Source: Romeriopsis navalis LEGE 11480 (GTDB lineage: Bacteria; Cyanobacteriota; Cyanobacteriia; Leptolyngbyales; Leptolyngbyaceae). From it: a stretch of 64,000 nucleotides of DNA. The DNA is taken from positions 1 to 64,000 of the forward strand of contig NZ_JADEXQ010000010.1 of assembly GCF_015207035.1 (NCBI RefSeq), given 5' to 3'. The position numbers were made by a program, and so were the translations under genes. The notes beneath the pieces were generated by a model. It made no database searches. It was not told the DNA's origin and saw only the letters and a list, made by a program, of their open reading frames with translations. Positions 1-64,000 of the stretch are shown piece by piece (position 1 is the first letter of the stretch; each line of letters begins with the position of its first letter).

Positions 1-90
1 CGATGCGCTGGTTTTGCCCGTCCGACTTAACTGCTCCAGCTCGGTGCGTTCATCAACGGTCAGCGTGACGATATATTTCTTGCGTGGCAT
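1..90 (-). pseudogene. IS630-type transposase, N-terminal piece running off the window
   Basis: The minus strand reads from ATG at 90 to the window edge without a stop. It begins MPRKKYIVTLTVDERTELEQ, a start typical of the helix-turn-helix domain of IS630-family transposases. Only 30 codons are visible, so I cannot tell whether the copy is intact outside the window. It lies head to tail with another transposase fragment at 120-386, which points to nested insertions. Confidence 0.6.
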
Positions 91-119
91 CGGTGATTTT
101 CGAGACGAAATGGCTATCT

Positions 120-386
120 CTAGTAATCCCGCAAATTATGCTTGACCCAACAATAGTCTGTTGCCTGACCTTTCTTACAATCGCCCGTTTCATCAATCAT
201 CAAGATGATTTCTTGGTCTTGCAGCAGCGATAGAATTAGCGATAACCGTGCTTCTCGCAAGCGATAGACCTTCCAAGGCGATTCCGTCAAGAAGTTCAGC
301 AAGCCTTGGGAATTACTGAGCCCAACAGCTTTGGCAATCGCCGGAAGACTCTTCCGTGAAAACCTAAGTCTCATGTACTGGTGCAA
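120..386 (-). pseudogene. IS701-like transposase fragment (truncated)
   Basis: The 88-codon minus-strand frame contains SPWKVYRLREARLSLILSLL and then MIDETGDCKKGQATDY, the first catalytic Asp region of IS701/IS4-superfamily DDE transposases (usual form DETGxxKKG). The frame then runs into unrelated residues and a stop. The rest of the ~400-residue enzyme, including the second Asp and the Glu, is missing, and the start is a weak TTG with no ribosome binding site. I read it as a dead remnant. From 387 to 555 I see nothing further. Confidence 0.65.
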
Positions 387-555
387 GAAGTGAGTATAAG
401 CTCTTTTTCACTACTGAATAGGCTGAGCCCGAATTTATGATTCGGGCCGCGCGGGTTTGTGATTTAACAAATAGCGAATGGCTGCGATTATGGCCCCATT
501 TATAGGCCCAACCAGTGGCGGGCAGATACCAGATAGTGCTGCCCGCGCGTGTGGT

Positions 556-1782
556 TTACTTGATCCGGAATGAGCCAACTGTTGATTCCTGTAGGATTGC
601 ACCGTCAGCTTTTAAGGCTTGAATGCTCCAAGTTAAAGAATTACCAGCCTGCTCTTGTAGCCAGGGAGGTGCTGTGTATTGAGTCTTATCCGGTTCAAGC
701 AATGCCGATAGCACCATTTTGTCAGTATTTTTCACCATCAGTCGATAGCCACCAACGCCGCTAATCCCCTGCCAGACAAACTTCACAGGAGATATGACTG
801 TTTGGCCCTGGCGTGGTTCTAACAGCAGAGGCTTGGGTTGACTAGGTGTAATAAAATAACGCAGCACCGGCATCGGAAACCCAGCCACACCACCGTTACT
901 AATGGCGCGACCCTGATTTGGAGTACCAATATCCGAGTTACCTTCACGATCGTCCGTGGCTTCAATCCGCAGCAAAATTAAATGAGCACCCACAGAACCC
1001 TTGGGAAAACGACTGGGATCAGGCCCTGGCAGAAAGAACTTTCCTGTGGGCTGGAGAAAAGTATCAAAGCGTTCGAGCTGAGTATAGCGGCGTTGGAGGG
1101 CACGTTGTTCGATCGGGAGGGTTGCTTCAGTTAAGAGATCTTCCCGCGTTGGCAGCGGATCGCCAGGTAAAACGACTTCCCAACGTCCTTTCAATCTACC
1201 CGTGCCATTGAAGCGAATCTCCGCTCCAAATTTTGGGAGGGATTCACCAGTGGTTATTGCGGGCACAGGCTGACCATCGGCAAACTTGAGCTGCACATTC
1301 GTTAGGCTGAGTGGAACGCGGGCACCCCCCCCGGCAAGGCGACAAGTAACAGCAACGAATTCACTTTGCCCCGTGGTGGGATTCACAAACCGGCGCACAT
1401 AAAAGAAATCCGATCGATTGCCTCGCAGTGCATCTTGATAAGCTCGACGACTAACGGAAGCCGGGATGGTCATAATATCCGTAAAATTATTCTGACCGCT
1501 CAGTCGTGATAGATCCGATCGCAAAGGCAAACGACCAAAAATTGTACCTGCGACACAGGAATTATCGGCATTAATATCACCGCACCAGAATGCCTCGGCC
1601 GCAGTTTGATTATTTAAGCCTCGAAAGGTGAGAAAGACAGTCGTCGCACCAAAGGTTTTAACGTTAACCCCGGTCGGATTTACAGTGACAGCGGATGCTT
1701 GGGGCATTTGTCCCAAGACCAATACAGCGGCTGTTGCGATTAATCTAAACTGCTGCTTAACTTGATTCCAAAACCGATTCAT
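556..1782 (-). CDS. Secreted protein with a C-terminal FN3-like domain
   Basis: The 408-residue protein has a cleavable signal peptide (hydrophobic LIATAAVLVLGQM, cleavage near ASA-V at about residue 31), so it should be exported. The middle part is not one I recognise. The last ~95 residues (ISPVKFVWQG, then GYRLMV, then LTWSIQALKADG) have the strand pattern of a fibronectin-III-like domain. It lies 49 nt downstream of the beta-barrel gene at 1832-4552 on the same strand, so the two are probably co-transcribed from the promoter at 4710-4752. Two Cys pairs (CGD..C and one CRL) could form disulfides in the periplasm. Function is unknown; a periplasmic or surface partner of the barrel protein is an inference. 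Confidence 0.75.
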   Translation of the reverse strand: MNRFWNQVKQQFRLIATAAVLVLGQMPQASAVTVNPTGVNVKTFGATTVFLTFRGLNNQTAAEAFWCGDINADNSCVAGTIFGRLPLRSDLSRLSGQNNFTDIMTIPASVSRRAYQDALRGNRSDFFYVRRFVNPTTGQSEFVAVTCRLAGGGARVPLSLTNVQLKFADGQPVPAITTGESLPKFGAEIRFNGTGRLKGRWEVVLPGDPLPTREDLLTEATLPIEQRALQRRYTQLERFDTFLQPTGKFFLPGPDPSRFPKGSVGAHLILLRIEATDDREGNSDIGTPNQGRAISNGGVAGFPMPVLRYFITPSQPKPLLLEPRQGQTVISPVKFVWQGISGVGGYRLMVKNTDKMVLSALLEPDKTQYTAPPWLQEQAGNSLTWSIQALKADGAILQESTVGSFRIK

Positions 1783-1831
1783 GGTGCGAAGCTCCTCACG
1801 TATAAGTAGTTAATCAAATCTATCTAAGGCA

Positions 1832-4552
1832 TCAAAAACTAAAGCTAAAACCACCGTTCACAGTATGAATTGTAGAATCAGTGTTCTCACCAAATAGTAG
1901 GTTTTGGCTGAGGCTGGTTTGGCGACCGTAACGAACGAAGAAGCTACCTGGAAGTTCTCGGCCCAAGGTTTTGACATTGAACTTCCAAGTCAAAAGCATT
2001 TCGAGTCCCTCCGATCGACTAAAGGTTTCACCGATCGAATCAGTATCATCATTCCGGTTGAAGTTGAGGGCAAAGGTGAGATCCTTCACAAATTCCCAGC
2101 TCATACCAAAGGTCGGGGCATGGGAGAAGCGCGATACGGACTGTTCGAGGTCATTGACTTGGGTAATGCCATAGCCCAGCGTGAAATTTAGGGTGGGTGA
2201 AGCCTGCAAGCCGACGGAAAATTGATTACTAATATTCCGGAAATCGGCATTTTCCCGTCCTAACTGACGATTGTCCTGAAAGGCATTAGAATATTGGTAA
2301 TTCAGGGATAGATTATCAATATTCCAACTCACCCCTGCTTGCTGCGTCACATTGACCTGCTCCGGAATTTCCGACTCATTGTCAAAGCCACCTTCTAAGG
2401 CCTCAATAATTGAGCCTTTTTGCTTCGACCGCTGCCACCCATAGGTTAAGGTCGGGAGTAATGGACTATTAACCTGCAATATGGTTTGTAGCGGGGCACT
2501 AATATTCAGGCTAGTATTACGACTGCGGGTTTTGAGAAGATTGACTAAGTTGGCAAGATTATCTTCGGATGTATTTTCCTGGAACTGTAATGAAGCACCA
2601 GCGATCGTCGCATTAAAACCATAAGTCGTTTGCAGTGCGTCGGCTGTGACCCCAGCACCTAAAGTCCCGAATTGTGGATCGGCGCGTTCTTTACGGAAAT
2701 TGAAGGACAGGCTAATGTCACGATTTTCATCCAGCTTTAGACCTTGAATCAGATCGTAACTAGCCTCGGTATACCAGGCATTGCGTGTCGCTGGAACAAC
2801 CTCAACAATATCGATTCCCTCACTTAGTTGCGGGTCATTTTGAGACGGATTCGTGAAGGTGCTACGGGCAAATCCGGCATCGGCTTTTAAGCGGCCAGAA
2901 GCATCGGCCGCAGTCAGGCGTAATCCAAAGCCATTGCTTTTTTCTGCATCAACAACTTCACCAACGTTAAAGTTGGAGACGGGTGATCGCTGACCATTCA
3001 TCCAACTGGTTTCGAGGCGCACGCCACCAGAATCATTTTTGAGCAGTTGCAGTCCCAGGGTGGCAGCGGTCAAAGCATTTTCATCGCGTTCTAGGCCAAC
3101 GATATTATCAAAGCCGACAACACCCGTTGAGCTAATGCGGCCCAAAGAGAAATCGATCGTGTCATTTAATTTGATTTTGGCGGTGAGACCCCGAGTACAG
3201 ACACTGCTAATCAGTAATGGATTATTGCCGTAACACACATGGCCAACAGAAAGGCTAGCAGGGCCCGCGGCCAAATCAATCACATAATCGCTCAAGTCGA
3301 GTTGTGGTGCGGCATTTTGTAAGTCGCCGAATCGTAATGCTTCGGGCTGAAATGTCACACCGAGGAGATTGACCTTGGTCCCAATTTTAATCGTGCCTTT
3401 TTCATATTGGGCCTCCAGTCCAGCCGTAAAAGTTGCATCGTTGAAGCTAGGGCGCTCAGAAGTTCCAGCATCAGGTGTCCGAAATTCGGAAAACTGGGAT
3501 TTAACGTTAATATTTAACGTTGGAGTAATGGTTAAGTCAGCCGCTTTAGTGCTGGGTGCAGATTCGGTCGTTTCGCTAATCTCAGGCGTTGCGGCAGATT
3601 CAGTTGATTCTGAGCTAGCGGTTGCCGATTTAGCAATTTCAGGTTTGTCGGTGTTAGGCTGATTGGTTGTCGGTGTATCTGTCTTTGATGCGGTCGATTC
3701 GGTATCTGTGGCTTTTCCAGCAATTTGATTGGGTGCACTTGCGATCGCGACGACATTAATTTTAAACCGTTGGACCTCCTGCCAATCTTGGGGGCTATTG
3801 ATCTGATAAATTACAGCGGTTTGGGAGCCAAGTGGCATCGGCAGCAGTTTTGGTGTATAGACTATCTGACCATTCTCAATCTGAATCTGGGAGGTGATAT
3901 CCGTTTGATCGATAAAGACACCAATTTTTGTCTTATCGATCGACGCTGTTAACGGCAATCGTAATGATTTTCCTGGTACAGCCGTCACTACCGAGGGCAA
4001 AACCGGTGCTTCAGTTATCTCAGTGCTAGATTCCGCTTGCGGTTCGAGGGGTGTTGGGGGAATTGCTGTTTTCGGTGCAGTCACATCAGGCTTTGCCCCC
4101 TCTGATGCTGGTTGAATTTTGCTGGGTGCAGCCGTTGGTTGCGCCTGACCTGTTTGTTTTATCTTAGGTGTATCACTAGCGTTAGCACGAGGAGAAAGCA
4201 GCGGTTGGGGTGACTGATTCGCTGATACTGGTACCGATAGCGTTGATTCGGGTGTCGGCATTTGTATTGCGGTTGTTCGTGTTGCGGTTGGTTGTATTGC
4301 GGTTGGTTGTGTCGAAGCCTTCTCCGGTAATATCGGGTCCGGAGCAATCACTAGGGGCTTTTGATTGGTTGTAACTGTAGCATTCTTATCGGTTGTACCC
4401 GATTTTGCCTGAGCTGTTTCCGTAGCATTGGGTTTGGCTTGAGCCAGCCCGGGAGATAAGCCAGCCCAGAGGTATACACCCAAGCTAATACTGAGACTCA
4501 GGCTCATATAAATGAGTTTTTTAACTTGTGTTTCCTGGTTCATGGCATTCAT
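1832..4552 (-). CDS. Outer-membrane beta-barrel protein with Ig-like N-terminal region
   Basis: The 906-residue protein starts with a signal peptide (to about LAQA, residue 39). A Thr/Pro/Ala-rich low-complexity stretch follows (about 40-185), then a compact ~85-residue Ig-like segment (VLPSVVTAVPGKSLRLPL to INVVAIASA), a second low-complexity linker, and about 560 residues of alternating strands. The protein ends ...GGFSFSF. A terminal Phe after an amphipathic strand is the classic outer-membrane barrel signature. The long disordered segments could span the periplasm or peptidoglycan. It is the first gene of a probable two-gene operon with 556-1782. The start ATG lies about 155 nt downstream of a CCTGAA-box promoter. 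The transported substrate, if any, cannot be read from sequence. Confidence 0.75.
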   Translation of the reverse strand: MNAMNQETQVKKLIYMSLSLSISLGVYLWAGLSPGLAQAKPNATETAQAKSGTTDKNATVTTNQKPLVIAPDPILPEKASTQPTAIQPTATRTTAIQMPTPESTLSVPVSANQSPQPLLSPRANASDTPKIKQTGQAQPTAAPSKIQPASEGAKPDVTAPKTAIPPTPLEPQAESSTEITEAPVLPSVVTAVPGKSLRLPLTASIDKTKIGVFIDQTDITSQIQIENGQIVYTPKLLPMPLGSQTAVIYQINSPQDWQEVQRFKINVVAIASAPNQIAGKATDTESTASKTDTPTTNQPNTDKPEIAKSATASSESTESAATPEISETTESAPSTKAADLTITPTLNINVKSQFSEFRTPDAGTSERPSFNDATFTAGLEAQYEKGTIKIGTKVNLLGVTFQPEALRFGDLQNAAPQLDLSDYVIDLAAGPASLSVGHVCYGNNPLLISSVCTRGLTAKIKLNDTIDFSLGRISSTGVVGFDNIVGLERDENALTAATLGLQLLKNDSGGVRLETSWMNGQRSPVSNFNVGEVVDAEKSNGFGLRLTAADASGRLKADAGFARSTFTNPSQNDPQLSEGIDIVEVVPATRNAWYTEASYDLIQGLKLDENRDISLSFNFRKERADPQFGTLGAGVTADALQTTYGFNATIAGASLQFQENTSEDNLANLVNLLKTRSRNTSLNISAPLQTILQVNSPLLPTLTYGWQRSKQKGSIIEALEGGFDNESEIPEQVNVTQQAGVSWNIDNLSLNYQYSNAFQDNRQLGRENADFRNISNQFSVGLQASPTLNFTLGYGITQVNDLEQSVSRFSHAPTFGMSWEFVKDLTFALNFNRNDDTDSIGETFSRSEGLEMLLTWKFNVKTLGRELPGSFFVRYGRQTSLSQNLLFGENTDSTIHTVNGGFSFSF

Positions 4553-4709
4553 CGTGCTAAAAGAAATTCGACAATGGTTTAATCCAACTGGTAAAGGCTC
4601 TCTGGTAAAGGCTTTTACCCTTTAAGTTGTGGGGGCTCTGCAATGTGAATAACGATTATTTAAGGGCGCGATCGCCGATCGATTTATCGGTGTCCGCTGA
4701 TATACAAGT

Positions 4710-4752
4710 AGTATGCCGATTCCCACAACCGGATATTTGAGGTTTTTTCAGG
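4710..4752 (-). promoter_or_regulatory. CCTGAA-box promoter of the beta-barrel operon
   Basis: Read on the minus strand: CCTGAAAAAA (4743-4752), CCTCAAATAT (4733-4742), a 17-bp spacer, then the -10 box CATACT (4710-4715). There is no TTGACA; the second box occupies the -35 position, so an activator is probably needed. It points at the gene starting at 4552. The same layout recurs at 12 other sites in the window. Confidence 0.7.
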
Positions 4753-4975
4753 ATTTGGCTGCCTCATCCTTCAGTCAAATTCGGTTGTTGGTTAAACTGG
4801 TTAATTAAACCGTTTGATCTGGCATGGGAGCGCGTGCCACAGGATTTCGGGGTGGTGGGGTTGGGAGTGTTCTCTTAGAAGCCGTCTCGATAAATTAGCT
4901 GGGGGAGGTTAATCCTGATATCCTCTGTGGTCTAAACCTTGGCGAAATACATATGCTCAGCTCAATTCTTGCCCT

Positions 4976-5025
4976 GTAGCTTCCGGGAAGCGTGCTAAAG
5001 CTACCTGCCATGCTTTGGGATGGCA
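4976..5025. repeat. Two adjacent small inverted repeats in the 4553-5121 gap
   Basis: GTAGCTT (4976-4982) pairs with AAGCTAC (4998-5004), and TGCCAT (5006-5011) pairs with ATGGCA (5020-5025). They could be a weak 3' structure for the cupin operon ending at 5122, or a decayed REP-like element. Apart from these hairpins and the promoter at 4710-4752, the 569-nt gap holds no gene that I can support. A short direct repeat of CTGGTAAAGGCT occurs near 4590-4615. Confidence 0.3.
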
Positions 5026-5121
5026 TGAATTTCTAAACAGTTGAGAATGCGTTGGGAGAAAGGCTTTGTCTAGTGAGGTATCGATATGGCAGCTAAAGTC
5101 ACGTGGTGTAATTGAGTTTCC

Positions 5122-5493
5122 TCATTTAGTTGTTGCTTGACTGGGATAGGCGATTTCGAGCACTAAACAATCTTCTGTTGCAATAAATGGCCCATGTATT
5201 TCTCCTGGTGGCCGGCTGGCATAATGTCCAGCTTCTAGCCAAAGGTCAAATGCAGCATCGTACAAGCGACCTGCAATAATCAAAATCTCCTCTGGATAAT
5301 CGTGGGACTTTGCGCCTATGGCAGTCGTATTTGAGCCAGCTTTAAAGCAGGTGAGTCGCGTATAATCGCCAGTTACCGGGTCGATTGCCAGAGTAATTTG
5401 TTCAAGCATTCCCTCAGTGCCGTCAATCGCCTCCCACATGCCAGCATTTTGTAGCAGTAGAGGATTCCAGTATTTTGTAGAGGATTTCACCAT
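5122..5493 (-). CDS. Cupin-domain protein (ChrR-like cupin)
   Basis: A 123-residue single-domain protein. SHDYPEEILIIAGRLYD matches cupin motif 1 (H-x3-EE, then G), and GHYASRPPGEIHGPF matches motif 2 with its His. Together they give a plausible metal site of His, Glu and His. The arrangement resembles the cupin of ChrR-like anti-sigma factors, but the N-terminal zinc-binding anti-sigma domain is absent, so this is a free cupin. It starts 34 nt after the homocysteine methyltransferase gene and is probably the last gene of a three-gene operon. Substrate and reaction are unknown. Confidence 0.75.
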   Translation of the reverse strand: MVKSSTKYWNPLLLQNAGMWEAIDGTEGMLEQITLAIDPVTGDYTRLTCFKAGSNTTAIGAKSHDYPEEILIIAGRLYDAAFDLWLEAGHYASRPPGEIHGPFIATEDCLVLEIAYPSQATTK

Positions 5494-5527
5494 TAAATAT
5501 CGCCCTTTTACCGGTGTGAAACGATCG

Positions 5528-6508
5528 CTAAAGTGCTAATTGATTGCTGGAAAGATGTGCCCATAGTACTGGTAGGCAGGCTCTACAAATGGACTCAACA
5601 TGCCGCTCATCGGTACCACAGCAGCCACCAAAGATATTAAGATTAGGCAATTTATCGATTAATTCGCGGTATTGATGACCCAGTTCGGCTGGATTGCCAT
5701 CATCCAGATCTTCTGCCACGTCAAGCTCAGCATGGCTACGGACTGAAGCATTGGCCCGGAGGCCTTGAATTCTTTCCAACCAAGGTTCTCCAGCAATCAA
5801 AGTATGTTCAAAGTGTGTTGGATGTACACAGTTGATCATGTAATAAATCGGGCCATTGTTGGTCACTTGATCAACTTGCTCGATCGCGCTTTTCAACGTT
5901 TGTCCAGTGGGTAAATTGCCATCGGTCTCCAAGGTGAATGAAATTACCACGGGCATTTCTGCCGTTTGAGCCGCTTGCACAATTCCAATCGCCTCTTCAA
6001 CATAGTTAATTGTGAAAGCGCTAACAAAGTCAGCAGCGGTATCTCGAAATATCTCAATTTGTGGCCGATGGTACGCGGCGGCAGCGGTGGTTGTCATAGC
6101 TTGCTCGACCATATAGCCATCACCACGGGGGCCAATACAACCACTAATGACCATGGGCGATTGCTCAGTTGCATAGTCTTGGCGGATTTGTTGAAGCAGG
6201 GATATTGATTGACGATTCATCTCGGCTAAAGCCTCACGGGAATATCCCAGTTTCATACCCCAATCAGAATTAGCACGCCAGGTAGGGCTTTCAAGGATGA
6301 GACCCACTTTGTGGTTTTGGGCCATAACGGCATAGGTGCGATAATATCTTGCGATGATTTCATAACCAGTTTGGTGCTTGAGCAAATCGAACGACGCAAA
6401 TTCCGGAAGATCAATGCCTTCACGAAAAATCAGCGTCGTTTCCATACCAGAATCAGTCAGATACGGCGAATTTGATAATTGGGGCAGGCGATTACGATAC
6501 TGTGCCAT
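5528..6508 (-). CDS. Homocysteine S-methyltransferase family protein
   Basis: Family members transfer a methyl group from S-methylmethionine, betaine or a related donor to a thiol, using a zinc held by three Cys. Here the zinc ligands are visible as NCVHP in the middle and GGCCGTDERH near the C-terminus. An N-terminal LTDSGMETTLIF strand is also typical. I chose ATG 6508 (326 residues) over the upstream ATG at 6547 because CTAGGAG lies 9 nt before it. It lies between a GNAT gene and a cupin gene with short gaps, so all three are likely co-transcribed. Homocysteine as acceptor is the family default and is not proven here. Confidence 0.85.
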   Translation of the reverse strand: MAQYRNRLPQLSNSPYLTDSGMETTLIFREGIDLPEFASFDLLKHQTGYEIIARYYRTYAVMAQNHKVGLILESPTWRANSDWGMKLGYSREALAEMNRQSISLLQQIRQDYATEQSPMVISGCIGPRGDGYMVEQAMTTTAAAAYHRPQIEIFRDTAADFVSAFTINYVEEAIGIVQAAQTAEMPVVISFTLETDGNLPTGQTLKSAIEQVDQVTNNGPIYYMINCVHPTHFEHTLIAGEPWLERIQGLRANASVRSHAELDVAEDLDDGNPAELGHQYRELIDKLPNLNIFGGCCGTDERHVESICRACLPVLWAHLSSNQLAL

Positions 6509-6551
6509 TGTCTTACTCCTAGTTTTGAATATGTGGGTGATGAGCACAACG

Positions 6552-7238
6552 TCATTTGGGTTGACGCAACATGGGAAAAATTAGCGGTGAATTGCCAATC
6601 TGGACTTGGTCTAACTGTTCGAAGCCATAACGCTGATAAAACGCCACTCTAATCGGGGTAGTGGCTTCAAGGTAAACGGGGGCAGCTTGTCGATCGCACC
6701 TTGCTAAGCCATATTTCATCAATGCTGACCCGTAGCCATAACCTTGCTTTGTTGGTTCGATACCGATAATCGGCAATGACCAATGAGGGATTTGCGGCCG
6801 ATACTGTTGCAATTGTTTGAGGAGAGCGACGATCGGTATCTGGTCTGATTCAAAGGTACTTTGTTCAATGATCTTGAGTTGTCGATCGTCATCGGGAGTT
6901 ATACCTGGAGGAAGCCATAATGCTGCCCCAGAGTATCCCTGAATCATATCGGCAGTCCGACAATCAAAGGTGCTGCTGATTGTATTTTGAATAAGATGTG
7001 GGAAGTGGTGGAGATATTGGTAGGCATCAGGATAAATCCAACGCATTAAGGGATTATGGTCGAAGGCAAGCAGCATTGCCGCGATGATATATTTTTGATC
7101 GGTTTTTTTGGCCGTTCTAATCCGATTCATCCGGCTGTTGGAGCTAGGGACCGAGGGAGTGGAAGCGTTTACTACGGGGCTTGATTGCCGGTCTAGGTTG
7201 TGTCGGGGAAGATACATAATACTTGAAGAAATAAGCAC
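6552..7238 (-). CDS. GNAT-family N-acetyltransferase
   Basis: The C-terminal half carries the acetyl-CoA binding motif of GNAT enzymes: IIGIEPTKQGYGYGSALMKY (Q-x-x-G-x-G), then VYLEATTPIRVAFYQRYGFE, the usual Y-x-x-x-GF ending. The N-terminal 35 residues look unstructured. The frame opens with GTG at 7238; internal ATGs at 7217 and 7130 are alternatives and none has a convincing ribosome binding site. A start at 7130 (MNRIRTAKKTDQ) would give a normal-length GNAT of 192 residues. It lies 43 nt upstream of the methyltransferase gene. The acceptor substrate is unknown. Confidence 0.8.
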   Translation of the reverse strand: MLISSSIMYLPRHNLDRQSSPVVNASTPSVPSSNSRMNRIRTAKKTDQKYIIAAMLLAFDHNPLMRWIYPDAYQYLHHFPHLIQNTISSTFDCRTADMIQGYSGAALWLPPGITPDDDRQLKIIEQSTFESDQIPIVALLKQLQQYRPQIPHWSLPIIGIEPTKQGYGYGSALMKYGLARCDRQAAPVYLEATTPIRVAFYQRYGFEQLDQVQIGNSPLIFPMLRQPK

Positions 7239-7284
7239 AAGTTGTGATGGTGCATGAAATTAGAGTTTGGGGTGATATTGAACG

Positions 7285-7533
7285 TTAGTCTTGACTTATT
7301 TTCAATCCATGAAGCTGCTTGGTGGTCTGCTTGTTAAACTGCTGGCTGGCGGTTGTGCGACTTGCTGTAGTAGAGTTTTGCTGATCAGGCAGTTTGGTAT
7401 CGGTTGAACTATTGGCCTCGATCGATACAAATAATCCCAGTACAACCGTTAATATCAGGCTCCAACTAAAGAAAATTTGATTGAGAGCTGGGTCATTCAC
7501 GGAACGTCGAGTGCGATTTGTGTCACTTATCAT
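7285..7533 (-). CDS. Small single-pass membrane protein, paralogue of 19613-19786
   Basis: 82 residues with one transmembrane helix (about 20-40: IFFSWSLILTVVLGLFVSI) and a Ser/Thr/Gln-rich tail. GAGAA lies upstream of ATG 7533. The segment ALNQIFFSWSLILTVVLGLF aligns position by position with TLNSIFLAWGITLIAILGVF in the 57-residue protein at 19613-19786, so the two form a small family. It starts 3 nt after the end of 7536-7868 and is likely co-transcribed with it. Function unknown. Confidence 0.65.
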   Translation of the reverse strand: MISDTNRTRRSVNDPALNQIFFSWSLILTVVLGLFVSIEANSSTDTKLPDQQNSTTASRTTASQQFNKQTTKQLHGLKISQD

Positions 7534-7535
7534 GA

Positions 7536-7868
7536 TTAGTTCTCAGCGGCGATGTGGTGGGGAATGCGCATTTTAGGGAACGGTATGGAATTGGCCATGA
7601 TTTTTCGGGTGCAGAGTTTTTGGTGGGCCTGGCTTGGCAAAATCATCCAGTACTTAGGCAAGCCTTCATTCGGGCCTGAGGCCGCTAATAGGGCAGGATT
7701 TTTTGGGGTTATCTCCGGTTTTGTCTGCATACAGGTTTGATATGTTGCCAATGACATATCAGCAGTGGTAGCGACGATTGTATTTGAGAAACCTGACATC
7801 AGTAGAGCAGAGCCCAGAATTACTGGCGCAGTCAGGGCGGCTGATTGGCAATATTGCATCAGGTGCAT
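7536..7868 (-). CDS. Small exported protein of unknown function
   Basis: 110 residues. A hydrophobic N-terminal segment (LTAPVILGSALLMSGFSNTIVA) looks like a signal peptide, followed by about 75 mostly polar residues with two Cys (QTCMQ and KLCTR) that could pair in the periplasm. The start at 7868 has a strong GAGGAG ribosome binding site, which is the main reason to accept the gene. It is the middle gene of a three-gene minus-strand cluster of tiny envelope proteins (7948-8094, 7536-7868, 7285-7533). I do not recognise a family. Confidence 0.6.
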   Translation of the reverse strand: MHLMQYCQSAALTAPVILGSALLMSGFSNTIVATTADMSLATYQTCMQTKPEITPKNPALLAASGPNEGLPKYWMILPSQAHQKLCTRKIMANSIPFPKMRIPHHIAAEN

Positions 7869-7947
7869 AGGGGGTCTCCTCTTGCATAGAAATACGATAC
7901 CGATCGGTGGGCGAGTACAATTCGGGTCAGCGCATGGGAACTGGGGG

Positions 7948-8094
7948 TTAGCTAATCACCGTTGATAATGTCGCGAAGGCATATTGGGCATCAATGGTGG
8001 GGAAATTCGTAGCGCTCAGCGATACGGGCACACATCCGGTCATACTCATCCGAATAAAACAGCTAAACAGGATTAGAGTGAGACGACGTTGCAT
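7948..8094 (-). CDS. 48-residue putative lipoprotein
   Basis: A short frame, ATG 8094 to TAA 7948. It is preceded by AGGAGG at an ideal spacing of 7 nt, one of the strongest ribosome binding sites in the window. The product begins MQRRLTLILFSCFIRMSMTGC: a basic N-terminus, a hydrophobic stretch and a lipobox-like MTGC, leaving a mature peptide of about 28 residues. It lies about 68 nt downstream of the GGATCG-box promoter at 8162-8193 and 79 nt before the next gene, so it leads the small-protein cluster. Such a short gene is easily missed. Function unknown. Confidence 0.55.
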   Translation of the reverse strand: MQRRLTLILFSCFIRMSMTGCVPVSLSATNFPTIDAQYAFATLSTVIS

Positions 8095-8161
8095 GACAGT
8101 AACCTCCTGGGATTAGGCTGCTTGGCCCTTGATTCCGGTTATTTGAGTTGAACTGAATTTA

Positions 8162-8193
8162 AGATAATCAATTCATCGATCCGAAAGCGATCC
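8162..8193 (-). promoter_or_regulatory. GGATCG-box (BTAD/SARP-like) promoter, two repeats
   Basis: On the minus strand, heptamers GGATCGC (8187-8193) and GGATCGA (8176-8182) are 11 bp apart. The last ends exactly 8 bp before TTATCT (8162-8167), followed by T. It drives the small-protein cluster starting at 8094. The rest of the 8095-8495 gap holds one isolated TTCAGG box (8281) with no good -10 partner and no gene. Confidence 0.7.
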
Positions 8194-8495
8194 ATCGCTG
8201 GGTGATAGTTCTGAGATTAATTTTCAGACTAAAGCACGTTGCAGATTTGAGTTTTTCTCAGGAGTTTGTCATCTCAAAAATTCAGGAATCTTGATCGAAG
8301 CGATGTGACCTGGATGGAAAAGCAATCCGAATGTGGCGCGCATTACAGCCTTTTTCGCTGTTCTGATTCGAGTGATGGATGATTAGGGAGCGAGTCGCAA
8401 AATTTGTACCAGCCCCATTTACTTTGAGGGCGATTTGTGGGAGATATATCAGGGCTGGAGTCCATGCAGAGTATCATCGTACATAGATAAACTGC

Positions 8496-9098
8496 CTAGA
8501 GTTTACGATTAATGCGGAAAGTCAATTCAGCCGCATTTTTTCCATCACCGCGCATTGTAATTGTTTGACCAGCGCGACCAATAAATGTTTTGGGTCCACT
8601 GACACTACCTTGTCTATCCTGGTGATAGATCTTACCCGTATTAAGTTCGTACATTAGATTCAGTCTTGCCCCAAAGCGCCCGGGGCTAATATCTGCCTGA
8701 TCATCGGCACTGCCAGAATCACTGTCGTATAAATCAATCCCAATCCCAGCAAATTTAGAATGGCGCGATACCTTATGGATAAACGTTTGATTGAACGTCG
8801 GACGATCAGTGTTTGACTTCACCTGGGTATTGCCCAGAAATTTCCCTTGTACAACAACGCGACTGTAGAAGTCCGCTCGATGAGTTTTACGAAATGGAAT
8901 ACGTGGGTCAAACCGTGAGTGAGCTTTTGCTTTGATAATCGAAACTTGGATATCCTGGGTCGGAAATGCGCTTGCTGCATCGACTGTCACAAAAAGACTA
9001 AGAGCACTCATGAGTGTGAGATAACCAGCTAGAAATAGCCGATCTCGCCCAGAATTTTGAGTTTTTGCTTGATTCCGTGCAGTAGTGTAGTAAGTCAT
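8496..9098 (-). CDS. Secreted C2-like domain protein A
   Basis: 200 residues from ATG 9098, chosen because CGGAGAAC lies upstream; longer readings are unlikely. A signal peptide (FLAGYLTLMSALSLFVTV, cleavage near ASA) is followed by one C2-like domain: SRFDPRIPFRKTHRADFYSR (loop 1 acidic residues), then NTDRPTFNQTF, then IDLYDSDSGSADDQADISPG (loop 3 Asp cluster), and a closing TITMRGDGKNAAELTFRI strand pair. The order and spacing match eukaryotic C2 domains (SDPYV, then NPVWNE, then DxDxxxxDDxIG). Transcribed from the GGATCG-box promoter at 9324-9366. Role unknown; Ca2+ binding is inferred. Confidence 0.75.
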   Translation of the reverse strand: MTYYTTARNQAKTQNSGRDRLFLAGYLTLMSALSLFVTVDAASAFPTQDIQVSIIKAKAHSRFDPRIPFRKTHRADFYSRVVVQGKFLGNTQVKSNTDRPTFNQTFIHKVSRHSKFAGIGIDLYDSDSGSADDQADISPGRFGARLNLMYELNTGKIYHQDRQGSVSGPKTFIGRAGQTITMRGDGKNAAELTFRINRKL

Positions 9099-9323
9099 GA
9101 TTAGTTCTCCGATTAGATTGTTTGAAGACCGTGTTTGGCATGAGTTTTGGGCAAGAAAACTGTAACTGGCGCTGTATCGGTCGCCACTGGGCTGGATACC
9201 ATTACGCATCTGAGTTTTGGCAGCATACTTGAAGCCTGATTTCTGGAGCTAAGTTGAATACTGAGTGAGGAATTACAGTCAGCAGTGTTTGCTCAAAACC
9301 GTTTGCTCAACCCGGTGAATCCA

Positions 9324-9366
9324 AGATAAAAAACTCAGCGATCCAAAACCGATCCGGTAGCGATCC
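9324..9366 (-). promoter_or_regulatory. GGATCG-box promoter, three repeats
   Basis: Minus-strand heptamers GGATCGC (9360-9366), GGATCGG (9349-9355) and GGATCGC (9338-9344) have an exact 11-bp period. Eight bp then separate the last from TTATCT (9324-9329), followed by T. The leader to the start at 9098 is about 220 nt. A fourth, mismatched copy may lie at 9371-9377. This occupies most of the 9099-9450 gap. Confidence 0.75.
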
Positions 9367-9450
9367 GGATACGCCCCAACCATAAGCAAATCGCCCAAAC
9401 TTCATACCAGTAGGAGGCATAGAATTTTCAACAAATTGCAATTAGCCGGA

Positions 9451-10422
9451 TTAAGAGCCTTTATGGATAATCCGGAAGAATAAATTCGCACCGCGTTTAC
9501 GATCGTTGCCCGCTGCCCGCAGAACTGGACTAATCTTGTTTCCACCAAGAGGTCCAGCTCCCATTTGACCAAGCACTTGATTATCTGGTCCAACGATTTC
9601 GCCTGTGGCAATTAGATAACGCACTTTAAACGTTCGTGCGCTTCCAGGGCTGATATCGGCTTGGTCATCGCGCCCAAAATCATCATCCATCATTGTGATT
9701 TCAAATTTGACTTCGCCTTGGGTCCCAGGAATTTTCCGGAATGCTGATTGATTAAAAATTGGGAAATCATTATTTTTAATCGTGCGTGTTTTCAGCAGAC
9801 GCCGTCGATCGAGATTGACTTTCACATAGAAATCCGCCCTTGCCGATCGTCCTCCAGAAAAGGTGCGATTATCAAAAGATTCGCTGGTTTTCACATTTGC
9901 CCCGCGAATCTCAATGCCCACTTGAGAATCGCGTCTTTGCTTTTGGGGCAATAATCGAAAACTATAAGCGGCTGCCGAATTTCGACTGTTGCCAAATACC
10001 TGAAATAAAAGCCGTGTTTTGCCTTGAATATTCAGTTGTCGCTGAGTATTGTTTCCGGCAGATGTCAGTAAAACGACTCGATCGCTAAAGTCACGTCGGC
10101 CATTGTTATTCGTGTCTTCTAAGACTGCATAGGAAAGCCTCGCAGAATTATTACCAGACGTAATGACTAAGGACTGAGCAGCACCATTGACAGTAAAGGC
10201 GTAGAGGTCGCTATCCTGTCGATTACTCAGCTGACCAGAAATGGATAGTGCTTGGTCAACCACAACTGTACCAGTATTGGCTTGGATATTGTTGGGTTCT
10301 CGATCGCGAATAATGCGGGTAAAGGTAGCGGCTTTGCTTGGAAGCGGAGCAAATAGTTGAAGTATGGCAGTGCTGAGAAATAGCGCACTGAATATGGCAG
10401 TACGCAATGGTTGAGATTGCAT
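9451..10422 (-). CDS. Secreted PPC-like plus C2-like protein B
   Basis: 323 residues from ATG 10422 (AGGAGA 8 nt upstream). A signal peptide ends near PSKA-A (about 31). Residues ~38-155 form a PPC-like (bacterial pre-peptidase C-terminal) beta-sandwich beginning REPNNI, with DSDLYAFTV and an EF-hand-like loop EDTNNNGRRDFSD. The C2-like domain follows (~165-323): ARADFYVKVNLD, TIKNNDFPIFNQS, MMDDDFGRDDQADISPG. The last strand pair carries a ~14-residue insertion relative to the paralogues. It lies directly downstream of the C2-like remnant at 10512-10720. Calcium binding is inferred from the two acidic loop sets. Confidence 0.75.
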   Translation of the reverse strand: MQSQPLRTAIFSALFLSTAILQLFAPLPSKAATFTRIIRDREPNNIQANTGTVVVDQALSISGQLSNRQDSDLYAFTVNGAAQSLVITSGNNSARLSYAVLEDTNNNGRRDFSDRVVLLTSAGNNTQRQLNIQGKTRLLFQVFGNSRNSAAAYSFRLLPQKQRRDSQVGIEIRGANVKTSESFDNRTFSGGRSARADFYVKVNLDRRRLLKTRTIKNNDFPIFNQSAFRKIPGTQGEVKFEITMMDDDFGRDDQADISPGSARTFKVRYLIATGEIVGPDNQVLGQMGAGPLGGNKISPVLRAAGNDRKRGANLFFRIIHKGS

Positions 10423-10511
10423 TGGGATATCTCCTAGATTTGAAGTGAAGAGAGCGGTTTTACAGGGTGTAAGGCGGGTGCTGAAGTATGCCTGATATCT
10501 TGATCGAGTGA

Positions 10512-10720
10512 CTAGCAAGTCTTTTGATAAGCCACCATAAAGGTGAGACTGGCTTGTTTTAGCCCTAAACGTCGGCTACCTTTGATCGTAATTAGACGAT
10601 TAGTTTTTCCAATTACTCGCCCCTGACCATCGCGGACCGGGTGTTTATCCGCACGGAATGTATGGAAAAATTGGCTGAGACCACTGCGAGTAATAGCAGT
10701 TGGTTGAGGTAGCCCCTCAT
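10512..10720 (-). pseudogene. Remnant of a C2-like family gene (signal peptide plus last strands)
   Basis: ATG 10720 has GAGG upstream and encodes a signal-peptide-like MRGYLNQLLLLAVVSANF. In another frame the sequence up to the stop at 10512 reads FRADKHPVRDGQGRVIGK, then NRLITIKGSRR, then ASLTFMV. That is the last ~45 residues of the family (YxxxTGxVxGPxGxxIG, then ITVKG, then ASITFKI). The central ~100 residues, with the Asp loops, are deleted and the frame is broken. It is good evidence that the family grows and shrinks by tandem duplication and deletion. Confidence 0.65.
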
Positions 10721-10854
10721 GATATTTTCCTCAGTCAGAATTTGTGTTGTGGTTTGACAGAAAAAGTTGACGTGGTCGCTGAGAGTGGAAAAGCGGCTTG
10801 ATGTTTTAGCGATCAAACCGCACACACACAACTCATTAGGCAATAGAAAGGTAG

Positions 10855-11766
10855 CTATCGATCGATATGATTAACCGAGAAGGTGATGCTAGCGCGTTTC
10901 CCAGAGTTACCTTGCATCGTAATTCTCTGCCCACTGCGGCCAATTACTTTGCCGTTTGGCCCCAGAACTTGTCGTTTTTCCGGAAGATATGTGATGAACA
11001 AAGATTTGCTAGAAGCAGGGCTGATATTTGCCTCATCATCAAAACCCGCATCCGCATCCATTAGCTGGATTCTGTAGCGAAGTGATTTGGCATCAAATGC
11101 AATACTATCGGACATGACCTTACTGAAAGTGGGTGAATTGTTGTCATTCACTTTGTTCGTTCTAGAAACAGGGAATTTCGCATTACCCCTGTATAACTCA
11201 GCAAAGAAATCAGCACGGTCTTTTTTAGTAAACCGAATTTTCGCATCAAAGCGCGAAATTGCTTTTGCAGAATGGACTTTTACAGTAACGCTACGTCTGA
11301 CTGCCTGAGTATATACGCTGCCACTATAGCTACCGCTAGAAGATGTAGCGCTTTTATTAACCCGTAGGAGGTATCGCTTTCCGGAGCTTGTTTGGACACT
11401 GCCATTTTTATTGAATAGCACTAACTTATCGGCCCGATCAACCTGGAAATTCTTGTTGGTGTCTTCATATAATCCCCAGCTGGCACCACGAGCATTGAGG
11501 GTAAAGCTGAATAACTTTGTTCCAGGTAATACAGGGAAGTACTGAACATCAGTTTTATCAAAGCGCGAAACAGACCCTTTAATTTGTAAAAAGTTTTTGG
11601 GACTAATAGCTCCCAAGGCTTGCATATTGGGCTTGAGATTATTGGGTTCCATATCTTTCAGCTGAATTGTCTGGATTCTTGTAGCAGCAGCAGATTGGTT
11701 CAGCATCAGTGGTGCAGTAAACATCGATGCACCCAGCAAAGCAGCAGTAAATAGTTGACGTTTCAT
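10855..11766 (-). CDS. Secreted PPC-like plus C2-like protein C
   Basis: 303 residues, ATG 11766 with AAGGAAAACC upstream. Signal peptide to about AAA (28). PPC-like domain ~38-155 starts DMEPNNLKP, contains DVQYFPVLPG and an EF-hand-like YEDTNKNFQVDRAD. C2-like domain ~160-300: SRFDAKIRFTKKDRADFFAE, NNSPTFSKV, LMDADAGFDDEANISPAS, then ITMQGNSGKRASITFSV. The usual ADI is ANI here. It is expressed from the GGATCG-box promoter at 11838-11891 with a leader of about 65 nt. The architecture is the same as in proteins B, F and H. Confidence 0.78.
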   Translation of the reverse strand: MKRQLFTAALLGASMFTAPLMLNQSAAATRIQTIQLKDMEPNNLKPNMQALGAISPKNFLQIKGSVSRFDKTDVQYFPVLPGTKLFSFTLNARGASWGLYEDTNKNFQVDRADKLVLFNKNGSVQTSSGKRYLLRVNKSATSSSGSYSGSVYTQAVRRSVTVKVHSAKAISRFDAKIRFTKKDRADFFAELYRGNAKFPVSRTNKVNDNNSPTFSKVMSDSIAFDAKSLRYRIQLMDADAGFDDEANISPASSKSLFITYLPEKRQVLGPNGKVIGRSGQRITMQGNSGKRASITFSVNHIDR

Positions 11767-11837
11767 GGTTTTCCTTTATTTGTGTTGTTTGTTTGTTGAG
11801 TGAGGTTTGATTCATTTCCTCAACCCACCTGAAACTA

Positions 11838-11891
11838 AGATAATCAGTCGGCCGATCCAGAATCGATCCATTACCGATCCAAAAGCGATCC
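11838..11891 (-). promoter_or_regulatory. GGATCG-box promoter, four repeats
   Basis: Four minus-strand GGATCG heptamers (11885, 11874, 11863 and 11852, each +6) with a strict 11-bp period. The last ends 8 bp before TTATCT (11838-11843), followed by TA. Four in-phase copies cannot easily arise by chance, and the 8-bp gap to the -10 is that reported for SARP/BTAD activators. It drives protein C. Confidence 0.8.
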
Positions 11892-11908
11892 AGTTCAATT
11901 TGATTCAT

Positions 11909-11943
11909 AAAAAAGCGCTACTTCCTTTTGGGAGTAGCACTTT
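11909..11943 (-). terminator. Intrinsic terminator after the BTAD/DUF4242 unit
   Basis: In minus-strand RNA, AAAGUGCUACUCCC pairs with GGAAGUAGCGCUUU (14 bp with one G-U and one mismatch) around an AAAA loop, and a run of six U follows. It lies 34-68 nt after the stop of 11977-12504 and isolates that unit from the downstream promoter at 11838-11891. Confidence 0.85.
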
Positions 11944-11976
11944 CAGGAGATCGAATTTTGATCGAATCAATGATAT

Positions 11977-12504
11977 CTATGGTGCAATTAGCATTGCTGG
12001 CCACATTCGATCGCACGATAAGCCTAATTCCTCATGTGCTGATTCAACCACCCCATTGTCTGGTGCATTCAGTTCACAAATTAACTTCGATCGATCCTTC
12101 GATACATAGGACTGCACCCACTCCACCCCTTGATGTGTCAAATTTGACATCAGCTTTTGCGTTGTCGCCTCACGATCGGCCGCCGATAGTTCATTGGGAT
12201 ATGTCACTTCAAATACCTTTAACGTCTCCTGATTTCTGGGTGACTGCTTAATCGCCAATTTCATCGCCTCGGCGGTCCAAACCTGACTAAAGAACCCACC
12301 GGCTTTGCGATATGAATCACGAATCGACTCCGCATCTGGCGCATCAAATGTGCAAATCATGCGACGACGATCATTTGATAGCAATGAGTATCGCCATTCG
12401 CCTTGACGTTCAGTCACACAACTCAAAATGCGAAAATCTGTCTCCGTTGGCTCATCCGGCGTTAAAGGCGCATCTGATAGTGTTTCGACAATAACTAAAG
12501 ACAT
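11977..12504 (-). CDS. DUF4242-like (nickel-binding-type ferredoxin fold) protein, duplicated domain
   Basis: 175 residues made of two similar halves. The first has ILSCVTERQGEWRYSLLSND, RRMICTFDAPDAESIRDSYR; the second has VEWVQSYVSKDRSKLICELN, APDNGVVESAHEELG. The W..S(Y/L).S.D..+.IC...APD pattern is the core of DUF4242. GAGG lies 6 nt before ATG 12504. It starts 92 nt downstream of the BTAD regulator and shares its terminator at 11909-11943. DUF4242 genes are often found next to BTAD-AAA regulators, so it may modulate the regulator; this is inference. Confidence 0.75.
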   Translation of the reverse strand: MSLVIVETLSDAPLTPDEPTETDFRILSCVTERQGEWRYSLLSNDRRRMICTFDAPDAESIRDSYRKAGGFFSQVWTAEAMKLAIKQSPRNQETLKVFEVTYPNELSAADREATTQKLMSNLTHQGVEWVQSYVSKDRSKLICELNAPDNGVVESAHEELGLSCDRMWPAMLIAP

Positions 12505-12596
12505 AAGAAACCTCGTTCAAGCTAATTCCAGTGAAAATATGCTATTGGTCAAATCCCAGTCGCATCGAATTCTGACTGGTTGAAATGCAGGCCCGT

Positions 12597-15500
12597 TCAG
12601 CGTTGCTGCGAATGCCGACTGATTGCCGGAGCACGCGCCTGTATTTGTTGACTCAATTGCTCCAGGGCCTGTCTCGCCGGGAGATTGATAAAATCGCGAT
12701 CGACAATTTCCTGCAAAATTCCGTACTGCGTTGCTGCCAAGCGCCGTTCTCCCATCGCCCATAAACCCTGCACCCAAAGCGCCCAACTGTGAGCAATTTC
12801 ACTCGGCTGATCCAAACGTTTAGCAATATCTAAAGCCATCGTCGATCGCGTCACGGCTAATTCATATCGCCCACCGTCAAAATCTGCTTTACCGGCCCAC
12901 AACAGCAAATAAGCCAACGATCGCTGGGAATCCAACTGCTCCAGCACATCGAGCGCCTGGACCAAATCCAACTCGGCATCAGTTTCCGCCAAACAGTAAC
13001 GCACTAGTGCCTTTAACCCGCGTGCGATGGCGACTTCACTGCCATCACTTTGCATTTGATCGGCAAGGGTAATCATGGTCTCGCAGTCAGACAAAGCATC
13101 CACTGGAGTATCCGCCTCAATCTCCACCATGATTAAATAGCGTAAATATAGAATTTCAATCCAGTGATCCTGCTCCGCCTGAGTAACGGCTAACGCCGTA
13201 CGCAAATTTGATCGGGCTGCTGCATACCGCCCATAATGCCGATGGATACATCCCAACCCACAGTTAATATCCGCCGATCGCAGCCCCAATCGTTCGGCCA
13301 GCGATTGCGCCTCTAAGAGTACCGCTTCCGCCCGAATCATATCGCGGCCAATTTCCGCTAGGCATGAGCCGCTATGGGCCAACATGCGCACTGCATCCGC
13401 TGGATTTGCCACTCGACTAGCGGCCGCCATCTGTAACGAATGCTCATGCAACTCTACGTAGTTGTCCAGCACAAACTGAATATTTAGCAGCGAATCCATC
13501 ACAATCGTCGCTGCCTCAGTTAGGTTCAATGCTGCCGCCTGCTGGTGCAACTGTTGCACTTCCTCGGCCAACTCAGCACCACGCTCGCCAGTCACCCCGG
13601 CGACCACACAAGCCTCGATCAACTTGGCCCGCAGGGGAATCTGCTTTTTTGGCGTTAGCCCCTCACAATATTCAATTCCCTTCTGAGCCAGTTCTAAAGC
13701 ATCGGTATAGGCAAACAGACGTAAACCATGTTCTGCGGCACCAAGATATGCGGCTGCGGCAACGGCTTGTTCACCCCCAAGTGCGGCATGGTGGGCAATA
13801 TCACCTGCCATTGATGGATCTTGGGCGTGATGCGCTTGAAGTTGTTGAGAAATCTGCAAATGCACCAATTGCCGTCGTGGTGCCGAAAGCTGCTGGTACA
13901 CCACCCGCCGCACAATATCATGAGCAAAATCATAGTCCCGCTCATGCGCGACTGTCGCACTGGGCCGAATAATTGACTGTTGTTCTAGCTCCTCGATCGC
14001 CCCCAGCAATGTGGCTAATGGATAATTCGCAACCTGAGCAATTGTCGAAGGATTAAAGCTCCGACCCAGTGCGGCGGCCCAAGGCAAGACGGCCTGCGCA
14101 TCATCATCAAGCAGTTGCAACCGATCCTGAATCAGGGCTTCGATGTTATTGGTCTGCCCTGTCTGTTGCTGGGCCAAAGCCCGCGCAATTTCTAAGGTAA
14201 ATAACGGATTTCCTCCACTATCGATAAACACCTGATTGACAATTTCTAGTGATAAATCAGCAGGGTCTACTGCCTGTGTACTCCGAATCAAATCAGCGGT
14301 TTGTTCTCGATCGAGCGGCTCCAAATCAATCCGTTGCAACTTCTGCTCTCGCCGTAATGCTTGGAACACCCGTTGCATCGTCATGTTATCTTCCATCTCC
14401 CGCGGCCGGGCCGTACAAGCAAACAACACCGGTAATGGTCGCAACAGCCGTATCGCATAATGCATCAACGTCGAAGATGCTTCATCAAACCACTGAATAT
14501 CATCCAAAATCATCACTAGCGGCGCTTGCTTAGCCCGCTCCACCAGCAATTGCACCACCGCATCTAATAACTGACTGGGATCAGGCGGCGTTAATGGTGG
14601 TTGCCCCAACTCTGGCAATAAAAAACGTAATTCTGGTGATACGGAAACATCGTTCACATCCGGCACCATGCCGGCTGAGCGCAACGCATCAATCCAGATC
14701 CCATAGGGGCGCATCATCTCGGCAGCAAACCCCTGGGCCCACAAAACCTGGGCCTGATTTGCCTGGGCAGTCGCTTGGAGTTCCTCCATCAAACGGGTTT
14801 TGCCAATACCGGGTTCACCCACTAGTAACATCACATTAGCGGACTGACTGGCATTGACCTGATCGGGATGTTTTAATGTGGGATTTGACCATTGGCGCAG
14901 TGCGGACCACTCCAGCTCACGACCGACCAAGGGAAATTGCGCGACATGGGACTGTGATATGGCTAGCGACGAGATTTGGGTTGTGGCAGTCTCTGGAGTG
15001 GTGTTCAGGGGTCGGTTTGCCACCGCATTGCCCGTTGAGGTCGGCACATCATCATCACAGAGCAACTGCTCGTAGAGCTTCCTTGTTGTTGTACTGGGAT
15101 CGATCCCCAACTCCTCCCGCAATATCGTCATACACTGGTGATACATTTGCAGCGCATTCGATCGATCGCCCATCAAGCCGTATAGCCGCATTAAGGTACA
15201 GTAGGCGGCCTCATTTAGCTCATCAAGCCGCAGCATTTGTTGAGCATGGGTAAGGGCGAGGGGATACTCCTGTTGCGCTTCTAACAGACTCGTCAATTGC
15301 TCTAATGAACGGCTATAAAGCTGACGTAAGCGCTCACGTTCTGGGAAGACCCAATCATCATCGAAATTTGGGAGCAAGTCGCCTCGGTATAAGTTGATTG
15401 CCTGTTCCAGATTGCTCCGGCGAGTTGCTTGATTCGCTGTGGCTGCAACCTGTGCGGCTGCAACTTCAAAGGCTTCAATATCTAAACTATAGTCACCCTT

Positions 15501-15788
15501 AGGTCGCCATTGCAGTAATTTCGTATCGGTCCATAGCCATTCCTCATCAGCTGGTAGTCCCCGACGCAAACGGCTGAGTTCCTTACGCAGATTGGCGCGG
15601 GCCTGTGCTTCATTCGAGTCGGGCCAGATTTGGAACGCCACCCGCTCACGGGGCTGCGCCTTCGCTCGGTATAGCATCAGATAGGCCAATAAGCGCTGCG
15701 ATCGTCCGGCCGTGATTGTACTAAGCGGTTGATCACCATAAATCAGTGAGAATCCACCGAGGAGGCTAATACGTAAAGTGAGGGACAT
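12597..15788 (-). CDS. BTAD-family transcriptional activator with AAA ATPase and TPR regions
   Basis: A 1063-residue regulator. Residues 1-108 form an OmpR-like winged helix (LLAYLMLY, FQIWPDSNEAQARANLRKEL, LSRLRRGL). Residues ~128-245 are the bacterial transcriptional activator domain (AINLYRGDLLPNF to LREELGIDP). Residues ~285-560 are an AAA/STAND ATPase with Walker A GEPGIGKT (324-331) and Walker B LVMILDDIQWFDEAS. The remaining ~450 residues are helical, TPR-like repeats. BTAD proteins such as SARPs bind heptamers at 11-bp steps, and three such promoters lie just downstream. The gene's own upstream region holds two CCTGAA-box promoters (15941-15983, 16093-16135). The inducing signal is unknown. 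Confidence 0.88.
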   Translation of the reverse strand: MSLTLRISLLGGFSLIYGDQPLSTITAGRSQRLLAYLMLYRAKAQPRERVAFQIWPDSNEAQARANLRKELSRLRRGLPADEEWLWTDTKLLQWRPKGDYSLDIEAFEVAAAQVAATANQATRRSNLEQAINLYRGDLLPNFDDDWVFPERERLRQLYSRSLEQLTSLLEAQQEYPLALTHAQQMLRLDELNEAAYCTLMRLYGLMGDRSNALQMYHQCMTILREELGIDPSTTTRKLYEQLLCDDDVPTSTGNAVANRPLNTTPETATTQISSLAISQSHVAQFPLVGRELEWSALRQWSNPTLKHPDQVNASQSANVMLLVGEPGIGKTRLMEELQATAQANQAQVLWAQGFAAEMMRPYGIWIDALRSAGMVPDVNDVSVSPELRFLLPELGQPPLTPPDPSQLLDAVVQLLVERAKQAPLVMILDDIQWFDEASSTLMHYAIRLLRPLPVLFACTARPREMEDNMTMQRVFQALRREQKLQRIDLEPLDREQTADLIRSTQAVDPADLSLEIVNQVFIDSGGNPLFTLEIARALAQQQTGQTNNIEALIQDRLQLLDDDAQAVLPWAAALGRSFNPSTIAQVANYPLATLLGAIEELEQQSIIRPSATVAHERDYDFAHDIVRRVVYQQLSAPRRQLVHLQISQQLQAHHAQDPSMAGDIAHHAALGGEQAVAAAAYLGAAEHGLRLFAYTDALELAQKGIEYCEGLTPKKQIPLRAKLIEACVVAGVTGERGAELAEEVQQLHQQAAALNLTEAATIVMDSLLNIQFVLDNYVELHEHSLQMAAASRVANPADAVRMLAHSGSCLAEIGRDMIRAEAVLLEAQSLAERLGLRSADINCGLGCIHRHYGRYAAARSNLRTALAVTQAEQDHWIEILYLRYLIMVEIEADTPVDALSDCETMITLADQMQSDGSEVAIARGLKALVRYCLAETDAELDLVQALDVLEQLDSQRSLAYLLLWAGKADFDGGRYELAVTRSTMALDIAKRLDQPSEIAHSWALWVQGLWAMGERRLAATQYGILQEIVDRDFINLPARQALEQLSQQIQARAPAISRHSQQR

Positions 15789-15940
15789 AATTTAACCGTC
15801 CTTCAGACGAACCGATGATCAACAGGGAAACGAGCACGGAATGTGGTTTTGCCTCTGGGTATAGACGTATGGGGTGGGATCGGTGCTAGGCCTGTTTGGC
15901 ATACTTGAGTAATGGCAGTGAAAGCAATAGTGTTGTGATT

Positions 15941-15983
15941 AGTATGCAAAATCCTGTACAGCAGGAATTCAGGAGAATTCAGT
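15941..15983 (-). promoter_or_regulatory. CCTGAA-box promoter of the BTAD regulator
   Basis: Minus strand: ACTGAATTCT (15974-15983), CCTGAATTCC (15964-15973), 17 bp, CATACT (15941-15946). Three further boxes in the same orientation lie at 16001, 16011 and 16021 (ten-bp steps), forming a dense operator. The leader to 15788 is about 145 nt. Confidence 0.75.
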
Positions 15984-16092
15984 TCTTCCGGTAGGGTGGA
16001 TTCAGAAGAATTCAGGTTTTTTCAGGTGACGATCGAGCCAGCCATAACAATTCTTTCACCAGTGCAATATCGTGGTGAATTAAAGGCTAGTG

Positions 16093-16135
16093 ATCATAGC
16101 GAATTTTGCTCGATCGAAATTCAGTTAAGTTCAGG
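16093..16135 (-). promoter_or_regulatory. Second, distal CCTGAA-box promoter facing the BTAD regulator
   Basis: Minus strand: CCTGAACTTA (16126-16135), ACTGAATTTC (16116-16125), 17 bp, TATGAT (16093-16098). It points away from the exoprotein gene at 16297. The 15789-16296 gap otherwise holds no gene, and I found no clear plus-strand promoter for the exoprotein. Confidence 0.7.
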
Positions 16136-16296
16136 TCTTACTGGGATATTTGACCAAATCATCATTGCTAATAAATTTCCAAGCTGATAAATTTCCAATA
16201 AATTGACTTGAAGTCGGTGAAGTGTTTGCGACATGATGAAGCTGGCAGTGACCGGTATTTGCTGAGCTGTCATTAAGTTGCTCTGGCGCTGGATTT

Positions 16297-19200
16297 ATGA
16301 TGATGCATCACCGCGATCGACCAATTTTGCGCTGGTCTATCCATCACTGCTGCTTGTGGGGGATGCTCACAGTTGGGGGTAGTTTGATGCCGTCGATCGC
16401 GATGGCCCAAATTACGCCTACAACCAATTGGGGGGGCGAGAATTCTCGGCTCAATCCTGCGGGTCTTGTGAACGGCCAATCAGCCCTAGTGATTGAAGGG
16501 GGGGCGACCCGTGGCAATAATTTATTCCATAGCTTTCAGCAATTTAATGTTGCGAATGTTCAGCGGGTTTACTTTGCCAACCCGGCGAATACATCGCTAA
16601 TTTTCTCGCGGGTTGTGGGTGGTCAGCCCTCGAATATTCTGGGTACGCTCGGGGTGAATGGCCTGGCAAGTTTATTTCTGCTCAATCCCCAGGGCGTAAT
16701 TTTTGGCCCCAATGCGCAACTCGATATCCGGGGGGCATTTACCGCGACGACGGCAAATGCTGTGCAATTCGGTAATCAGGGAACGTGGGCGATCGCGCCC
16801 ACGAGTAATCCCCCATTGCTGTCGATCGCGCCTTCGGCCCTGACCTTTGCGGCAAACCAAGGCGCAATCACGAGTCAATCCCAAAATCTCGTTGGTGCGG
16901 CCGGGCAAAGCCTGCTTTTACTGGGTCGATCCGTGCAACTGAATGGTGGCAATATTACAGTTCCTGGGGGCCGCGTTGAATTGGGTGGAATCAATGGTGA
17001 TGGCACTTTGGCCTTGCAACAGCGGGGCAACCAATTTGAAATCGTGGCACTACAGGGAATTCCGGCGGATGTCACGATGACAAATGCAACTACGGTAAAT
17101 CTGCGATCGAATAATGGCGGTGATTTCGTCGTAGGGGCCAATAATTTCACACTCAGCGGTGAAGGGACGCAGATTCAAACGGGACTGGCGGATAATGTCA
17201 GTCAACCCAATGCCCAGGCGGGCAATGTTGATATTCAGGCGATAAATGCCGTCACGATTCAAAATTCTGCGACGATCGATCGCCTGATTCCGGCCACTGC
17301 ATCCGGTGGAAATGGCCAAATTCGGATTGAAGCAAAGACGATCGATTTGCTGAATGGTGGACGTATCAATAGCACCTTGGAGGGACGTGGTGGTGGTGGA
17401 ATCGTTTCCCTGAAAGCGGATGTGATTCGGATTGACGAAGTTGCGTCGAATCGTCAGTCGAGTGGGATTCAAACTGGGGTTGAGTCAGGCGCAGTTGGGA
17501 CGGGGAGTGACGTAACGCTTCAAGCACGATTGCTGCAAATTACCAATGGGGGGCGAGTGGAAACGGATACGGCTGGCACTGGGGATGCCGGTAATATCAC
17601 CATTGATCTGACTGGCGAGTTTGGCTCATTTGGACTCAGTGCGGCCCGCCGATCGCGCAGTGGGATTGGGACATTTGTTGAGCGTAATGCGATCGGGAAT
17701 AGCGGCAAAATCACGATTAACGCTGATTCAGTCTTATTTCAAGATGGGGCCAAGGCCCTGGTGAATGTCGCGGGTCAAGGTCAGGGTAAAACGCTGGCGA
17801 TTAATACGATCGGGAACGTGATTTTAGATGGGGCAAAGCCGTTTCCCGGTTCAACGCCCAGTGGTTTGCTGTCATTACTCCGGGATGGTGCGGTTGGGCG
17901 ATCCGGCGACATTAAAATTCGGGCGGAATCCCTGATTGTTCAGGATGGTGCAGCAATCTCGACGGATGCGACGGGGCAAGGTGATAGTGGCAATGTGGAT
18001 GTGGTGGTGCGTGATTTGGCAGTATTTGATGGCGCATCACCTACGGGCTTTCGCAGTACGATCGGCACTTCGGTTGAACGACTGTTTTTTCCTGGGTTCA
18101 GTTTTGTGGGTAATGCGGCGGGCCAAGCGGGTACGATCAGTGTCACAGCCCGTGAGGTGCAGCTGACCAATGGTGGTTATTTCGCGAGTAGTCTGACGGA
18201 TGCGCCTGGGGCAGCGGGAAAAATTATTGTGAACGCAACGGAGAACGTAATCATTTCGGGAACTGGCACAACTAAACTGTTTTCGCCAAGTGGGTCTATA
18301 TCATTTGAGGCATCATCGGGTTTATTTACCGAAACCTCGGATGATACGTCCGGTGCTGGTGGGGAAATCCGGATTAACTCCCCCAACCTTGATTTATCAA
18401 ATGCGGCTTTAATTAATTCTTTGACATCGAGCCGAGGGCCGGGGGGGAATATCACCCTCAATGTGCCGGAAATTAATATTTCTGGCGGTGCCCAAGTCAG
18501 AGTGACGACGCTTGATACCGCGCGTGCCGGTGACATTTTGCTCAATGCTGCCGATCGACTTGTGGTCAGTGGAACAAATCCTAATTTTGTCCCTGCCGAT
18601 AGTCCGGATCTCCAACCGCTGTTTTCAGCAAGTGCGATTTTAGCCGATACACAACCCGACTCTAGTGGTCCCGGTGGTATTCTGCGGATTAATGCGGGTG
18701 ATGCGATTGTCCAAAATCAGGGCACGATTTCTGTCAGTAGCCAGGGTCAGGGAGCGGCAGGATTGCTGGATATTACAGCCCGTTCTCTTCTGCTAAAAGA
18801 TCGCGGTTCACTGACTGCTGGCACCAGTAATGCAACGGGTGGCAATATTAATCTCAATCTTCAGGCAGCGCTACTGCTGCGTAATGCGAGTACGATTTCA
18901 ACGACCGCTGGAACGGCTCAGGCGGGGGGTGATGGTGGGAATATTCAGATTCGATCGCCCTTTATTGTGTCTGTTCCCAATGAGAATAGCGATATTACGG
19001 CGAATGCTTTTTCGGGTCAGGGCGGACAAGTATCGATCGATACGCTGGCGCTATTTGGGTTGATTCCTCGGAGTCGATCAGACTTGGCAATTGCCTTGGG
19101 CAGTAATGAACCATCGCAGTTGCAGCCATCGCGACTCAGGAGCAATGACATCACCGCCATCTCCCAAATCGATCTGAACCTGAGTGGTGATGTGCGAATT

Positions 19201-19578
19201 AGCCAATTAGATGTTGATCCGACCCAATCAGCCGCACGCCTACCGGATGACTTGCTCGATCGATCGGATCAAATTAATCAAAGTTTGTGCCGTGTGACCC
19301 AAGGAAGCCAATTTATTCTGACGGGGCGGGGTGGGCGTCCAACTTCGCCGATCGTTCGACAACTCACGCCGCTGCGGACTTGGGAGGATATTCGCTTCAG
19401 TCAAGTTGCAGAAACTGCTGAAGCTAAGGCTGCGTCGATGGTTCAAATGCCAGGTACGCGGCAAATCGATCGACTCACTGAAGCCCAGAGTTGGTATCGC
19501 AGTGATGATGGCAAGATCCACTTAGCTGCTAAGGTAAATCGCGCAAAATCTAGTTGGATGAGTTTACCCGGTTGTTGA
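16297..19578 (+). CDS. Two-partner-secretion exoprotein 1 (filamentous haemagglutinin N-terminal domain)
   Basis: 1093 residues. A signal peptide (to IAMAQ, ~38) is followed by the haemagglutination-activity/TPS domain: LFHSFQQFNV, then GVNGLASLFLLNPQGVIFG, then LDIRGAFTATTA. This is recognised by a TpsB outer-membrane transporter. Most of the rest is Gly/Asn-rich parallel beta-helix sequence (GGNI, AGNI and GGRV repeats). A conserved C-terminal segment shared by all three exoproteins contains DVDPTQSAARLPDDLLDRS and SLCRVTQGSQFILTGRGG. Likely a secreted adhesin or matrix protein. No tpsB/ShlB gene is present in the window. The first of three consecutive ATGs at 16297 was kept; the exact start is uncertain by two codons. 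Confidence 0.85.
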   Translation: MMMHHRDRPILRWSIHHCCLWGMLTVGGSLMPSIAMAQITPTTNWGGENSRLNPAGLVNGQSALVIEGGATRGNNLFHSFQQFNVANVQRVYFANPANTSLIFSRVVGGQPSNILGTLGVNGLASLFLLNPQGVIFGPNAQLDIRGAFTATTANAVQFGNQGTWAIAPTSNPPLLSIAPSALTFAANQGAITSQSQNLVGAAGQSLLLLGRSVQLNGGNITVPGGRVELGGINGDGTLALQQRGNQFEIVALQGIPADVTMTNATTVNLRSNNGGDFVVGANNFTLSGEGTQIQTGLADNVSQPNAQAGNVDIQAINAVTIQNSATIDRLIPATASGGNGQIRIEAKTIDLLNGGRINSTLEGRGGGGIVSLKADVIRIDEVASNRQSSGIQTGVESGAVGTGSDVTLQARLLQITNGGRVETDTAGTGDAGNITIDLTGEFGSFGLSAARRSRSGIGTFVERNAIGNSGKITINADSVLFQDGAKALVNVAGQGQGKTLAINTIGNVILDGAKPFPGSTPSGLLSLLRDGAVGRSGDIKIRAESLIVQDGAAISTDATGQGDSGNVDVVVRDLAVFDGASPTGFRSTIGTSVERLFFPGFSFVGNAAGQAGTISVTAREVQLTNGGYFASSLTDAPGAAGKIIVNATENVIISGTGTTKLFSPSGSISFEASSGLFTETSDDTSGAGGEIRINSPNLDLSNAALINSLTSSRGPGGNITLNVPEINISGGAQVRVTTLDTARAGDILLNAADRLVVSGTNPNFVPADSPDLQPLFSASAILADTQPDSSGPGGILRINAGDAIVQNQGTISVSSQGQGAAGLLDITARSLLLKDRGSLTAGTSNATGGNINLNLQAALLLRNASTISTTAGTAQAGGDGGNIQIRSPFIVSVPNENSDITANAFSGQGGQVSIDTLALFGLIPRSRSDLAIALGSNEPSQLQPSRLRSNDITAISQIDLNLSGDVRISQLDVDPTQSAARLPDDLLDRSDQINQSLCRVTQGSQFILTGRGGRPTSPIVRQLTPLRTWEDIRFSQVAETAEAKAASMVQMPGTRQIDRLTEAQSWYRSDDGKIHLAAKVNRAKSSWMSLPGC

Positions 19579-19612
19579 AACAAATCGCGCAAGTCGCTTG
19601 TGCCTTGATGAG

Positions 19613-19786
19613 TTACGGCTGCATTATGGCAATCTGTGACGCCGACTCGGAATTTACCGTTACTGATTCAATGGTGGCGAATACACCCAGTATCGCAATT
19701 AGCGTAATGCCCCAAGCTAAGAAAATGCTGTTCAGCGTTGAATTTGCGTAGGGTTGATGTTGTTGCTGATTTGCTGGTTTCATCGT
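19613..19786 (-). CDS. 57-residue single-pass membrane protein, paralogue of 7285-7533
   Basis: Start ATG 19786 has GGAG 8 nt upstream, preferable to the longer frame from 19831. One transmembrane helix (IFLAWGITLIAILGVFATI) follows a polar Gln-rich N-terminus, and the protein ends in a short polar tail. The helix and flanks match the 82-residue protein at 7285-7533. It has its own CCTGAA-box promoter (19822-19864) and lies convergent with exoprotein 1, 34 nt away. Function unknown; independent conservation and a dedicated promoter suggest a real gene. Confidence 0.6.
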   Translation of the reverse strand, partial: TMKPANQQQHQPYANSTLNSIFLAWGITLIAILGVFATIESVTVNSESASQIAIMQP

Positions 19787-19821
19787 ATTTTCTCCATTTC
19801 GGAAAATTGCTCGATATGTCC

Positions 19822-19864
19822 AGTATCGCAATAACGATCGCTGAGGAGTTGGGGTAAATTCAGG
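19822..19864 (-). promoter_or_regulatory. CCTGAA-box promoter of the 57-residue membrane protein
   Basis: Minus strand: CCTGAATTTA (19855-19864), CCCCAACTCC (19845-19854), 17 bp, GATACT (19822-19827). A further CCTGAATT box lies 13 bp upstream (to 19877). The leader to ATG 19786 is about 30 nt. Confidence 0.7.
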
Positions 19865-19899
19865 GGTTGAATTCAGGTAATTGATTGCGAATTGATCAA

Positions 19900-20487
19900 T
19901 TACTTCACTATGAAAGTGATACTGGCGCGATGTTGATTCGCGTTGCCCGTGACGGTAATCGGTTCACCTCGTAGCCCGAGGAGATTGCCCGTGGGGCCAA
20001 ATATTTGGCCGGTTTTGGGGTCATATTCTAAATGCAATTGCCGATCGTCGGTGGGGCTAATGTCAGCGATATCGGTTTGTGGCTGATCAGGATCACGGTC
20101 TTCTAGTAATAGGGATATTGCGACACGGCGATTCGAGGTGAGCGGTATTGCGACACGATGATTGAGGTGAGGCCGATCGTGATTGACGATAGTAATTGAG
20201 GACTCAACGGTGTCGCCGATCGAAGTTGTTACTTGAAAATCGGCGCGGTGACTGGGACGAAATGGCACTTTGGGGTCAAATGCTGTGAGGGCGCGGGCGC
20301 GCAGAACGACGAAACTCAATATTTCGGTGTTGGCTGCCACTTTATCTGGTGTTGCACCGGACTGGCGCTCTGGGATAATCGCTGAACTGTGATGCGAAAC
20401 GGCGCGTTGAGCCATGCTATTGGGAGCATGGGCTAGGGCTAAACCGGCGGTGAGGCCGAGTAATACAAAAGCTGTGGTTGATTTCAT
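19900..20487 (-). CDS. Secreted C2-like domain protein D
   Basis: 195 residues from ATG 20487. A TTG at 20544 would extend the frame, but the promoter at 20563-20605 would place transcription start almost on it, so 20487 is preferred despite a poor ribosome binding site. Signal peptide FVLLGLTAGLALAHA. C2-like domain: TAFDPKVPFRPSHRADFQVT, NHDRPHLNHRV, LLLEDRDPDQPQTDIADISP, ITVTGNANQHRASITFIV. The loop-3 Asp pair is spaced differently (EDRDPD) from the other paralogues. It stands apart from the two gene arrays, suggesting an older dispersal. Confidence 0.7.
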   Translation of the reverse strand: MKSTTAFVLLGLTAGLALAHAPNSMAQRAVSHHSSAIIPERQSGATPDKVAANTEILSFVVLRARALTAFDPKVPFRPSHRADFQVTTSIGDTVESSITIVNHDRPHLNHRVAIPLTSNRRVAISLLLEDRDPDQPQTDIADISPTDDRQLHLEYDPKTGQIFGPTGNLLGLRGEPITVTGNANQHRASITFIVK

Positions 20488-20562
20488 GACGGATGTGGCT
20501 AAGCAAAGGCGTAATTTTGACAACAGTAGGCGCTGTCGCGTCAAATCACTGCCATTAGCTTT

Positions 20563-20605
20563 AGTATGGAAAATCTCACCTCGATCGAATTCAGGTTTTT
20601 TCAGT
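20563..20605 (-). promoter_or_regulatory. CCTGAA-box promoter of C2-like gene D
   Basis: Minus strand: ACTGAAAAAA (20596-20605), CCTGAATTCG (20586-20595), 17 bp, CATACT (20563-20568). The leader to ATG 20487 is about 70 nt. Confidence 0.72.
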
Positions 20606-20637
20606 AGTCGCTGGACTAGAAGATTTGGCGGCTAGAT

Positions 20638-21054
20638 TTATAGCTCATCGACGGGTTGGCCAATTGCGCTGAGAAATGCGGATTTGTTGGCGGGTGAGAC
20701 GATAATCGATCGAGGGCGACCATTGCCGTATTTGATTTCTAGGCGATCGAGGGAAAGTGCGGGACCGGATAAAGGATTGTGGGTTGCCTGAACGGAGGCA
20801 ATGGTTGAGAGTGGCACAATCCAGCGGAATGGCCCACTCTGTACTCGGAGTTCCCGGTCAGTAACGACGTATTGTGTTGATAAGCCAATCCAAATCGGCA
20901 TGCCGACGCCGAGGAGCAGCATGCCCACTGCGGCTAAGTAGGAAATTGTCTGACCTTGAGTCAGGCTGATATAGACGCCGAGGATGGATGTGATGATTAG
21001 CAGGGCGAGGATAACCAACAACCAGTTATCGATTTTTGAATGGAATGTTTGCAT
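20638..21054 (-). CDS. Membrane protein with bacterial PH-like domain
   Basis: 138 residues. Two transmembrane helices (about 10-31, WLLVILALLIITSILGVYIS, and 37-60) precede a C-terminal PH-like domain: YVVTDRELRVQSGPFRWIVP, then STIASVQATHNPLSG, then LEIKYGNGR and an ISPANKSAFL-type helix. This is the usual architecture of small bacterial bPH proteins, which often scaffold envelope stress functions. It is downstream of its own CCTGAA-box promoter (21103-21145) and about 30 nt after that of gene D, with no overlap. No catalytic residues are seen. Confidence 0.75.
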   Translation of the reverse strand: MQTFHSKIDNWLLVILALLIITSILGVYISLTQGQTISYLAAVGMLLLGVGMPIWIGLSTQYVVTDRELRVQSGPFRWIVPLSTIASVQATHNPLSGPALSLDRLEIKYGNGRPRSIIVSPANKSAFLSAIGQPVDEL

Positions 21055-21102
21055 TGTGTGAGTCCTGAAGATTGGGATGGAATAGATGACAAGATTAACT
21101 TA

Positions 21103-21145
21103 AGCCTATGATGCCAGTGCGATTGATATTTGAGGTGAATTCAGG
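21103..21145 (-). promoter_or_regulatory. CCTGAA-box promoter of the PH-domain gene
   Basis: Minus strand: CCTGAATTCA (21136-21145), CCTCAAATAT (21126-21135, identical to the second box at 4733-4742), 17 bp, TAGGCT (21103-21108), which fits only TAnnnT. Confidence 0.55.
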
Positions 21146-21241
21146 ATTTGCTTGGGGTTGTCGGTGTTGATGCAATTTTTCTGGTAGTTGCGCGACTGAT
21201 GACAACTTAGATGGCTACCAGCAGGATGTAGACTTCAAGGT

Positions 21242-21997
21242 ATGCGGAAATCACGAACTTTGCGGTGGAAGTGGTGCTATCACATTACGATTCGGTGTAA
21301 TAGTCGAGCGTTTCGACTGTTGCGGCGGGTCTGTCGGGAGGTGCTGCTGTATGCGTTATCCAAGTGCCGGGAGAAGTTTGGCTTTAAGCTCTATGGTTTG
21401 TGCATTATGAGTAATCATGTACATTACCTGCTTGAGCCAAGGGAGCCGGAGGATTTGCCCAGGTTGATGCACTGGCTTAACTGGTATACGGCGATGTGCT
21501 TTAACCGGATGCTGAATCGGACAGGCCACTTTTGGGAGAAGCGGTATCACAGTACGGGGTTTCCGAATAGCGACTATCGGCGGGCGCTGAATACGCTGCG
21601 CTATATCCATGGGAATCCGAAGGTAGCGGCGATGCAGCAGGGTTTCTTTTATGACTTTAGTAACTACGGGATTTATGACCGGTTGACGGAGGATGGGCTA
21701 ACGCAGTGGCATCCCGCATTCTTAGCGTTGGCCGCGAGTCTAGAACTTTGTGCCGCCGCCTATCGCAAGTTTTGTCGGCGGTATCAGCCCAAGCCGAAAC
21801 CACCGAAGCGGCATCGCTGGGGCAGTAAGCTACTCGGGAAGATTCGGGCGCGGGGAAAGCCGAAAAAGGTGAGTCCGGGACAAAAGAGTCTGTGGGATGA
21901 CTGGGATCTGCCTGCGGCGGAAATATTGGCGGTGGCTGAGAAATTTGTGCAGGCGAATCAGTATCCGCCGAAACCACCGGATCCCTACTCTGATTGA
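21242..21997 (+). CDS. REP-associated tyrosine (Y1/HUH) transposase
   Basis: 251 residues. The Y1 transposase fold is shown by WCYHITIRCN near the start, the HUH metal motif IMSNHVHYLL and HFWEKRYHSTGFPNSDYRRA, then TLRYIHGNPKVAAM and a Tyr-bearing helix (FSNYGIYDR). The last ~60 residues are basic and Pro-rich. RAYT-type members mobilise short palindromic REP sequences. A perfect CCTGG-TG-CCAGG palindrome lies 12 nt after the stop, and a CTGGTAG/CTACCAG inverted repeat lies upstream (about 21179-21220), either of which could be cognate. No full IS ends are visible. Confidence 0.8.
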   Translation: MRKSRTLRWKWCYHITIRCNSRAFRLLRRVCREVLLYALSKCREKFGFKLYGLCIMSNHVHYLLEPREPEDLPRLMHWLNWYTAMCFNRMLNRTGHFWEKRYHSTGFPNSDYRRALNTLRYIHGNPKVAAMQQGFFYDFSNYGIYDRLTEDGLTQWHPAFLALAASLELCAAAYRKFCRRYQPKPKPPKRHRWGSKLLGKIRARGKPKKVSPGQKSLWDDWDLPAAEILAVAEKFVQANQYPPKPPDPYSD

Positions 21998-22084
21998 GGT
22001 TGAGCCTGGTGCCAGGTAAAGAATCGCTGAAAGGGTTGATTTGAAGATGAAATAGCTGCTGTTACAAACCTTTAAAAATTGCTA

Positions 22085-22106
22085 GGACTGCTGTGTGCTA
22101 CAGTCC
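22085..22106 (-). terminator. Possible terminator of the NACHT-GUN4 gene
   Basis: Minus-strand RNA forms GGACUG/CAGUCC with a 10-nt loop, overlapping the last codons and the stop at 22098, followed by a weak U-rich stretch (AAUUUUUAAA). The stem is short, so confidence is moderate. Confidence 0.45.
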
Positions 22107-24362
22107 ACAAGTCTTTGCGCGAGAAAAGATATCACTCACCCAACTCCACCACCCCCCCCTAGAAGGTAATTCTCCCTGTAGAGAAATTGAAGGATTCTTT
22201 TGGAGGTTTTCGTAATCCATGAATTCACCTTCGATGCGCCAACCGACGCGATCACAAAATAATATCCACTGTTGTCGTTCTTCGTCGGTTAAATCATAAC
22301 CCTTTGGACTGCCACATTCTTCCCAAATTTTTTTCTGGACAGAGAAGCCAAACTTTTCGCCGCTGTATTGAAGCCAGAGTGAATTGAGCCGTTGCAGATC
22401 CCAGCAAGGAAACGTCTCCAGATCTTGGACTGTAAAATATTCACCGAAATCTTTGCCACAGGTCTGAATCATCAAGCGATAATTTTCGATGTCCGCTTCG
22501 CGCCATTGGCCCTGCTGCATGAACTGCTCAATTCGCTGATAGCGCAAGGGTTGTAATTCGCTAATCCAATCTGGCTCGATCCGCTCAGATGGATGCCGAA
22601 CTAAGCAATCGTAGGCTAAGTAGACATTCCCTGCTTTGTCTTCACCGTTGCAGGCGGCTTGCGCAAGTGGATGCAATTGAAGTGGCTTTAGCTGACTGCA
22701 ATACATCAGAATCGTCTCGCGCCACCAGTCCTCATGCCAATGGGCAATCAGCTCATCCGTTAGATTCAACCGACTGATTTCTAGTGCAGCTAAATAGTTA
22801 CGAAAACTAAGATGAGAAAAAGCATACTCCTCTGTATCGGGCTCGTATAGCAGCTCGCTGATCTGTACCATCTGCTTCAGAAAAGACTGAGCATCTGCGG
22901 TTTCATCAAGTTTTGCCAAAGCTAATCTGATCAGCTCAAGTAACTTATTTTTTTCAATTTGCACCGTATTCTGTCGCACCATTTCTAGGGCCACAGCCTG
23001 AAGCACCTGTTGTCGTTCCAATGGTTTATCCAGCAGCATCGCCACCCGTTTGGCACTGGGGCGTGCTCCAAGCTGAAGATCGCAAATTTCTTGATAAAGC
23101 TCAGTTTTAAGCTGTGGCAGCGTTTCATTAGGATAAAACTTATGCAGTCGTGCAATCAAATTCAACAGCAACGGATTCCCAGACATCTTCTGTAATTCCG
23201 GTGAACTGTCAATTTGCCCGATCAGATTTGCTGCTTTGCGTTGTGCCTCATCACGCACGATGGGTGACATTTTCCCCATCCGAAACACGAGTTCCTGACT
23301 CAGATACCACTTCTGCACGAACGTATCACGCTCGATTTTTTCAAATTCGCGGACACGTAAAGTTGTGGGTTGTTCTGTCGCATATTCCTTGAAGTCGTCA
23401 TAGCCCCCCGGTCGAGAAGTCAACAGAAAAACTGAATTGGGGTAGTTGTTTACCTGCCGACTAATCCACTCAGCAATAGTTTGCCGCTGATGCTTGGCTA
23501 CCTCATCAAAGCCATCGAACATAATTAATCCATGTTTCAGCTTATTCTCAGCCCAATTGCTGGGTACCTTGAGATTCGGCCCGTCGCGGAGATCCTGCAA
23601 ATGCCGCATCATCAAGTCAGTCATTGTGATTGACGGATTCTCTGAAATCACGTCGCGCCACTTTCGTAGGAAAATTAGAAAAGGTAGTAAAGTCGGTACC
23701 TGCCGCCCATATTTTCGTTGTTGACCCTTGGCATATTTGTAGGTCACATGACGCATCAGCGTAGTCTTCCCCGAACCACCATCGGCCAAAATTGCGATAA
23801 ATCGATAGGCCGGGACTCGTTTCACCTGGGCCAGAAAGTCCCAAATCTGCCAAGTTTGGCTCCGCTCTTCTGACGATACTCCACCACCAAATTTTCCTAC
23901 CGAGAGGTCGAGATTTAATGGCACGAACACATCATCTAAATTGATCTGCCAAATTCCATCCGGCTGCTTAAAATCTTCTGTCCCGTAGTATTCCTGGCAG
24001 CGTTCTCCTTGTCTCTGTAAATAACGCCCATCACAACCTGAGAAACGCCACTTAACCGCTTCAAGCCCATGGTCAATGGATTGGTCGATCGCCTTGCCCA
24101 CGTTTTCAAGACGGCGTTGATTGCCTACATGTATAGGCTCTAGGAGTTTGCCAAGATAAGAGAAACAAAATCCAATGAGTGCCGAGGCAATTGCTTCTGC
24201 CGATTTATGCTCAATAAAAAGTAGCCATAGGCCATAACCCCCACCAACGGTAATACCGCCTGGTTTCAAAGCCTTAATGGCGAGTGCAGCAAGTTGAGAT
24301 GGAACACTGGAAGATTGTTGATCGTTGTTCGACATGGGGCAACACACAAACATCATTCCCAT
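22098..24362 (-). CDS. Membrane-anchored NACHT ATPase fused to a GUN4 domain
   Basis: 754 residues. Two hydrophobic segments near 36-74 suggest membrane anchoring. A NACHT-type STAND ATPase follows with Walker A GGSGKTT (195-201), Walker B LIMFDGFDEVA, LLTSRPGGYDDF (sensor) and a helical arm. Residues ~617-754 match GUN4: GQWREAD, FPCWDLQRLNSLWLQYSGEK, FGFSVQKKIWEE, CDRVGW and a C-terminal SRAKTCGL. GUN4 binds porphyrin and Mg-porphyrin and stimulates Mg-chelatase, so the fusion may sense tetrapyrroles. NACHT proteins also act in antiphage defence. The frame starts at 24362; ATG 24335 (MSNNDQQ) is an alternative. Neither has a clear ribosome binding site. Confidence 0.82.
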   Translation of the reverse strand: MGMMFVCCPMSNNDQQSSSVPSQLAALAIKALKPGGITVGGGYGLWLLFIEHKSAEAIASALIGFCFSYLGKLLEPIHVGNQRRLENVGKAIDQSIDHGLEAVKWRFSGCDGRYLQRQGERCQEYYGTEDFKQPDGIWQINLDDVFVPLNLDLSVGKFGGGVSSEERSQTWQIWDFLAQVKRVPAYRFIAILADGGSGKTTLMRHVTYKYAKGQQRKYGRQVPTLLPFLIFLRKWRDVISENPSITMTDLMMRHLQDLRDGPNLKVPSNWAENKLKHGLIMFDGFDEVAKHQRQTIAEWISRQVNNYPNSVFLLTSRPGGYDDFKEYATEQPTTLRVREFEKIERDTFVQKWYLSQELVFRMGKMSPIVRDEAQRKAANLIGQIDSSPELQKMSGNPLLLNLIARLHKFYPNETLPQLKTELYQEICDLQLGARPSAKRVAMLLDKPLERQQVLQAVALEMVRQNTVQIEKNKLLELIRLALAKLDETADAQSFLKQMVQISELLYEPDTEEYAFSHLSFRNYLAALEISRLNLTDELIAHWHEDWWRETILMYCSQLKPLQLHPLAQAACNGEDKAGNVYLAYDCLVRHPSERIEPDWISELQPLRYQRIEQFMQQGQWREADIENYRLMIQTCGKDFGEYFTVQDLETFPCWDLQRLNSLWLQYSGEKFGFSVQKKIWEECGSPKGYDLTDEERQQWILFCDRVGWRIEGEFMDYENLQKNPSISLQGELPSRGGWWSWVSDIFSRAKTCGL

Positions 24363-24367
24363 AGTCT

Positions 24368-24415
24368 ACTAAATCCAAATCCTAGATTTAGTTAATTTTT
24401 TGGCAAAAGTTTGCC
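24368..24415. promoter_or_regulatory. Palindromic sites upstream of the NACHT-GUN4 gene
   Basis: CTAAATC (24369-24375) and GATTTAG (24385-24391) form an inverted repeat, and GGCAAAAGTTTGCC (24402-24415) is a perfect palindrome. Both lie in the promoter region of the gene and could be operators for a dimeric regulator. Neither matches the CCTGAA or GGATCG boxes. Confidence 0.35.
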
Positions 24416-24469
24416 CTATCGTATGCCAATTTCAGAAAGTGTCACTCACACAAAAGGATAAGGATTGGG

Positions 24470-25503
24470 CTAAGTACAGGACAAAAACTGCAGAACGTCT
24501 GTGAAATCGCTATTTGTTTTACCAGAGAGATTGAGTAGCTGTTGCCGGAGATAGTCAAAACCGAGTCGAAAGAGGCTCTTGGCCTTGCGTCCATGGGTTT
24601 TGATGGGAATCGATTTGAGTTGATTCTGCCACTCTCCTGTACGAAAGGCCCAACAGAGTGCGATGGCCAGTAAAGCGACCATGCGACTGAGCCGTTCCGG
24701 GTCTTGCAGGTGGGTCGATTCGAGACAAAAGCCGCGCGTTTTGAAACAGCCGAATAAAGTTTCAATTCCCCATCTTTGGCCGTAATCCCGAATCGCCTGT
24801 TGAGGTTTAGTATCGCTGACCACGACCAATAGCGCCCCATCATCAAGTCGCAAAGCCGCGACATAGAGCCAATGGCCCCAGAGACACCGGCGGTTTCTTA
24901 AAACCATTTGTTGGCCCGGTTGCAGATGACTGAATATGGCTTGAACCTTCAGTTCGCGCCGACCATCGTAAAGCTTCTCACTTTGGCGGATACGGATGCG
25001 GAAGGGCAGATGCTGGGTATTGTGCAAGTAGTCCATCCAGAGTTGGCCCAGAAACTCCCGGTCGCCAGTGATATAGGCTACTTCGACGGTCGGAAATACC
25101 GTCAGAAAGTCATCCAGCAGGTCAATCCGCTCACCCTGGCTGGAATTCCCTTTTTTATTCAACATCACCCACAACAAGGGAAATGCCACGCCTTGATGGA
25201 CAACACCCAACATCAAAATATTGAACACAGAGTCGCCATATTGCCAATTAGTCCGGTCGATGGACAGCACCCAAGGTTGCGGAATTTGCATCATCCCCGC
25301 CACCAGACGCGCCACTTCGTAGTAGTCCAACTCAAAGTGCCGAAGAACCGTTGCAGTCGCTTATAACTTGAGGCTGACGATGCTGGGCCAATAAAGCCCA
25401 AAGACAATTCGCTGAGATTTACTGTCTTCACCCGAAATAGCGCCACTAGGAACAAGGCCAGAAAGCCGATGCGGGCACCATGCCAGTTCAGGTGGGGCTG
25501 CAA
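24470..25503 (-). pseudogene. IS4-type DDE transposase broken by a one-base deletion
   Basis: The N-terminal part (25503 down to about 25330) reads LQPHLNWHGARIGFLALFLV to YKRLQRFF. The frame is then lost; one missing C restores the expected RFFRHFELDYYEVA. The C-terminal frame (to 24470) has SIDRTNWQYG (first Asp), YITGDREFLG (second Asp) and YGQRWGIETLFGCFK, an exact Y-x2-R-x3-E-x6-K signature of the IS4 superfamily. The stop codon TAG lies inside the terminal inverted repeat. The upstream reading frame is open to about 25533 without a clear ATG. The break could be a real mutation or a sequencing error. Confidence 0.82.
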
Positions 25504-25613
25504 TATTTGGCGAATTTCGCTAATCTGATGTATGGGAGGGGTTTCGTTTGAGTGTGGTAATTCTTATGAAAACCCCTCCTCCCAATATTTTCAAACTTTT
25601 GTCCTGTACTTAG
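24470..25613 (-). mobile_element. IS4-superfamily insertion sequence with 8-bp target duplication
   Basis: A complete 1144-bp element. Perfect 17-bp terminal inverted repeats begin CTAAGTACAGGACAAAA (24470-24486) and end at 25597-25613. They are flanked by the direct repeat GGATTGGG (24462-24469 and 25614-25621), an 8-bp target duplication. Intact ends and duplication suggest a recent arrival into the gap between the NACHT gene and the exported protein at 25776. The single transposase gene is frameshifted. Confidence 0.88.
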
Positions 25614-25722
25614 GGATTGGGACAAAACATAACATTTATCAGTCTTCGACAACGCTGATTGAGCAATTAGCGGGGCTAGAAGTCCTATAAATTATGTAGA
25701 GCGATTGCACTCAGATATAAAA

Positions 25723-25753
25723 TGCGCCTGATCGATCCGATCGATCAGGCGCA
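25723..25753 (-). terminator. Strong intrinsic terminator of the 25776-26264 gene
   Basis: A perfect 15-bp inverted repeat (arms TGCGCCTGATCGATC) with a 1-nt centre, so the actual loop opens the innermost GATC pairs. It lies 23 nt after the stop and on the minus strand is followed by TTTTATAT. Confidence 0.85.
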
Positions 25754-25775
25754 CAAGAACTTCCAAGGATACTGA

Positions 25776-26264
25776 CTAGAAGCGCAACCGAGGGGAATTC
25801 TGGGCCAGACCACGACTACAAACCATATAGGTAACATTTGTCGTCCGGGGTACTTTCATCTGCATACGGGCATAGCTCAAAGACCATTTCCCCACAGATA
25901 GCTTCTGATAACTCCCACCATTCAGCGTTTTCTTTTGGCGATTTTTGCTCAGCCAACCTTTGCCATAGCGCACCCGAATTTTTGCCCGCGATGGCGATCG
26001 AAAATACGCCGTCCCCTTGCTATTCCAAAACTTTTCCAATGTGCGCCATTTCCCCGCCTTGATTTGGCGTTCGCGCATCACACAAACCGGATCGTTCGTT
26101 GATACAGGCAATTTACCATTGAGTGAACGCTGCGCCATCGCCGCTTGGGGTGCACTGCCCAGCATCGCCATAGTACCAATCAGGCCAGCACCAATGACCA
26201 AAGCGCCCGATTTCAGTCCATGACCGTGTGGATTAGCTTGAGTCGGTATTATCTTACGAGACAT
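25776..26264 (-). CDS. Secreted basic protein of unknown function
   Basis: 162 residues. After a polar N-terminus (MSRKIIPTQANPHGHG), a signal peptide (ALVIGAGLIGTMAMLGSAPQ, cleavage at AMA-Q) is followed by ~115 residues rich in Lys, Arg, Ser and Tyr, with two Cys (DPVCVMRER and YMVCSRG) likely paired by a disulfide. The segment KIRVRYGKGWLSK resembles an SH3-like or cell-wall-binding strand pair, but this is weak. A strong terminator follows at 25723-25753. The 26265-26455 gap upstream shows a possible -10 (GATACT) without CCTGAA boxes. Confidence 0.65.
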   Translation of the reverse strand: MSRKIIPTQANPHGHGLKSGALVIGAGLIGTMAMLGSAPQAAMAQRSLNGKLPVSTNDPVCVMRERQIKAGKWRTLEKFWNSKGTAYFRSPSRAKIRVRYGKGWLSKNRQKKTLNGGSYQKLSVGKWSLSYARMQMKVPRTTNVTYMVCSRGLAQNSPRLRF

Positions 26265-26455
26265 GATGATAATTCTCCATTTGGTTGAGTGTTGGTGAAA
26301 AGATTTCCAGCAAAACCTTGATGTTCTCGGTAAACTGGACGATTGGGTGAAGCGAAGTATCTAGTTCCATCGTCAGATAGAAACTGCAAATTGACATGGC
26401 CCACATCGGGCAAGTCTTACCGGGGTGAAAAGTCGCTGGGTCAGCCAGCCAATTG

Positions 26456-27013
26456 CTAAAGCCTAAATTCTGCTTGATAGAATGGCACCAGCTTCAGCTG
26501 GGTGTGATTTTTGGCGATAAACTGTTGCTCCTCAGCGAGAAATCTTTGGACGATATCGCTCAACGTCTGGGCCAATTTGGCATCGTAGATTCTGACAAAT
26601 CTGGGCTTAACGCATCGAAAAAACGTATGAAATAGAGTCGTTAATCCAGGCATCGCACTGGTAAAAATGGCATGTTTCGAAATGTGGGTGGGCAAGGCGA
26701 TCGGGCTAATGGCCTCAAAACTAATCGGAATTGCCGTCCCAATGCGACGATATAGCTGAAATGGACAATCCACCGTGGCAAATGTGGTGAGATTCAAGCC
26801 TTGCAACTGTGCAATCATCTGCTCACCAGCAAATAGCCAGCCGATCGGCGCATAAATTCGTTCTGGAACACTGACGATCGCCGAGAATAGGCGGCGCTCA
26901 GCGGATTGTGTCGTTGTTGGCCAAACAATTTGATAATCCGCAAAATCAGCGATGGTTAATTGGTCAAATTGCTGCTGAGTCATGATCTGAGTCAAATCAC
27001 TAAACATGATCAA
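26456..27013 (-). CDS. Protein of unknown function, coupled to the lipoprotein gene
   Basis: 185 residues, no signal peptide or transmembrane helix, so probably cytoplasmic. It contains an alpha/beta-looking stretch (YQIVWPTTTQSAERRLFSAI, then TFATVDCPFQLYRRIG) and a long C-terminal helix (LSDIVQRFLAEEQQFIAKNH). I do not recognise a family. Its start overlaps the stop of 27010-27459 (ATGA), implying translational coupling and joint expression from the promoter at 27506-27548. Confidence 0.6.
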   Translation of the reverse strand: MIMFSDLTQIMTQQQFDQLTIADFADYQIVWPTTTQSAERRLFSAIVSVPERIYAPIGWLFAGEQMIAQLQGLNLTTFATVDCPFQLYRRIGTAIPISFEAISPIALPTHISKHAIFTSAMPGLTTLFHTFFRCVKPRFVRIYDAKLAQTLSDIVQRFLAEEQQFIAKNHTQLKLVPFYQAEFRL

Positions 27014-27459
27014 GCACCCCGCGCCCCCGCCTGACAGTAGTTATTAATCCCATTAACAATGGTTCGCTCCGTCTGCGATTGACCGGCTAATTGCTTGAGC
27101 AAAGACGTCATTCCCTTAACATCTTTGGCGTTGGCCGCCTTGACGATCGTCCGACTGAGGATGCTACTGCTCTTATATAGACTCTTCAGACTGCTCTGAA
27201 ACTTCTGTAATGTCTGGTCTTCTAGGCTAACGGCCTGGACTTCCTGAATATGCTTGTCGAGGCTATCCGCAAGCTGCGTCATTGACTGGAGCTTATTTTT
27301 GTTCAGCTTACTGCGCTGACTGATGCTTTGAACCTCGGTTGTTGCCGCATTCGCAACTTTAATCAGCTTATTACACTGGGCAACACGGGTACTGCATCCC
27401 GTGGACAACATCGCCAAGCTGAAGAGGGCAACGGAAGCAACTTTGTATTGACGTTTCAT
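27010..27459 (-). CDS. Helical lipoprotein, paralogue of 50915-51355
   Basis: 149 residues. A lipoprotein signal (LFSLAMLSTGC, lipobox STGC) places Cys 22 as the acylated residue. The mature part is helical and begins VAQCNKLIKVANAATTEV. The 146-residue product at 50915-51355 has the almost identical VAQCNDLIKVANAATTEL, SLEDDTLKGFQ and SRTESKIV segments and a C-terminal Cys. Thus two mature Cys are conserved and may be disulfide-bonded. GGAG lies upstream of ATG 27459. Preceded by a CCTGAA-box promoter (27506-27548), as is its paralogue. Function unknown. Confidence 0.7.
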   Translation of the reverse strand: MKRQYKVASVALFSLAMLSTGCSTRVAQCNKLIKVANAATTEVQSISQRSKLNKNKLQSMTQLADSLDKHIQEVQAVSLEDQTLQKFQSSLKSLYKSSSILSRTIVKAANAKDVKGMTSLLKQLAGQSQTERTIVNGINNYCQAGARGA

Positions 27460-27505
27460 GCTGTTTCTCCAAGTCGTGTATGTTCGTGCTTTATTGGTTA
27501 ATTCC

Positions 27506-27548
27506 AGTATCGATAATTCAGGCGCTGAATTATTCTGGTAAATTCAGT
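27506..27548 (-). promoter_or_regulatory. CCTGAA-box promoter of the lipoprotein operon
   Basis: Minus strand: ACTGAATTTA (27539-27548), CCAGAATAAT (27529-27538), 17 bp, GATACT (27506-27511). An extra CCTGAATT lies inside the spacer and another box at 27565. The stretch around the -10, TTATCGATACTG, is shared with the promoter at 29561-29603. Confidence 0.7.
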
Positions 27549-27642
27549 TCTTAGTTGAGTTGAATTCAGATCTTGCCGCAAACTCATACGGTCTTAAAAA
27601 AGCCTCAAAACGCTAATATTCAGCGATTGCCTGGGGTAAAAT

Positions 27643-27680
27643 TGCTTCTCGTCTCGCTGAAAATCCAGAAACGAGAAGCA
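27643..27680 (-). terminator. Probable terminator of the C2-like F-E unit
   Basis: A perfect 10-bp stem (TGCTTCTCGT with ACGAGAAGCA, 27643-27652 and 27671-27680) lies about 40 nt after the stop of gene E. On the minus strand it is followed by ATTTTA. The 18-nt loop is long, so efficiency is uncertain. Confidence 0.6.
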
Positions 27681-27721
27681 GTCAGTTCCGGCTCGCCAAT
27701 CTGCTGGTCGCAGCCCATGAG

Positions 27722-28360
27722 CTATTTGGGTTGACAATTCGGTCGTTTAATTCGACAGTTTGGATCAAAGGGTGGTTTCGGTTTGGGATCAGAAACGCGT
27801 CGATCGCTGTGATTCACAATAAAGTTGATGCTGGCCTGATATTTTCGATGGTCGCCGCGTACTGTGATGGTTTGCCCACTGTGTCCTAGGGCTGTTCCTG
27901 TAGTTCTATAGACCTTGCCAGTCAATGGCTCATAGTTCAGAGTCAAGATGCGGGCGTTGGAGCTGGGATTGATATCGGCAGTATCATCCTTATTGGGCCA
28001 ACGATCGCTATCCATTAGTTTGAGGCTAATCGGAATTAGTTTTTTGCGCGGTGATACAAGACGTGTGACCGTATGGTTAAACCGAGGATGGGTACGATTA
28101 ATCCGAATTTTCGTTCTCTTTAGCTGTTTGCCATCAATTTTTGGCACAACGTAAAAGTCCGGTGCCGCTAAAGGGGTAATTGCGAGGGAGCCAGGACGTA
28201 AGGAACCTGGATCAAAATTGCCGTTATGTCTACCCACCTTGGCCTCGAGGATTTTGATGCGAACAGTTCGACGGACTTTTGGTGCCGCCTCGGTTTTGAT
28301 GGAAAATGTACCCATTAGGGCAATCGTCGCAAGGCTCAGCAGGGTAATTTGACGTTTCAT
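27722..28360 (-). CDS. Secreted C2-like domain protein E
   Basis: 212 residues from ATG 28360 (AGGAGA 7 nt upstream). Signal peptide ITLLSLATIALMGTFSIKTE. The domain is longer in loop 1 than in its paralogues: NGNFDPGSLRPG, APDFYVVPKIDG, then NRTHPRFNHTV, LMDSDRWPNKDDTADINP and ITVRGDHRKYQASINFIV. A ~25-residue Pro/Lys tail (SDPKPKPPFDPNC) with two Cys follows, unique to this copy. It is the last gene of the ten-gene array, 41 nt after gene F and before the terminator at 27643-27680. Confidence 0.75.
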   Translation of the reverse strand: MKRQITLLSLATIALMGTFSIKTEAAPKVRRTVRIKILEAKVGRHNGNFDPGSLRPGSLAITPLAAPDFYVVPKIDGKQLKRTKIRINRTHPRFNHTVTRLVSPRKKLIPISLKLMDSDRWPNKDDTADINPSSNARILTLNYEPLTGKVYRTTGTALGHSGQTITVRGDHRKYQASINFIVNHSDRRVSDPKPKPPFDPNCRIKRPNCQPK

Positions 28361-28401
28361 ATTATGTCTCCTAAAGTTAATCAAATTCATTGGTCGACGA
28401 T

Positions 28402-29313
28402 TTAGCGAATCACTGGAGGAAGTGTTGTTCGGAGACGGAAGCTAATGCTTGCACGATTTTTCCGGGCATTCCCGCGCATCGTGATTGTCCGACCACCAAA
28501 GCCAATGCGTTTGCCATTTGGACCAAACACTTCGTTCGTAATTGGGCTGTAGCGAATTCTCAATGTGCGGGCCCCTGTCGGACTGATATCCGCTTGATCA
28601 TCCCGTCCAGGATCGCTATCTTTCAGCCGGATATCGTAGGTCACTTGCGGCTGATCCGTAATTTGCGAATGCGTTGCTTTAGTAAACCGAGGATTATCAT
28701 TATCCTTAATTCGCTTCGTTGTAATAACCGATTTACCACCAGTTCTGACATTCACAAAAAAGTCAGCTCGATGTTTTTTCGTGAATGGAACTTTACGATC
28801 GAACTTCGTTAAGGCCTTTGCGCTCAGTACCGATAGGCTGACGACCCGCAGTGGTTTAGCGATCGTCACAACGTATCGCCCACCAGCATTTTGCGACTTG
28901 GTCGCCCGCAGTAGATAGTTTGTGCCAGCAGACGTGTTAACAAAGCGAATTTTGGCCGGTCTTGCCCGAAGCAGAAACTTGTCACTGGCATCAAACTGCC
29001 CATTTTTATTAGTATCCTCATAGAGTGACAAGCTAATATTTCTGGAGCCGCTGCCAAAGTAGTTGAGTGAGAATTGGGCATCTTTCCGATTCATCCGGAA
29101 TGCATGAATATCCTCTCGATCGTTTCCAGTCATTGCACCTGCAAATGAAACCGCATCATCGGCTGCATAAATTGGCGTAACCGCTGCGGCTTTGGGAAAG
29201 TTTGGTTCTTTCTCCTGAATTGAGCGAACTCCCGCCGCTGCTGGGGCAATCGTCCCGAGTAGCGATCCGCCGGTTAAACCGAGCAGGCAAAGAGCCATAA
29301 GTTGACGTTTCAT
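28402..29313 (-). CDS. Secreted PPC-like plus C2-like protein F
   Basis: 303 residues. Signal peptide MKRQLMALCLLGLTGGSLLG. PPC-like domain ~33-155: EKEPNFPKA, DREDIHAFRM, and the EF-hand-like YEDTNKNGQFDASDKF. C2-like domain ~160-300: TKFDRKVPFTKKHRADFFVN, KDNDNPRFTKA, LKDSDPGRDDQADISPTG, ITMRGNARKNRASISFRL. All expected Asp positions are present, making it one of the best candidates for Ca2+ binding. Co-transcribed with gene E from the CCTGAA-box promoter at 29561-29603. Confidence 0.78.
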   Translation of the reverse strand: MKRQLMALCLLGLTGGSLLGTIAPAAAGVRSIQEKEPNFPKAAAVTPIYAADDAVSFAGAMTGNDREDIHAFRMNRKDAQFSLNYFGSGSRNISLSLYEDTNKNGQFDASDKFLLRARPAKIRFVNTSAGTNYLLRATKSQNAGGRYVVTIAKPLRVVSLSVLSAKALTKFDRKVPFTKKHRADFFVNVRTGGKSVITTKRIKDNDNPRFTKATHSQITDQPQVTYDIRLKDSDPGRDDQADISPTGARTLRIRYSPITNEVFGPNGKRIGFGGRTITMRGNARKNRASISFRLRTTLPPVIR

Positions 29314-29560
29314 AGTTTTCCTGTTGTTAGTTGTGTTGGAATTGGTATGGGTAGAGGTTGCTGTTGTGCTGATTGAGGCTAAATTCTGAAATCAACGAGC
29401 GATCGTCTTCAGCGCTGATAATCTTCAGCAGATGATCTTCAGCCTTTGATTCAATGCAGTGAGCTTTGTGAAAATTCGGGCATGATTATGCTTACTGCAT
29501 CCCTAGGCCAGTACGTTGTGTTGATCAATGGCCTAGATGCTGATCGAGTTACATAATCAC

Positions 29561-29603
29561 AGTATCGATAATTTAGCAGTCCGTTTCTTCTGGTAAACTC
29601 AGG
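29561..29603 (-). promoter_or_regulatory. CCTGAA-box promoter of the F-E unit
   Basis: Minus strand: CCTGAGTTTA (29594-29603), CCAGAAGAAA (29584-29593), 17 bp, GATACT (29561-29566); another CCTGAATT at 29621-29628. The 29314-29764 gap also holds three ATCTTCAGC copies near 29407-29440 of unknown meaning, and no gene. Confidence 0.7.
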
Positions 29604-29764
29604 GTTGAGTTGGGGAAAAATTCAGGTGTTGCGATCGGCTGATACCAAATTGCAAAATTAGTGCAACCGATCAGATCACCAACTGCCGCAATCACCAGTT
29701 GACTTGGTATGACTGCTAATTTCAGATAGAAAGCGGTCGTACCGTGAGATCAGTCAATGTGACT

Positions 29765-30310
29765 TTATCGAGTGAAATGGCTAATCTTAAATATGATGCC
29801 AGTGCCATGCTTAGCATCATCACCATGAAACGCTAGCCTCTGACCGCGGACACCAATCTTTTTGCCTGATGGGTCATAGACATTCCCCGTATCTGCTTCG
29901 TACAGCACAGTCACACTTTTCTGCTGCGGTGACGAATGAATATCAACAGTGTCATCCCGTCCTGGATCACTATCCATCAGCGTTAGCTTCACTGGCGTCC
30001 GCCGCTGATGGGGAATGGCCATGGTGCCGCTATATCGAAAGAATGCAACGGATGAATTCTTGACGGTTCGCGTACGGCGTAGCTGCCGACTATTAACCTT
30101 GAGCTTCACGTAGAAATCAGGCAGCGAATGTTTAAATCGGTTGCCAGGATCAAAGTTAAAGCGCCGTTTTGGCGGTACCTTAGCACTGACCACTCGAACT
30201 TGAATCACGCGTTGGCGTGGTACTGGATTGGGTCGAGGTTTTGCGATGGCCGGAGCGATTAATCCGGCGGTAGCAAAACATATCGCGATTGCCGATACTT
30301 GATGCTTCAT
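29765..30310 (-). CDS. Secreted C2-like domain protein G
   Basis: 181 residues, ATG 30310 with AGGAGG upstream. Short signal peptide ending near AIA-K (23). One C2-like domain: FNFDPGNRFKHSLPDFYVKL, KNSSVAFFRYS, LMDSDPGRDDTVDIHSS, LAFHGDDAKHGTGIIFKI. It is more divergent at the C-terminal strand (TGIIFKI for ASITFKI), and the ADI motif is VDI. Last gene of the run of eight that starts at 35476, with an 83-nt gap after gene H. Confidence 0.75.
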   Translation of the reverse strand: MKHQVSAIAICFATAGLIAPAIAKPRPNPVPRQRVIQVRVVSAKVPPKRRFNFDPGNRFKHSLPDFYVKLKVNSRQLRRTRTVKNSSVAFFRYSGTMAIPHQRRTPVKLTLMDSDPGRDDTVDIHSSPQQKSVTVLYEADTGNVYDPSGKKIGVRGQRLAFHGDDAKHGTGIIFKISHFTR

Positions 30311-30393
30311 CTGAAGCCTCCTAATAAAATAAATGGACTATTTTGAATCAATCTGATTGACCACGGACTTTGATACGTACGACGACAAAGTTT

Positions 30394-31362
30394 CTAATCT
30401 TTGTGGTCAATTTTGAACGTGATGCTTGCTGGTATTCCTTTGAGTCTTTCTCGGTTGCCAATACCATTGGTGAATACGCCATGTCCCTTTACGGTAATTG
30501 CTTGGCCACGGCGACCAATTGGGTGACCCGTTGCTAGACTGACTCGACCGGTGGCGGGTCTATACCGAAATATTAGATGTTTTGAGCCAAGCAGATTTCC
30601 TGAATTCTTTGGACTAATATTTGCCTTATCATCCCGACCAATATCACTATCCAGAAGCCGGATTTTATATTTGATGCTCTGAGTAGTTACCGGCAAGGTT
30701 GTAACTAATGTTTTATTGAAGACAGGACGATTATTATTTTTGACAGTCTTCGTCTTTAACGCCTGCTTACCATTGACATCGACTTTGACATAGAAATCCG
30801 CACGACTTTTTTTCGTACCTGGGAAGCCTAAGTCAAAACGGCGTTTTGTGCTGGCACTGATAATTGTGAGGATCACGCGTCGCTGTTTGACTGTCACGCG
30901 CCGGATTGGCTGAATAAATGCGCGATATGTACCACCAACTGGTGTACTGGCCGGTTGGTGTATCCGCAATAAATAGCGCTTGCTCCCGGCTTTATTGACT
31001 GTCCCATTCCGATTATTGAGAATAATTCTGTCACCGCGATCGATGCGGCGATTGCCATTACGATCTTCGCGTAGCTCCCATCGAGCTTGTCTTGGCAATG
31101 CCATGCTGACGCGAAATCGGGCGATATTTTTGCCAACATTCAGAGCGTATAGGTCCTGAGAATCGTTGCCAAACATCTGTCCTTTGATCTCGATCGGTCG
31201 GCTGGAAGTGATGCCGATCGGTGATGATGCGCTTTGATTATTCGGTTCAACCTCCTTGACAATCCGGGTTGGTGAAATTGGCTTTTGGGCAAATCCGGGT
31301 GATACTGATAACACAGTCAGCATCATGCTGCCTAAAGCAGCAGAGACAATTTGATATTTCAT
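30394..31362 (-). CDS. Secreted PPC-like plus C2-like protein H
   Basis: 322 residues, GAGGATCACC before ATG 31362. Signal peptide to about GFAQ (25). PPC-like domain: KEVEPNNQSA, DSQDLYALNVG, and REDRNGNRRIDRGDRI, an EF-hand-like loop. C2-like domain: RRFDLGFPGTKKSRADFYVK, KNNNRPVFNKT, LLDSDIGRDDKANISPKN, and an extended C-terminal hairpin (AITVKGHGVFTNGIGNRERL) before ASITFKI. This is the only PPC-containing copy inside the run of eight, so domain gain or loss must have happened more than once. Confidence 0.78.
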   Translation of the reverse strand: MKYQIVSAALGSMMLTVLSVSPGFAQKPISPTRIVKEVEPNNQSASSPIGITSSRPIEIKGQMFGNDSQDLYALNVGKNIARFRVSMALPRQARWELREDRNGNRRIDRGDRIILNNRNGTVNKAGSKRYLLRIHQPASTPVGGTYRAFIQPIRRVTVKQRRVILTIISASTKRRFDLGFPGTKKSRADFYVKVDVNGKQALKTKTVKNNNRPVFNKTLVTTLPVTTQSIKYKIRLLDSDIGRDDKANISPKNSGNLLGSKHLIFRYRPATGRVSLATGHPIGRRGQAITVKGHGVFTNGIGNRERLKGIPASITFKIDHKD

Positions 31363-31416
31363 GGTGATCCTCTAGATATAGCTGAGATTTTGTTCATGTC
31401 TTCCATTCCTTGGGCA

Positions 31417-32037
31417 TTACAAGCGTCTGTGATTGAAGCGGAAAGTGATCGAAGCTAGTCGATCGAGTTTGAAACCTTGCTGTCCCCGCACACGAATATC
31501 TTCACCACGACGGCCGATGACTTTATGCGTGAGGTCATACACTAATCCGGTTGAAGGCTCATACAACACAAATAACTTAGTTCCACGTGCACCCGGATTG
31601 ATATCAGCAACATCATCGCGTGAGAATCGATCGTAATCCCGGAGCTCGATCGAATACAGCACACGTTTTTTATTGCCCGAAAAGAGGCTGTGAATATTCT
31701 GCTTAAATATTGCTGTTGCCTTATTATTTACCCGCTTGGAGCGAAAGTTCACTCTATGTGACTTCACTAGAGCGTAGAAATCCGGCAAGTGCTTTTTGCT
31801 AAACGGGACTTTAGGATCAAACCGGCTACTGGGATGAGCTGTAGCACTAACAAGGGTCAAAGTCACGCGATATTGACGTGATGTCGTTTTGGGTCGTTGT
31901 GCCATAACACGAACCGAATTAACACCTTTGCTATGTATCGCTGGATTGGCTAAGGTTGGCAATGTTATGCAACTCATTAAGCCTGATATTAATGAGGTCA
32001 CAACCAGAGAAGTAAGTTTGAATCGACGGTGCATCAT
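31417..32037 (-). CDS. Secreted C2-like domain protein I
   Basis: 206 residues, AAGGAGG 5 nt before ATG 32037. Signal peptide (LTSLVVTSLISGLMSCITLP, cleavage near LANPA). C2-like domain: SRFDPKVPFSKKHLPDFYAL, NNKATAIFKQN, LRDYDRFSRDDVADINPG, IRVRGQQGFKLDRLASITFR. The loop-3 DSD is DYD here. 54 nt separate it from gene H. Confidence 0.75.
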   Translation of the reverse strand: MMHRRFKLTSLVVTSLISGLMSCITLPTLANPAIHSKGVNSVRVMAQRPKTTSRQYRVTLTLVSATAHPSSRFDPKVPFSKKHLPDFYALVKSHRVNFRSKRVNNKATAIFKQNIHSLFSGNKKRVLYSIELRDYDRFSRDDVADINPGARGTKLFVLYEPSTGLVYDLTHKVIGRRGEDIRVRGQQGFKLDRLASITFRFNHRRL

Positions 32038-32096
32038 TATCCTCCTTCGATGCGGGTTGGTGTGGAAAAATAGTGTCAGAGCACTACTAACAATCG

Positions 32097-32666
32097 TTAT
32101 CGACCTGTGTGGTTAATCTTGAAAGTAAGGCTGGCTCGGTTTTTCTTTGCATCACCTTTAACCGTAATCACCTCGCCGACACGGCCAAGTACCGGCTGCC
32201 TTTGTCCAAATAAAGAAATCTTTCCAGTTCTAAACGTATAAACCACACTGAGATCGCGTTTGCGCCGATCGGGACTAATATCCGCCTGATCATCCTTGCC
32301 AATATCACTATCAAGCAGCTGGATGTTGAAAACTAACCCGCTTGATGATTTCGTCGGTTTAACGACCACCTTGTGATTAAACGTTGGGTTATCTTGGTTA
32401 TTCTTCCGACGAGTTCGGCCACGATGGCCTGATGCGCGCGTTATTAGGTAAAAGTCAGGGCGATGGCGCTTGGTAAATCGAATCTTACGATCGAACTTCG
32501 TTAAAGCCTTTGCTTTAATGACGGTCAGGGTTACCTGTTCCGATCTTCGACTTGGGTTGCGATCTTCGGGTTCTGGTGCTCGCTGTGCCGATGCTGACAG
32601 TGGGTTAGCTAGCATTGATAAACAAGCTACACTAGCCCAAGCTAGATGAGCTAAGGGGCGTTTCAT
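32097..32666 (-). CDS. Secreted C2-like domain protein J
   Basis: 189 residues from ATG 32666. The longer TTG reading starts inside the ribosome binding site (TTGGAGAAG), and ATG 32669 one codon earlier is also possible. Signal peptide to SASA-Q. C2-like domain: TKFDRKIRFTKRHRPDFYLI, NNQDNPTFNHKV, LLDSDIGKDDQADISPDR, ITVKGDAKKNRASLTFKI. All expected acidic positions are present. Close in sequence to K, L and N. Confidence 0.75.
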   Translation of the reverse strand: MKRPLAHLAWASVACLSMLANPLSASAQRAPEPEDRNPSRRSEQVTLTVIKAKALTKFDRKIRFTKRHRPDFYLITRASGHRGRTRRKNNQDNPTFNHKVVVKPTKSSSGLVFNIQLLDSDIGKDDQADISPDRRKRDLSVVYTFRTGKISLFGQRQPVLGRVGEVITVKGDAKKNRASLTFKINHTGR

Positions 32667-32844
32667 CATCTTCTCCAATATTGAGCAATAGAAGGACTAA
32701 ATCGAGGCGGCAGCTGAATGAGTACGTAGGAAATCCATCGAAGTGCAATTCCAACCGATTCACAATACTGATTCACAATTCGGTCATAAGCTGTAACCAA
32801 TTCATACGCAGCTGACGATTCAATATTCTGAGTATCACAATGCC

Positions 32845-33450
32845 TTAGCGGCGTATATATTCAAGTTTGAAAGTGATACTGGCAGCATGTTTTTGCTTAG
32901 TGCCTTTGACAGTCTTTGTTTGACCAATAAAGGCAATATTCCTAAATCCACGCCTAGGATTGTCTCGAACGGAGCGCGCGTTTTTAGAACGATATCGAAC
33001 GAAGCGACTGCCCAACCGATATTCAAGCGATAAACTACGATACTCAGATTTCGGAGCAATATCGGCTAGATCATCTAATCCTGGATCGCTGTCGTATAGT
33101 GCAATCTGACAGTTCACTTTCCCGCGCGCTTTAGCACGTTCAGTTAGCCTTACTACTAATCGATGGTTGAACGTTGGGTTATTTTGGTTACTCTTCGTCG
33201 AACTACGACTCTCTTTCCCCATACAGCTACTTTTGACGTAAAAGTCAGGGCGGTGCCGCTTCGTAAACCGAATCTTCGGGTCAAATTTACTCAATGCCTT
33301 TGCCTTCACGACAGTCAGAACGATATATTCTGCTTTTGCTGTAGAAGGCTTAGGCTTCTCAACTTTAAACGCTGAGGCTGTAAGGGGAGTTGCAAGTATT
33401 GTCATACCGGCTAAACCAACTACGGCACTCTTAGCTAGAGAGTATTTCAT
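32845..33450 (-). CDS. Secreted C2-like domain protein K
   Basis: 201 residues, AGGAGAAAC before ATG 33450. Signal peptide to TASA-F. C2-like domain: SKFDPKIRFTKRHRPDFYVK, QNNPTFNHRLV, LYDSDPGLDDLADIAPKS, then KTVKGTKQKHAASITFKL. The strand before the last hairpin has a ~20-residue Arg-rich insertion (FVRYRSKNARSVRDNPRRG) unlike the paralogues. A 178-nt gap separates it from J; that gap holds a short GATTCACAA direct repeat (about 32756-32782). Confidence 0.75.
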   Translation of the reverse strand: MKYSLAKSAVVGLAGMTILATPLTASAFKVEKPKPSTAKAEYIVLTVVKAKALSKFDPKIRFTKRHRPDFYVKSSCMGKESRSSTKSNQNNPTFNHRLVVRLTERAKARGKVNCQIALYDSDPGLDDLADIAPKSEYRSLSLEYRLGSRFVRYRSKNARSVRDNPRRGFRNIAFIGQTKTVKGTKQKHAASITFKLEYIRR

Positions 33451-33538
33451 TTGTTTCTCCTATTGATAGTTATGTTGGAACGATGGATTGCCATGATTAG
33501 CCAGACCATAGAAATTAGAAATCTTGAACACGCCTCAA

Positions 33539-34084
33539 CTAGCGGGTATTAAGCTCAAGTTTGAACGTAATACTGGCCCGCCGGCTTTTGCTATCACCCT
33601 GGACGGTGATGGTTTCTCCCAGGCGACCGAGGCGTCTGCCATTGGGCATAAATACAGCTCGGGCGTTTGCGTCATAGATCACTTCAAGATTGTTACGTCG
33701 CCGAACTGGATTAATATCAGCGGTATCATCTCGACCAGCGTCACTTTCCTTGAGCCTGATCGTATATTCCACCAAGTTATTCTCTGGTATCCGACTAGTC
33801 AGCTTGTGATTGAAAGTGGGATTATTCTGGTTGTTCCGCTTAAGGCTGACAGTATGTCCTCTCTGCGTATTCACCTTGGTCAGAACATAGAAGTCAGGGC
33901 GTCCTTTTTTACTGAAAGGGATGGAGCGATCAAATTTACTCAGGGCTTTGGCTTTCAGTACTGTCAAGGTTACTGTACCTGTTTGCTTACCTGTTGGGGT
34001 TTGTGCTGATGCTGTTAATGGCATCATGAAACTGGATAAGCAAGTTAAGCTAACTAAGCCGATCTGAGCCAGCGGATATTTCAT
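33539..34084 (-). CDS. Secreted C2-like domain protein L
   Basis: 181 residues, CAGGAGACAATT before ATG 34084. Signal peptide to TASA-Q. C2-like domain: SKFDRSIPFSKKGRPDFYVL, RNNQNNPTFNHKL, LKESDAGRDDTADINPVR, ITVQGDSKSRRASITFKL. The first Asp of the DSD triplet is Glu (ESD), the only such change among the paralogues; it may weaken one calcium site. Confidence 0.75.
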   Translation of the reverse strand: MKYPLAQIGLVSLTCLSSFMMPLTASAQTPTGKQTGTVTLTVLKAKALSKFDRSIPFSKKGRPDFYVLTKVNTQRGHTVSLKRNNQNNPTFNHKLTSRIPENNLVEYTIRLKESDAGRDDTADINPVRRRNNLEVIYDANARAVFMPNGRRLGRLGETITVQGDSKSRRASITFKLELNTR

Positions 34085-34215
34085 AATTGTCTCCTGTGGT
34101 GCAGAAATGTTGGGAATGTAGTTTTGGGGCTGCTCGATCGTTGAAGGGGTTGGGATCGATCGAGCAACAATCCAAGTGGGATTTTGAGTAATTCCGAGTG
34201 AACAGAAATATAGGA

Positions 34216-34782
34216 CTAGTGTGTGCGATCAATGCGAAAAGTAATGCTGGCACGATGTTTCGTTGCATTACCCTTCACCGTGATTTGCTGACCATGCTTC
34301 CCTATCTGTCTACCATCAGGCCCAAATACAAGGCCACTTTTGGGACTATAGAAAATTTTCAATTCACGCTTTCGAGGCAAGGGATTAATATCCGCTAGAT
34401 CATCTCGATTAAAGCGATCGCTATCTAATAGCTTAATCCCATAGGAAAGCAACTGTTTCTTTGGAGGCTTAACCGCTAGTTTATAGTTGAAATAAGCCAC
34501 GGTCTTATTATTCATCTTGCCGCTTTTAACAAAGCCCTGTCTCGCGTTTGTTGTAATGCGGAGATAGAAATCCGGACGATGATGCTTCTTCTTAAACCGA
34601 GTTTTTTTATCAAATTTGCTTAACCCAGTAGCTTTCAAGACAGTAAGAAGCACTTTGCCTTGACCTGGTTCAGGGGGATGAGCAATTGCCAGCTGAGGTG
34701 TTGAGCTGATAATTGCTCCAGTCATCATAGGTGCAGCAGCTAGTCCCAGTGAACATAGTGCCTTCGTTTGTTTTTTCATCAT
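34216..34782 (-). CDS. Secreted C2-like domain protein M
   Basis: 188 residues, CGGAGACA before ATG 34782 (two consecutive ATGs). Signal peptide with cleavage near AIA-H. C2-like domain: SKFDKKTRFKKKHHRPDFYL, NNKTVAYFNYKL, LLDSDRFNRDDLADINPLP, ITVKGNATKHRASITFRI. Together with N it forms a closely similar pair (MTG/IAG-x-IIS signal peptides and TV/KVAHFN strand), pointing to a recent duplication. Confidence 0.75.
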   Translation of the reverse strand: MMKKQTKALCSLGLAAAPMMTGAIISSTPQLAIAHPPEPGQGKVLLTVLKATGLSKFDKKTRFKKKHHRPDFYLRITTNARQGFVKSGKMNNKTVAYFNYKLAVKPPKKQLLSYGIKLLDSDRFNRDDLADINPLPRKRELKIFYSPKSGLVFGPDGRQIGKHGQQITVKGNATKHRASITFRIDRTH

Positions 34783-34912
34783 TGTCTCCGATATTTTGGG
34801 AAGGTTGAAAATTTTTCTGGGTAGTTCGATCAGATGGATGAATGGCTTCTGATAGAGCTACCAGCGCTGAGTCGATAACTCTGTGATCGATCAGTACCGA
34901 TCTAAAGGCTCA

Positions 34913-35476
34913 CTAACTGCGCTTGCGATCGATGCGGAAAGTGATACTGGCACGATGTTGCCTGGAATCACCTTTAATTGTAAATTTCTGGCCATGCTTA
35001 CCCAATCGACGACCCTTCGAGCCAAATACATAGCCAGTTTTGGGTTCGTAGTAAACCGTCAGTGTCCGCTTACCACGTTCTGGGTTAATATCGGCAACAT
35101 CATCTCTGACCAAACGATCGCTATCTAGAAGTCGGATAGTATAGACCATAAGCCGAGTTTTCGGCAGTCGGCTCACAATTTTGTGGTTGAAGTGAGCAAC
35201 CTTTTTATTCTTGTGCTTGCCACTCCGCTGATATCCTTTCTTTGTACTAACTTTAGTCATCAAGTAGAAATCCGGACGATGACGCTTCGTAAACGGAATT
35301 TTGGGATCAAACTTACTGAGTGCCTTAGCTTTTAATACTGTCATCACCACTTTGCCTCGTCGGGGTGCTGGTGGCTTAGCATGTGCCGATTGCGCTGTGG
35401 CACTAATTATCGAACCCGCAATCATCGGCAAGGCTGCTAAACCCATTAAACCCAAAGCCTTAGTTTGTCGTTTCAT
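34913..35476 (-). CDS. Secreted C2-like domain protein N (first of the run of eight)
   Basis: 187 residues, TGGAGAAATC before ATG 35476. Signal peptide with cleavage near AHA-K (33). The C2-like domain shows the family plan: D57 in SKFDPKIPF, D69 in RPDFY, FNHK at 96-99, D118 and D120 in LLDSD, D125, D126 and D129 in RDDVADINP, GKHGQKFTIKGD, and ASITFRI at the end. In C2 domains Asp residues at these places hold Ca2+. It is the promoter-proximal gene of the minus-strand run N-G, served by two CCTGAA-box promoters upstream. Confidence 0.78.
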   Translation of the reverse strand: MKRQTKALGLMGLAALPMIAGSIISATAQSAHAKPPAPRRGKVVMTVLKAKALSKFDPKIPFTKRHRPDFYLMTKVSTKKGYQRSGKHKNKKVAHFNHKIVSRLPKTRLMVYTIRLLDSDRLVRDDVADINPERGKRTLTVYYEPKTGYVFGSKGRRLGKHGQKFTIKGDSRQHRASITFRIDRKRS

Positions 35477-35779
35477 GATTTCTCCATTAATTAGTTGTTT
35501 TGAGATCGTTCAAAATATTTGCAATTTATAATCTCAACCATTCAAAGTGATATTGCAGATTTTGAACTTAACTAGTTACACGATGCATTTTTTAATTTAT
35601 GCAGTTTGCATTTAAATTTTTGATTCTTCTAGCATTTGCATATGCTGATTAGCAAGATATATAGAAAGAATCACTAGGTAAATCAAATCTCTACTGAACC
35701 ATCGAGATGTATGCGAGTCTAGATTGAAGCGATCGGAATGCGTCTGGGCTAACAATAGCGAGACTCTGTCTTTAGCTTT

Positions 35780-35822
35780 ACTATGACGAAATTTCCGATA
35801 GCTTAGTTGGGATAACTTCAGG
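35780..35822 (-). promoter_or_regulatory. CCTGAA-box promoter 1 of the C2-like N-G run
   Basis: Minus strand: CCTGAAGTTA (35813-35822), TCCCAACTAA (35803-35812), 17 bp, CATAGT (35780-35785). A further CCTGAATT box lies at 35837-35844. The leader to 35476 is about 300 nt. Confidence 0.6.
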
Positions 35823-35904
35823 AGATACTTGGGCTGAATTCAGGTGCTCACCTGCGCCATGATCGCTTGACAAGAGTCGTTCCGTCAATCGACTAAATCG
35901 AAGA

Positions 35905-35947
35905 ATTATAGTAGATTTCTAGCTCAATTAATTCAGGTATTTTCAGG
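35905..35947 (-). promoter_or_regulatory. CCTGAA-box promoter 2 of the C2-like N-G run
   Basis: Minus strand: CCTGAAAATA (35938-35947), CCTGAATTAA (35928-35937), 17 bp, and a perfect TATAAT (35905-35910). It lies about 430 nt before gene N in the 35477-36147 gap, which has no gene of its own. No matching plus-strand promoter is seen for the exoprotein at 36148. Confidence 0.72.
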
Positions 35948-36147
35948 ATCTATTCCTCAACTGATCAGTGTCCAGAGACATTTGTTAATTTGGGATAAAT
36001 TCACTTGAATTCTTGGTTTGATCTCAAGATAATCAGGATGTTTCATATGCTTGCAACAACACTGTGCCATAAAAGCTTCTCTCATCCTCTAGATCTAAGA
36101 TTCCCGGTTGATCGATCGTCTCTCATATATCAGTTAGGGTATGTCTA

Positions 36148-39100
36148 ATGCCACGTAACTTAGAATCAGAAGGTCCCAACGCTGCTTACCAAGCTGTTCT
36201 ATTTTTATCTGTTTTTGTTTTGGCAGCAGCGCCACAATCCGCGATCGGACAAATTATTCCCAGCAATAACTGGGGCGCAGAAAACACTCGGCTTAACCCG
36301 GTAGGAGTTGTCAACGGCCAACCCGCGCTGACAATCGAAGGTGGTGCACCACGGGGCAGCAATTTATTTCACAGCTTTCAGCAGTTCAACGTGAATTCGG
36401 GACAACGTGTTTATTTCACAAATCCGAATGGAATTAGCACAATCTTCTCCCGCGTGATTGGTGGTCAAACATCGAATATTGCCGGTACCCTGGGCGTTAA
36501 TGGTGTAGCCAACCTCTTTTTGCTCAATCCTCAGGGCATTATCTTCAGCCCAACAGCCCAACTTGATATACGGGGATCGCTAGTTACCAGTACAGCAAAT
36601 TCAATTGTTTTCGGCAGTCAAGGTAAATTCAGAATTTCCTCCTCTACAGCACCGACACTACTGACTATTGCACCATCAGCACTGGAGTTTGCAGCTAATC
36701 AAGGCGCAATCATTAACCGATCGACCAACCTTGAAAACACGAACCGCAGCAGCCTATTACTTTTAGGTAGTCAAGTCCAACTAGATGGAGGCAGTATCAG
36801 CACGCCAGGTGGAAACGTTAGCTTAGGTGGGGTGCGAGGTGATGGCACTCTCGTGCTTCAGCAAGTAGGAAATCAGTTTCAAATTATCTCGACAACAGGT
36901 ACACCAGCAGATGTAACACTTCAAAATGGAGCGCAGGTCAACGTACGATCGGATAATGGTGGTGCCGTAAATATTCAAGCGAACAACTTTACGATGCAGG
37001 GATCTGGGACGGAAATTCTTGCCGGAATTGCCGCTAATTCTGGCACATCAGAGAGTCTGGGAGGTAATATTCGTATTGCTGCTTCGAAGTCGGTTTTGCT
37101 AGATGATAATGCTATTATCGATAACTCGATATTGTCTGGTGGTACTGGTAATACTGGTGATATTCACATCAGTGGAAAGCAAATTATATTTCGGAATAGT
37201 AGTCATATTAATACTGAACTGCTCGGTTCAGGTAGTCTCGGAAATATTGATTTACGCAGTATCGGCGATATTTCATTTCAGGCAGGAGATGGTACTCAAA
37301 GACTCATACCGAGAGGAAATGGCAGATTCTCTCGCAGCGGAATTTTACGCAGAATTGGGGTTGGTGGAATTGGCAATATTGGCCCATTGACTATCATCAG
37401 CAACAATTTTGATATTCTTAAGGACGCTGCAATTGTGACTCAGATCGCGGGCCAAGGTAATACAGACGATATCAACATTGATTTACAAGGCGCACTTAAT
37501 CTTCCAGAATTAAGTTCCATAGCCAGCACAATTTCTCAGGGGGGGCAGGGGAGTACAGGAAACTTAGGAATTAATGCTCAATCACTCACTGTCAAGGACG
37601 CGAGTATTATAACTTCTAACTCCTCTGGCATAGGATTTCCTGGTGGATTTAAGATTCAGGTCAAAGACGATGTTATTTTCACTGGGTTTAAGCCTGGTCC
37701 ACCATTAACTCGTATAACTACCATTAATACCAGTTTACGAGATCCAGCAGTTGGGAGAAGTGGTGATATAGAAATCACTGCAAATAATATTTATGTAACT
37801 AATGGTGCAACAATTGCTACCTCATCTTTTGGTCAGGGTAATGGCGGTAATATTACTTTGAATGCGAGAAACGATGTTGTTGTTGATGGTGTAAATGAAC
37901 GTGGTTTTGATAGTCGCATCAGTGCTGACCTATTAAAGGTGTTTTTTCCACGTTTTGGTTTTCTTGGGCGCGCGAAGGGCCGGGGCGGTGATGTCCAAAT
38001 CACAGCTAACCGAGTGTCTGTGCTAAATGGTGCTTCGATTAGTGCCAATATTAATGATGCCCCTGGTGCTGCAGGCAAAATATCGATTCAAGCCAAAGAA
38101 TCTGTCCGCGTTGCTGGGCAGGGAGATGGAATCAGATTTAGAATCATTGATGGCAAATCGCGCATTGTACCCTTTCCTGTACGTCCCCGGATTTTTGTTG
38201 CTACGGCGGGTGATACAAATGCGCCCGCTGGCGTGATCGAGATCAAAACACAACAATTGCTCGTTGAGCAAGATGGTAATGTTGATGCGACAAGCAGTAG
38301 CCGGGGAGTGGGTGGAAATATTGATATCAAGAGCAACCAGGTACTTGTTCGCTCAGGTGGCCTAATTCGTACAACAGCAACAGATGTTGGTAATGCTGGC
38401 CAGATTAATATCGATAGTGCCCAACAAATCCAAGTTACGGGGGAAAGCCCCAAGCCCTTGCCTGAATCAATTATTTCCAATAGTGCGATCGTTGCTCGCA
38501 CTACAGATAGTTCTTCTGGTAAAGGCGGTTCAGTGCAATTGAATACCCAGGAACTCATTGTTGAGAATAATGGCTTAGTTTCGGTCAGTAGTCAGGGTAT
38601 AGGGATTGGTGGGCAGTTACGAATTAATGCTAGTACTACAAAACTACGTGATCGTGGACAGTTGCTCGCCGAAACAAGTAGCAACACAGGGGGTGATATT
38701 CTCCTAAATCTCAGCGAGGTTCTCCTTTTACGTCGTGGCGCTAGTATCTCAAGCACTGCTGGTACAGCTCAGCTTGGAGGTGATGGAGGTCAGATTAATA
38801 TCCAATCACCATTTATCGTAAGTGTTCCTGGCGAAAATAGCGATATAGCGGCTAATGCGTTCTCTGGTGCTGGCGGTCAAGTGAATATCAATGCATTGAA
38901 TCTATTCGGTATCCGACCAAGGACACGTCTCGAACTGGAGCAACTGCTACAAGTTAGCGATCCATCCCTACTCAATCCCAGTCGGCTCACCAGCAATGAC
39001 ATCACCGCGATTTCGCAAACTAGCCCCACTCTGAGTGGTAATGTCAGTATTAGTCAGATCGATGTTGACCCAACCCAAGCGGCGGCGCGATTACCGGATG

Positions 39101-39462
39101 ATTTGCTCGATCGCTCTAATTTGATTAATCAAAGCCTCTGCCGCATAACTCAAGGAAGTCAGTTTATCCTGACTGGGCGCGGTGGTCGTCCTATATCGCC
39201 GACAGTCCAAACGCTTACACCAATGCAAACCTGGGAAGATATTCGTTTTAACTCTCCCCAACGTATCGGCTTAGTAAAGCCGCCGAAACCATCTAAACCC
39301 AACACCATAAAATCCGATGCTCTGCTGGAAGCCCAAGGCTGGCATCGTTCTGTCAATGGTAGAGTGCATCTAACTGCGAATGCTAATCCGGCTCAATCGA
39401 TATGGCTCAGCGCATCGAACTGTTCAGACAAATCTCGTCAATCGTATTTTAGCTCTCACTAA
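36148..39462 (+). CDS. Two-partner-secretion exoprotein 2 (filamentous haemagglutinin N-terminal domain)
   Basis: 1104 residues, AGGG 8 nt before ATG 36148. Signal peptide to AIGQ (~35), then the TPS domain (LFHSFQQFNVNSGQRVYFTN, LGVNGVANLFLLNPQGIIF, LDIRGSLVTSTA) and a long Gly/Asn-rich beta-helix. The last ~250 residues closely match exoprotein 3 (NSDIAANAFSGAGGQVNINA, LNLFGI, LLQVSDPS, DVDPTQAAARLPDDLLDRSN). The two are therefore recent relatives, and exoprotein 1 is more distant. Secreted surface or matrix protein by family. Its stop is 18 nt from that of the convergent gene 39481. Confidence 0.85.
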   Translation: MPRNLESEGPNAAYQAVLFLSVFVLAAAPQSAIGQIIPSNNWGAENTRLNPVGVVNGQPALTIEGGAPRGSNLFHSFQQFNVNSGQRVYFTNPNGISTIFSRVIGGQTSNIAGTLGVNGVANLFLLNPQGIIFSPTAQLDIRGSLVTSTANSIVFGSQGKFRISSSTAPTLLTIAPSALEFAANQGAIINRSTNLENTNRSSLLLLGSQVQLDGGSISTPGGNVSLGGVRGDGTLVLQQVGNQFQIISTTGTPADVTLQNGAQVNVRSDNGGAVNIQANNFTMQGSGTEILAGIAANSGTSESLGGNIRIAASKSVLLDDNAIIDNSILSGGTGNTGDIHISGKQIIFRNSSHINTELLGSGSLGNIDLRSIGDISFQAGDGTQRLIPRGNGRFSRSGILRRIGVGGIGNIGPLTIISNNFDILKDAAIVTQIAGQGNTDDINIDLQGALNLPELSSIASTISQGGQGSTGNLGINAQSLTVKDASIITSNSSGIGFPGGFKIQVKDDVIFTGFKPGPPLTRITTINTSLRDPAVGRSGDIEITANNIYVTNGATIATSSFGQGNGGNITLNARNDVVVDGVNERGFDSRISADLLKVFFPRFGFLGRAKGRGGDVQITANRVSVLNGASISANINDAPGAAGKISIQAKESVRVAGQGDGIRFRIIDGKSRIVPFPVRPRIFVATAGDTNAPAGVIEIKTQQLLVEQDGNVDATSSSRGVGGNIDIKSNQVLVRSGGLIRTTATDVGNAGQINIDSAQQIQVTGESPKPLPESIISNSAIVARTTDSSSGKGGSVQLNTQELIVENNGLVSVSSQGIGIGGQLRINASTTKLRDRGQLLAETSSNTGGDILLNLSEVLLLRRGASISSTAGTAQLGGDGGQINIQSPFIVSVPGENSDIAANAFSGAGGQVNINALNLFGIRPRTRLELEQLLQVSDPSLLNPSRLTSNDITAISQTSPTLSGNVSISQIDVDPTQAAARLPDDLLDRSNLINQSLCRITQGSQFILTGRGGRPISPTVQTLTPMQTWEDIRFNSPQRIGLVKPPKPSKPNTIKSDALLEAQGWHRSVNGRVHLTANANPAQSIWLSASNCSDKSRQSYFSSH

Positions 39463-39480
39463 AGTCGTTAAGTGGCTATG

Positions 39481-41832
39481 CTATATCGATCGTGGCAAAA
39501 TCGGCTTTTGATAGAACTGCATTGCGAGACGAACACTCGCTCCAGTCACCAAGAAAATAGTCATTCCAGAGGCGATCGGCAACCAAACCCCCTGTAATCC
39601 GAGCAGCACCAGGCCACTACCAAAAATCAAGCTAATACTACCCCCAGCAATGAGTAGTAAAAATCCCGGTTTCCGGATTAAATAGGCAATAATTCCACCC
39701 ATCGCACCACTGCTCAGGAGGAAGATCATTTCTAGTCCAATATGAGACTGATTGATTAGATGTCTATCATCCAATACATGGCTCAAAATTTGACTCACCA
39801 TATGTGCTTGAATCTCTACTCCCGACATCGTCCGCAGATTAGCTTGGCTCGCACTATAAGGGGTCTGCCAATGGACATCCTGGAAACTTGGATCAGTGGT
39901 GCCAATCAAAATCACTTTATTTTGCAATTGGCTGACATCAAAGTCAGCTTGCAACACTTCACGCAGTGTGACGGTTTGCGCAATCTGTTCTGTCGATCGA
40001 TAGTTCAGCATAATCTGATGCCCTTTAGTTTGAGCCTTCTGATAGCTTCCGAGGCGTGCCTCTAGTGGCGCAAATACCTTCGGAGCAAACTGCAAAGCAT
40101 TTTGGGACGTAAAGCTAAGCCGCATATCTTCCACTTCTAAATACAGCTCGGCCAGCCGCAAATTAAAGGCATATTTATTCCCACAGGGCGTGGCTTGTCC
40201 GACTGCAAGCACATGCCGGCGCAATACTCGATCGGCATCCAAAACCACGTTGTTAAACCCCTGATATTGCTGCCGCACTTCAGGCGGCGCGGCCACCCCA
40301 GTACTATTGGCTTGCGACTGATCAGCATAGTTACAAATCGCAATCAGGCGCGGATGATTTTGGAGTGTTTGAGTCAGTTTGGGAAATGCTGAAGCAACTG
40401 GATAGTCACGGTAAATATCGAGCCCGATCGCCCGTGGATTGCCTTGATCGAGCTTTTTGAGCAATTGCCCGAGACTTCGGTCAGATAACGAGGAAACTAT
40501 CCGCTCTTGTTTGGATTGTGACTGCACATCAGCTGCTGTAATTTCGACAATCAGTAAGCGTGAATCCGCGCCCTCATCTGGTCGTAAACGCATCATTTGA
40601 TCAAATAACTGCAATTCTGCCGACCAAAATATGCCGGTTGTCCGAAGCCCCATAAATCCCGATATCGTAATTAGGGCAATAATTGCGGCTTTCCACCAAG
40701 GCAGTAATTTCGGCGGCGGTTCATAGAGCTGAATCGCCGCTTCGACCCATTGCCGATCGAATATCGTTTGGTAGAGCTGATTGAAGACATGACAGACGCC
40801 TTGCCGCTTGAAAATTAAACCAGATAACCGCAGCTCTAAATGCTCGGCACTACGGCTAGAGGGGATAGTACCATGCTTTAAAATTTGGCGGTAGAGTTTG
40901 AGCAGTTGCACACTCCGGGAAGAATTGCGCAGTAGCCGATCGCGAATCGTCCGCAGATGCTCGGGTTCATCTTGACCTTCCCAATTATCAATTAAGCGCT
41001 GTTGAACGATTTGATCAATGGTGGCTGATTCTTCACCCAGTTCAATTTGAACCGGATGTAAGCTGGTAAGCCAGCAAAGTTTTTGGGTCAGAAACGGTTG
41101 TCCGCCCGTCCAGTGCAAAATGCGTTGTAATAAGGCCAAAGGGTTAGCGGCGATCGCTTCTAGCCCCTTCATCAGCGGATAGCTTTCATCGAGTTGTATT
41201 CCTTGGAGCTCGATCGCATGACCAATATTAAAGGGTGCCGATCGTTCATCCTGAATCAAATCAGAAGGCGTTGCGACACCTAACAAAACAAAGGACAGTC
41301 TTTGATATTCCGGTTTAGCAGCGCGTTTCTCATAGCAGTTCCGCAGCAAGGCAAAGAAGTCATCCGTAGAGAACTCTAAACCGAGCACACTATCAATTTC
41401 GTCAATGAAAACGACGATCGGTTGTTGGACTTGCTCTAGTAAAACCGATTCAATGAAATAACTTAAGCGCTGGATCGGGGAAAGATCATCATAGTCTTTG
41501 AGCCACGATCGACGATTAATGGCTAAGCCAAAGCCACTGATTAGTTCTTGAATGATCCCGCCATACCATTGTTGTGCCGTGATTTGTTGACTGCCAATCC
41601 CCGACAGCTCAATCTCAGCGCAGATAATACCATCGGCTTGGAGCCGCTGCATCGTATGCACCCGTAGAGAAGACTTGCCCATTTGCCGAGAATTCAGCAC
41701 ATAGCAGTAACGTCCTTGACTCAGATGCTCATATAAATCGGTATCAGCTTGGCGTAAAACATAGGTAGGCGCATCTGGGGGTAAGCTGCCCCCTGGCTGA
41801 TACTGGTAATTAATCGATTTGGGCATCGTCAT
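39481..41832 (-). CDS. AAA-like ATPase fused to a CHASE2 sensor domain
   Basis: 783 residues from ATG 41832, chosen for GGGAGG 7 nt upstream; it overlaps the end of the upstream gene by 23 nt. Residues ~1-330 are an AAA-like (AAA_35 type) domain: YQPGGSLPPDAPTYVLRQAD, LNSRQMGKSSLRVH (P-loop with Asn for the first Gly), VVFIDEIDSVL (Walker B). A transmembrane helix near 385 is followed by an extracytoplasmic CHASE2 domain (LFDQMMRLRP, LLIVEITAADV, AIGLDIYRDYP) and three C-terminal transmembrane helices. No kinase or cyclase output follows, so the AAA module is the likely cytoplasmic partner of the sensor. Pairs with 41810-43228. Confidence 0.85.
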   Translation of the reverse strand: MTMPKSINYQYQPGGSLPPDAPTYVLRQADTDLYEHLSQGRYCYVLNSRQMGKSSLRVHTMQRLQADGIICAEIELSGIGSQQITAQQWYGGIIQELISGFGLAINRRSWLKDYDDLSPIQRLSYFIESVLLEQVQQPIVVFIDEIDSVLGLEFSTDDFFALLRNCYEKRAAKPEYQRLSFVLLGVATPSDLIQDERSAPFNIGHAIELQGIQLDESYPLMKGLEAIAANPLALLQRILHWTGGQPFLTQKLCWLTSLHPVQIELGEESATIDQIVQQRLIDNWEGQDEPEHLRTIRDRLLRNSSRSVQLLKLYRQILKHGTIPSSRSAEHLELRLSGLIFKRQGVCHVFNQLYQTIFDRQWVEAAIQLYEPPPKLLPWWKAAIIALITISGFMGLRTTGIFWSAELQLFDQMMRLRPDEGADSRLLIVEITAADVQSQSKQERIVSSLSDRSLGQLLKKLDQGNPRAIGLDIYRDYPVASAFPKLTQTLQNHPRLIAICNYADQSQANSTGVAAPPEVRQQYQGFNNVVLDADRVLRRHVLAVGQATPCGNKYAFNLRLAELYLEVEDMRLSFTSQNALQFAPKVFAPLEARLGSYQKAQTKGHQIMLNYRSTEQIAQTVTLREVLQADFDVSQLQNKVILIGTTDPSFQDVHWQTPYSASQANLRTMSGVEIQAHMVSQILSHVLDDRHLINQSHIGLEMIFLLSSGAMGGIIAYLIRKPGFLLLIAGGSISLIFGSGLVLLGLQGVWLPIASGMTIFLVTGASVRLAMQFYQKPILPRSI

Positions 41833-43228
41833 TTGCGCCTCCCAATCCTGCTTGGAAGTATTGCTGGTAAAGCGCACAGCGAGGTTTTACACGGTTACCT
41901 ACTAAAGTAATGAGCCCCATGCCTTGTAGCAAATGCGATTTGACCGGCTCAAGGGCAATCGGTTCTGTGGCATTGACGATTGCCTGTAAGGTTTCAGCAA
42001 CTTCCGGATGGGATTGCAGTACAAGCCAATGTTCCCGTAGATGATTGCTAAAGATCCCTGCATCCGTGGGCGCATCCGCCAGAAATGCAGTCAAATCTGT
42101 TTCGGGGTGAGCCTTGAGATGCGCCAGCGCCTGTTCTAAGAGATAGGGATGTCCACCAATCATCTGCGTCAATTGCGTCAATTGGGCTTGATTCTCGGGG
42201 ATGGTAAAGCTGTTTAACTCATAAAGCGCCGCAAAGGCTTGGGTTTGCTCCAGGGTAAATTCCGGTAACTCGACCGGCAGACCGACATTAAACGGTGACT
42301 GATTGATATTGAGTTGGATATAAACATTCGTCGCATGACTAATCATTAGGCGGAGGCGCTGCCAGATGGGTCGGCTACGAGCCTTTTCGTACCACGATCG
42401 CAGAAGACCAAAGAAGTCCTCATAAACTTCTGGATGGGGAAAGAGCAAATCAACATCATCCAAACATAGGACTAGGGGCTGCTCCGACTGTGCTAGTAGA
42501 TATTCTTCGACATAAGTGGTGCAACTGACTTTACTGCCCATACCGGCTTCATCCCAATATTCATCCAGTTGATTGGGAAGATTGAGTTCATGACTGAGGT
42601 TGACACAAAACCAGCGGAGAAACCGATCGAGATCCGTCAGATGAGTCCGCCGATCAGCGAGTTCAAAGCTAAGATTAATCGTCCGGTAATCCTGGGTCTG
42701 GAGTTGGGTCATGACGTACTCCATCAAGCGAGTCTTACCCATGAGTTGCGGTGCTTTAATCCGAATCAAAGCACCGGGTTGCATCAGCGTTTCACAGCAG
42801 ATTTGCTCGATCGGGGGACGATCAACGTAGAGTTGTCCGGAAGGCAGTGTGACCAGTTTTTGCCGGTTTTGGTTGGGCTGTGCCATACCGGCTGATTCAA
42901 GCTGATTATGGGTTTCCCAGTAGCGGTGCAGCGCAGATTTGAAGTTACTTTTCTTAACTTTTTCGTCTAGTGCATCGGACAACAGTTTCCAAAGCTTAGG
43001 GGCAACATCTTGGCTGATATAGCTCGTAGCATATTGATTTTGTGCTGCAATTTGATCGTAGTCGAGACGCTCCCAGGCGCCTTCCATCACAATCCGCTCA
43101 ATATCGGTCAAATTGCGCTTTGCATGTATATAAACAATTTGGTTCGCAATATTGATTGCTGCTTTGAGATCAAAGTTCGTCATCACCATCGCCAACTCGG
43201 AACAGGTCAACATCGAACTAGTCATCAA
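41810..43228 (-). CDS. HTH-AAA-like protein (vWA-MoxR-associated type N-terminus)
   Basis: 472 residues as the longest reading; MVMTNFD at 43189 is a likely alternative. An N-terminal helical HTH-like domain (LTDIERIVMEGAWERLDYDQ, QYATSYISQDVAPKLWKLLS) as found in vWA-MoxR-associated proteins is followed by an AAA-like domain: RPPIEQICCETLMQPG, IKAPQLMGKTRL (modified P-loop), LVLCLDDVDLLF (Walker B), FNVGLPVELPEFT. The start of the next gene lies inside its end, so the two proteins are made together. A clear paralogue, 52976-54346, is paired in the same way with a WD40 effector. Role: probable regulatory or conflict-type NTPase; inferred. Confidence 0.78.
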   Translation of the reverse strand: MMTSSMLTCSELAMVMTNFDLKAAINIANQIVYIHAKRNLTDIERIVMEGAWERLDYDQIAAQNQYATSYISQDVAPKLWKLLSDALDEKVKKSNFKSALHRYWETHNQLESAGMAQPNQNRQKLVTLPSGQLYVDRPPIEQICCETLMQPGALIRIKAPQLMGKTRLMEYVMTQLQTQDYRTINLSFELADRRTHLTDLDRFLRWFCVNLSHELNLPNQLDEYWDEAGMGSKVSCTTYVEEYLLAQSEQPLVLCLDDVDLLFPHPEVYEDFFGLLRSWYEKARSRPIWQRLRLMISHATNVYIQLNINQSPFNVGLPVELPEFTLEQTQAFAALYELNSFTIPENQAQLTQLTQMIGGHPYLLEQALAHLKAHPETDLTAFLADAPTDAGIFSNHLREHWLVLQSHPEVAETLQAIVNATEPIALEPVKSHLLQGMGLITLVGNRVKPRCALYQQYFQAGLGGANDDAQID

Positions 43229-43295
43229 ACCAGTCGTTGCTGTTTTGCTGATTATACCGGCCCCATCTTAAGGGCAACAGTACTTTGAGCAAATT

Positions 43296-43338
43296 CCTGA
43301 ATTTACCTGAATTTATCCGAATTTATCTGCGGTAAGTT
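43296..43338 (+). promoter_or_regulatory. CCTGAA-box promoter of the DUF928 gene
   Basis: Plus strand: CCTGAATTTA twice in perfect tandem (43296-43315), a third degenerate box TCCGAATTTA (43316-43325) within the 17-bp spacer, then TAAGTT (43333-43338) as a weak -10. It lies between the divergent genes 41810-43228 and 43388-44170. Confidence 0.6.
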
Positions 43339-43387
43339 GAGGATGAGACAATTTGTGTTCCGCTACATCAACCCATGCTCTGGAATT

Positions 43388-44170
43388 ATGTTAAATAATC
43401 GCAATAATCACTCCCAATTAGCAATCTACCTTAGCTCAGTCTTCGGTCTCCTCTTGGTTGGGCCTCTAGTCTGGCCGAGAGTGGCAGCCGCAGCCGCCAT
43501 CAACAATCGTGATACCGCTCCGGCCGCCCCATATCACATCGCACTTCAAGCACAAGACCCGCCCGATCGCGACACACCGAAAGCCCCCCAAGGGACTGGC
43601 AGTCGCGGCGACTGTCTAGCTGCGGTCAATCGCCCCCCATTACAACGCATCATTAGTGGTCGGGGAATCGAGAAAACCAGTTTAGGGCATCCGATGTTTT
43701 GGGTTTATGTCCCCTATACGGCCGATGATGCGCCATCAGCCGAATTTTCGCTGCAAGACCAAGAAAACGATCTTTATCGGGTTACACTCCAGCTACCGAG
43801 CAAACCAGGCTTTGTCAGCATTCAACTACCGCCATCGGTCAAACCCATCGCCGAAGGCGAAACTTATCGGTGGTATCTGGATATTAATTGTGCTGATCGT
43901 CAAGCCGCAGACAATGCCACACCCACTTCAATCACTGGTGTGATCCAACGGATTGCCACACCGCCAGGATTAACCTCTGCCTTAAGTCGTGCAATAACAC
44001 CGAGCCAACGCGCCACTGCCTATGCCAAGCAAGATTTATTCCTCGAAGCCTTAACCGAATTGTCCGGTGTCACCCCTAAAAACCAAACTGTAACCGGCAA
44101 AATTGTCCCTCTGGCATTAGCCCAAGAAGCAATTATCGGTCCACTTACAGCCAGTTCCCAATCAGAATGA
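43388..44170 (+). CDS. DUF928 protein (exported)
   Basis: 260 residues from ATG 43388; earlier starts (43337, 43343) would lie on or next to the predicted transcription start. Signal peptide (YLSSVFGLLLVGPLVWPRVA, cleavage near AAA). DUF928 features: GTGSRGDCLA, HPMFWVYVPYT, AEFSLQDQENDLY, and a Cys pair (GDCL and INCADR). DUF928 proteins are largely cyanobacterial and commonly neighbour CHAT-TPR, CHASE2 and haemagglutinin-type genes, exactly as here. Its last 26 nt overlap the end of the convergent CHAT gene. Function unknown. Confidence 0.8.
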   Translation: MLNNRNNHSQLAIYLSSVFGLLLVGPLVWPRVAAAAAINNRDTAPAAPYHIALQAQDPPDRDTPKAPQGTGSRGDCLAAVNRPPLQRIISGRGIEKTSLGHPMFWVYVPYTADDAPSAEFSLQDQENDLYRVTLQLPSKPGFVSIQLPPSVKPIAEGETYRWYLDINCADRQAADNATPTSITGVIQRIATPPGLTSALSRAITPSQRATAYAKQDLFLEALTELSGVTPKNQTVTGKIVPLALAQEAIIGPLTASSQSE

Positions 44171-46853
44171 ATGGGGCCCAGAAGTAGGGGCGATTATATT
44201 CGGATAAGGGATCTTGCTCTGTGGATTTTAAGAAACTAATTTGGGCTTGACGCAGCGCTTCGGCTTTTGTGATTTTTCCCTGACTAAGGTTTTGATAAAA
44301 CTGCAGCATGAGTTGCGCGGTGGAGGCGTCATTTACCTGAAATAGGGATGCCAGCGTACTCCGAGCCCCTGCCCGAATTGCGACCCCCGCGAGTCCCAGG
44401 GCGGCACGCTTGTCGCCTTTGGCGGTTTCGCAGGCACTGAGAATTAGTAGTTCGATCGGTGTTGTATCAGTTCCAATATTATTGCGCAGTAACGTATCTA
44501 AATCCTTGACCTGAATGCGTTCTTGCCAGTCGAGAATATAAGTCTCTTCGGGGTTAGAGCTGAATTTGCCGTGCGTTGCAATATGGACAATGTTGATCGC
44601 CCGATCGTTAATCTGCTGCTGAATATTGCGCCGTAGAAACTGCTGATCAGCAAGTTGTTGGCTGGTTGTGAGTCGCTTCGAGACTTCATCGAGTTCTTGT
44701 TGTACATTTGCAATGCTACCGAGGCCCTCTTTACGGAAACTCGGGGCATTTGATGCGCCGGCCAGCAAAGCCGAGAAATTTGTATTCGAAAGCGGTTGCG
44801 GGCTAAGCAATTGTAGGCCAGGGGTCATCGCCACTGCATAACGTTCAATGAGATATTGTTGACCGTCATAGAGAATCGATGGCGGAATATTCCGCAGAGC
44901 ACCGTCCATCACAAACACCAGGGTCTGAGTTTCATCCGTCAGAGTTGATTGCATTGGCGCAACCAACCAATCGTATAGCTGTTGCGAAACTTGCTTTACA
45001 CTGCCAATGCTACTGCTCCGGCGAGCCAGACGCTGACGCAGTCGCTCGACCTGCGTTTCAATTTGACTGGCAGCAATATTTCGTTGACGAAAATGTTGTA
45101 GATCGGCTTGACCCGGAATTTTTGCGACGATTTCTAAACGATCGGGCAAGACGATCGGATAAACGACTGCCGCCTTGGGATCAACATTATCAACATTAAT
45201 CGCTTTGGACTGGGCACAGGCATCTTGGAAGAAGTTATCGAGTTCGGCCAACTGTAATGCTTCAATGGTCGATCGGGCCACTTGCAGATTTTGGACCGAT
45301 GGTATTTCGTCCCGCAGAAGGAGATCAACGTATTGCCGATAAATTGGCTCAACTTGTTCACGGAAGGCGAATTGAACTTCCGGGTTGAGGGCCACAATGT
45401 CACTGCGGAGGTTGCGGAGATTTTCGATCGCCGCTTGATAATAGGATAAGGCTTCGGGGTGAGCCGTGTTGATCTGATTTGACTGGGCTTGGATAATCCG
45501 CCCCATTTGCCATTGCCATTGATAAGCTAAATCCGTAGCATCGATCGTCTGGGCCGTTTGGAGCGCTTGACGGGTATAGATTTGAGCTGTCGCAAAGTCA
45601 TTTTGCTGTTCACGCAGTTTGCCACGGATGCCGAGTGCATAGGCTTTGGCTCGGGGATCTTTGAGTGCTACAGCCTGGCGGTCAGCACGTTTCAAGAGCG
45701 ACTCAGCCAACTGTTCAGCGTTCTGGGCCGGCTGTAATTGCAAGAGACCATTGGCAAAATTTACCTCAGCATAAATGCTCGATCGACTAACGGGTAATTG
45801 CGTTAAGGCTGTATCAATTCCTACAAGGAAATCCGTCTGGATATTTTGGGGCGTAGTTTCCAATAAGACTTGGAACTGACTAATTTTTGCCTGGGCTTGG
45901 AGCAACGGATCAGCGGTGATAGTGGCGGCCTGCTGGTACGCATCAAACGCTTTTTGGAACGATTGCTCAACATCCTTTGGCTGATTCAGTAGGCTAAATC
46001 GTGCCGCTTGGACTTGATAAGTGTTACCGAGGCTGATGTCGATCGCCGCGATATTTTTGGGTAAGTTCAGCCGCTCAGCAATGACGCGCGACTGCTGCAA
46101 GTCGGCAATCGATTGCACTAGCTGATTAGCTTGCCGTTGCATATTACCCAAGTTGTATAGTGCAACGACTTTGATGGCACTATCTTCTAACTCCAGAATT
46201 TGCGTTTCTAAGGCAGTCAGTTGGTCGGCAGCCCGACGATAGAACCCTAGCTCCTGTAACGCCTGGGCTTGGTTAATTTGGCTGCCGATCGCCCCGGCGC
46301 GATCGCCACTCTGCTGATACAGCGAAGTTGCCGCTTGCCATCGCTCTAGCGCTACTTCGGCTTTACCCGTGGCGAGGGACAACTGTCCCTGTGTATTGAG
46401 GAGCTGGGCTTGCAGGGCTAGCGGGGCAGTTTGTTGAATAAGTTGGATACTACGGTCAAGCGCACTTTGGGCCGCTTGCCAGCGGCCCAGCTTTTGGTAG
46501 GTGAGCGAAAGCAGATTGAGTGCCTGGGCGCGTTGACTATCGATGAGGCGTGGCATTGTCGCTTGGATGGATCGAGCTGCCGCGTCATATTGAGCAGTCT
46601 GATACTGTTGTTGGGCAGTTTGCAGGGATGCCTTGATTGCGACCACATTAGCCGGCGTCATCGCCTCAACGGTTGGCTGAGTCAGCGGGGATGGAATCAA
46701 GTGTGTGCCGATCCCGAATAGCAACGCCAATCCCGCCAGAAGCATGTAGCGCTGGAACCGATTACGGATTTGGCCGCTCCGGATTACCAGACTATGTATA
46801 AAACGCTTCAGGCAGCTGAGTAATATTTTGGGGTAGATAGTTCGACGCGACAT
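44145..46853 (-). CDS. CHAT-domain protease-like protein with TPR repeats
   Basis: 902 residues. One N-terminal transmembrane helix (YMLLAGLALLFGIGTHLI, ~36-53) leaves the rest probably outside the cytoplasm. A TPR superhelix spans ~70-500 (AQALNLLSLTYQKLGRWQAA, LYNLGNMQRQANQL). The CHAT (caspase-like) domain occupies the last ~330 residues, with catalytic His in IVHIATHGKFS and Cys in LILSACETAKGDKRAALGLA. Both residues are present, so it should be an active cysteine peptidase. Such proteins are frequent next to haemagglutinin-type genes in cyanobacteria. The 46854-47145 gap behind it shows no gene and no CCTGAA promoter. Confidence 0.88.
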   Translation of the reverse strand: MSRRTIYPKILLSCLKRFIHSLVIRSGQIRNRFQRYMLLAGLALLFGIGTHLIPSPLTQPTVEAMTPANVVAIKASLQTAQQQYQTAQYDAAARSIQATMPRLIDSQRAQALNLLSLTYQKLGRWQAAQSALDRSIQLIQQTAPLALQAQLLNTQGQLSLATGKAEVALERWQAATSLYQQSGDRAGAIGSQINQAQALQELGFYRRAADQLTALETQILELEDSAIKVVALYNLGNMQRQANQLVQSIADLQQSRVIAERLNLPKNIAAIDISLGNTYQVQAARFSLLNQPKDVEQSFQKAFDAYQQAATITADPLLQAQAKISQFQVLLETTPQNIQTDFLVGIDTALTQLPVSRSSIYAEVNFANGLLQLQPAQNAEQLAESLLKRADRQAVALKDPRAKAYALGIRGKLREQQNDFATAQIYTRQALQTAQTIDATDLAYQWQWQMGRIIQAQSNQINTAHPEALSYYQAAIENLRNLRSDIVALNPEVQFAFREQVEPIYRQYVDLLLRDEIPSVQNLQVARSTIEALQLAELDNFFQDACAQSKAINVDNVDPKAAVVYPIVLPDRLEIVAKIPGQADLQHFRQRNIAASQIETQVERLRQRLARRSSSIGSVKQVSQQLYDWLVAPMQSTLTDETQTLVFVMDGALRNIPPSILYDGQQYLIERYAVAMTPGLQLLSPQPLSNTNFSALLAGASNAPSFRKEGLGSIANVQQELDEVSKRLTTSQQLADQQFLRRNIQQQINDRAINIVHIATHGKFSSNPEETYILDWQERIQVKDLDTLLRNNIGTDTTPIELLILSACETAKGDKRAALGLAGVAIRAGARSTLASLFQVNDASTAQLMLQFYQNLSQGKITKAEALRQAQISFLKSTEQDPLSEYNRPYFWAPFILIGNWL

Positions 46854-47145
46854 AATAACTGACCCAATAAACTGACTAGCTAGCTCACAATTCCGCCATG
46901 CGGCAAACTCATTTGCTGATTGCCTGATTTACTAATTAACTGATTTGTAAATCACTAATCGATACCCTTTACGATTAATATTACGGCATCAGCTTTATCA
47001 TGAACAATTGCGACATCTAATTTTCATTGCATGATCAACGATCGCCAAATGTCGGAGGTTGCCGCCGTCAAGTACAAATCACCAAGATTCACTTGCTCGG
47101 GGTTGGCAATCGTCTCAGTGCCGGTGATACCAATACCAGCTAGGA

Positions 47146-50100
47146 TTATCCGGAATTAATTGGCGTTTGGTTACAGCTCATCGCCATCCTCCAGCGAGGC
47201 TGGGCTTGCTGAATCTGAGTAATCAGATGGATTTTGCCATCAAAGCTGCGATACCAGCTTTGCGCTTCGATCGGTGGAGCCTGATTATTCCTTGTTGCTT
47301 GCGCCAGTTGCGGACCTTTAGTGATCACCGTTGGCGCACGCAAACGAATATCTTCCCAGGTGGCTCGGGGTGTCATTTGTCGCACGGTCGGTGAACTGGG
47401 CAGACCACCACGGCCAGTCAGAATAAACTGACTCCCTTGGGCAATGCGGCATAAGTTTTGGTTGATCAGGTTCGAACGATCGAGCAAATCATCCGGTAAT
47501 CGGGCGGCGGCTTGAGTGGGGTCAACATCAAGTTGGCTAATTCTGACGTCACCACTCAGCGTCGGGCTGGTTTGAGAAATTGCGGTAATGTCGTTGCTGG
47601 TCAATAGATTCGGATCTAAGCGGGATGGATCGCTAACTTGCAGTAGTTGCTCTAGTTCGAAGCGGGTTTTTGGCACAATGCCAAACAGATTCAAAGCATT
47701 GATATTTACTTGACCCCCGGCCCCTGAAAAGGCGTTGGCGGCAATGTCACTATTTTCGCCTGGGACACTCACAATAAAGGGCGTACGAATATCAATCCGA
47801 CCACCGTCACCACCAAGTTGCGCGGTACCCGCTGAGGTGGAAATGCCGCCGCCGCGTCTTAGTAATAAAACATCACTCAAGTTAAGCAGAATGTTTCCGC
47901 CTGTGTTGCCTCTCGTTTCTGCGAGCAGCTGCCCTTGATCCCGTAGCTGCAGTTCTTTGGCGTTGAGATTAAGTTGACCAGCGACCCCATCGCCATCACT
48001 ACTAACAGAAATTAAACCCTCATTGTCGGCAATGACTTGATTCGCATTGATCACGATAGATCCACCGCCACCCGATGAATTAGTGGTTGTTCTGGCGAGT
48101 ATGCCACTGTTGAGCAGCTCTAGTTCCCGTAATTGTTGTGCACTTTTTCCCGTTACGCGTAATCGCCCACTGCTGTTGATCTCGATTTTACCGGCCTCAC
48201 CAGTATCCGTCGTACTCGTTCTGACTTGACCACCGGAAGCAATCAGGATATTTGGGCTATTGATGGCGATATTGCCGCCTTTCCCTTGACTAATCGTTGA
48301 TGTGTCAATTAGTCCATCCTGCTCAACAATTAAATTCGGTGTATTGATTTGAATGGAGCCACCGACAGCCTGCGTATTACCGCCTGTCTCAGCCGAAATT
48401 AATGACTTGACCGTAATGGGTGTAATTTGAATTCGACCATTGCTAAAGCCGATACTCACTGACCTGCCTGTACCAGCAACCCGTAGAAATTCTGCAGCAT
48501 CAATTGTAACTTGTCCGGCTTGTCCAACGGTATCAGAGATGCTGGCATTAATAAATGCACCGTCCAAAACCGAAACGCGGTTGCCAGTGATTGAAATATT
48601 CCCGGCTTTTCCCTCGCCTCGACCGAATGTACCGGCGTCAGGGAAAGACTGTTTTGTAACTGTGGCAGCGATTCGACTTCTAAATCCAGGGCTATTCACA
48701 CCCTCGATCGTGATTTGATCTTTGGCAATCAACGTGATGTTGCCCCCATTACCAAGACCGATCGACGATGCTGGAATGCTGCCCCCATCACGAATGAATA
48801 TATTATTCGCACTAATACTCACATCGCCAATTGTACCTTCACCGGAGTCTTGCAAAATCGTATTCACGGTACTGACACGGGTTCGTGGGGGGCGAGGCTT
48901 GAAACCGTTTAACACAAAGTCATCTTGCAAAGTAATTTGGAAGCCACCGGTCGAGCCTTTACCAAATAACGCAGAAACAAATTCACTCCCGTTTTCGATA
49001 TTGAGCGATCGCCCATTGACAATGACATCATCAATCAGTCCTTGGCCATTTTCAGTGATTTGTAGCGAGATGTTGCTCCGGGCGGTATCGGCGGTGCCGG
49101 ATTGATCGAGTTGGATCGCCCCTGTGGCATTGACGAAAGTGCTGCGGATCTCACCAATTCCATTAATTTGATGACCAATTCCCCCGCCATTCAACAGCGA
49201 TATATTACTTCCATTAATCGTCGTTGAACCGATCGTGCCATTCCCATTGACTCCGATCCGACGAAAAATACCGCTACGCTCGAAGGCTTGATTAATCGCC
49301 GGTAAAAAGCGTATTCCGCCTTCGCTACTACCACCCTGGAACAGAATATTCTCACGGCTGGTTAACTGAATCTCGCCAAGCCGACCAACGCCAAGTAATT
49401 CAGTATTTATATGACCCAGATTTTCAAATATAATTTTTTGTGCATTGACCACAGTGCTACCAGTATTTCCCACGCCACCGGCCAACACAGAATGATCGAT
49501 TACAGCTCGGTCATCCAGCCGCAAGTTTCCCGCAGCAAGGATATTGACTGGGCCAGACAGACTTTGAGCAGTACCCGAATTCGGCGCAATACCAGCCAAA
49601 ATACTGGTGCCATCCCCTTGCATCGTCAAGTTATTCGATTGGATATCGACTGACCCAGCATCATCTGATCGAACGTCAATCTTCGCCCCATTGCCTAGGA
49701 ATACATCCGCTGGAGTGCCTGTCGTCGAGATAATCTGCAGTTGGTTAGCAAGCAGCTGTAATGCGATGGCCCCATTGCCCTTAATCCCACTAAGACTAAC
49801 GCGACCGCCGGGTACAGTTAGTCCACCACCATCCATATTCACCTGGCTCCCAAGGAGGGCAATACTGCCACGATTTAGATTTTGGAGGTTCGGTGCTTGG
49901 TTAATCACGGCACCTTGATTCGCCGCAAAATTTAGGCTTGATGGTGAAATTGTCAGTAATGTCGGCGCTGATGATGGCGCGATCGTAAACTCGCCTTGAT
50001 TACCAAACTGAATTGTATTGGCAGTGGTTGCCGTAAATGCGCCACGAATATCGAGTTGTGCATCAGGACCGAAAATAATCCCTTGGGGATTGAGCAGAAA

Positions 50101-50484
50101 TAGATTTGCTAGACCATTAACCCCGATCGTCCCCAAAATATTGCTAGGTTGCCCTCCAATAATCCGAGAAAAGATCGTCGATATACCAGCCGGATTACTA
50201 AAGTAAACCAGCTCTCCCGCACTCACATTAAGTTGTTGGAAACTATGAAATAGATTGCTCCCACGCGCCGCGCCGCCTTCAATCAGCAATGCGGGTTGAC
50301 CGTTCACACTGCCTGCCACATTCAAACGAGTATTCTCAATACCCCAGTTTGTTGTAGGAGTAATTTGGGCCAGACTACTTTGCGCAAACAAGCCGCTAAA
50401 CAGACTGCAAGTGGCAATTCCCAAGGAGAAGCCGTAAAGCAATTTCAGTCGCTGCTGTCGATCGTTACCGTGGAATATGCTCAT
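47146..50484 (-). CDS. Two-partner-secretion exoprotein 3 (filamentous haemagglutinin N-terminal domain)
   Basis: 1112 residues, ATG 50484 with a poor ribosome binding site. Signal peptide to SLAQ (~37), TPS domain (LFHSFQQLNVSAGELVYFSN, IGVNGLANLFLLNPQGIIFG, LDIRGAFTATTA), then beta-helix repeats and the shared C-terminal segment (NSDIAANAFSGAGGQVNINA to NLCRIAQGSQFILTGRGG). It lacks the Cys-containing ending of exoprotein 1 but ends in a similar KIHLITQIQQAQPRW tail. Secreted by a TpsB transporter by family rule, but none is encoded in the window. Confidence 0.85.
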   Translation of the reverse strand: MSIFHGNDRQQRLKLLYGFSLGIATCSLFSGLFAQSSLAQITPTTNWGIENTRLNVAGSVNGQPALLIEGGAARGSNLFHSFQQLNVSAGELVYFSNPAGISTIFSRIIGGQPSNILGTIGVNGLANLFLLNPQGIIFGPDAQLDIRGAFTATTANTIQFGNQGEFTIAPSSAPTLLTISPSSLNFAANQGAVINQAPNLQNLNRGSIALLGSQVNMDGGGLTVPGGRVSLSGIKGNGAIALQLLANQLQIISTTGTPADVFLGNGAKIDVRSDDAGSVDIQSNNLTMQGDGTSILAGIAPNSGTAQSLSGPVNILAAGNLRLDDRAVIDHSVLAGGVGNTGSTVVNAQKIIFENLGHINTELLGVGRLGEIQLTSRENILFQGGSSEGGIRFLPAINQAFERSGIFRRIGVNGNGTIGSTTINGSNISLLNGGGIGHQINGIGEIRSTFVNATGAIQLDQSGTADTARSNISLQITENGQGLIDDVIVNGRSLNIENGSEFVSALFGKGSTGGFQITLQDDFVLNGFKPRPPRTRVSTVNTILQDSGEGTIGDVSISANNIFIRDGGSIPASSIGLGNGGNITLIAKDQITIEGVNSPGFRSRIAATVTKQSFPDAGTFGRGEGKAGNISITGNRVSVLDGAFINASISDTVGQAGQVTIDAAEFLRVAGTGRSVSIGFSNGRIQITPITVKSLISAETGGNTQAVGGSIQINTPNLIVEQDGLIDTSTISQGKGGNIAINSPNILIASGGQVRTSTTDTGEAGKIEINSSGRLRVTGKSAQQLRELELLNSGILARTTTNSSGGGGSIVINANQVIADNEGLISVSSDGDGVAGQLNLNAKELQLRDQGQLLAETRGNTGGNILLNLSDVLLLRRGGGISTSAGTAQLGGDGGRIDIRTPFIVSVPGENSDIAANAFSGAGGQVNINALNLFGIVPKTRFELEQLLQVSDPSRLDPNLLTSNDITAISQTSPTLSGDVRISQLDVDPTQAAARLPDDLLDRSNLINQNLCRIAQGSQFILTGRGGLPSSPTVRQMTPRATWEDIRLRAPTVITKGPQLAQATRNNQAPPIEAQSWYRSFDGKIHLITQIQQAQPRWRMAMSCNQTPINSG

Positions 50485-50633
50485 GAACCAGCCGATTTTA
50501 GGTCGTTAAACAAGGCACTACGCACAAAATATATTCCACTGCGTAATTATCATGACCTAAACCATCGTAAAACTTCAATTGAAGTGTTTGAAGTTTACAG
50601 TTCGACATTCTTTCCAGCAAATTTATGACAAAT

Positions 50634-50676
50634 CCTGAATTTAGCTGAATTTCGATCGAGCAGAAGCCTGTATACT
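50634..50676 (+). promoter_or_regulatory. CCTGAA-box promoter (distal) of the second lipoprotein
   Basis: Plus strand: CCTGAATTTA (50634-50643), GCTGAATTTC (50644-50653), 17 bp, TATACT (50671-50676). It fits the consensus best of all plus-strand copies. About 230 nt upstream of 50915. Confidence 0.75.
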
Positions 50677-50785
50677 ACCGCGCCAGCCAAACTAGTTTGC
50701 CTGTATGGACTTATCGTCAATGGATCAACCGATATCGAACGCTCCGACTACCAACGCTAAAACCTGAATTTAGCTGAAACAGTTT

Positions 50786-50828
50786 CCTCAATTTTCCTTA
50801 ATTCTGACCGATGGCAATCAGCGATATT
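50786..50828 (+). promoter_or_regulatory. CCTGAA-box promoter (proximal) of the second lipoprotein
   Basis: Plus strand: CCTCAATTTT (50786-50795), CCTTAATTCT (50796-50805), 17 bp, GATATT (50823-50828). Two more boxes (CCTGAATTTA, GCTGAAACAG) at 50763-50782 are 13 bp out of step. The remaining part of the 50485-50914 gap is unassigned. Confidence 0.6.
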
Positions 50829-50914
50829 GATGATAACCGAGATGAAAGATATTTCACTATCTCGCTGAACTATCACCGCTACATAATTCATTCCACCATC
50901 TTTGGAGAACTACC

Positions 50915-51355
50915 ATGAACTGCTCACGCTGCTGCTACACAATTGCGACGCTCTTGACATTGACAGTTTTTACCACGGCTTGTAATACCAAAGTGGCACA
51001 GTGCAATGACCTGATCAAAGTAGCAAATGCTGCAACGACAGAACTGAAAGTAATTAACAAATTGAGCAAGACCAGCAAAGATAAGACCCCAGCGATGAAA
51101 CAGATGATCAATCGGCTGACAAAATATTCCAACCAAATAAAGAACGTTAGCCTTGAAGATGACACACTCAAGGGTTTCCAAGAGCGGCTTTACCGCTTAT
51201 ATGACAATACAAGTTCGATTAATCAGAAAATGTTGTTGGCAGTGCAGCAAGGTAATCTCCAAGAGATGAAGGCACAACTCACTAAAATCCGTGACCAATC
51301 CCGCACAGAAAGTAAAATCGTCAGTGATATGAATGGCTACTGTCGTAGTCGTTGA
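50915..51355 (+). CDS. Helical lipoprotein, paralogue of 27010-27459
   Basis: 146 residues, GGAG 8 nt before ATG 50915. Lipoprotein signal with lipobox FTTAC; the mature chain starts at the Cys and continues NTKVAQCNDLIKVANAATTE, nearly identical to the lipoprotein at 27010-27459. The remainder is helical and Lys-rich with a C-terminal DMNGYCRSR. Two CCTGAA-box promoters precede it. Unlike its paralogue it has no coupled downstream gene; transposon debris follows. Confidence 0.72.
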   Translation: MNCSRCCYTIATLLTLTVFTTACNTKVAQCNDLIKVANAATTELKVINKLSKTSKDKTPAMKQMINRLTKYSNQIKNVSLEDDTLKGFQERLYRLYDNTSSINQKMLLAVQQGNLQEMKAQLTKIRDQSRTESKIVSDMNGYCRSR

Positions 51356-51394
51356 CATATTCCCCAGCCAAACAAAGTTGTAGATGGGGATTCT

Positions 51395-51682
51395 CTAGAT
51401 TGCTCCAAAGATTTCCTGCTTCAAAGCCAGTTGGCTAAACACCGTTACTGATGCCCCTGCCTCCTCGACTCCACAGGCATTTTCTCGATCCCGCTGCCCA
51501 CGGGTCTTGATCACTTGAGCCGCGGCAATGTCACGGGACTTGATTGACCCGCACTCATGACAATGATGTAATTTATCGACATTCTGACTTTCAAAGCTGA
51601 AAAAGCTGGCTCGTTGGTTATCAAAGTTGACCCCAGAGGTACGTCGCAGCATTGCGCAGTTTGCTAATACCAAATCAAGCAA
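51395..51682 (-). pseudogene. TnpB (IS605/IS1341 OrfB) C-terminal remnant
   Basis: The 95-codon frame contains KLHHCHECGSIKSRDIAAAQ, the zinc ribbon and RD..AA end of TnpB proteins (usual form C..CG....RD.NAA.N). The RuvC Asp and Glu residues and the rest of the ~400-residue protein are missing. No IS605-type hairpin ends were found. Likely dead. Confidence 0.6.
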
Positions 51683-51742
51683 TTAGTGCTACATAATACA
51701 GAAACAGATTGCATGATTTGGGTAATCCAGCAATGGTGGGTG

Positions 51743-52078
51743 TCAGTCGGCATTATTCGTAGCTTTCGCCTGTTTCAGTGCGGCCCGAGCATCGTAGCGG
51801 GGAATCGTGACCCGTTTGCAGTTGGTTGTGTAGCCATATTTTTTGGGCCGTCTGAAGCTGGAAGATTTGCGCTTTCTGGGGATACGCGGCTTAAGCTGTC
51901 GCCGTAGAGAACTGCCTCAGTGTTGGATTAAGGCATCGGTGAGCGATGATACTGGTGTGGTATTTTGGGCCAGCTGGCGGACACCAGTATTCCATCTAGA
52001 CTGTGCGTCAGCGGTGCCAGCTAAACTCAAGATTACAACTGGAATGGTTGCCATCAATGGGAGTAAGTTGAATTTCAT
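51743..52078 (-). pseudogene. Small secreted Arg-rich protein interrupted by an in-frame TGA
   Basis: From ATG 52078 the frame encodes a clear signal peptide (LPLMATIPVVILSLAGTADA) and stops at TGA 51917-51919 after 53 codons. The same frame then continues without interruption for 57 codons, with a basic sequence (RRQLKPRIPRKRKSSSFRRP, KKYGYTTNCKRVTIPRYDAR), to a stop at 51743. The layout (signal peptide, then Arg/Tyr-rich tail with Cys) mirrors the neighbour 52247-52627, whose signal peptide ends LAGTPDA against LAGTADA here. TGA may derive from CGA or TGG. It is either a recent nonsense mutation or a truncated secreted peptide of 53 residues. Confidence 0.55.
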
Positions 52079-52125
52079 CGGAGTATCTCTATGGAAATTG
52101 TTGATTAGACTTATTGAGATTTAAT

Positions 52126-52173
52126 TCATCACCCCTTGAAAGTCCTCTAAGTCTGACTTTCAAGGGGTGATGA
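52126..52173. terminator. Perfect 19-bp inverted repeat between two small secreted-protein genes
   Basis: Arms 52126-52144 and 52155-52173 are perfectly complementary (TCATCACCCCTTGAAAGTC) around a 10-nt loop. It lies 73 nt after the stop of 52247-52627 and 47 nt before the start of the gene at 52078. Neither side has a U-run, so it may be an mRNA stabiliser or attenuator rather than a classical terminator. Confidence 0.55.
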
Positions 52174-52246
52174 TTCGAACACTGCTGTACTTTATCCAAC
52201 AGTAGAGCAAACCTAATAACGTATCAAATCGTTACTGTCGCTCTGT

Positions 52247-52627
52247 TTAGATAACTTGTCGGTACGTTGATCGATAAATCGGTCGATAGTAGCTGGGACG
52301 GTAAACCGATCGATGCCCTTTACTCCACCTCCAGGAACAACGCTTTTTGATGTAAATACGTCCATACTTATAAGTTCGGCTCGTATGGCAAATCCGAATG
52401 CGAGGGCGAGGGCGAGGGCGATAGATTTTTACGCGGACACGACGACGATAGGTTACTCGCCGTTGAGCAACTAATCGGCTGCCACCAGTATCACCAAATG
52501 ATGTTGATTGCGTCGTTATAACTTGAGATCCATGTGATACTTGTGATGCTTTAGCATCTGGGGTACCAGCTAAGTTGACAATCACCACAGCCATGCCTAG
52601 GCTGGCAAATTTCACGAAATTAAGCAT
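52247..52627 (-). CDS. Small secreted Arg/Tyr-rich protein
   Basis: 126 residues with a signal peptide (KFASLGMAVVIVNLAGTPDA). The mature part is extremely basic: RRVTYRRRVRVKIYRPRPRP, RIRICHTSRTYKYGRIYIKK and RSVYRPSYYRPIYRSTYRQV. Two Cys (RICHTS, KRCSW) may pair. Net charge and Tyr content suggest binding to an anionic polymer (polysaccharide, DNA or lipopolysaccharide) or cross-linking, which is inference only. ATTCTCCTGAAG on the plus strand gives a GGAG-type ribosome binding site for ATG 52627. Confidence 0.6.
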   Translation of the reverse strand: MLNFVKFASLGMAVVIVNLAGTPDAKASQVSHGSQVITTQSTSFGDTGGSRLVAQRRVTYRRRVRVKIYRPRPRPRIRICHTSRTYKYGRIYIKKRCSWRWSKGHRSVYRPSYYRPIYRSTYRQVI

Positions 52628-52838
52628 AATTCATTCTCCTGAAGTTGAGTATTGGTCACGTTGTAGTGCAGGTACATTTGTCTCAAAACTTAGTTTTGCT
52701 TGTAGTCTAAGCCTCAGCAAAACCACCTTTGCCAGAGACTGATCACAGTCGGTTGTAATGTGACGACTGGTGTTGGCATCAATCTCACTATTCAAGTTAT
52801 CGGAATCAGCAAATTAAACAATGTAGGAAAAATAGGAT

Positions 52839-52905
52839 TCTGAATTTGCCTGAATTGATAATTAGCAGTCAGCAATCAGGTTTTGTCAGGAAAAGTCAGG
52901 AAAAG
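52839..52905. promoter_or_regulatory. Opposed arrays of CCTGAA-type boxes upstream of the WD40 module
   Basis: Plus-strand boxes TCTGAATTTG and CCTGAATTGA (52839-52858) face minus-strand boxes CCTGATTGCT, CCTGACAAAA and CCTGACTTTT ending at 52871, 52881 and 52891, all at ten-bp steps. None has a -10 at 17 bp. A separate TTGACA at 52916-52921 with GATTAA 17 bp later may be the real promoter of 52976-54346. The rest of the 52628-52957 gap is empty. Confidence 0.5.
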
Positions 52906-52975
52906 TTGAGAGTTATTGACACCACTAGCAAAAATATAGATTAATGAAAGATATATCTTGCTTGAGGAATCTCGT

Positions 52976-54346
52976 ATGGATGAAGACCTCACGTCTGCTG
53001 ACCTCGAAATTCTGTATGCAGCTGATGCTGCAGTTCACCAGGGAACGGGTGATCACTTAAGTGATCTTGAAACCTTGGTATTACGGGGTTCTCTGAAAAA
53101 AGCGAAGTATAGCGAAATTGCCGCCACCTATGGCTATAGCCCTGAATATCTCAATAAAGACATTGGGAACAAGTTATGGCGCAAATTATCTGCAGCACTT
53201 GGAGAGAATGTCAGCAAAGCCAGTTTCCGTGAACCAGTGCGTCGCTGGTGGGCACAGTCTGCCTCTGCAAATATTGGAGGGGCGGTGCCTGTATCACCCT
53301 CAATGAAGAGCTATGAAGGTGATGGCACGATTTATATTGAGCGACCACCGATTGAACGCAATTGCTGCGAAACACTCTTAACTCCTGGCGGTATGGTTCG
53401 GATTAAGGCCGCTCAGAAAATGGGGAAAAGTTTATTACTAGATCGGATACTTGAGGATGTCAGTCGAAAATTCTTTAAAACCGTCAAATTAGATCTAAAA
53501 CTAGCAGATTCCACTGTATATAGTGATTTGGAAACCTTTTTGAAGTGGGTTTGTACTAATACAGCAGACTATTTGGATCTAGACGATCAATTAGCGCAAT
53601 TCTGGAAACCGATGTATGGATTGAATCAGAATACTACGCGGTACTTCCAAAGATATATTTTGTCTGCGCTTGATCAGCCTTTGGTCTTAGCCTTTGATAA
53701 TTTTGACTTGCTATTTGAGCAACCGAGTATTTTCAAGGACTTTTGTCGCTTACTACGTGGCTGGTATGAAAATACGAAATCTAATGATCGAATTGGGCAA
53801 ATTTGGCAACGACTACGATTGGTCGTTGTCCATTCAACACAAGAGTATCCCAAGCTTGATATTAACCATTCCCCTTTCAATGTGGGTTGCGCATTTGAGC
53901 TCCCAGAATTCACTCAGAATCAAAGCCGAGATTTAGCACAAGCCTACGGGATTCAGCTCAATAGCGGCCAATTTAGTGAATATGACTTAAATCAGCTGAT
54001 TTCTATAGTTGGTGGTCATCCTTACTTAATTGCATCGGCTCTGGAACATCTTCAGCGTGTTGCAATCTCAGTAACAGATCTACTAGAAGTTGCAGCAATG
54101 GAAAGTTCGTTGTACGGCAATCATCTCCGCCAATTACTATGGCAACTCAAAGCAAAACCTGAGTTAGTTGAAGCATTACGGATGCTGATCTTTTCGCAGT
54201 CCCCGATTCGATTGGATTCGCAACGGTCTTTTATGCTTCATAGCATGGGTTTAGCAAGATTTGAACGAGATAAATGTCTACCCAGTTACGAGTTATATCG
54301 TCGATACTTTGCTGCGCGTTTGCAGGATGAGTTAGCAGGAGATTAA
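52976..54346 (+). CDS. HTH-AAA-like protein, paralogue of 41810-43228
   Basis: 456 residues from ATG 52976 (GAGG 8 nt upstream); the longer reading starts with TTG before the ribosome binding site. N-terminal HTH-like domain: LSDLETLVLRGSLKKAKYSE, YGYSPEYLNKDIGNKLWRKL. AAA-like domain: RPPIERNCCETLLTPGGMVR, IKAAQKMGKSLLLD (P-loop with Ala for the first Gly), LVLAFDNFDLLF (Walker B with Asn), FNVGCAFELPEFT. It is followed after two bases by 54349-58791 with the ribosome binding site inside its end, so the pair is translationally coupled, as at 41810-43228/39481-41832. Confidence 0.78.
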   Translation: MDEDLTSADLEILYAADAAVHQGTGDHLSDLETLVLRGSLKKAKYSEIAATYGYSPEYLNKDIGNKLWRKLSAALGENVSKASFREPVRRWWAQSASANIGGAVPVSPSMKSYEGDGTIYIERPPIERNCCETLLTPGGMVRIKAAQKMGKSLLLDRILEDVSRKFFKTVKLDLKLADSTVYSDLETFLKWVCTNTADYLDLDDQLAQFWKPMYGLNQNTTRYFQRYILSALDQPLVLAFDNFDLLFEQPSIFKDFCRLLRGWYENTKSNDRIGQIWQRLRLVVVHSTQEYPKLDINHSPFNVGCAFELPEFTQNQSRDLAQAYGIQLNSGQFSEYDLNQLISIVGGHPYLIASALEHLQRVAISVTDLLEVAAMESSLYGNHLRQLLWQLKAKPELVEALRMLIFSQSPIRLDSQRSFMLHSMGLARFERDKCLPSYELYRRYFAARLQDELAGD

Positions 54347-54348
54347 TC

Positions 54349-57300
54349 ATGGCAGGGCAGCAGTATATATTTTCTGGAAGTTTACCGGAAGATGCCACGA
54401 CATATGTGCGCCGACAGGCCGATAATGAGCTGTATGGGGCGCTTAGAGCGGGCGAATTTTGCTATATTCTAAATTCCCGGCAAACAGGAAAATCAAGTTT
54501 ACGTGTGCGCACAATGTCCCGATTGCGGGCAATCGGGATTGCTTGCGTTGCTATTGACCTGTCCTTTAACGAAATTCAGCTGGCTACTCCAGAGCAATGG
54601 TATGTCGGATTAATTGATAATCTAATTGATAGTTTTGAACTGGATCTCGACCTAGAAGATTGGTGGGAGGCTCAGCCCATTAGATCACCCCTCAGTAAGT
54701 TCAAAAAATTCATTGATGAGATCTTACTCAAACAAATCATTACGCCCATTTTGGTTTTTATTGATGAGATCGATAGTGTTCTCAGTTTACCGTTTCCAAC
54801 AGATGATTTCTTTGCATTTATTCGAGCTTGCTATAACCAGCGAGTTGACAATTCCGATTACCAACGACTGACCTTTTGTTTATTGGGCGTTGCTTCGCCC
54901 AATGATCTAATGGGTGACAAGCAGCGTACACCTTTCAACATTGGTCGGGCAATTGTGTTGCAAGGATTTCAGTTATCAGAAACTGGGCCACTACAGCGAG
55001 GTATGGAAGGTAAAGTTGGTTCGCCTGAAGGCATAATGACTGAAATCTTATCTTGGACAGGCGGACAGCCCTTTCTAACCCAGAAGCTTTGTCGATTAGT
55101 TGTAGAGCAGCCCCATCCTGAAACGGTTAATATTGCCCAATTAGTTCAGACACAAATCATTGAGAACTGGGCATCCCAGGATGAGCCAGTCCATTTGCGC
55201 ACGATTAGTGACCGAATCTGCACGCATCCCGAATCTGCAGCTCGGATGTTGGAGCTGTACCAGCAGATTTTGGTTGAAGGACAGATCGATCAAGTTAAGC
55301 AGGATACCGCACGACAACAACTGCTCCTGAGTAATTTGGTAGTTCGGACTAATGGGCAGCTAAAGGTCTGTAATCCAATTTATAGCCAAATCTTTGATGC
55401 AGAATGGGTGATGCAGCGATTAAGCGAATTGCGCCCGCCATTTTATGCAGAAGCATTACGGGCGTGGCACGCATCAGGCGATCAGAACCCTGACTTTTTG
55501 CTGCGGGGGCAAGCCCTTGAGGAAGCGAGGAATTGGGCGGCGGGGCAACGATTGAGTGATGAGGACCAACGCTTCTTGGATGCATGCCAAGAGCTGAGCC
55601 AGCAGGAATTGCAAGATTCTTTAGCAACTGAGCAGCAAGCAAGAGAAACTTTGGCTGCAGAACAACAGGAAGCAGAGCAACGATTAAAAGCAGTCAACGA
55701 ACAATTACAAGTTGTTGATCAACAGCTACGAGCAAAAGAATTAAAGCTCTCTCAAGCTAGCCATCGACTGATTTTTGGTGGATTAGCTTTAGCGGTCATG
55801 GTGGTGGGGATGATTATTACAGGGAGTGTTGCAAAGGAACGCATTGAGGCCGCAAGTACCGCGCAGAAACAAAATACATCACTGACACAGAAGAATCAGC
55901 AGTTAGAAGATGAGAATGAGAATCTATCGAGTTCTAATCAGCAATTAGAATTTCAAAATGAGACTTTAAAAACGGATGCAAAACAGTCAAAATTAGCAGC
56001 AGATCAGGCTCAGCGCCAGGTTGATGCAGCCCAGCAAAGCGTGCTTATCGCAGTCCAAAAAGAACGTGCTGCGACACAAGAAGCTAACGCTGCGCAGGTG
56101 GAAATAGAAGCAGCACAACAGACTCTGGCAATTGTTCAACAGGAAAAACAGGCTACTGAACAATTGGCAAACGTAGCAGAAGATAGAGCTGTCGATGCTG
56201 AGGCAAAACGAAGTCGGGCCGTGAGTCGATTAGAGTGGGCTAAGCAAGGTGCCGCACTCGAACGTAATGGCGAGCTTAATGTAGAACGGTGGCAGCAATC
56301 GCCGAGTGTTGACACGTTGCTGATGGCAATGAAAACTGGGCAATCACTTTATCGAATGCAGCGTCAACTGCTACCCTCAGAATCTGCCTATCAAGCTTTT
56401 AGCCCATTAGTGGCATTACAAAGTGCGATCAATGAGCATATGCCAGAAGTAACTCAATTATCGCCTCATTCAGATAGGGTAAGGAATGCAGCTTTTAGTC
56501 CAGATGGCCGATATGTCCTGACGAGCAGTGGACAGTTTGCTTATATTTGGTCGGTTCAGTCAGGTAAATTAATCCGTACGCTGAGTGGTCATCAAGGCCA
56601 GCTAAGGGATGCTCGGTTTAGCTCGGATGGGAAAAAAATTGTTACGGCCAGTACTGACAAGACTGTACGCACTTGGGCAGTTGATTCGGGCCGATTGCTA
56701 AAAACCTTTAAGGGATATACCAAGGGGCTCAACCGTGCTCAATTTAGTAGTGATAGCCAATATATTTTGACAATTGAGACTCGTAATAAGAGAAAGGCTC
56801 GTACTTGGTCTGCTCGTATTTGGTCAGTGAAATCCGGTAAGCTTGTAAACCACATTAAGGACAAGCCAGGGATTGTTCGGGATATACGCTTCCAATCTCG
56901 TGATGCACGGCTGTTGACTAGTAATCAGATAAAGACAGACAACTTTGTTCGTGTTTGGTCTACTAGTTCTGCTCAGCCGCTGAGCATGCTCAAGGGACAT
57001 CGTGAGCGCGTCAATCGAGCGCGATTCAGTCCGGATGGTCGCCAGATTCTGACTGCTAGTCGTGATCGGACCGCACGTATTTGGTCTGCAAATTCCGGCA
57101 AGCTAGAGAGAATGATCAGGAATCATGGAGGTGTTGTTAGGGAGGCGCACTTTAGTCCCGATGGAACTCGCATTCTCACAGTAAGTAGTGGGCTAGTCTA
57201 TCTATGGCAAGCTGATACGGGTAGATTACTTGCTCGTTTTCGGCATCGAGGGTCGAAGTATCGATTTAGTCCGGATGGGACTCGCCTCCTTACAGTAAGT

Positions 57301-58791
57301 GGTAACTCGGTTTATGTATGGTCTGTTGATCGGGGCACGCTCATTGGTATTCTGAAAGGACATCAAAGCTCCATTACCCAAGCCCGTTTTAGTCCAGATG
57401 GTCGACGTATTCTGACTGCTAGTCGTGACCGGAGCGCGCGTCTTTGGTCTACTAATATGGGACAGCACTTTAGAACGCTGAAGGGGCTTAAACATATTGT
57501 TAGGGAGGCGCATTTTAGTCAAGATGGGACACGTGTTATCACATTGAGCTCTGATCAGGCTGCACGTATTTGGTCTGTATCATCCGGTCAATTACTAGAC
57601 ACCCTTAAAGACTCTCGTCTTGCTCGATTGAGCAATATACGTTTCAGCCCAGACGGTAAACGCTTTGTCGGTCTCAGCGGTTTTTTATTCCCCAGACAAA
57701 TATATATAAAGGAGATTAATTCCAATCAACGCCTGATTAAAATTGAGCAGCCTCGGAGGTTGGGGTTCCTGACAGATGTTCGGTTTAGCCTAGATGGAAC
57801 ACGGATTTTAGCGGCTAGTGGCAGCAAGAGGGTAGCCTATATGTGGTCTGCTAGTTCAGGCAAACTTCTTAATACCTTTGAGGGACATACAAGTTGGCTT
57901 AACAAGGCCCGATTTAGTCCGGATGGAACACGGATTCTGACGGCGAGCAACGATAAAACAGCGCGGCTGTGGTCTGCTAGTTCAGGCAAATTACTCACTA
58001 TTTTTAAGGGGCACGAAAATAGCATTATTGATATCCAATTTAGTCCGGATGGAACACGGATTCTGACGGCGAGCAGCGACAAAACAGCACGGCTGTGGTC
58101 TGCTAGCTCAGGTAAATTACTCACTATTTTCAAGGGGCATACGAGTGTGCCTAATCGGGTTCAATTTAGTCCCGATGGGACGCGCATCATTACGGCTAGC
58201 CGCGATGGAGAGGCGCGAATATGGTCTGCTAGCTCCAGACAGCCCATCGCCATACTTGGTTATCTTGGAGCAATCAGGGACATGCAATTTAGTCCCGATG
58301 GCAGTCGTATTCTCACCGCTGGAAGCGATCGTCTAGTACAGGTATGGTCTACGAGGTCTGGCAAGCTGATTGCTCAACTCAAGGATCATACAGGTATATT
58401 TAGGCGTGCACAATTTAGCCCCGATGGCAGCCGAATTTTGACGGCTGCTTCAACGGGAGATATTCGCACGTGGCCAGGCCAGGATTTAGCTAATTTATTA
58501 GCGCAGGGTTGTAATCACTTGAATGCATACTTTGCTGCTCAACCAACGGAACTAGAATCACTTAATATTTGCAATACTCCGTCGCGCAAGCGCCAAATCT
58601 TGCCCACATTGATCAAAGAAGGCGATATACTCGCACGGCGAGGTAAGATTGAGTCTGCTACTCAACATTATCAAACAGCACTCGACTGGTCTCCCGAACT
58701 ACAATTCGATCCCTCAAAACGTGCTAGGAGCTTGGCTGCTGAGACAATTAAAAGGCGAGCTATTCGCAGACAACAATCAAAGAAGCAGTAA
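54349..58791 (+). CDS. AAA-like ATPase with coiled coil and WD40 propellers
   Basis: 1480 residues. ~1-340: AAA-like domain close to that of 39481-41832 (FSGSLPEDATTYVRRQADNE, LNSRQTGKSSLRVR, LVFIDEIDSVLSL, FNIGRAIVLQGF). A transmembrane helix (LIFGGLALAVMVVGMIITG) at about 480 is followed by ~130 residues of Gln/Glu/Ala coiled coil (QLEDENENLSSSNQQLEFQN). Then come about 16 WD40-type units, recognised by FSPDG-x-RILTAS-x-D and R-x-W (or the like), enough for two propellers. The C-terminal ~100 residues are TPR-like (ESATQHYQTALDWSP). Likely a membrane-tethered sensor or scaffold paired with 52976-54346. Function unknown. Confidence 0.85.
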   Translation: MAGQQYIFSGSLPEDATTYVRRQADNELYGALRAGEFCYILNSRQTGKSSLRVRTMSRLRAIGIACVAIDLSFNEIQLATPEQWYVGLIDNLIDSFELDLDLEDWWEAQPIRSPLSKFKKFIDEILLKQIITPILVFIDEIDSVLSLPFPTDDFFAFIRACYNQRVDNSDYQRLTFCLLGVASPNDLMGDKQRTPFNIGRAIVLQGFQLSETGPLQRGMEGKVGSPEGIMTEILSWTGGQPFLTQKLCRLVVEQPHPETVNIAQLVQTQIIENWASQDEPVHLRTISDRICTHPESAARMLELYQQILVEGQIDQVKQDTARQQLLLSNLVVRTNGQLKVCNPIYSQIFDAEWVMQRLSELRPPFYAEALRAWHASGDQNPDFLLRGQALEEARNWAAGQRLSDEDQRFLDACQELSQQELQDSLATEQQARETLAAEQQEAEQRLKAVNEQLQVVDQQLRAKELKLSQASHRLIFGGLALAVMVVGMIITGSVAKERIEAASTAQKQNTSLTQKNQQLEDENENLSSSNQQLEFQNETLKTDAKQSKLAADQAQRQVDAAQQSVLIAVQKERAATQEANAAQVEIEAAQQTLAIVQQEKQATEQLANVAEDRAVDAEAKRSRAVSRLEWAKQGAALERNGELNVERWQQSPSVDTLLMAMKTGQSLYRMQRQLLPSESAYQAFSPLVALQSAINEHMPEVTQLSPHSDRVRNAAFSPDGRYVLTSSGQFAYIWSVQSGKLIRTLSGHQGQLRDARFSSDGKKIVTASTDKTVRTWAVDSGRLLKTFKGYTKGLNRAQFSSDSQYILTIETRNKRKARTWSARIWSVKSGKLVNHIKDKPGIVRDIRFQSRDARLLTSNQIKTDNFVRVWSTSSAQPLSMLKGHRERVNRARFSPDGRQILTASRDRTARIWSANSGKLERMIRNHGGVVREAHFSPDGTRILTVSSGLVYLWQADTGRLLARFRHRGSKYRFSPDGTRLLTVSGNSVYVWSVDRGTLIGILKGHQSSITQARFSPDGRRILTASRDRSARLWSTNMGQHFRTLKGLKHIVREAHFSQDGTRVITLSSDQAARIWSVSSGQLLDTLKDSRLARLSNIRFSPDGKRFVGLSGFLFPRQIYIKEINSNQRLIKIEQPRRLGFLTDVRFSLDGTRILAASGSKRVAYMWSASSGKLLNTFEGHTSWLNKARFSPDGTRILTASNDKTARLWSASSGKLLTIFKGHENSIIDIQFSPDGTRILTASSDKTARLWSASSGKLLTIFKGHTSVPNRVQFSPDGTRIITASRDGEARIWSASSRQPIAILGYLGAIRDMQFSPDGSRILTAGSDRLVQVWSTRSGKLIAQLKDHTGIFRRAQFSPDGSRILTAASTGDIRTWPGQDLANLLAQGCNHLNAYFAAQPTELESLNICNTPSRKRQILPTLIKEGDILARRGKIESATQHYQTALDWSPELQFDPSKRARSLAAETIKRRAIRRQQSKKQ
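57913..58164 (+). repeat. Tandem 126-bp repeat of a WD40 unit
   Basis: Two successive copies (about 57913-58038 and 58039-58164), each 42 codons long, are nearly identical at DNA level (a few third-position changes), far more alike than the other units. This is a recent internal duplication in the propeller region. Confidence 0.75.
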
Positions 58792-58937
58792 TGCCAAATC
58801 GTACAGTACCTGCAAACTGTTGGTAGATGACCAGGCGCAAGTGAGAGAGGGCGAGCCGATCGCTGAATGCGGTGATGAATGTATCAGCAGCGGGCCCCAT
58901 TTATTAAATGTCAGTAATGATGAGTGTCAAGTGTGAT

Positions 58938-59009
58938 CAGAATTTTGTGCAAATGCTGTTTCCAACCCGGCATTCACGGGAGTTTCAGATTCAGTTACAC
59001 AAAATTCTG
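58938..59009. repeat. 12-bp inverted repeat, possible element remnant
   Basis: CAGAATTTTGTG (58938-58949) pairs perfectly with CACAAAATTCTG (58998-59009), with 48 nt between. The right arm continues GACAGTC, similar to the ends of the adjacent IS3-type element. It could be a deleted insertion or MITE. From 58792 to 59062 I see no gene. Confidence 0.35.
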
Positions 59010-59062
59010 GACAGTCTCGCATTCGTAGGTTAAGAGTGTGCTTGTAAATGTGAGTTTGAAAT

Positions 59063-60343
59063 GCTCCCCAAAAACTGGACAGTCAAATAAGATGGAATGC
59101 GAGCAGTAGTTCATCGCGTAACTACGGTGAATCATCGCATTATGAGTCGCAAAACATACAGCGCGGAATACAAAGCGAAAATTGCCCTCGAAGCGATTCA
59201 AGGACACAAGACTATCAACGAGATTGCCACGACGCATGGTCTGCATCCGACGCAAATCACTCAGTGGAAAAAGCGAGCGCTGGCGTCAATGCTCGATGCC
59301 TTTTCGCGCAAAAGTCAACGTCAACAACAAGACCAAACGGCATTGACGGGTGAACTGTATCAGCAAATCGGCCAACTGAAAGTCGAGTTGGACTGGTTGA
59401 AAAAAAATCTGGTCTTACCGGTGGCCGCTAAACGCCGTCTGATTGACCCGGCCCGCACGGATCTGAGCCTTCAACGTCAATGCGAATTGCTGCGCTTGAA
59501 TCGTTCCAGTTGGTACTACCAAGCTGCCTGCAAAAGCCCCGAAAATGAGCGATTAATGGGCCTTATTGATCAGCAATTTACTCAAACCCCGTTCTACGGA
59601 GTGCGCCGCATGACGGCTTGGTTACGAACACAGGGTGAGCGCGTTAATCCCAAACGGGTCAGGCGCTTGATGCGGAAAATGGGGTTGATGGCGATCGATC
59701 CCAAACCGAAGTTGAGTTTGCCCAGCGACAGTCCCCGGCGATTCCCCTACTTGTTGAGCGATTATGCAATTACCCAACCGAATCAAGTCTGGTCCACCGA
59801 TATTACCTATATCCTTTGGTCACAGGGCTTCATCTACTTGGTGGCGATCATCGATTGGTTCAGTCGCTATGTGCTGGATTGGCAGGTCTCGAATACGATG
59901 GATGTGTAGTTCTGTCTCGACAATCTGGAGCATGCCTTACAGAACGGACAACCCCGCATCTTTAACAATGACTAGGGCGCACAGTTCACCAGTCTCGCTT
60001 TCACCCAACGGCTTGAGGAAGCCCGGATTAAGATCAGTCAGGATGGCAAGGGCCGGGCCTATGACAATATCTTTGTCGAACGCCTGTGACGCAGTGTGAA
60101 ATACGAGGAAGTCTATATCAAATCCTATCTCTCGGTCCCAGAAGCAATCCATCACCTCAATGCCTAGTTCCAGTTCTATAACCAAGAGCAATTACATCAA
60201 TCGTTAGATTATCAGCCACCGGCATTGATCCATTTCCAGTAAACTTGGAGGTAGAAGTATGAATTGACACAACTGCCATCATTTCGACCAACTGCTCGAT
60301 TCCATCTTAAATTTCTCGTTTTTCTGTCTAGTCCTTGGGGAGC
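59063..60343 (+). mobile_element. Decayed IS3-family insertion sequence
   Basis: Imperfect terminal inverted repeats begin GCTCCCCAAAAACTGGACAG at 59063 and GCTCCCCAAGGACTAGACAG (minus strand) at 60343. Both are followed further in by AAGATGGAAT and CGAGCAG. No target duplication is recognisable. The element abuts a TnpB remnant at its right end, so it may have landed in an older transposon. Confidence 0.65.
59142..60242 (+). pseudogene. IS3-type transposase with four in-frame stops and no frameshift
   Basis: From ATG 59142 the OrfA-type HTH (TYSAEYKAKIALEAIQGHKT, ITQWKKRAL) is fused in frame to OrfB across an A8 run (59400-59407). The DDE catalytic region follows (WSTDITYI with the first Asp). 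Stops then occur at 59907 (TAG), 59973 (TAG), 60087 (TGA) and 60165 (TAG), but the same frame reads on to a natural TAA at 60242 and contains FNND-stop-GAQFTS, DNIFVERL-stop-RSVKYE and FYNQEQLHQSL. By family consensus the stops replace Gln (CAG) and Trp (TGG), i.e. simple transitions. No indel has disturbed the frame. Confidence 0.8.
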
Positions 60344-60354
60344 GCCTCAGGTAT

Positions 60355-60522
60355 TCTTGCCCACATTGTGGAAATGAGATGGAGCGAGATACCAACGCCG
60401 CTGTAACGCTCAACCTCGAAAGAGGAAGAGAAGCCAGCCTTGTAACGCCTAAGCGGTCAGCGTCTGGAGTATGTCACGAAGTGCTTTCTACAGAGCAATG
60501 CTCAACCGCAAGTTTCCCATAA
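60355..60522 (+). pseudogene. Second TnpB C-terminal remnant
   Basis: An open 56-codon stretch reads SCPHCGNEMERDTNAAVTLN and LERGRE, the TnpB zinc-ribbon half and the RD.NAA motif, ending at TAA 60520-60522. It overlaps the 3' end of the ABC exporter gene on the opposite strand by 49 nt. No start or RuvC part is present, and the IS3-type element lies immediately upstream. Confidence 0.55.
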
Positions 60523-62114
60523 TCCAGTTTGATGATGCGATTGGCCAGCTTAAAGTATTGATCATCATGGCTAATCACCAGTACAGTTTTGCCACGGGCT
60601 GTGAGTGCTGGTAAAAATTGAGTATAAAAAATCTCCTTGAAAACTGGATCTTGGTTGGCTGCCCATTCATCAAAAATATAGAAGGGTCGATCTTCTAAAT
60701 AAGCCGTGAGTAAAGCCAGTCTTTGCCTTTGCCCGCCTGACAAATCCATCGTTGAGAGCTGACCATTCTGAACGCTCACCTTATGATCAAGCTGGAGCTG
60801 CACAAGATATTGCTGCGCTTGAGCATCGATTTGGGGGTTTTTCAAGCCTAATAGATCATTGAATAATTGGAAGTCAGCAAATACGACGGAAAACAATTGC
60901 AGGTAAGATTCACGATTTTCATGGGTGATGCATTCGCCATTTAAGTATACGGCCCCAGCTTCGGGTGTATATAGCCCAGTGATTAACTTTGCGAGTGTAG
61001 TTTTACCACTGCCATTACCACCGACCAGAAAAACTAACTCACCTGGCGTGAATTTTAGATTAATCGGCCCCAACGTGAAATGGCTCTCTTCCCGCTCTCG
61101 GTAGTAAGTATGGCTCACATCAACCAACTCCAAATGCTGCCAGCCATCGGTAAAGTGATTGGAGGATAAAGGCTGTATCTTGGGAATATCGTCACGCTGC
61201 AATCGGATTCCTAAATCCTCAATCTTCTGAAACGCAATCTCCGCCATGGCAAAAGCTGGCAAAGCCGCTAATAGGGCAAAGAGCATCGAACGGATATAAA
61301 GCAGCGTCAGAATATAGCCGGTTAAGATGGAAGGTGTTACTTCAATCAGACTCGGAAAGACAAATAAAATCATCCCCATCACAAACAGCAACAGAAATTT
61401 CGCCCAGGCTTGATTGAGAGCATGCAACATCCCCCAAAAAAAGAACCGGCGCTGCCGCCTCGCCGCAACTGGTTGCAGACTTTCGGAGAAAAAAGCCTGA
61501 CGACGATCGTGATGTAATTTCAGCTCTTTAATTCCGTCAATCATCAGCCGAAAATGACCGTACAATTGACCCGAATCAGACCGCGCAAGTTTTAGCAAAG
61601 CCTGGCTACGCTGCCAAATTAGATGATAGGTAATCGCCCCCAGCAGTAGTACGAGTAAGAAACCGAGAAATAGCTTCCAAGACAACCAACAAAGATAGCT
61701 CAAACAAATCAGCACAACAACGATATTGGTGCAAAATGGCAGCATCGGTACCAGTGCACCCCCGATCGCTGTCACATCTTCCACCAGCACGGTGAACAGC
61801 TCCGCCCCCCCCACTGACTCGAGCTGACGTAGGGAAGTCTGGAGAATGTCACGACTGAGGCGAATCTGCCAATCAAACACCGACTTGCGATACAAGTAAG
61901 ACAGCAATGACTGTGAAATAACTGAAGTCACTAAAGCAAACAATGCCAAGCCAGCAAACTGCCAACCCATATGGCCCATTCCCGCTTGGCGATTTAAAGC
62001 AGCATGAATTAGGGTAATTAAACTAGCATTGCCTATCCCACTGACTAAAGCGGTTAGCATAGCCAAAGTAGCAATGTAGGGAGAATTACGAAATAGGTAA
62101 GTCAGCAGCTTCAT
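60474..62114 (-). CDS. Cyclic peptide export ABC transporter (PvdE/SyrD type, fused membrane and ATPase domains)
   Basis: 546 residues. Six transmembrane helices (~10-300) are followed by an ATPase domain with Walker A VGGNGSGKTTLAK, signature MDLSGGQRQRLALLTAYLED and Walker B FYIFDEWAANQDP, where Trp-Ala precede Asn (a typical variant of this subfamily). Such half-transporters dimerise and move non-ribosomal peptides or siderophore precursors across the inner membrane. The gene starts 14 nt after the synthetase gene 62129-64000, so both are probably one operon and the exporter should act on that peptide. Confidence 0.88.
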   Translation of the reverse strand: MKLLTYLFRNSPYIATLAMLTALVSGIGNASLITLIHAALNRQAGMGHMGWQFAGLALFALVTSVISQSLLSYLYRKSVFDWQIRLSRDILQTSLRQLESVGGAELFTVLVEDVTAIGGALVPMLPFCTNIVVVLICLSYLCWLSWKLFLGFLLVLLLGAITYHLIWQRSQALLKLARSDSGQLYGHFRLMIDGIKELKLHHDRRQAFFSESLQPVAARRQRRFFFWGMLHALNQAWAKFLLLFVMGMILFVFPSLIEVTPSILTGYILTLLYIRSMLFALLAALPAFAMAEIAFQKIEDLGIRLQRDDIPKIQPLSSNHFTDGWQHLELVDVSHTYYREREESHFTLGPINLKFTPGELVFLVGGNGSGKTTLAKLITGLYTPEAGAVYLNGECITHENRESYLQLFSVVFADFQLFNDLLGLKNPQIDAQAQQYLVQLQLDHKVSVQNGQLSTMDLSGGQRQRLALLTAYLEDRPFYIFDEWAANQDPVFKEIFYTQFLPALTARGKTVLVISHDDQYFKLANRIIKLDYGKLAVEHCSVESTS

Positions 62115-62128
62115 AAAAAATCGTCGCT

Positions 62129-64000
62129 TTAAGCATTATTATTTTGAGTCTCGGCTAAGCAACGCTTTAAGACATCAGCCGTACTTTTGACATGTTGCCC
62201 GATGTACGAGTCATGATCACCCGAAACAGGATAAACCGTTAACTCGACGCCCTCCAAAGCCTCCCAGCCCAAAGTCGGTTTGTGCTCATAACTGGCACGG
62301 TTAATCAGTAATGTCATTTGGCCAGTATATGGGCGTGGTTGATATTTGAATATATTTTCCTTGTGTTTAATCGCCGCATAATATCCCTGCGTTTGTTGGT
62401 CAAGGATCTTCGGTGAGACAAATAAGGCCGTCGCTTTCTTGATTTGGGCCAAGGAATGACGGGCAATTTGGCGCGGTTTCAGTTGAGCAATATCGCGGCG
62501 GTATTTGCGCAATTGAGTTGAGATTTTCCGCCCTTCCCGGAAAGACTGACTGCGTGCTTGCGAGGGAAAAGCGGTATCTAATAATACAAGATTCCCAACG
62601 ACTTCACCTTGCAATTGTAGTTGTTGCGCCATTTCCAACGCCACTAACCCGCCCGTACATTCCCCCAATAGTTGATACGGGCCTTGCGGTTGGAGTTGGC
62701 GCAGTTCTCGCACATAGTCGGCGGCCATGGCTTCGAGCGATTCATAAGGCGCACCTTTTCCTTCAACTGATTGTGTCCGTAAGCCATAGACCGTCTGATC
62801 CGGACCTAAGGAATAGATTAATTTGGTTAAGGTGATTAATTCTCGTTCACCATGGTTGCCACCAGGTACTAGGAAAACCGGCGGTTTCGTCCCGCCGGTT
62901 TGCATCGGCACCAAACAAGCCCAAGGGGTTGAGCGATCGCCAAGACCATGCTGCTGTTCCGCTGCAACTAATTTGGCTAAACCTGCAATGGTTGAAGCCT
63001 GAAACAAGGTCGATAGGGGTAACTCAACCTGGAAAACCTGACGAATCTGGGTAATGATCTGCACTGCACTGAGGGAATGGCCACCCATTTCAAAAAAGTT
63101 CGCATGGATGTCAATTTCCGTTCGGTTACGGGCCAGAGATTCAATTCCCAGTACATCAACCCAAATCCGCGCCAACATCTCCTCCATCAGCGTCTGAGGA
63201 ATAACAACAGACTGTGGGTCACGCTCACCGAGTGTAAAGTCTGGTACCGGCAGCGATCGTCGATCGACCTTACCATTCAACGTCAGCGGTAATGCCGCAA
63301 GTCGGATAAATGCCGCTGGTAACATGTAACTCGGCAATAATGATTTCAAAAATTGAGCTAGCTTACTAGCCGTCAAACCGGCATATTCAGTCGTGAAATA
63401 TGCCACAAGCCGCTGATCGTTGGGAACATCTTCACGCAAAATCACAACCGCCTCTCTGACCTCAGGATGCTGACCTAATGCCGCTTCAATCTCACCCAGC
63501 TCAATCCGAAAACCGCGAATCTTCACCTGATGATCAAATCGACCCACAAATTCGAGATTGCCGTCCGGTAAATACCGCACTAAATCACCCGTTTTATATA
63601 ACCGCGCATCTGGCTCATCGCTGAATGGATGTGGGATGAATTGCGATTCTGTGAGGGACGATCGGTTGAAATACGCCTGCGCTAAGCCATCACCGCCAAC
63701 ATATAGTTCACCAGCGACACCGATCGGCACGGGCTGACGCTGAGCATTCAGTACATACACTTGAGTATTGGCAATCGGCCGACCGATCGGCACTGACTGA
63801 GTAATTGATTCGGCTGCAGATATCGGATAACAACAGGTAAAGGTCGTATTTTCCGTCGGCCCGTAACCATTGATCACAGTGCAGTGGTCTAACTGTGCCA
63901 CCGCACGTTGCACATGGGATACCGACAAAACATCTCCACCCGCTAGGAGGTAACGGAGCGATTGCAAACCTTCCAGACTATCATCTACCATCAAATGAAA
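62129..64000 (-). CDS. Non-ribosomal peptide synthetase, C-terminal A-T-TE part (5' end outside window)
   Basis: 623 codons visible with an open frame to the window edge. Adenylation domain remnants: NGYGPTENTTFT (A5), YKTGDLVRYLPDG (A7), GRFDHQVKIRGFRIELGEIE (A8), LTLNGKVDR (A10). A carrier domain follows with phosphopantetheine Ser in MGGHSLSAVQ. The terminal thioesterase (alpha/beta hydrolase, ~last 260 residues) has the nucleophile elbow GECTGGLVALEMA, i.e. Cys in place of the usual Ser, and a late His in GDHDSY. The thioesterase should release or cyclise the peptide. Substrate selectivity cannot be read because the specificity pocket is largely upstream. Confidence 0.9.
   Translation of the reverse strand, partial: FHLMVDDSLEGLQSLRYLLAGGDVLSVSHVQRAVAQLDHCTVINGYGPTENTTFTCCYPISAAESITQSVPIGRPIANTQVYVLNAQRQPVPIGVAGELYVGGDGLAQAYFNRSSLTESQFIPHPFSDEPDARLYKTGDLVRYLPDGNLEFVGRFDHQVKIRGFRIELGEIEAALGQHPEVREAVVILREDVPNDQRLVAYFTTEYAGLTASKLAQFLKSLLPSYMLPAAFIRLAALPLTLNGKVDRRSLPVPDFTLGERDPQSVVIPQTLMEEMLARIWVDVLGIESLARNRTEIDIHANFFEMGGHSLSAVQIITQIRQVFQVELPLSTLFQASTIAGLAKLVAAEQQHGLGDRSTPWACLVPMQTGGTKPPVFLVPGGNHGERELITLTKLIYSLGPDQTVYGLRTQSVEGKGAPYESLEAMAADYVRELRQLQPQGPYQLLGECTGGLVALEMAQQLQLQGEVVGNLVLLDTAFPSQARSQSFREGRKISTQLRKYRRDIAQLKPRQIARHSLAQIKKATALFVSPKILDQQTQGYYAAIKHKENIFKYQPRPYTGQMTLLINRASYEHKPTLGWEALEGVELTVYPVSGDHDSYIGQHVKSTADVLKRCLAETQNNNA

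Follow-up and report, generated by a model that had tools for sequence, protein, structure and literature searches.

A cyanobacterial locus carries three arrays of directly repeated GGATCG hexamers which, at a probability that we put at about 90%, serve the adjacent large SARP-type regulator as operators, from which it would recruit RNA polymerase to promoters without a -35 element; binding and activation are what we infer from the sequence. The locus lies in Romeriopsis navalis LEGE 11480 (assembly GCF_015207035.1, contig NZ_JADEXQ010000010.1, positions 1–64,000, here called the window; genome of 6.47 Mb). The arrays, their geometry, their conservation, their co-occurrence with BTAD genes and the match between recognition-helix class and repeat can be read directly from the DNA. 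A SARP-like promoter class in a cyanobacterium had been proposed in the initial annotation, and it gains support from the confinement of the arrays to this locus, their recurrence beside BTAD orthologs, an invariant gap to the -10 element and the joint change of helix and repeat. The layout of 11-bp-spaced repeats is the one used by Streptomyces to switch on antibiotic genes.

Repeat arrays of the window

The regulator gene, its neighbour and the arrays are as follows:

12597–15788, minus strand: large SARP-type regulator of 1063 aa, with wHTH and BTAD in residues 1–245, an AAA_16/STAND ATPase in residues 287–456 and a TPR-like C-terminus
11977–12504, minus strand: DUF4242/SCO4226-like protein, its gene separating array 1 from the BTAD gene
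11853–11891, minus strand: array 1, predicted SARP-type operator of four perfect GGATCG repeats with an exact 11-bp period
9339–9366, minus strand: array 2, predicted SARP-type operator of three perfect GGATCG repeats with an exact 11-bp period
8177–8193, minus strand: array 3, predicted SARP-type operator of two perfect GGATCG repeats with an exact 11-bp period

Two, three and four GGATCG repeats with an exact 11-bp period had been claimed for this DNA, and all three arrays are found as described, on the minus strand. They had also been said to lie just downstream of a BTAD gene, which agrees with the gene order, as the BTAD gene (15788–12597), the DUF4242/SCO4226-like gene and the three arrays follow each other on one strand. 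Conservation within the window arrays is restricted to the hexamers and does not extend to the 5-bp spacers.

A pattern search for GGATCG-N5-GGATCG gave seven occurrences in the whole genome, six of them in the three window arrays, while the reversed control had none genome-wide; the seventh pair (C137:9534) is not followed by a TANNNT at the required distance. The arrays are thus essentially confined to this locus, which supports the SARP-like reading, and many identical arrays far from any promoter, which were looked for genome-wide, are not what the scan shows. When up to two mismatches were allowed, the window held 16 pair matches, compared to 4.6 ± 2.2 in shuffled sequences, with none of 100 shuffles reaching 16. 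In addition, a weight matrix trained on 38 arrays, all from other genomes, ranked the three window arrays 1–3 among approx. 128,000 window positions (array 1 joint first), with a score of 21.9 bits, compared to 14.9 for the next site and a maximum of 14.0 in simulated (null) windows.

Promoter geometry

Each array is followed at a fixed distance by a putative -10 element:

11837–11842, minus strand: -10 of array 1, TATCTT, separated by 10 bp from the last GGATCG; transcription predicted to start at the A at 11830, in a TTCA initiator
9323–9328, minus strand: -10 of array 2, TATCTT, separated by 10 bp from the last GGATCG; transcription predicted to start at the A at 9316
8161–8166, minus strand: -10 of array 3, TATCTT, separated by 10 bp from the last GGATCG; transcription predicted to start at the A at 8154

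The initial annotation had described TTATCT followed by T, 8 bp after GGATCGN. This string is literally present, but the element conserved across genomes is TANNNT, here TATCTT, which begins one base later. The T that opens TTATCT is not conserved, and on this cross-genome comparison TTATCT was dropped as the -10 in favour of TATCTT/TANNNT. Loci that were fetched for their BTAD protein, with no -10 demanded, contained 25 distinct GGRWCG arrays (three copies, at most one mismatch), and TANNNT stood at exactly 10 bp in all 25 of them, against a background at other gaps of circa 2% per position. The consensus of 40 arrays is GGAACGcTttgGGAACG.TTtgGGAaCGct.cgaTcgcTAactT.a.ttCAgatgca. A TTCA with its A 7 nt beyond the -10 occurs in 22 of these 40 arrays and in all three window promoters, which suggests that transcription starts at 11830, 9316 and 8154.

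A -35 element was sought in the window promoters at a spacing of 15–19 bp, and none was found, the best match being 2–3 of 6 positions. The arrays therefore lie over a poor or absent -35, as is usual for SARPs, and they consist of at least two direct repeats at an 11- or 22-bp step, in line with the published definition (PMC10936776). In SARP operators, the distance between the 3' repeat and the -10 is approx. 8 bp. Within each 11-bp repeat of AfsR, 8 bp are contacted (PMC10936776), and with a contacted unit of this size the 10-bp gap seen here comes to 8 bp, the unit being uncertain in its phase by 1–2 bp. When 733 kb was scanned without a preset motif for 6-mers in three perfect copies, periods 7 to 15 gave 8, 6, 1, 1, 10, 3, 2, 1 and 7 arrays, respectively, so that period 11 was the richest, and eight of its ten matches were GGAACG arrays of this kind.

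The regulator and its proposed mode of action

The protein encoded at 12597–15788 is the predicted binder of the arrays. Its BTAD domain was found with E = 2.6e-24 (Pfam), the Pfam Trans_reg_C model gave only 0.0079 on the wHTH, which is below the cut-off, and the NCBIfam AfsR model matched the protein at 1e-11. Among PDB sequences, residues 1–245 matched AfsR (8hvr) with E = 2e-7 by sequence and 4e-17 by profile, and EmbR was also matched. The AlphaFold2 model of these 245 residues (pLDDT 93.9) resembled AfsR in its transcription/promoter complexes with a TM of 0.80–0.84 over the full length (Foldseek), and this fold match, together with the BTAD score, indicates the SARP order of an OmpR-type winged helix followed by BTAD. 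Residues W55, R68, S72, R73 and R75 of the window protein align with W74, R87, S91, R92 and R94 of AfsR. A second strong BTAD protein is encoded in this genome (C17, E = 1e-23), and no array was found near its gene.

In AfsR of Streptomyces coelicolor, two protomers are placed side by side on 11-bp repeats, and region 4 of sigma sits atop them and not on the -35 (PMC10936776). By analogy with AfsR and PimR, it is most likely the adjacent protein that activates the promoters described here. To hypothesize, the winged helix of one protomer would occupy each GGATCG repeat, with adjacent protomers lined up along the same face of the helix at intervals of 11 bp. The last of them would be located just upstream of the TATCTT, at the usual place of a -35, where it could recruit RNA polymerase with sigma to a promoter without this element, as AfsR does. 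In SARP-type activation, the contacts are with sigma region 4 and the beta flap. The C-terminal STAND-type ATPase/TPR half is probably a switch, which presumably gates activation in response to a signal.

Recurrence in other genomes

A blind search of 58 genomes for three GGATCG repeats with one mismatch found a match 800 bp from the best BTAD ortholog of one genome (G012). The matches in three others (G052, G036 and G037) had no TANNNT at 10 bp and no BTAD gene was shown nearby, and they were taken as chance. When approx. 20 kb was fetched around the BTAD orthologs of other genomes, with relatives including Leptolyngbya, Oculatella, Myxacorys and Nostoc, arrays of GGAACG or GGATCG (GGRWCG) at an 11-bp step were found to adjoin many of these genes. 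Exact GGATCG was rejected as the family motif, since most relatives carry GGAACG. Array-bearing loci include those of Oculatella, Myxacorys, Microcoleus, Tolypothrix, Nostoc, Phormidium and a Pleurocapsales strain.

The pattern of three GGRWCG copies, N10 and TANNNT (at most one mismatch) was then applied to 390 cyanobacterial genomes, of which 28 were matched, with 46 matches outside the own genome, compared to 8 for the reversed control. BTAD orthologs (E < 1e-60) are present in 44 of the 390 genomes, i.e., in 21 of the 28 array genomes vs. 23 of the 362 others (Fisher P = 5e-17, in which shared ancestry overstates independence), and 25 of the 46 outside arrays lie at most 6 kb from a BTAD gene. 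Among the seven array genomes without an ortholog, one (G291) has a BTAD gene 16 bp from its array that is only below the threshold. Two further loci, L154 and L155 (G296 and G384), have arrays with GACGGT in place of TANNNT, and no BTAD was found there. Conversely, 19 of 42 BTAD loci with the class A helix, described below, have no three-copy array (at most one mismatch) within 8 kb.

Repeat sequence and recognition helix

The repeat follows the recognition helix of the BTAD protein. Proteins of class A, with the helix LRKxL, have GGRWCG arrays at 23 of 42 distinct loci and no other repeats; the helix LRRRLH is found with NGGACG alone (4 of 10 distinct loci), LRRELxRLRQ with GRGACG (3 of 7) and once with NGGACG (1 of 7), and other LRR helices with GGRWCG (2 of 8), the NGGACG and GRGACG motifs having been read from the tested loci, so that this test of geometry is not fully independent. 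Four control geometries over the same loci gave one match in all. The association of repeat type with helix class has P = 7e-8, where shared ancestry again makes the loci appear more independent than they are. The NGGACG arrays beside LRRRLHELKQ paralogs, mostly upstream of an adjoining AurF-like gene, have the same step and gap as GGRWCG, and the geometry is also unchanged in GRGACG arrays beside LRRELxRLRQ proteins. The acidobacterial LRQxL class had arrays at none of 15 loci, and no array was found at the Acidobacteria relatives either with these motifs or by motif-independent scan.

The variable helix positions align with T88 and R92 of AfsR, which make the base contacts of the AfsR complex (PMC10936776), and correspond to K69 and R73 in the window protein. 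Its helix, LRKELSRLRR, is close to the LRKELSRLRH of two loci with mostly GGATCG arrays (L090 and L181). Class A proteins with Arg at the R92 position (the window, L090 and L181) are associated mainly with GGATCG, and those with Tyr, His, Asn or Gln mostly with GGAACG; with three loci of the former kind, a tie between this residue and the choice of GGATCG or GGAACG is only suggestive.

We consider it fairly probable, at a lower confidence than for the operators themselves, that SARP-type activation extends beyond actinobacteria and that cyanobacteria hold a family with several DNA specificities (GGAACG/GGATCG, NGGACG and GRGACG) and one rigid geometry, with specificity set mainly at the positions of AfsR T88/R92 (here K69/R73); relatives in Acidobacteria may share the geometry with other repeats.

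Alternative explanations

Winged-helix activators of the PhoB/OmpR kind too use 11-bp direct repeats, and PhoB-type wHTH proteins bind such repeats in tandem near the -10, in place of a -35. The arrays could thus be Pho-box-like operators of an OmpR/PhoB-type response regulator, with the proximity of BTAD genes due to chance. It seems quite unlikely, however, because PhoB-type regulators are near-universal in bacteria, while the arrays track the presence of BTAD across genomes, which counts against a reader of this type. The repeat also changes with the BTAD recognition-helix class at constant geometry, the window protein has no receiver domain, the repeat sequence is unrelated to the Pho box, and inspection of the ORF maps of the loci revealed no recurrent response regulator or receiver-domain gene. 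In Streptomyces, PhoP and AfsR do bind overlapping sites (PMC10972967), which speaks in favour of the Pho-type reading.

Slightly less likely still is that the arrays belong to the BTAD family and have C17, the second BTAD protein, as their reader here, alone or together with the adjacent protein. In favour of this, C17 is a strong BTAD match, but its helix, LRRALSRIKK, is nearer to the GRGACG class, while that of the adjacent protein is close to the helix of loci with mostly GGATCG. As to the repeats themselves, GATCG is part of the HIP1 palindrome GCGATCGC, which is common in cyanobacteria, and one genome (G042) does carry a true 11-bp tandem repeat of GGATCGTAAAT, which we rejected as an operator. 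That the window arrays are a tandem repeat of that sort or a cluster of over-represented HIP1-like words is nevertheless very improbable, the least likely of the readings considered: their spacers are not conserved, most relatives have GGAACG, which contains no GATCG, and a fixed 10-bp gap to TANNNT and a place before target genes are unexpected for repeats.

Comparison with known systems

EmbR of Mycobacterium tuberculosis has an FHA domain and no ATPase. The window protein shares with it the wHTH and BTAD fold (2fez and 2ff4, TM of approx. 0.8). AfsR (8hvr, 8jke, 8k60; PMC10936776) is similar in its wHTH and BTAD N-terminus, its ATPase/TPR C-terminal part and its 11-bp direct repeats over a poor -35, just upstream of the -10. 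However, it is only circa 23% identical to the window protein, its repeat is CGTT(T/C)ATCG instead of GGATCG/GGAACG in up to four copies, and its target is afsS, whereas the cyanobacterial targets are secreted PPC/C2-like proteins, methyltransferases and GNAT proteins. PimR, a SARP-LAL, likewise has a SARP domain fused to a large ATP-binding half; it needs at least two repeats for binding, which is cooperative, and its main operator of three heptamers with 4-bp spacers has a layout like that of the window arrays (PMC5930380). Unlike here, where the array replaces the -35, that operator is not located over the -35, and its heptamer is CGGCAAG.

According to a 2024 review, SARPs are exclusive to actinobacteria (PMC10972967). 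We class the present case as a SARP-type system. SARP in its narrow sense denotes an antibiotic regulator of actinobacteria, and we do not apply it here; the host is a cyanobacterium, which is a matter of range and not of mechanism. Full-text literature searches, with subscription papers and preprints outside their coverage, found no paper on cyanobacterial SARP/BTAD operators. If our reading is true, sigma adaptation by side-by-side activators on 11-bp repeats, whose workings are well understood, takes place in a second phylum, and the regulon can be read from sequence. The family would also be a natural experiment for the DNA-recognition code of SARPs, because repeat and helix vary together while the geometry is fixed, as well as a way into an uncharacterised regulon of cyanobacteria, made up of secreted proteins and methyltransferases, and a source of simple orthogonal promoter parts.

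Predicted target genes

The genes behind the arrays in the window are:

10855–11766, minus strand: PPC/C2-like protein with a predicted signal peptide (MKRQLFTAALLG...), predicted target of array 1
9451–10518, minus strand: C2-domain protein without a separate array, its N-terminus signal-like (domain and ORF map)
8496–9209, minus strand: C2-domain secreted protein, likely start ATG at approx. 9098, predicted target of array 2
7948–8094, minus strand: 48-aa lipoprotein-like ORF (MTGC), the first ORF after array 3, with a strong Shine-Dalgarno sequence AGGAGG
6552–7238, minus strand: GNAT acetyltransferase, downstream of array 3
5528–6547, minus strand: homocysteine S-methyltransferase family protein, next after the GNAT gene

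The predicted start site of array 1 is 64 bp from the ATG of the PPC/C2-like gene, and the C2-domain gene at 9451–10518 is possibly co-transcribed from the same array. An ORF of 110 aa lies between the lipoprotein-like ORF and the GNAT gene. The predicted regulon here thus has two promoters for secreted PPC/C2-like proteins and one for the lipoprotein-like ORF, the GNAT acetyltransferase and the homocysteine S-methyltransferase.

The order of BTAD gene, DUF4242/SCO4226-like gene and array recurs in many orthologous loci. With regard to biosynthetic clusters, the targets include methyltransferases and GNAT proteins, clade B has a weak AurF match (0.00074, below the cut-off), and no complete cluster was seen. 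GNAT homologs stand directly behind the array in other genomes (L076, L152, L153, L158 and L181), GNAT target genes are often followed by a homocysteine S-methyltransferase gene, and this pair is conserved behind arrays in other genomes. By downstream gene, 49 arrays divide into 26 with HTH_65/Methyltransf_31, 10 with PPC/C2-like proteins, 8 with GNAT and 5 with none of these; arrays 1 and 2 of the window are of the PPC/C2 kind, and array 3 is of the GNAT kind.

Around the predicted start sites of the three promoters that carry the GGATCG arrays (11830, 9316 and 8154), the motif TTCAG(ATGCA) is conserved across genomes (40 arrays in other loci), beyond the repeats and the -10 element, and it may serve as the initiator or belong to the early part of the 5' UTR.

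A DUF4242/SCO4226-like gene of the nickel-binding family (window 11977-12504) separates the BTAD gene from the array, and the same order of BTAD gene, DUF4242/SCO4226-like gene and array is found in many orthologous loci; its product is a possible signal partner.

The array-1 target, a C2/PPC-like protein, has at least nine paralogs in tandem within the window, at 28402-35476 and 19900-20544, with further paralogs on contig C14 of the same genome (33902-48965), and no GGATCG array was found among the paralogs of these three regions. They are a large local expansion under control other than the GGATCG arrays. A reading frame at 10540-10700 (minus strand) that resembles the C2-like paralogs at their C-terminal end is apparently a gene remnant.

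Repeats with an 11-bp period were also seen at other loci. In L083 (genome G057), a BTAD gene whose product is 47% identical to the window BTAD protein is preceded, at a distance of about 5 kb, by 11-bp tandem repeats resembling GGTCATTACTC (positions 16670-16760). GGAACG arrays with a perfect 11-bp period, in which GACGGT replaces TANNNT, occur at L154:3196 (G296) and L155:9762 (G384), and no BTAD gene was found near them within the short stretches fetched.

In one family (L089 on G133:C14, L142-L144, L176 and L177) the BTAD protein reaches about 2100-2200 aa, with about 1100 additional residues separating BTAD from the ATPase part, and an array often stands immediately upstream of its gene, in divergent orientation. 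A second BTAD clade (L084, L085, L086, L167, L170, L171 and L172) adjoins an AurF-like gene (weak PF11583), which has its own NGGACG (or similar) array; this is possibly an unstudied biosynthetic regulon.

Follow-up and report, generated by a model that had tools for sequence, protein, structure and literature searches.

A NACHT-GUN4 gene of Romeriopsis navalis with a hypervariable tail, a conserved DNA element and a convergent Y1/HUH transposase

The NACHT-GUN4 gene and its GUN4-like domain

The window analysed here, a 64,000-nucleotide stretch of contig NZ_JADEXQ010000010.1 from the cyanobacterium Romeriopsis navalis LEGE 11480, contains on its minus strand a gene (22098..24362) coding for a protein of 754 amino acids, in which the methionine at residue 10 is a possible true start. 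A sequence-only reading had placed the open reading frame correctly and had rightly assigned a NACHT and a GUN4 domain to it, both Pfam matches being far above chance. The NACHT ATPase domain (residues 189-353; 23304..23798, minus strand) matches PF05729 with an E-value of 2.4e-15 and 57.2 bits against a cut-off of 26.7. Its Walker A (GGSGKTT) and Walker B (DGFDE) motifs are intact, with residues that are invariant in an alignment of the 21-member family, and by this profile and these motifs the protein is a NACHT/STAND NTPase. The GUN4-like domain (Pfam extent residues 605-739; 22146..22550, minus strand) matches PF05419 with an E-value of 1.1e-27 and 97.3 bits against a cut-off of 29.2. The sensor of Avs and bNACHT proteins is usually found in the C-terminal position, and as a layout the suggested STAND/NACHT switch with GUN4 at its C-terminal end was borne out; a tripartite STAND layout has also been described in PMC10907252. 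Several membrane helices had been suggested at residues 36-74, of which we recover a single weak hydrophobic stretch, residues 56-74 (24141..24197, minus strand; Kyte-Doolittle 1.40), as a possible membrane anchor. Even so, 20 of the 21 family members reach a Kyte-Doolittle peak of 1.3 or more within their N-terminal part. The structure model of the window protein is not confident at the N-terminus.

The GUN4 region had been taken to be complete. The Pfam match ends at model position 133 of 141, however, and the ligand loop between alpha6 and alpha7, with F196 and the LxNxLR motif, is absent. The fold is kept: the isolated domain is predicted with a pLDDT of 92, and all 14 structures matched by this model at E<=0.001 are GUN4 proteins, ligand-bound ones included (TMq 0.61-0.76). 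Binding of bilins and porphyrins has been tied to F196, N211, L213 and R214 (PMC8967248, PMC10156173), and we counted pocket residues in 142 domains (144 were kept, two being lost to a name clash), namely 26 canonical GUN4 proteins, 14 NACHT fusions and 102 other paralogs, a class in which the window copy and a few of the NACHT fusions are included. F196, W198, N211 and L213 are each present in 26/26 canonical proteins, 0/14 NACHT fusions and at most 8/102 other paralogs (F196 in seven, N211 in one). R214 is found in 26/26, 2/14 and 1/102, and LxNxLR in 23/26, 0/14 and 0/102, respectively. The core positions W150 and Q163 are retained in 14/14 NACHT fusions and 101/102 other paralogs. The window copy itself has L196, S209 and G211, with gaps at 213 and 214. 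The scaffold of the domain is thus retained and the known ligand loop is gone. Loss of LxNxLR in GUN4 paralogs was already reported by Rockwell and Lagarias (PMC10156173), and the residue counts extend it to NACHT fusions. Compared with canonical GUN4, the Mg-chelatase cofactor, and the cyanobacterial paralogs (PMC10156173), with which it has the fold and core motifs in common, NACHT-GUN4 differs in that the domain is part of STAND and other effectors and ends in a hypervariable tail in place of the ligand loop.

Hypervariable tail, conserved element and convergent transposase

Neither the hypervariable tail nor the linked transposase had been noticed in the earlier reading. Past the GxLP of the GUN4 core, the proteins run into an unalignable stretch, which is followed by C-termini such as SLASRLVNCNI, LFSRVETCKL or LLSRRDL, and these ends are translations of a single DNA sequence in its three frames. 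This sequence is a conserved DNA element, present in the window at 22031..22126 (minus strand; TTTCTCGCGCAAAGACTTG...), which codes for the final residues and has stops in all three frames; its consensus is TTCTCTTCTCTCGCGTCGAGACTTGTAAACTGTAACA... Stops in every frame within 60 nt were found in 97/106 elements vs 13/2420 control windows, and Ser-Arg is encoded in all three frames in 23/106 elements vs 2/2420 controls and in at least two frames in 83/106 elements. A second conserved motif, TACCTGGCACCAGG, lies at 22005..22018 (minus strand), at the usual distance of 108 nt from the element start; the form TACCTGGYAY occurs in 65/105 loci, at a median of 108 nt past the element start (10th-90th percentile 108-111). 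RNAalifold paired none of the element consensus, four folds of the element DNA had energies no better than shuffles, and Rfam gave no match up to E 1 within positions 21000-24600 of the window. A stem of at least 6 bp is found in columns 24-56 in 20% of 89 elements vs 4% of mononucleotide shuffles, in a register that varies. The element core occupies only four places in the Romeriopsis genome: three exact copies, each at a GUN4 gene, and one with two mismatches where a contig ends.

The GELP codons are separated from the element by the hypervariable, G/T-rich tail segment, which we call VAR (37 nt in the window; 22127..22163, minus strand). We analysed VAR in 106 of 122 element-bearing paralogs, the other 16 having no clear xLP anchor, with one genome per species in the comparisons. 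Its length ranges from 13 to 648 nt with a median of 59.5, the 648-nt case including a second GUN4 domain, and the lengths fall into the three phases 51/31/24. The GUN4 frame runs open through VAR into the element in 103/106 loci, and stops take up 4/2289 codons in this frame vs 98/2238 and 96/2207 in the other two. As stops are nearly absent in the GUN4 frame only, VAR is translated and kept open, under strong selection. Its composition is unusual: G+T is higher than in the upstream DNA in 94/105 cases and exceeds 0.7 in 52 VARs and in no upstream segment, runs of at least four G occur at 18.6 per kb vs 2.5 upstream, and the bias extends to synonymous sites, the glycine codon GGC being used 28 times in 365 where 89 would be expected. 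C falls below 8% in 29/102 VARs vs 58/1073 length-matched upstream windows, and these low-C VARs consist of G 0.49, T 0.34, A 0.14 and C 0.03.

VAR diverges as a block between conserved flanks. Over 59 related pairs, which are not independent of each other, identity averages 0.83 in the upstream DNA, 0.46 across VAR and 0.83 over the element, and random VAR pairs give a baseline of 0.41. The loci L031 and L032 are 95% identical upstream and 97% in the element, with 45% in VARs of 42 and 74 nt that differ in phase, and two paralogs at L120 are 95% identical upstream, 19% in VAR and 100% in the element. The VARs of two of the 59 pairs, L121/L122 and L031/L040, are alike (0.92 and 0.88) and show ordinary drift only. 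It thus appears that the tail DNA has repeatedly been replaced wholesale. Element heads nested within VAR, as traces of earlier insertions, were found in 1/102 cases, which is no enrichment. At L263 (4965-6293), one gene has two GUN4 domains with a variable segment and an element copy after each, as if by tandem duplication.

Convergent to the NACHT-GUN4 gene, on the plus strand, lies a gene for a RAYT-like Y1/HUH transposase of 251 amino acids (21242..21997; Y1_Tnp, E 1.5e-16), whose stop is 100 bp from the NACHT-GUN4 stop. Its HUH motif, NHVH, is encoded at 21413-21424 and the presumed catalytic tyrosine, in YIHGNP, at 21602-21604; no PDB match was found at E 0.01. The same genome has, on contig C42, a caspase-GUN4 gene with a matching layout of element and transposase. 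The transposase there is 87% identical, with one TAG when read to residue 250 in the genome search, and the homologous unit of the two copies consists of element plus transposase, with 84% identity over 864 bp. A GTDB genome search with six transposases gave 181 relatives, the best 80 of which were taken as loci and come from Leptolyngbya, Nostoc, Calothrix, Xenococcus, Trichodesmium, Microcystis and other records. Seventy of these 80 transposases have intact HUH and tyrosine motifs and no internal stops.

Association and spread

With the transposase alone as query, a convergent GUN4 gene is present at 66/80 loci (best 80 of 181 relatives) and the element at 64/80. When only those of the best 80 with at least 600 nt of downstream DNA are considered, the GUN4 gene is found at 65/71, a near-obligate association. 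Among the six exceptions, L214 has an overlapping GUN4 ORF and L270 a GUN4 ORF 2.3 kb away, and no GUN4 gene was detected at L244, L259, L272 and L281. Searching 194 genomes with the element alone gave 28 exact matches, 27 of them inside the end of a GUN4 ORF, vs 0 with the reversed pattern. A sample of 93 GUN4 paralogs, each followed by 400 nt or more of DNA, comprises 21 with element and transposase, 31 with the element only, one with the transposase only and 40 with neither (Fisher p 1.2e-5), so that 31 of the 52 element-bearing genes are without a downstream transposase. Neither element nor transposase was found at canonical GUN4 genes (0/26, of which 25 have at least 400 nt downstream). 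Distances between transposases correlate with those between the GUN4 domains (Spearman 0.376, 0/999 permutations, n=69).

The NACHT-GUN4 protein is matched at E<=1e-10 in 119/386 genomes of the phylum, mostly over one domain only. Among the matches listed, with at most two scored per genome, about 17 span NACHT and GUN4 and come from several families, so the fusion is recurrent. The Romeriopsis genome has nine GUN4 loci, two of which are NACHT fusions. Across cyanobacteria, GUN4-like domains are found on the C-terminal side of modules of kinase, caspase, TIR, trypsin and NACHT type. The partners of 66 of the 72 transposase-linked GUN4 proteins, six from GUN4-side searches being left out of the scan, are NACHT (19), caspase (9), kinase (7), AAA_35 (7), TIR (5), KAP (2), CHAT (2) and trypsin (2), and 90 other GUN4 paralogs have protein kinase (38), caspase (7), trypsin-like (5) and TIR (5) domains. 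For part of the analyses, the GUN4 paralogs were a subset picked by list order. Joining of GUN4 to kinase-, caspase- and TIR-type domains in conflict proteins was noted by Kaur et al. (2020, 2021), with the same architecture and predicted immune context; a variable tail, an element and a transposase are not described in the passages on these proteins. Neighbouring GUN4 paralogs are clustered at G008:C77 (L108), at G064:C1 (2.93-2.95 Mb) and at L143, several with differing variable tails.

Relatives of the transposase at E<=1e-40 were found in 39/367 sampled genomes. Spread by viruses was considered and rejected, as none of 50 pattern matches in viral contigs is a relative. Small-genome cyanobacteria (G141, G189, G264 and other f19 genomes) have up to seven relatives with 45-52% identity. 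A plasmid of Cylindrospermopsis curvispora (NZ_CP060823.1) carries three copies, the annotated one being convergent with a gene for a "GUN4 domain-containing protein", and the unit can therefore travel on plasmids. The convergent neighbour of the transposase on a Nostoc edaphicum plasmid is annotated as "AAA-like domain-containing protein".

A proposed diversification cassette, its alternatives and the genomic neighbourhood

We propose, as the reading that we hold to be fairly probable, a NACHT signalling protein with a GUN4-paralogue scaffold and a tail exchanged as one block, this tail being part of a dedicated three-part diversification cassette. The GUN4-paralogue domain would be the C-terminal sensor scaffold of a STAND (NACHT) protein and not a tetrapyrrole pocket, and the tail, standing where canonical GUN4 has its ligand loop, would be swapped as a unit. 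The first part of the cassette would be VAR, of any length and sequence, and the second the element, placed at a fixed spacing from the motif near the transposase and ending translation in every frame; any VAR length would therefore yield a finished protein. The third part would be the dedicated convergent HUH-type Y1 transposase, which we infer to cut single-stranded DNA at or near the border between VAR and element and thereby to allow VAR to be rewritten. The tail could then serve an immune-type sensor as its recognition surface, in line with what has been proposed for NACHT-CLec proteins diversified by diversity-generating retroelements (DGRs), and activation of the NACHT domain might lead to a membrane-linked response. 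We read the GUN4-like domain and its tail as a diversified sensor because the partner domains resemble those of DGR targets in multicellular bacteria, which are proposed antigen sensors (PMC10907252). Several observations speak against the proposal: the cassette has no polymerase gene, 31 of the 52 element-bearing genes sampled by way of GUN4 have no transposase downstream, VAR did not vary within a species in genomes available one per species, the element DNA has neither a consensus fold nor energies better than shuffles, nested element heads are not enriched in VAR, two related pairs differ in VAR by drift only, and the window locus has no defence gene beside it. Targeted protein hypervariation in bacteria is known mainly from DGRs, and the tail unit points to a possible new route of sensor diversification in bacteria. 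If the proposal is correct, there would be a second, transposase-linked kind, present in many cyanobacteria, whose targets are NACHT, caspase, TIR and kinase effectors and by which immune-type sensors could vary with no reverse transcriptase step. A role would then follow for a clade of domesticated RAYT-like transposases, and the abundance in cyanobacteria of GUN4-like domains without the known tetrapyrrole loop would be accounted for. No description of a unit of GUN4 gene, element and transposase was found in a search of open-access literature, and there may be an earlier one elsewhere.

One might go further and speculate, tentatively and with the balance against it, that the cassette is a system of junctional diversity. 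A domesticated HUH transposase would open the DNA at the element border, at the 3' end of genes for immune effectors built on the GUN4 scaffold, and DNA of any length, G/T-rich and for the most part untemplated, would be added. Each lineage would in this way write its sensor tails anew, with the element stopping translation whatever the resulting frame, in many cases with Ser-Arg in the C-terminal end of two or more frames. V(D)J junctional diversity likewise has a transposase-type enzyme beside a junction of variable length that can be read in any frame. Unlike V(D)J, the cassette shows no sign of untemplated addition, segment recombination or somatic timing. If true, the system would correspond in function to N-region addition in vertebrate antigen receptors while working with no reverse transcriptase.

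The transposase, a Y1_Tnp protein, could instead belong to a mobile element of the ordinary kind, IS200-like or REP-linked, with a preference for the 3' ends of GUN4 genes and with VAR as leftover or decayed coding sequence, and the homologous unit of element plus transposase in the Romeriopsis genome, together with the many partial copies, fits this idea. We regard it as unlikely. The unit has the Y1 HUH transposase of IS200/IS605 elements but not two structured ends and a dispersed pattern of insertion: no shared end was found upstream of the transposase (best 9-mer 5/76 vs 44/72 downstream), 65 of the 71 copies with enough downstream DNA sit at GUN4 genes, and a decayed VAR is at odds with the strong selection that keeps it open in the GUN4 frame. 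The closest known enzymes are the RAYT/TnpA_REP proteins, with which the cassette shares the HUH-Y core (NHVH, WE, YIHxNP), a low copy number here and the absence of a shared upstream end (PMC6006769). By the motif table of that paper the cassette transposases have a HUH-Y core with class-2 motifs, with NH[VI]H in 77/80 and YIHxNP in 79/80 of the best 80 of 181 relatives. Where RAYTs are linked to dispersed REPs, the cassette transposase keeps to a single gene family and a single DNA element, and PMC6006769 apparently makes no mention of GUN4.

Improbable, in our view, is a DGR that acts in trans or has since been lost, in which an error-prone reverse transcriptase copies an A-rich template and rewrites VAR, the element being a homing site and the transposase a bystander. 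The position of VAR, at the 3' end of the gene ahead of a conserved element, is DGR-like, and the low-C VARs fit biased mutagenesis of an A-rich template. DGR replacement preserves length, whereas VAR extends from 13 to more than 100 nt (648 in the tandem-domain case) and changes its reading frame. The Romeriopsis genome (99.5% complete) has three RVT_1 matches, whose best PADLOC models are generic RT/group II-like, RT-Cas1 and retron XIII, none of DGR type, although PADLOC is not made to classify DGRs. It holds no template repeat for the two own VARs or the element core that were searched and no second copy of either VAR, including the 27-nt core of the window VAR. A DGR is thus disfavoured in the Romeriopsis genome, and the base bias leaves one possible elsewhere. 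A GUN4-like domain has been named among DGR variable proteins (PMC7517822), and the similarity to DGR-diversified NACHT/STAND-CLec proteins extends to targeted 3'-end hypervariation of conflict-system genes, a conserved DNA boundary site and the kinds of N-terminal partner, namely NACHT, kinase, caspase and TIR (PMC10907252, PMC7517822). The GUN4 cassette differs from these systems in having a HUH transposase in place of reverse transcriptase and template, a VAR of changing length and frame, and a GUN4-like scaffold instead of CLec.

A tetrapyrrole-responsive NACHT switch, with GUN4 gating the ATPase on binding a porphyrin or a bilin, was the interpretation first offered for this gene. The retained fold fits it, as does the prediction by Kaur et al. 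(2020) that GUN4 in conflict systems senses tetrapyrroles, and the N219G variant of Chlamydomonas GUN4, which lacks Asn211/219, still binds porphyrin (PMC10156173), so that the NACHT form may bind porphyrin by another mode. At the sequence level, however, the porphyrin-contact residues are lost, an outcome that the earlier reading had itself named as speaking against it, and because F196 and N211 are invariant in canonical GUN4 and missing, like W198, L213 and LxNxLR, from all NACHT fusions counted, tetrapyrrole sensing appears unsupported and the switch very unlikely. The idea that the C-terminal tail, a part of proteins that is often variable, is unimportant and has simply evolved fast is disfavoured and scarcely credible in view of flanks with at least 95% identity around VARs at chance level (L031/L032 and the two L120 paralogs), an element conserved as DNA across three frames and stop avoidance limited to one frame.

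The company of its partner domains points to a possible immune role for the proposed diversified sensor, which might extend to phage defence. A defence island around the gene had been considered, and no known defence gene was found next to it: a PADLOC search of 13 neighbouring proteins in the window gave only two weak partial matches, both in one ATPase protein. Membership of the NACHT-GUN4 protein in the PD-T4-6 system was rejected, as only positions 304-425 of the PADLOC model PDLC04062, its GUN4 part, match; cyanobacterial GUN4 proteins may therefore be miscalled PD-T4-6. The three reverse transcriptases of the Romeriopsis genome, at G000:C25 (L185), C144 (L184) and C172 (L183), comprise a retron-XIII-like one, an RT-Cas1 fusion and a generic one similar to group II intron enzymes. 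Upstream of the NACHT-GUN4 gene lies an IS4-family transposase gene (24470-25330, minus strand), possibly missing its N-terminus. Several genes with C2-domain matches are found at 27722-31362 and 8496-10518 (minus strand), and 16297-19578 and 36148-39462 (plus strand) each encode a large protein with a TPS secretion domain.
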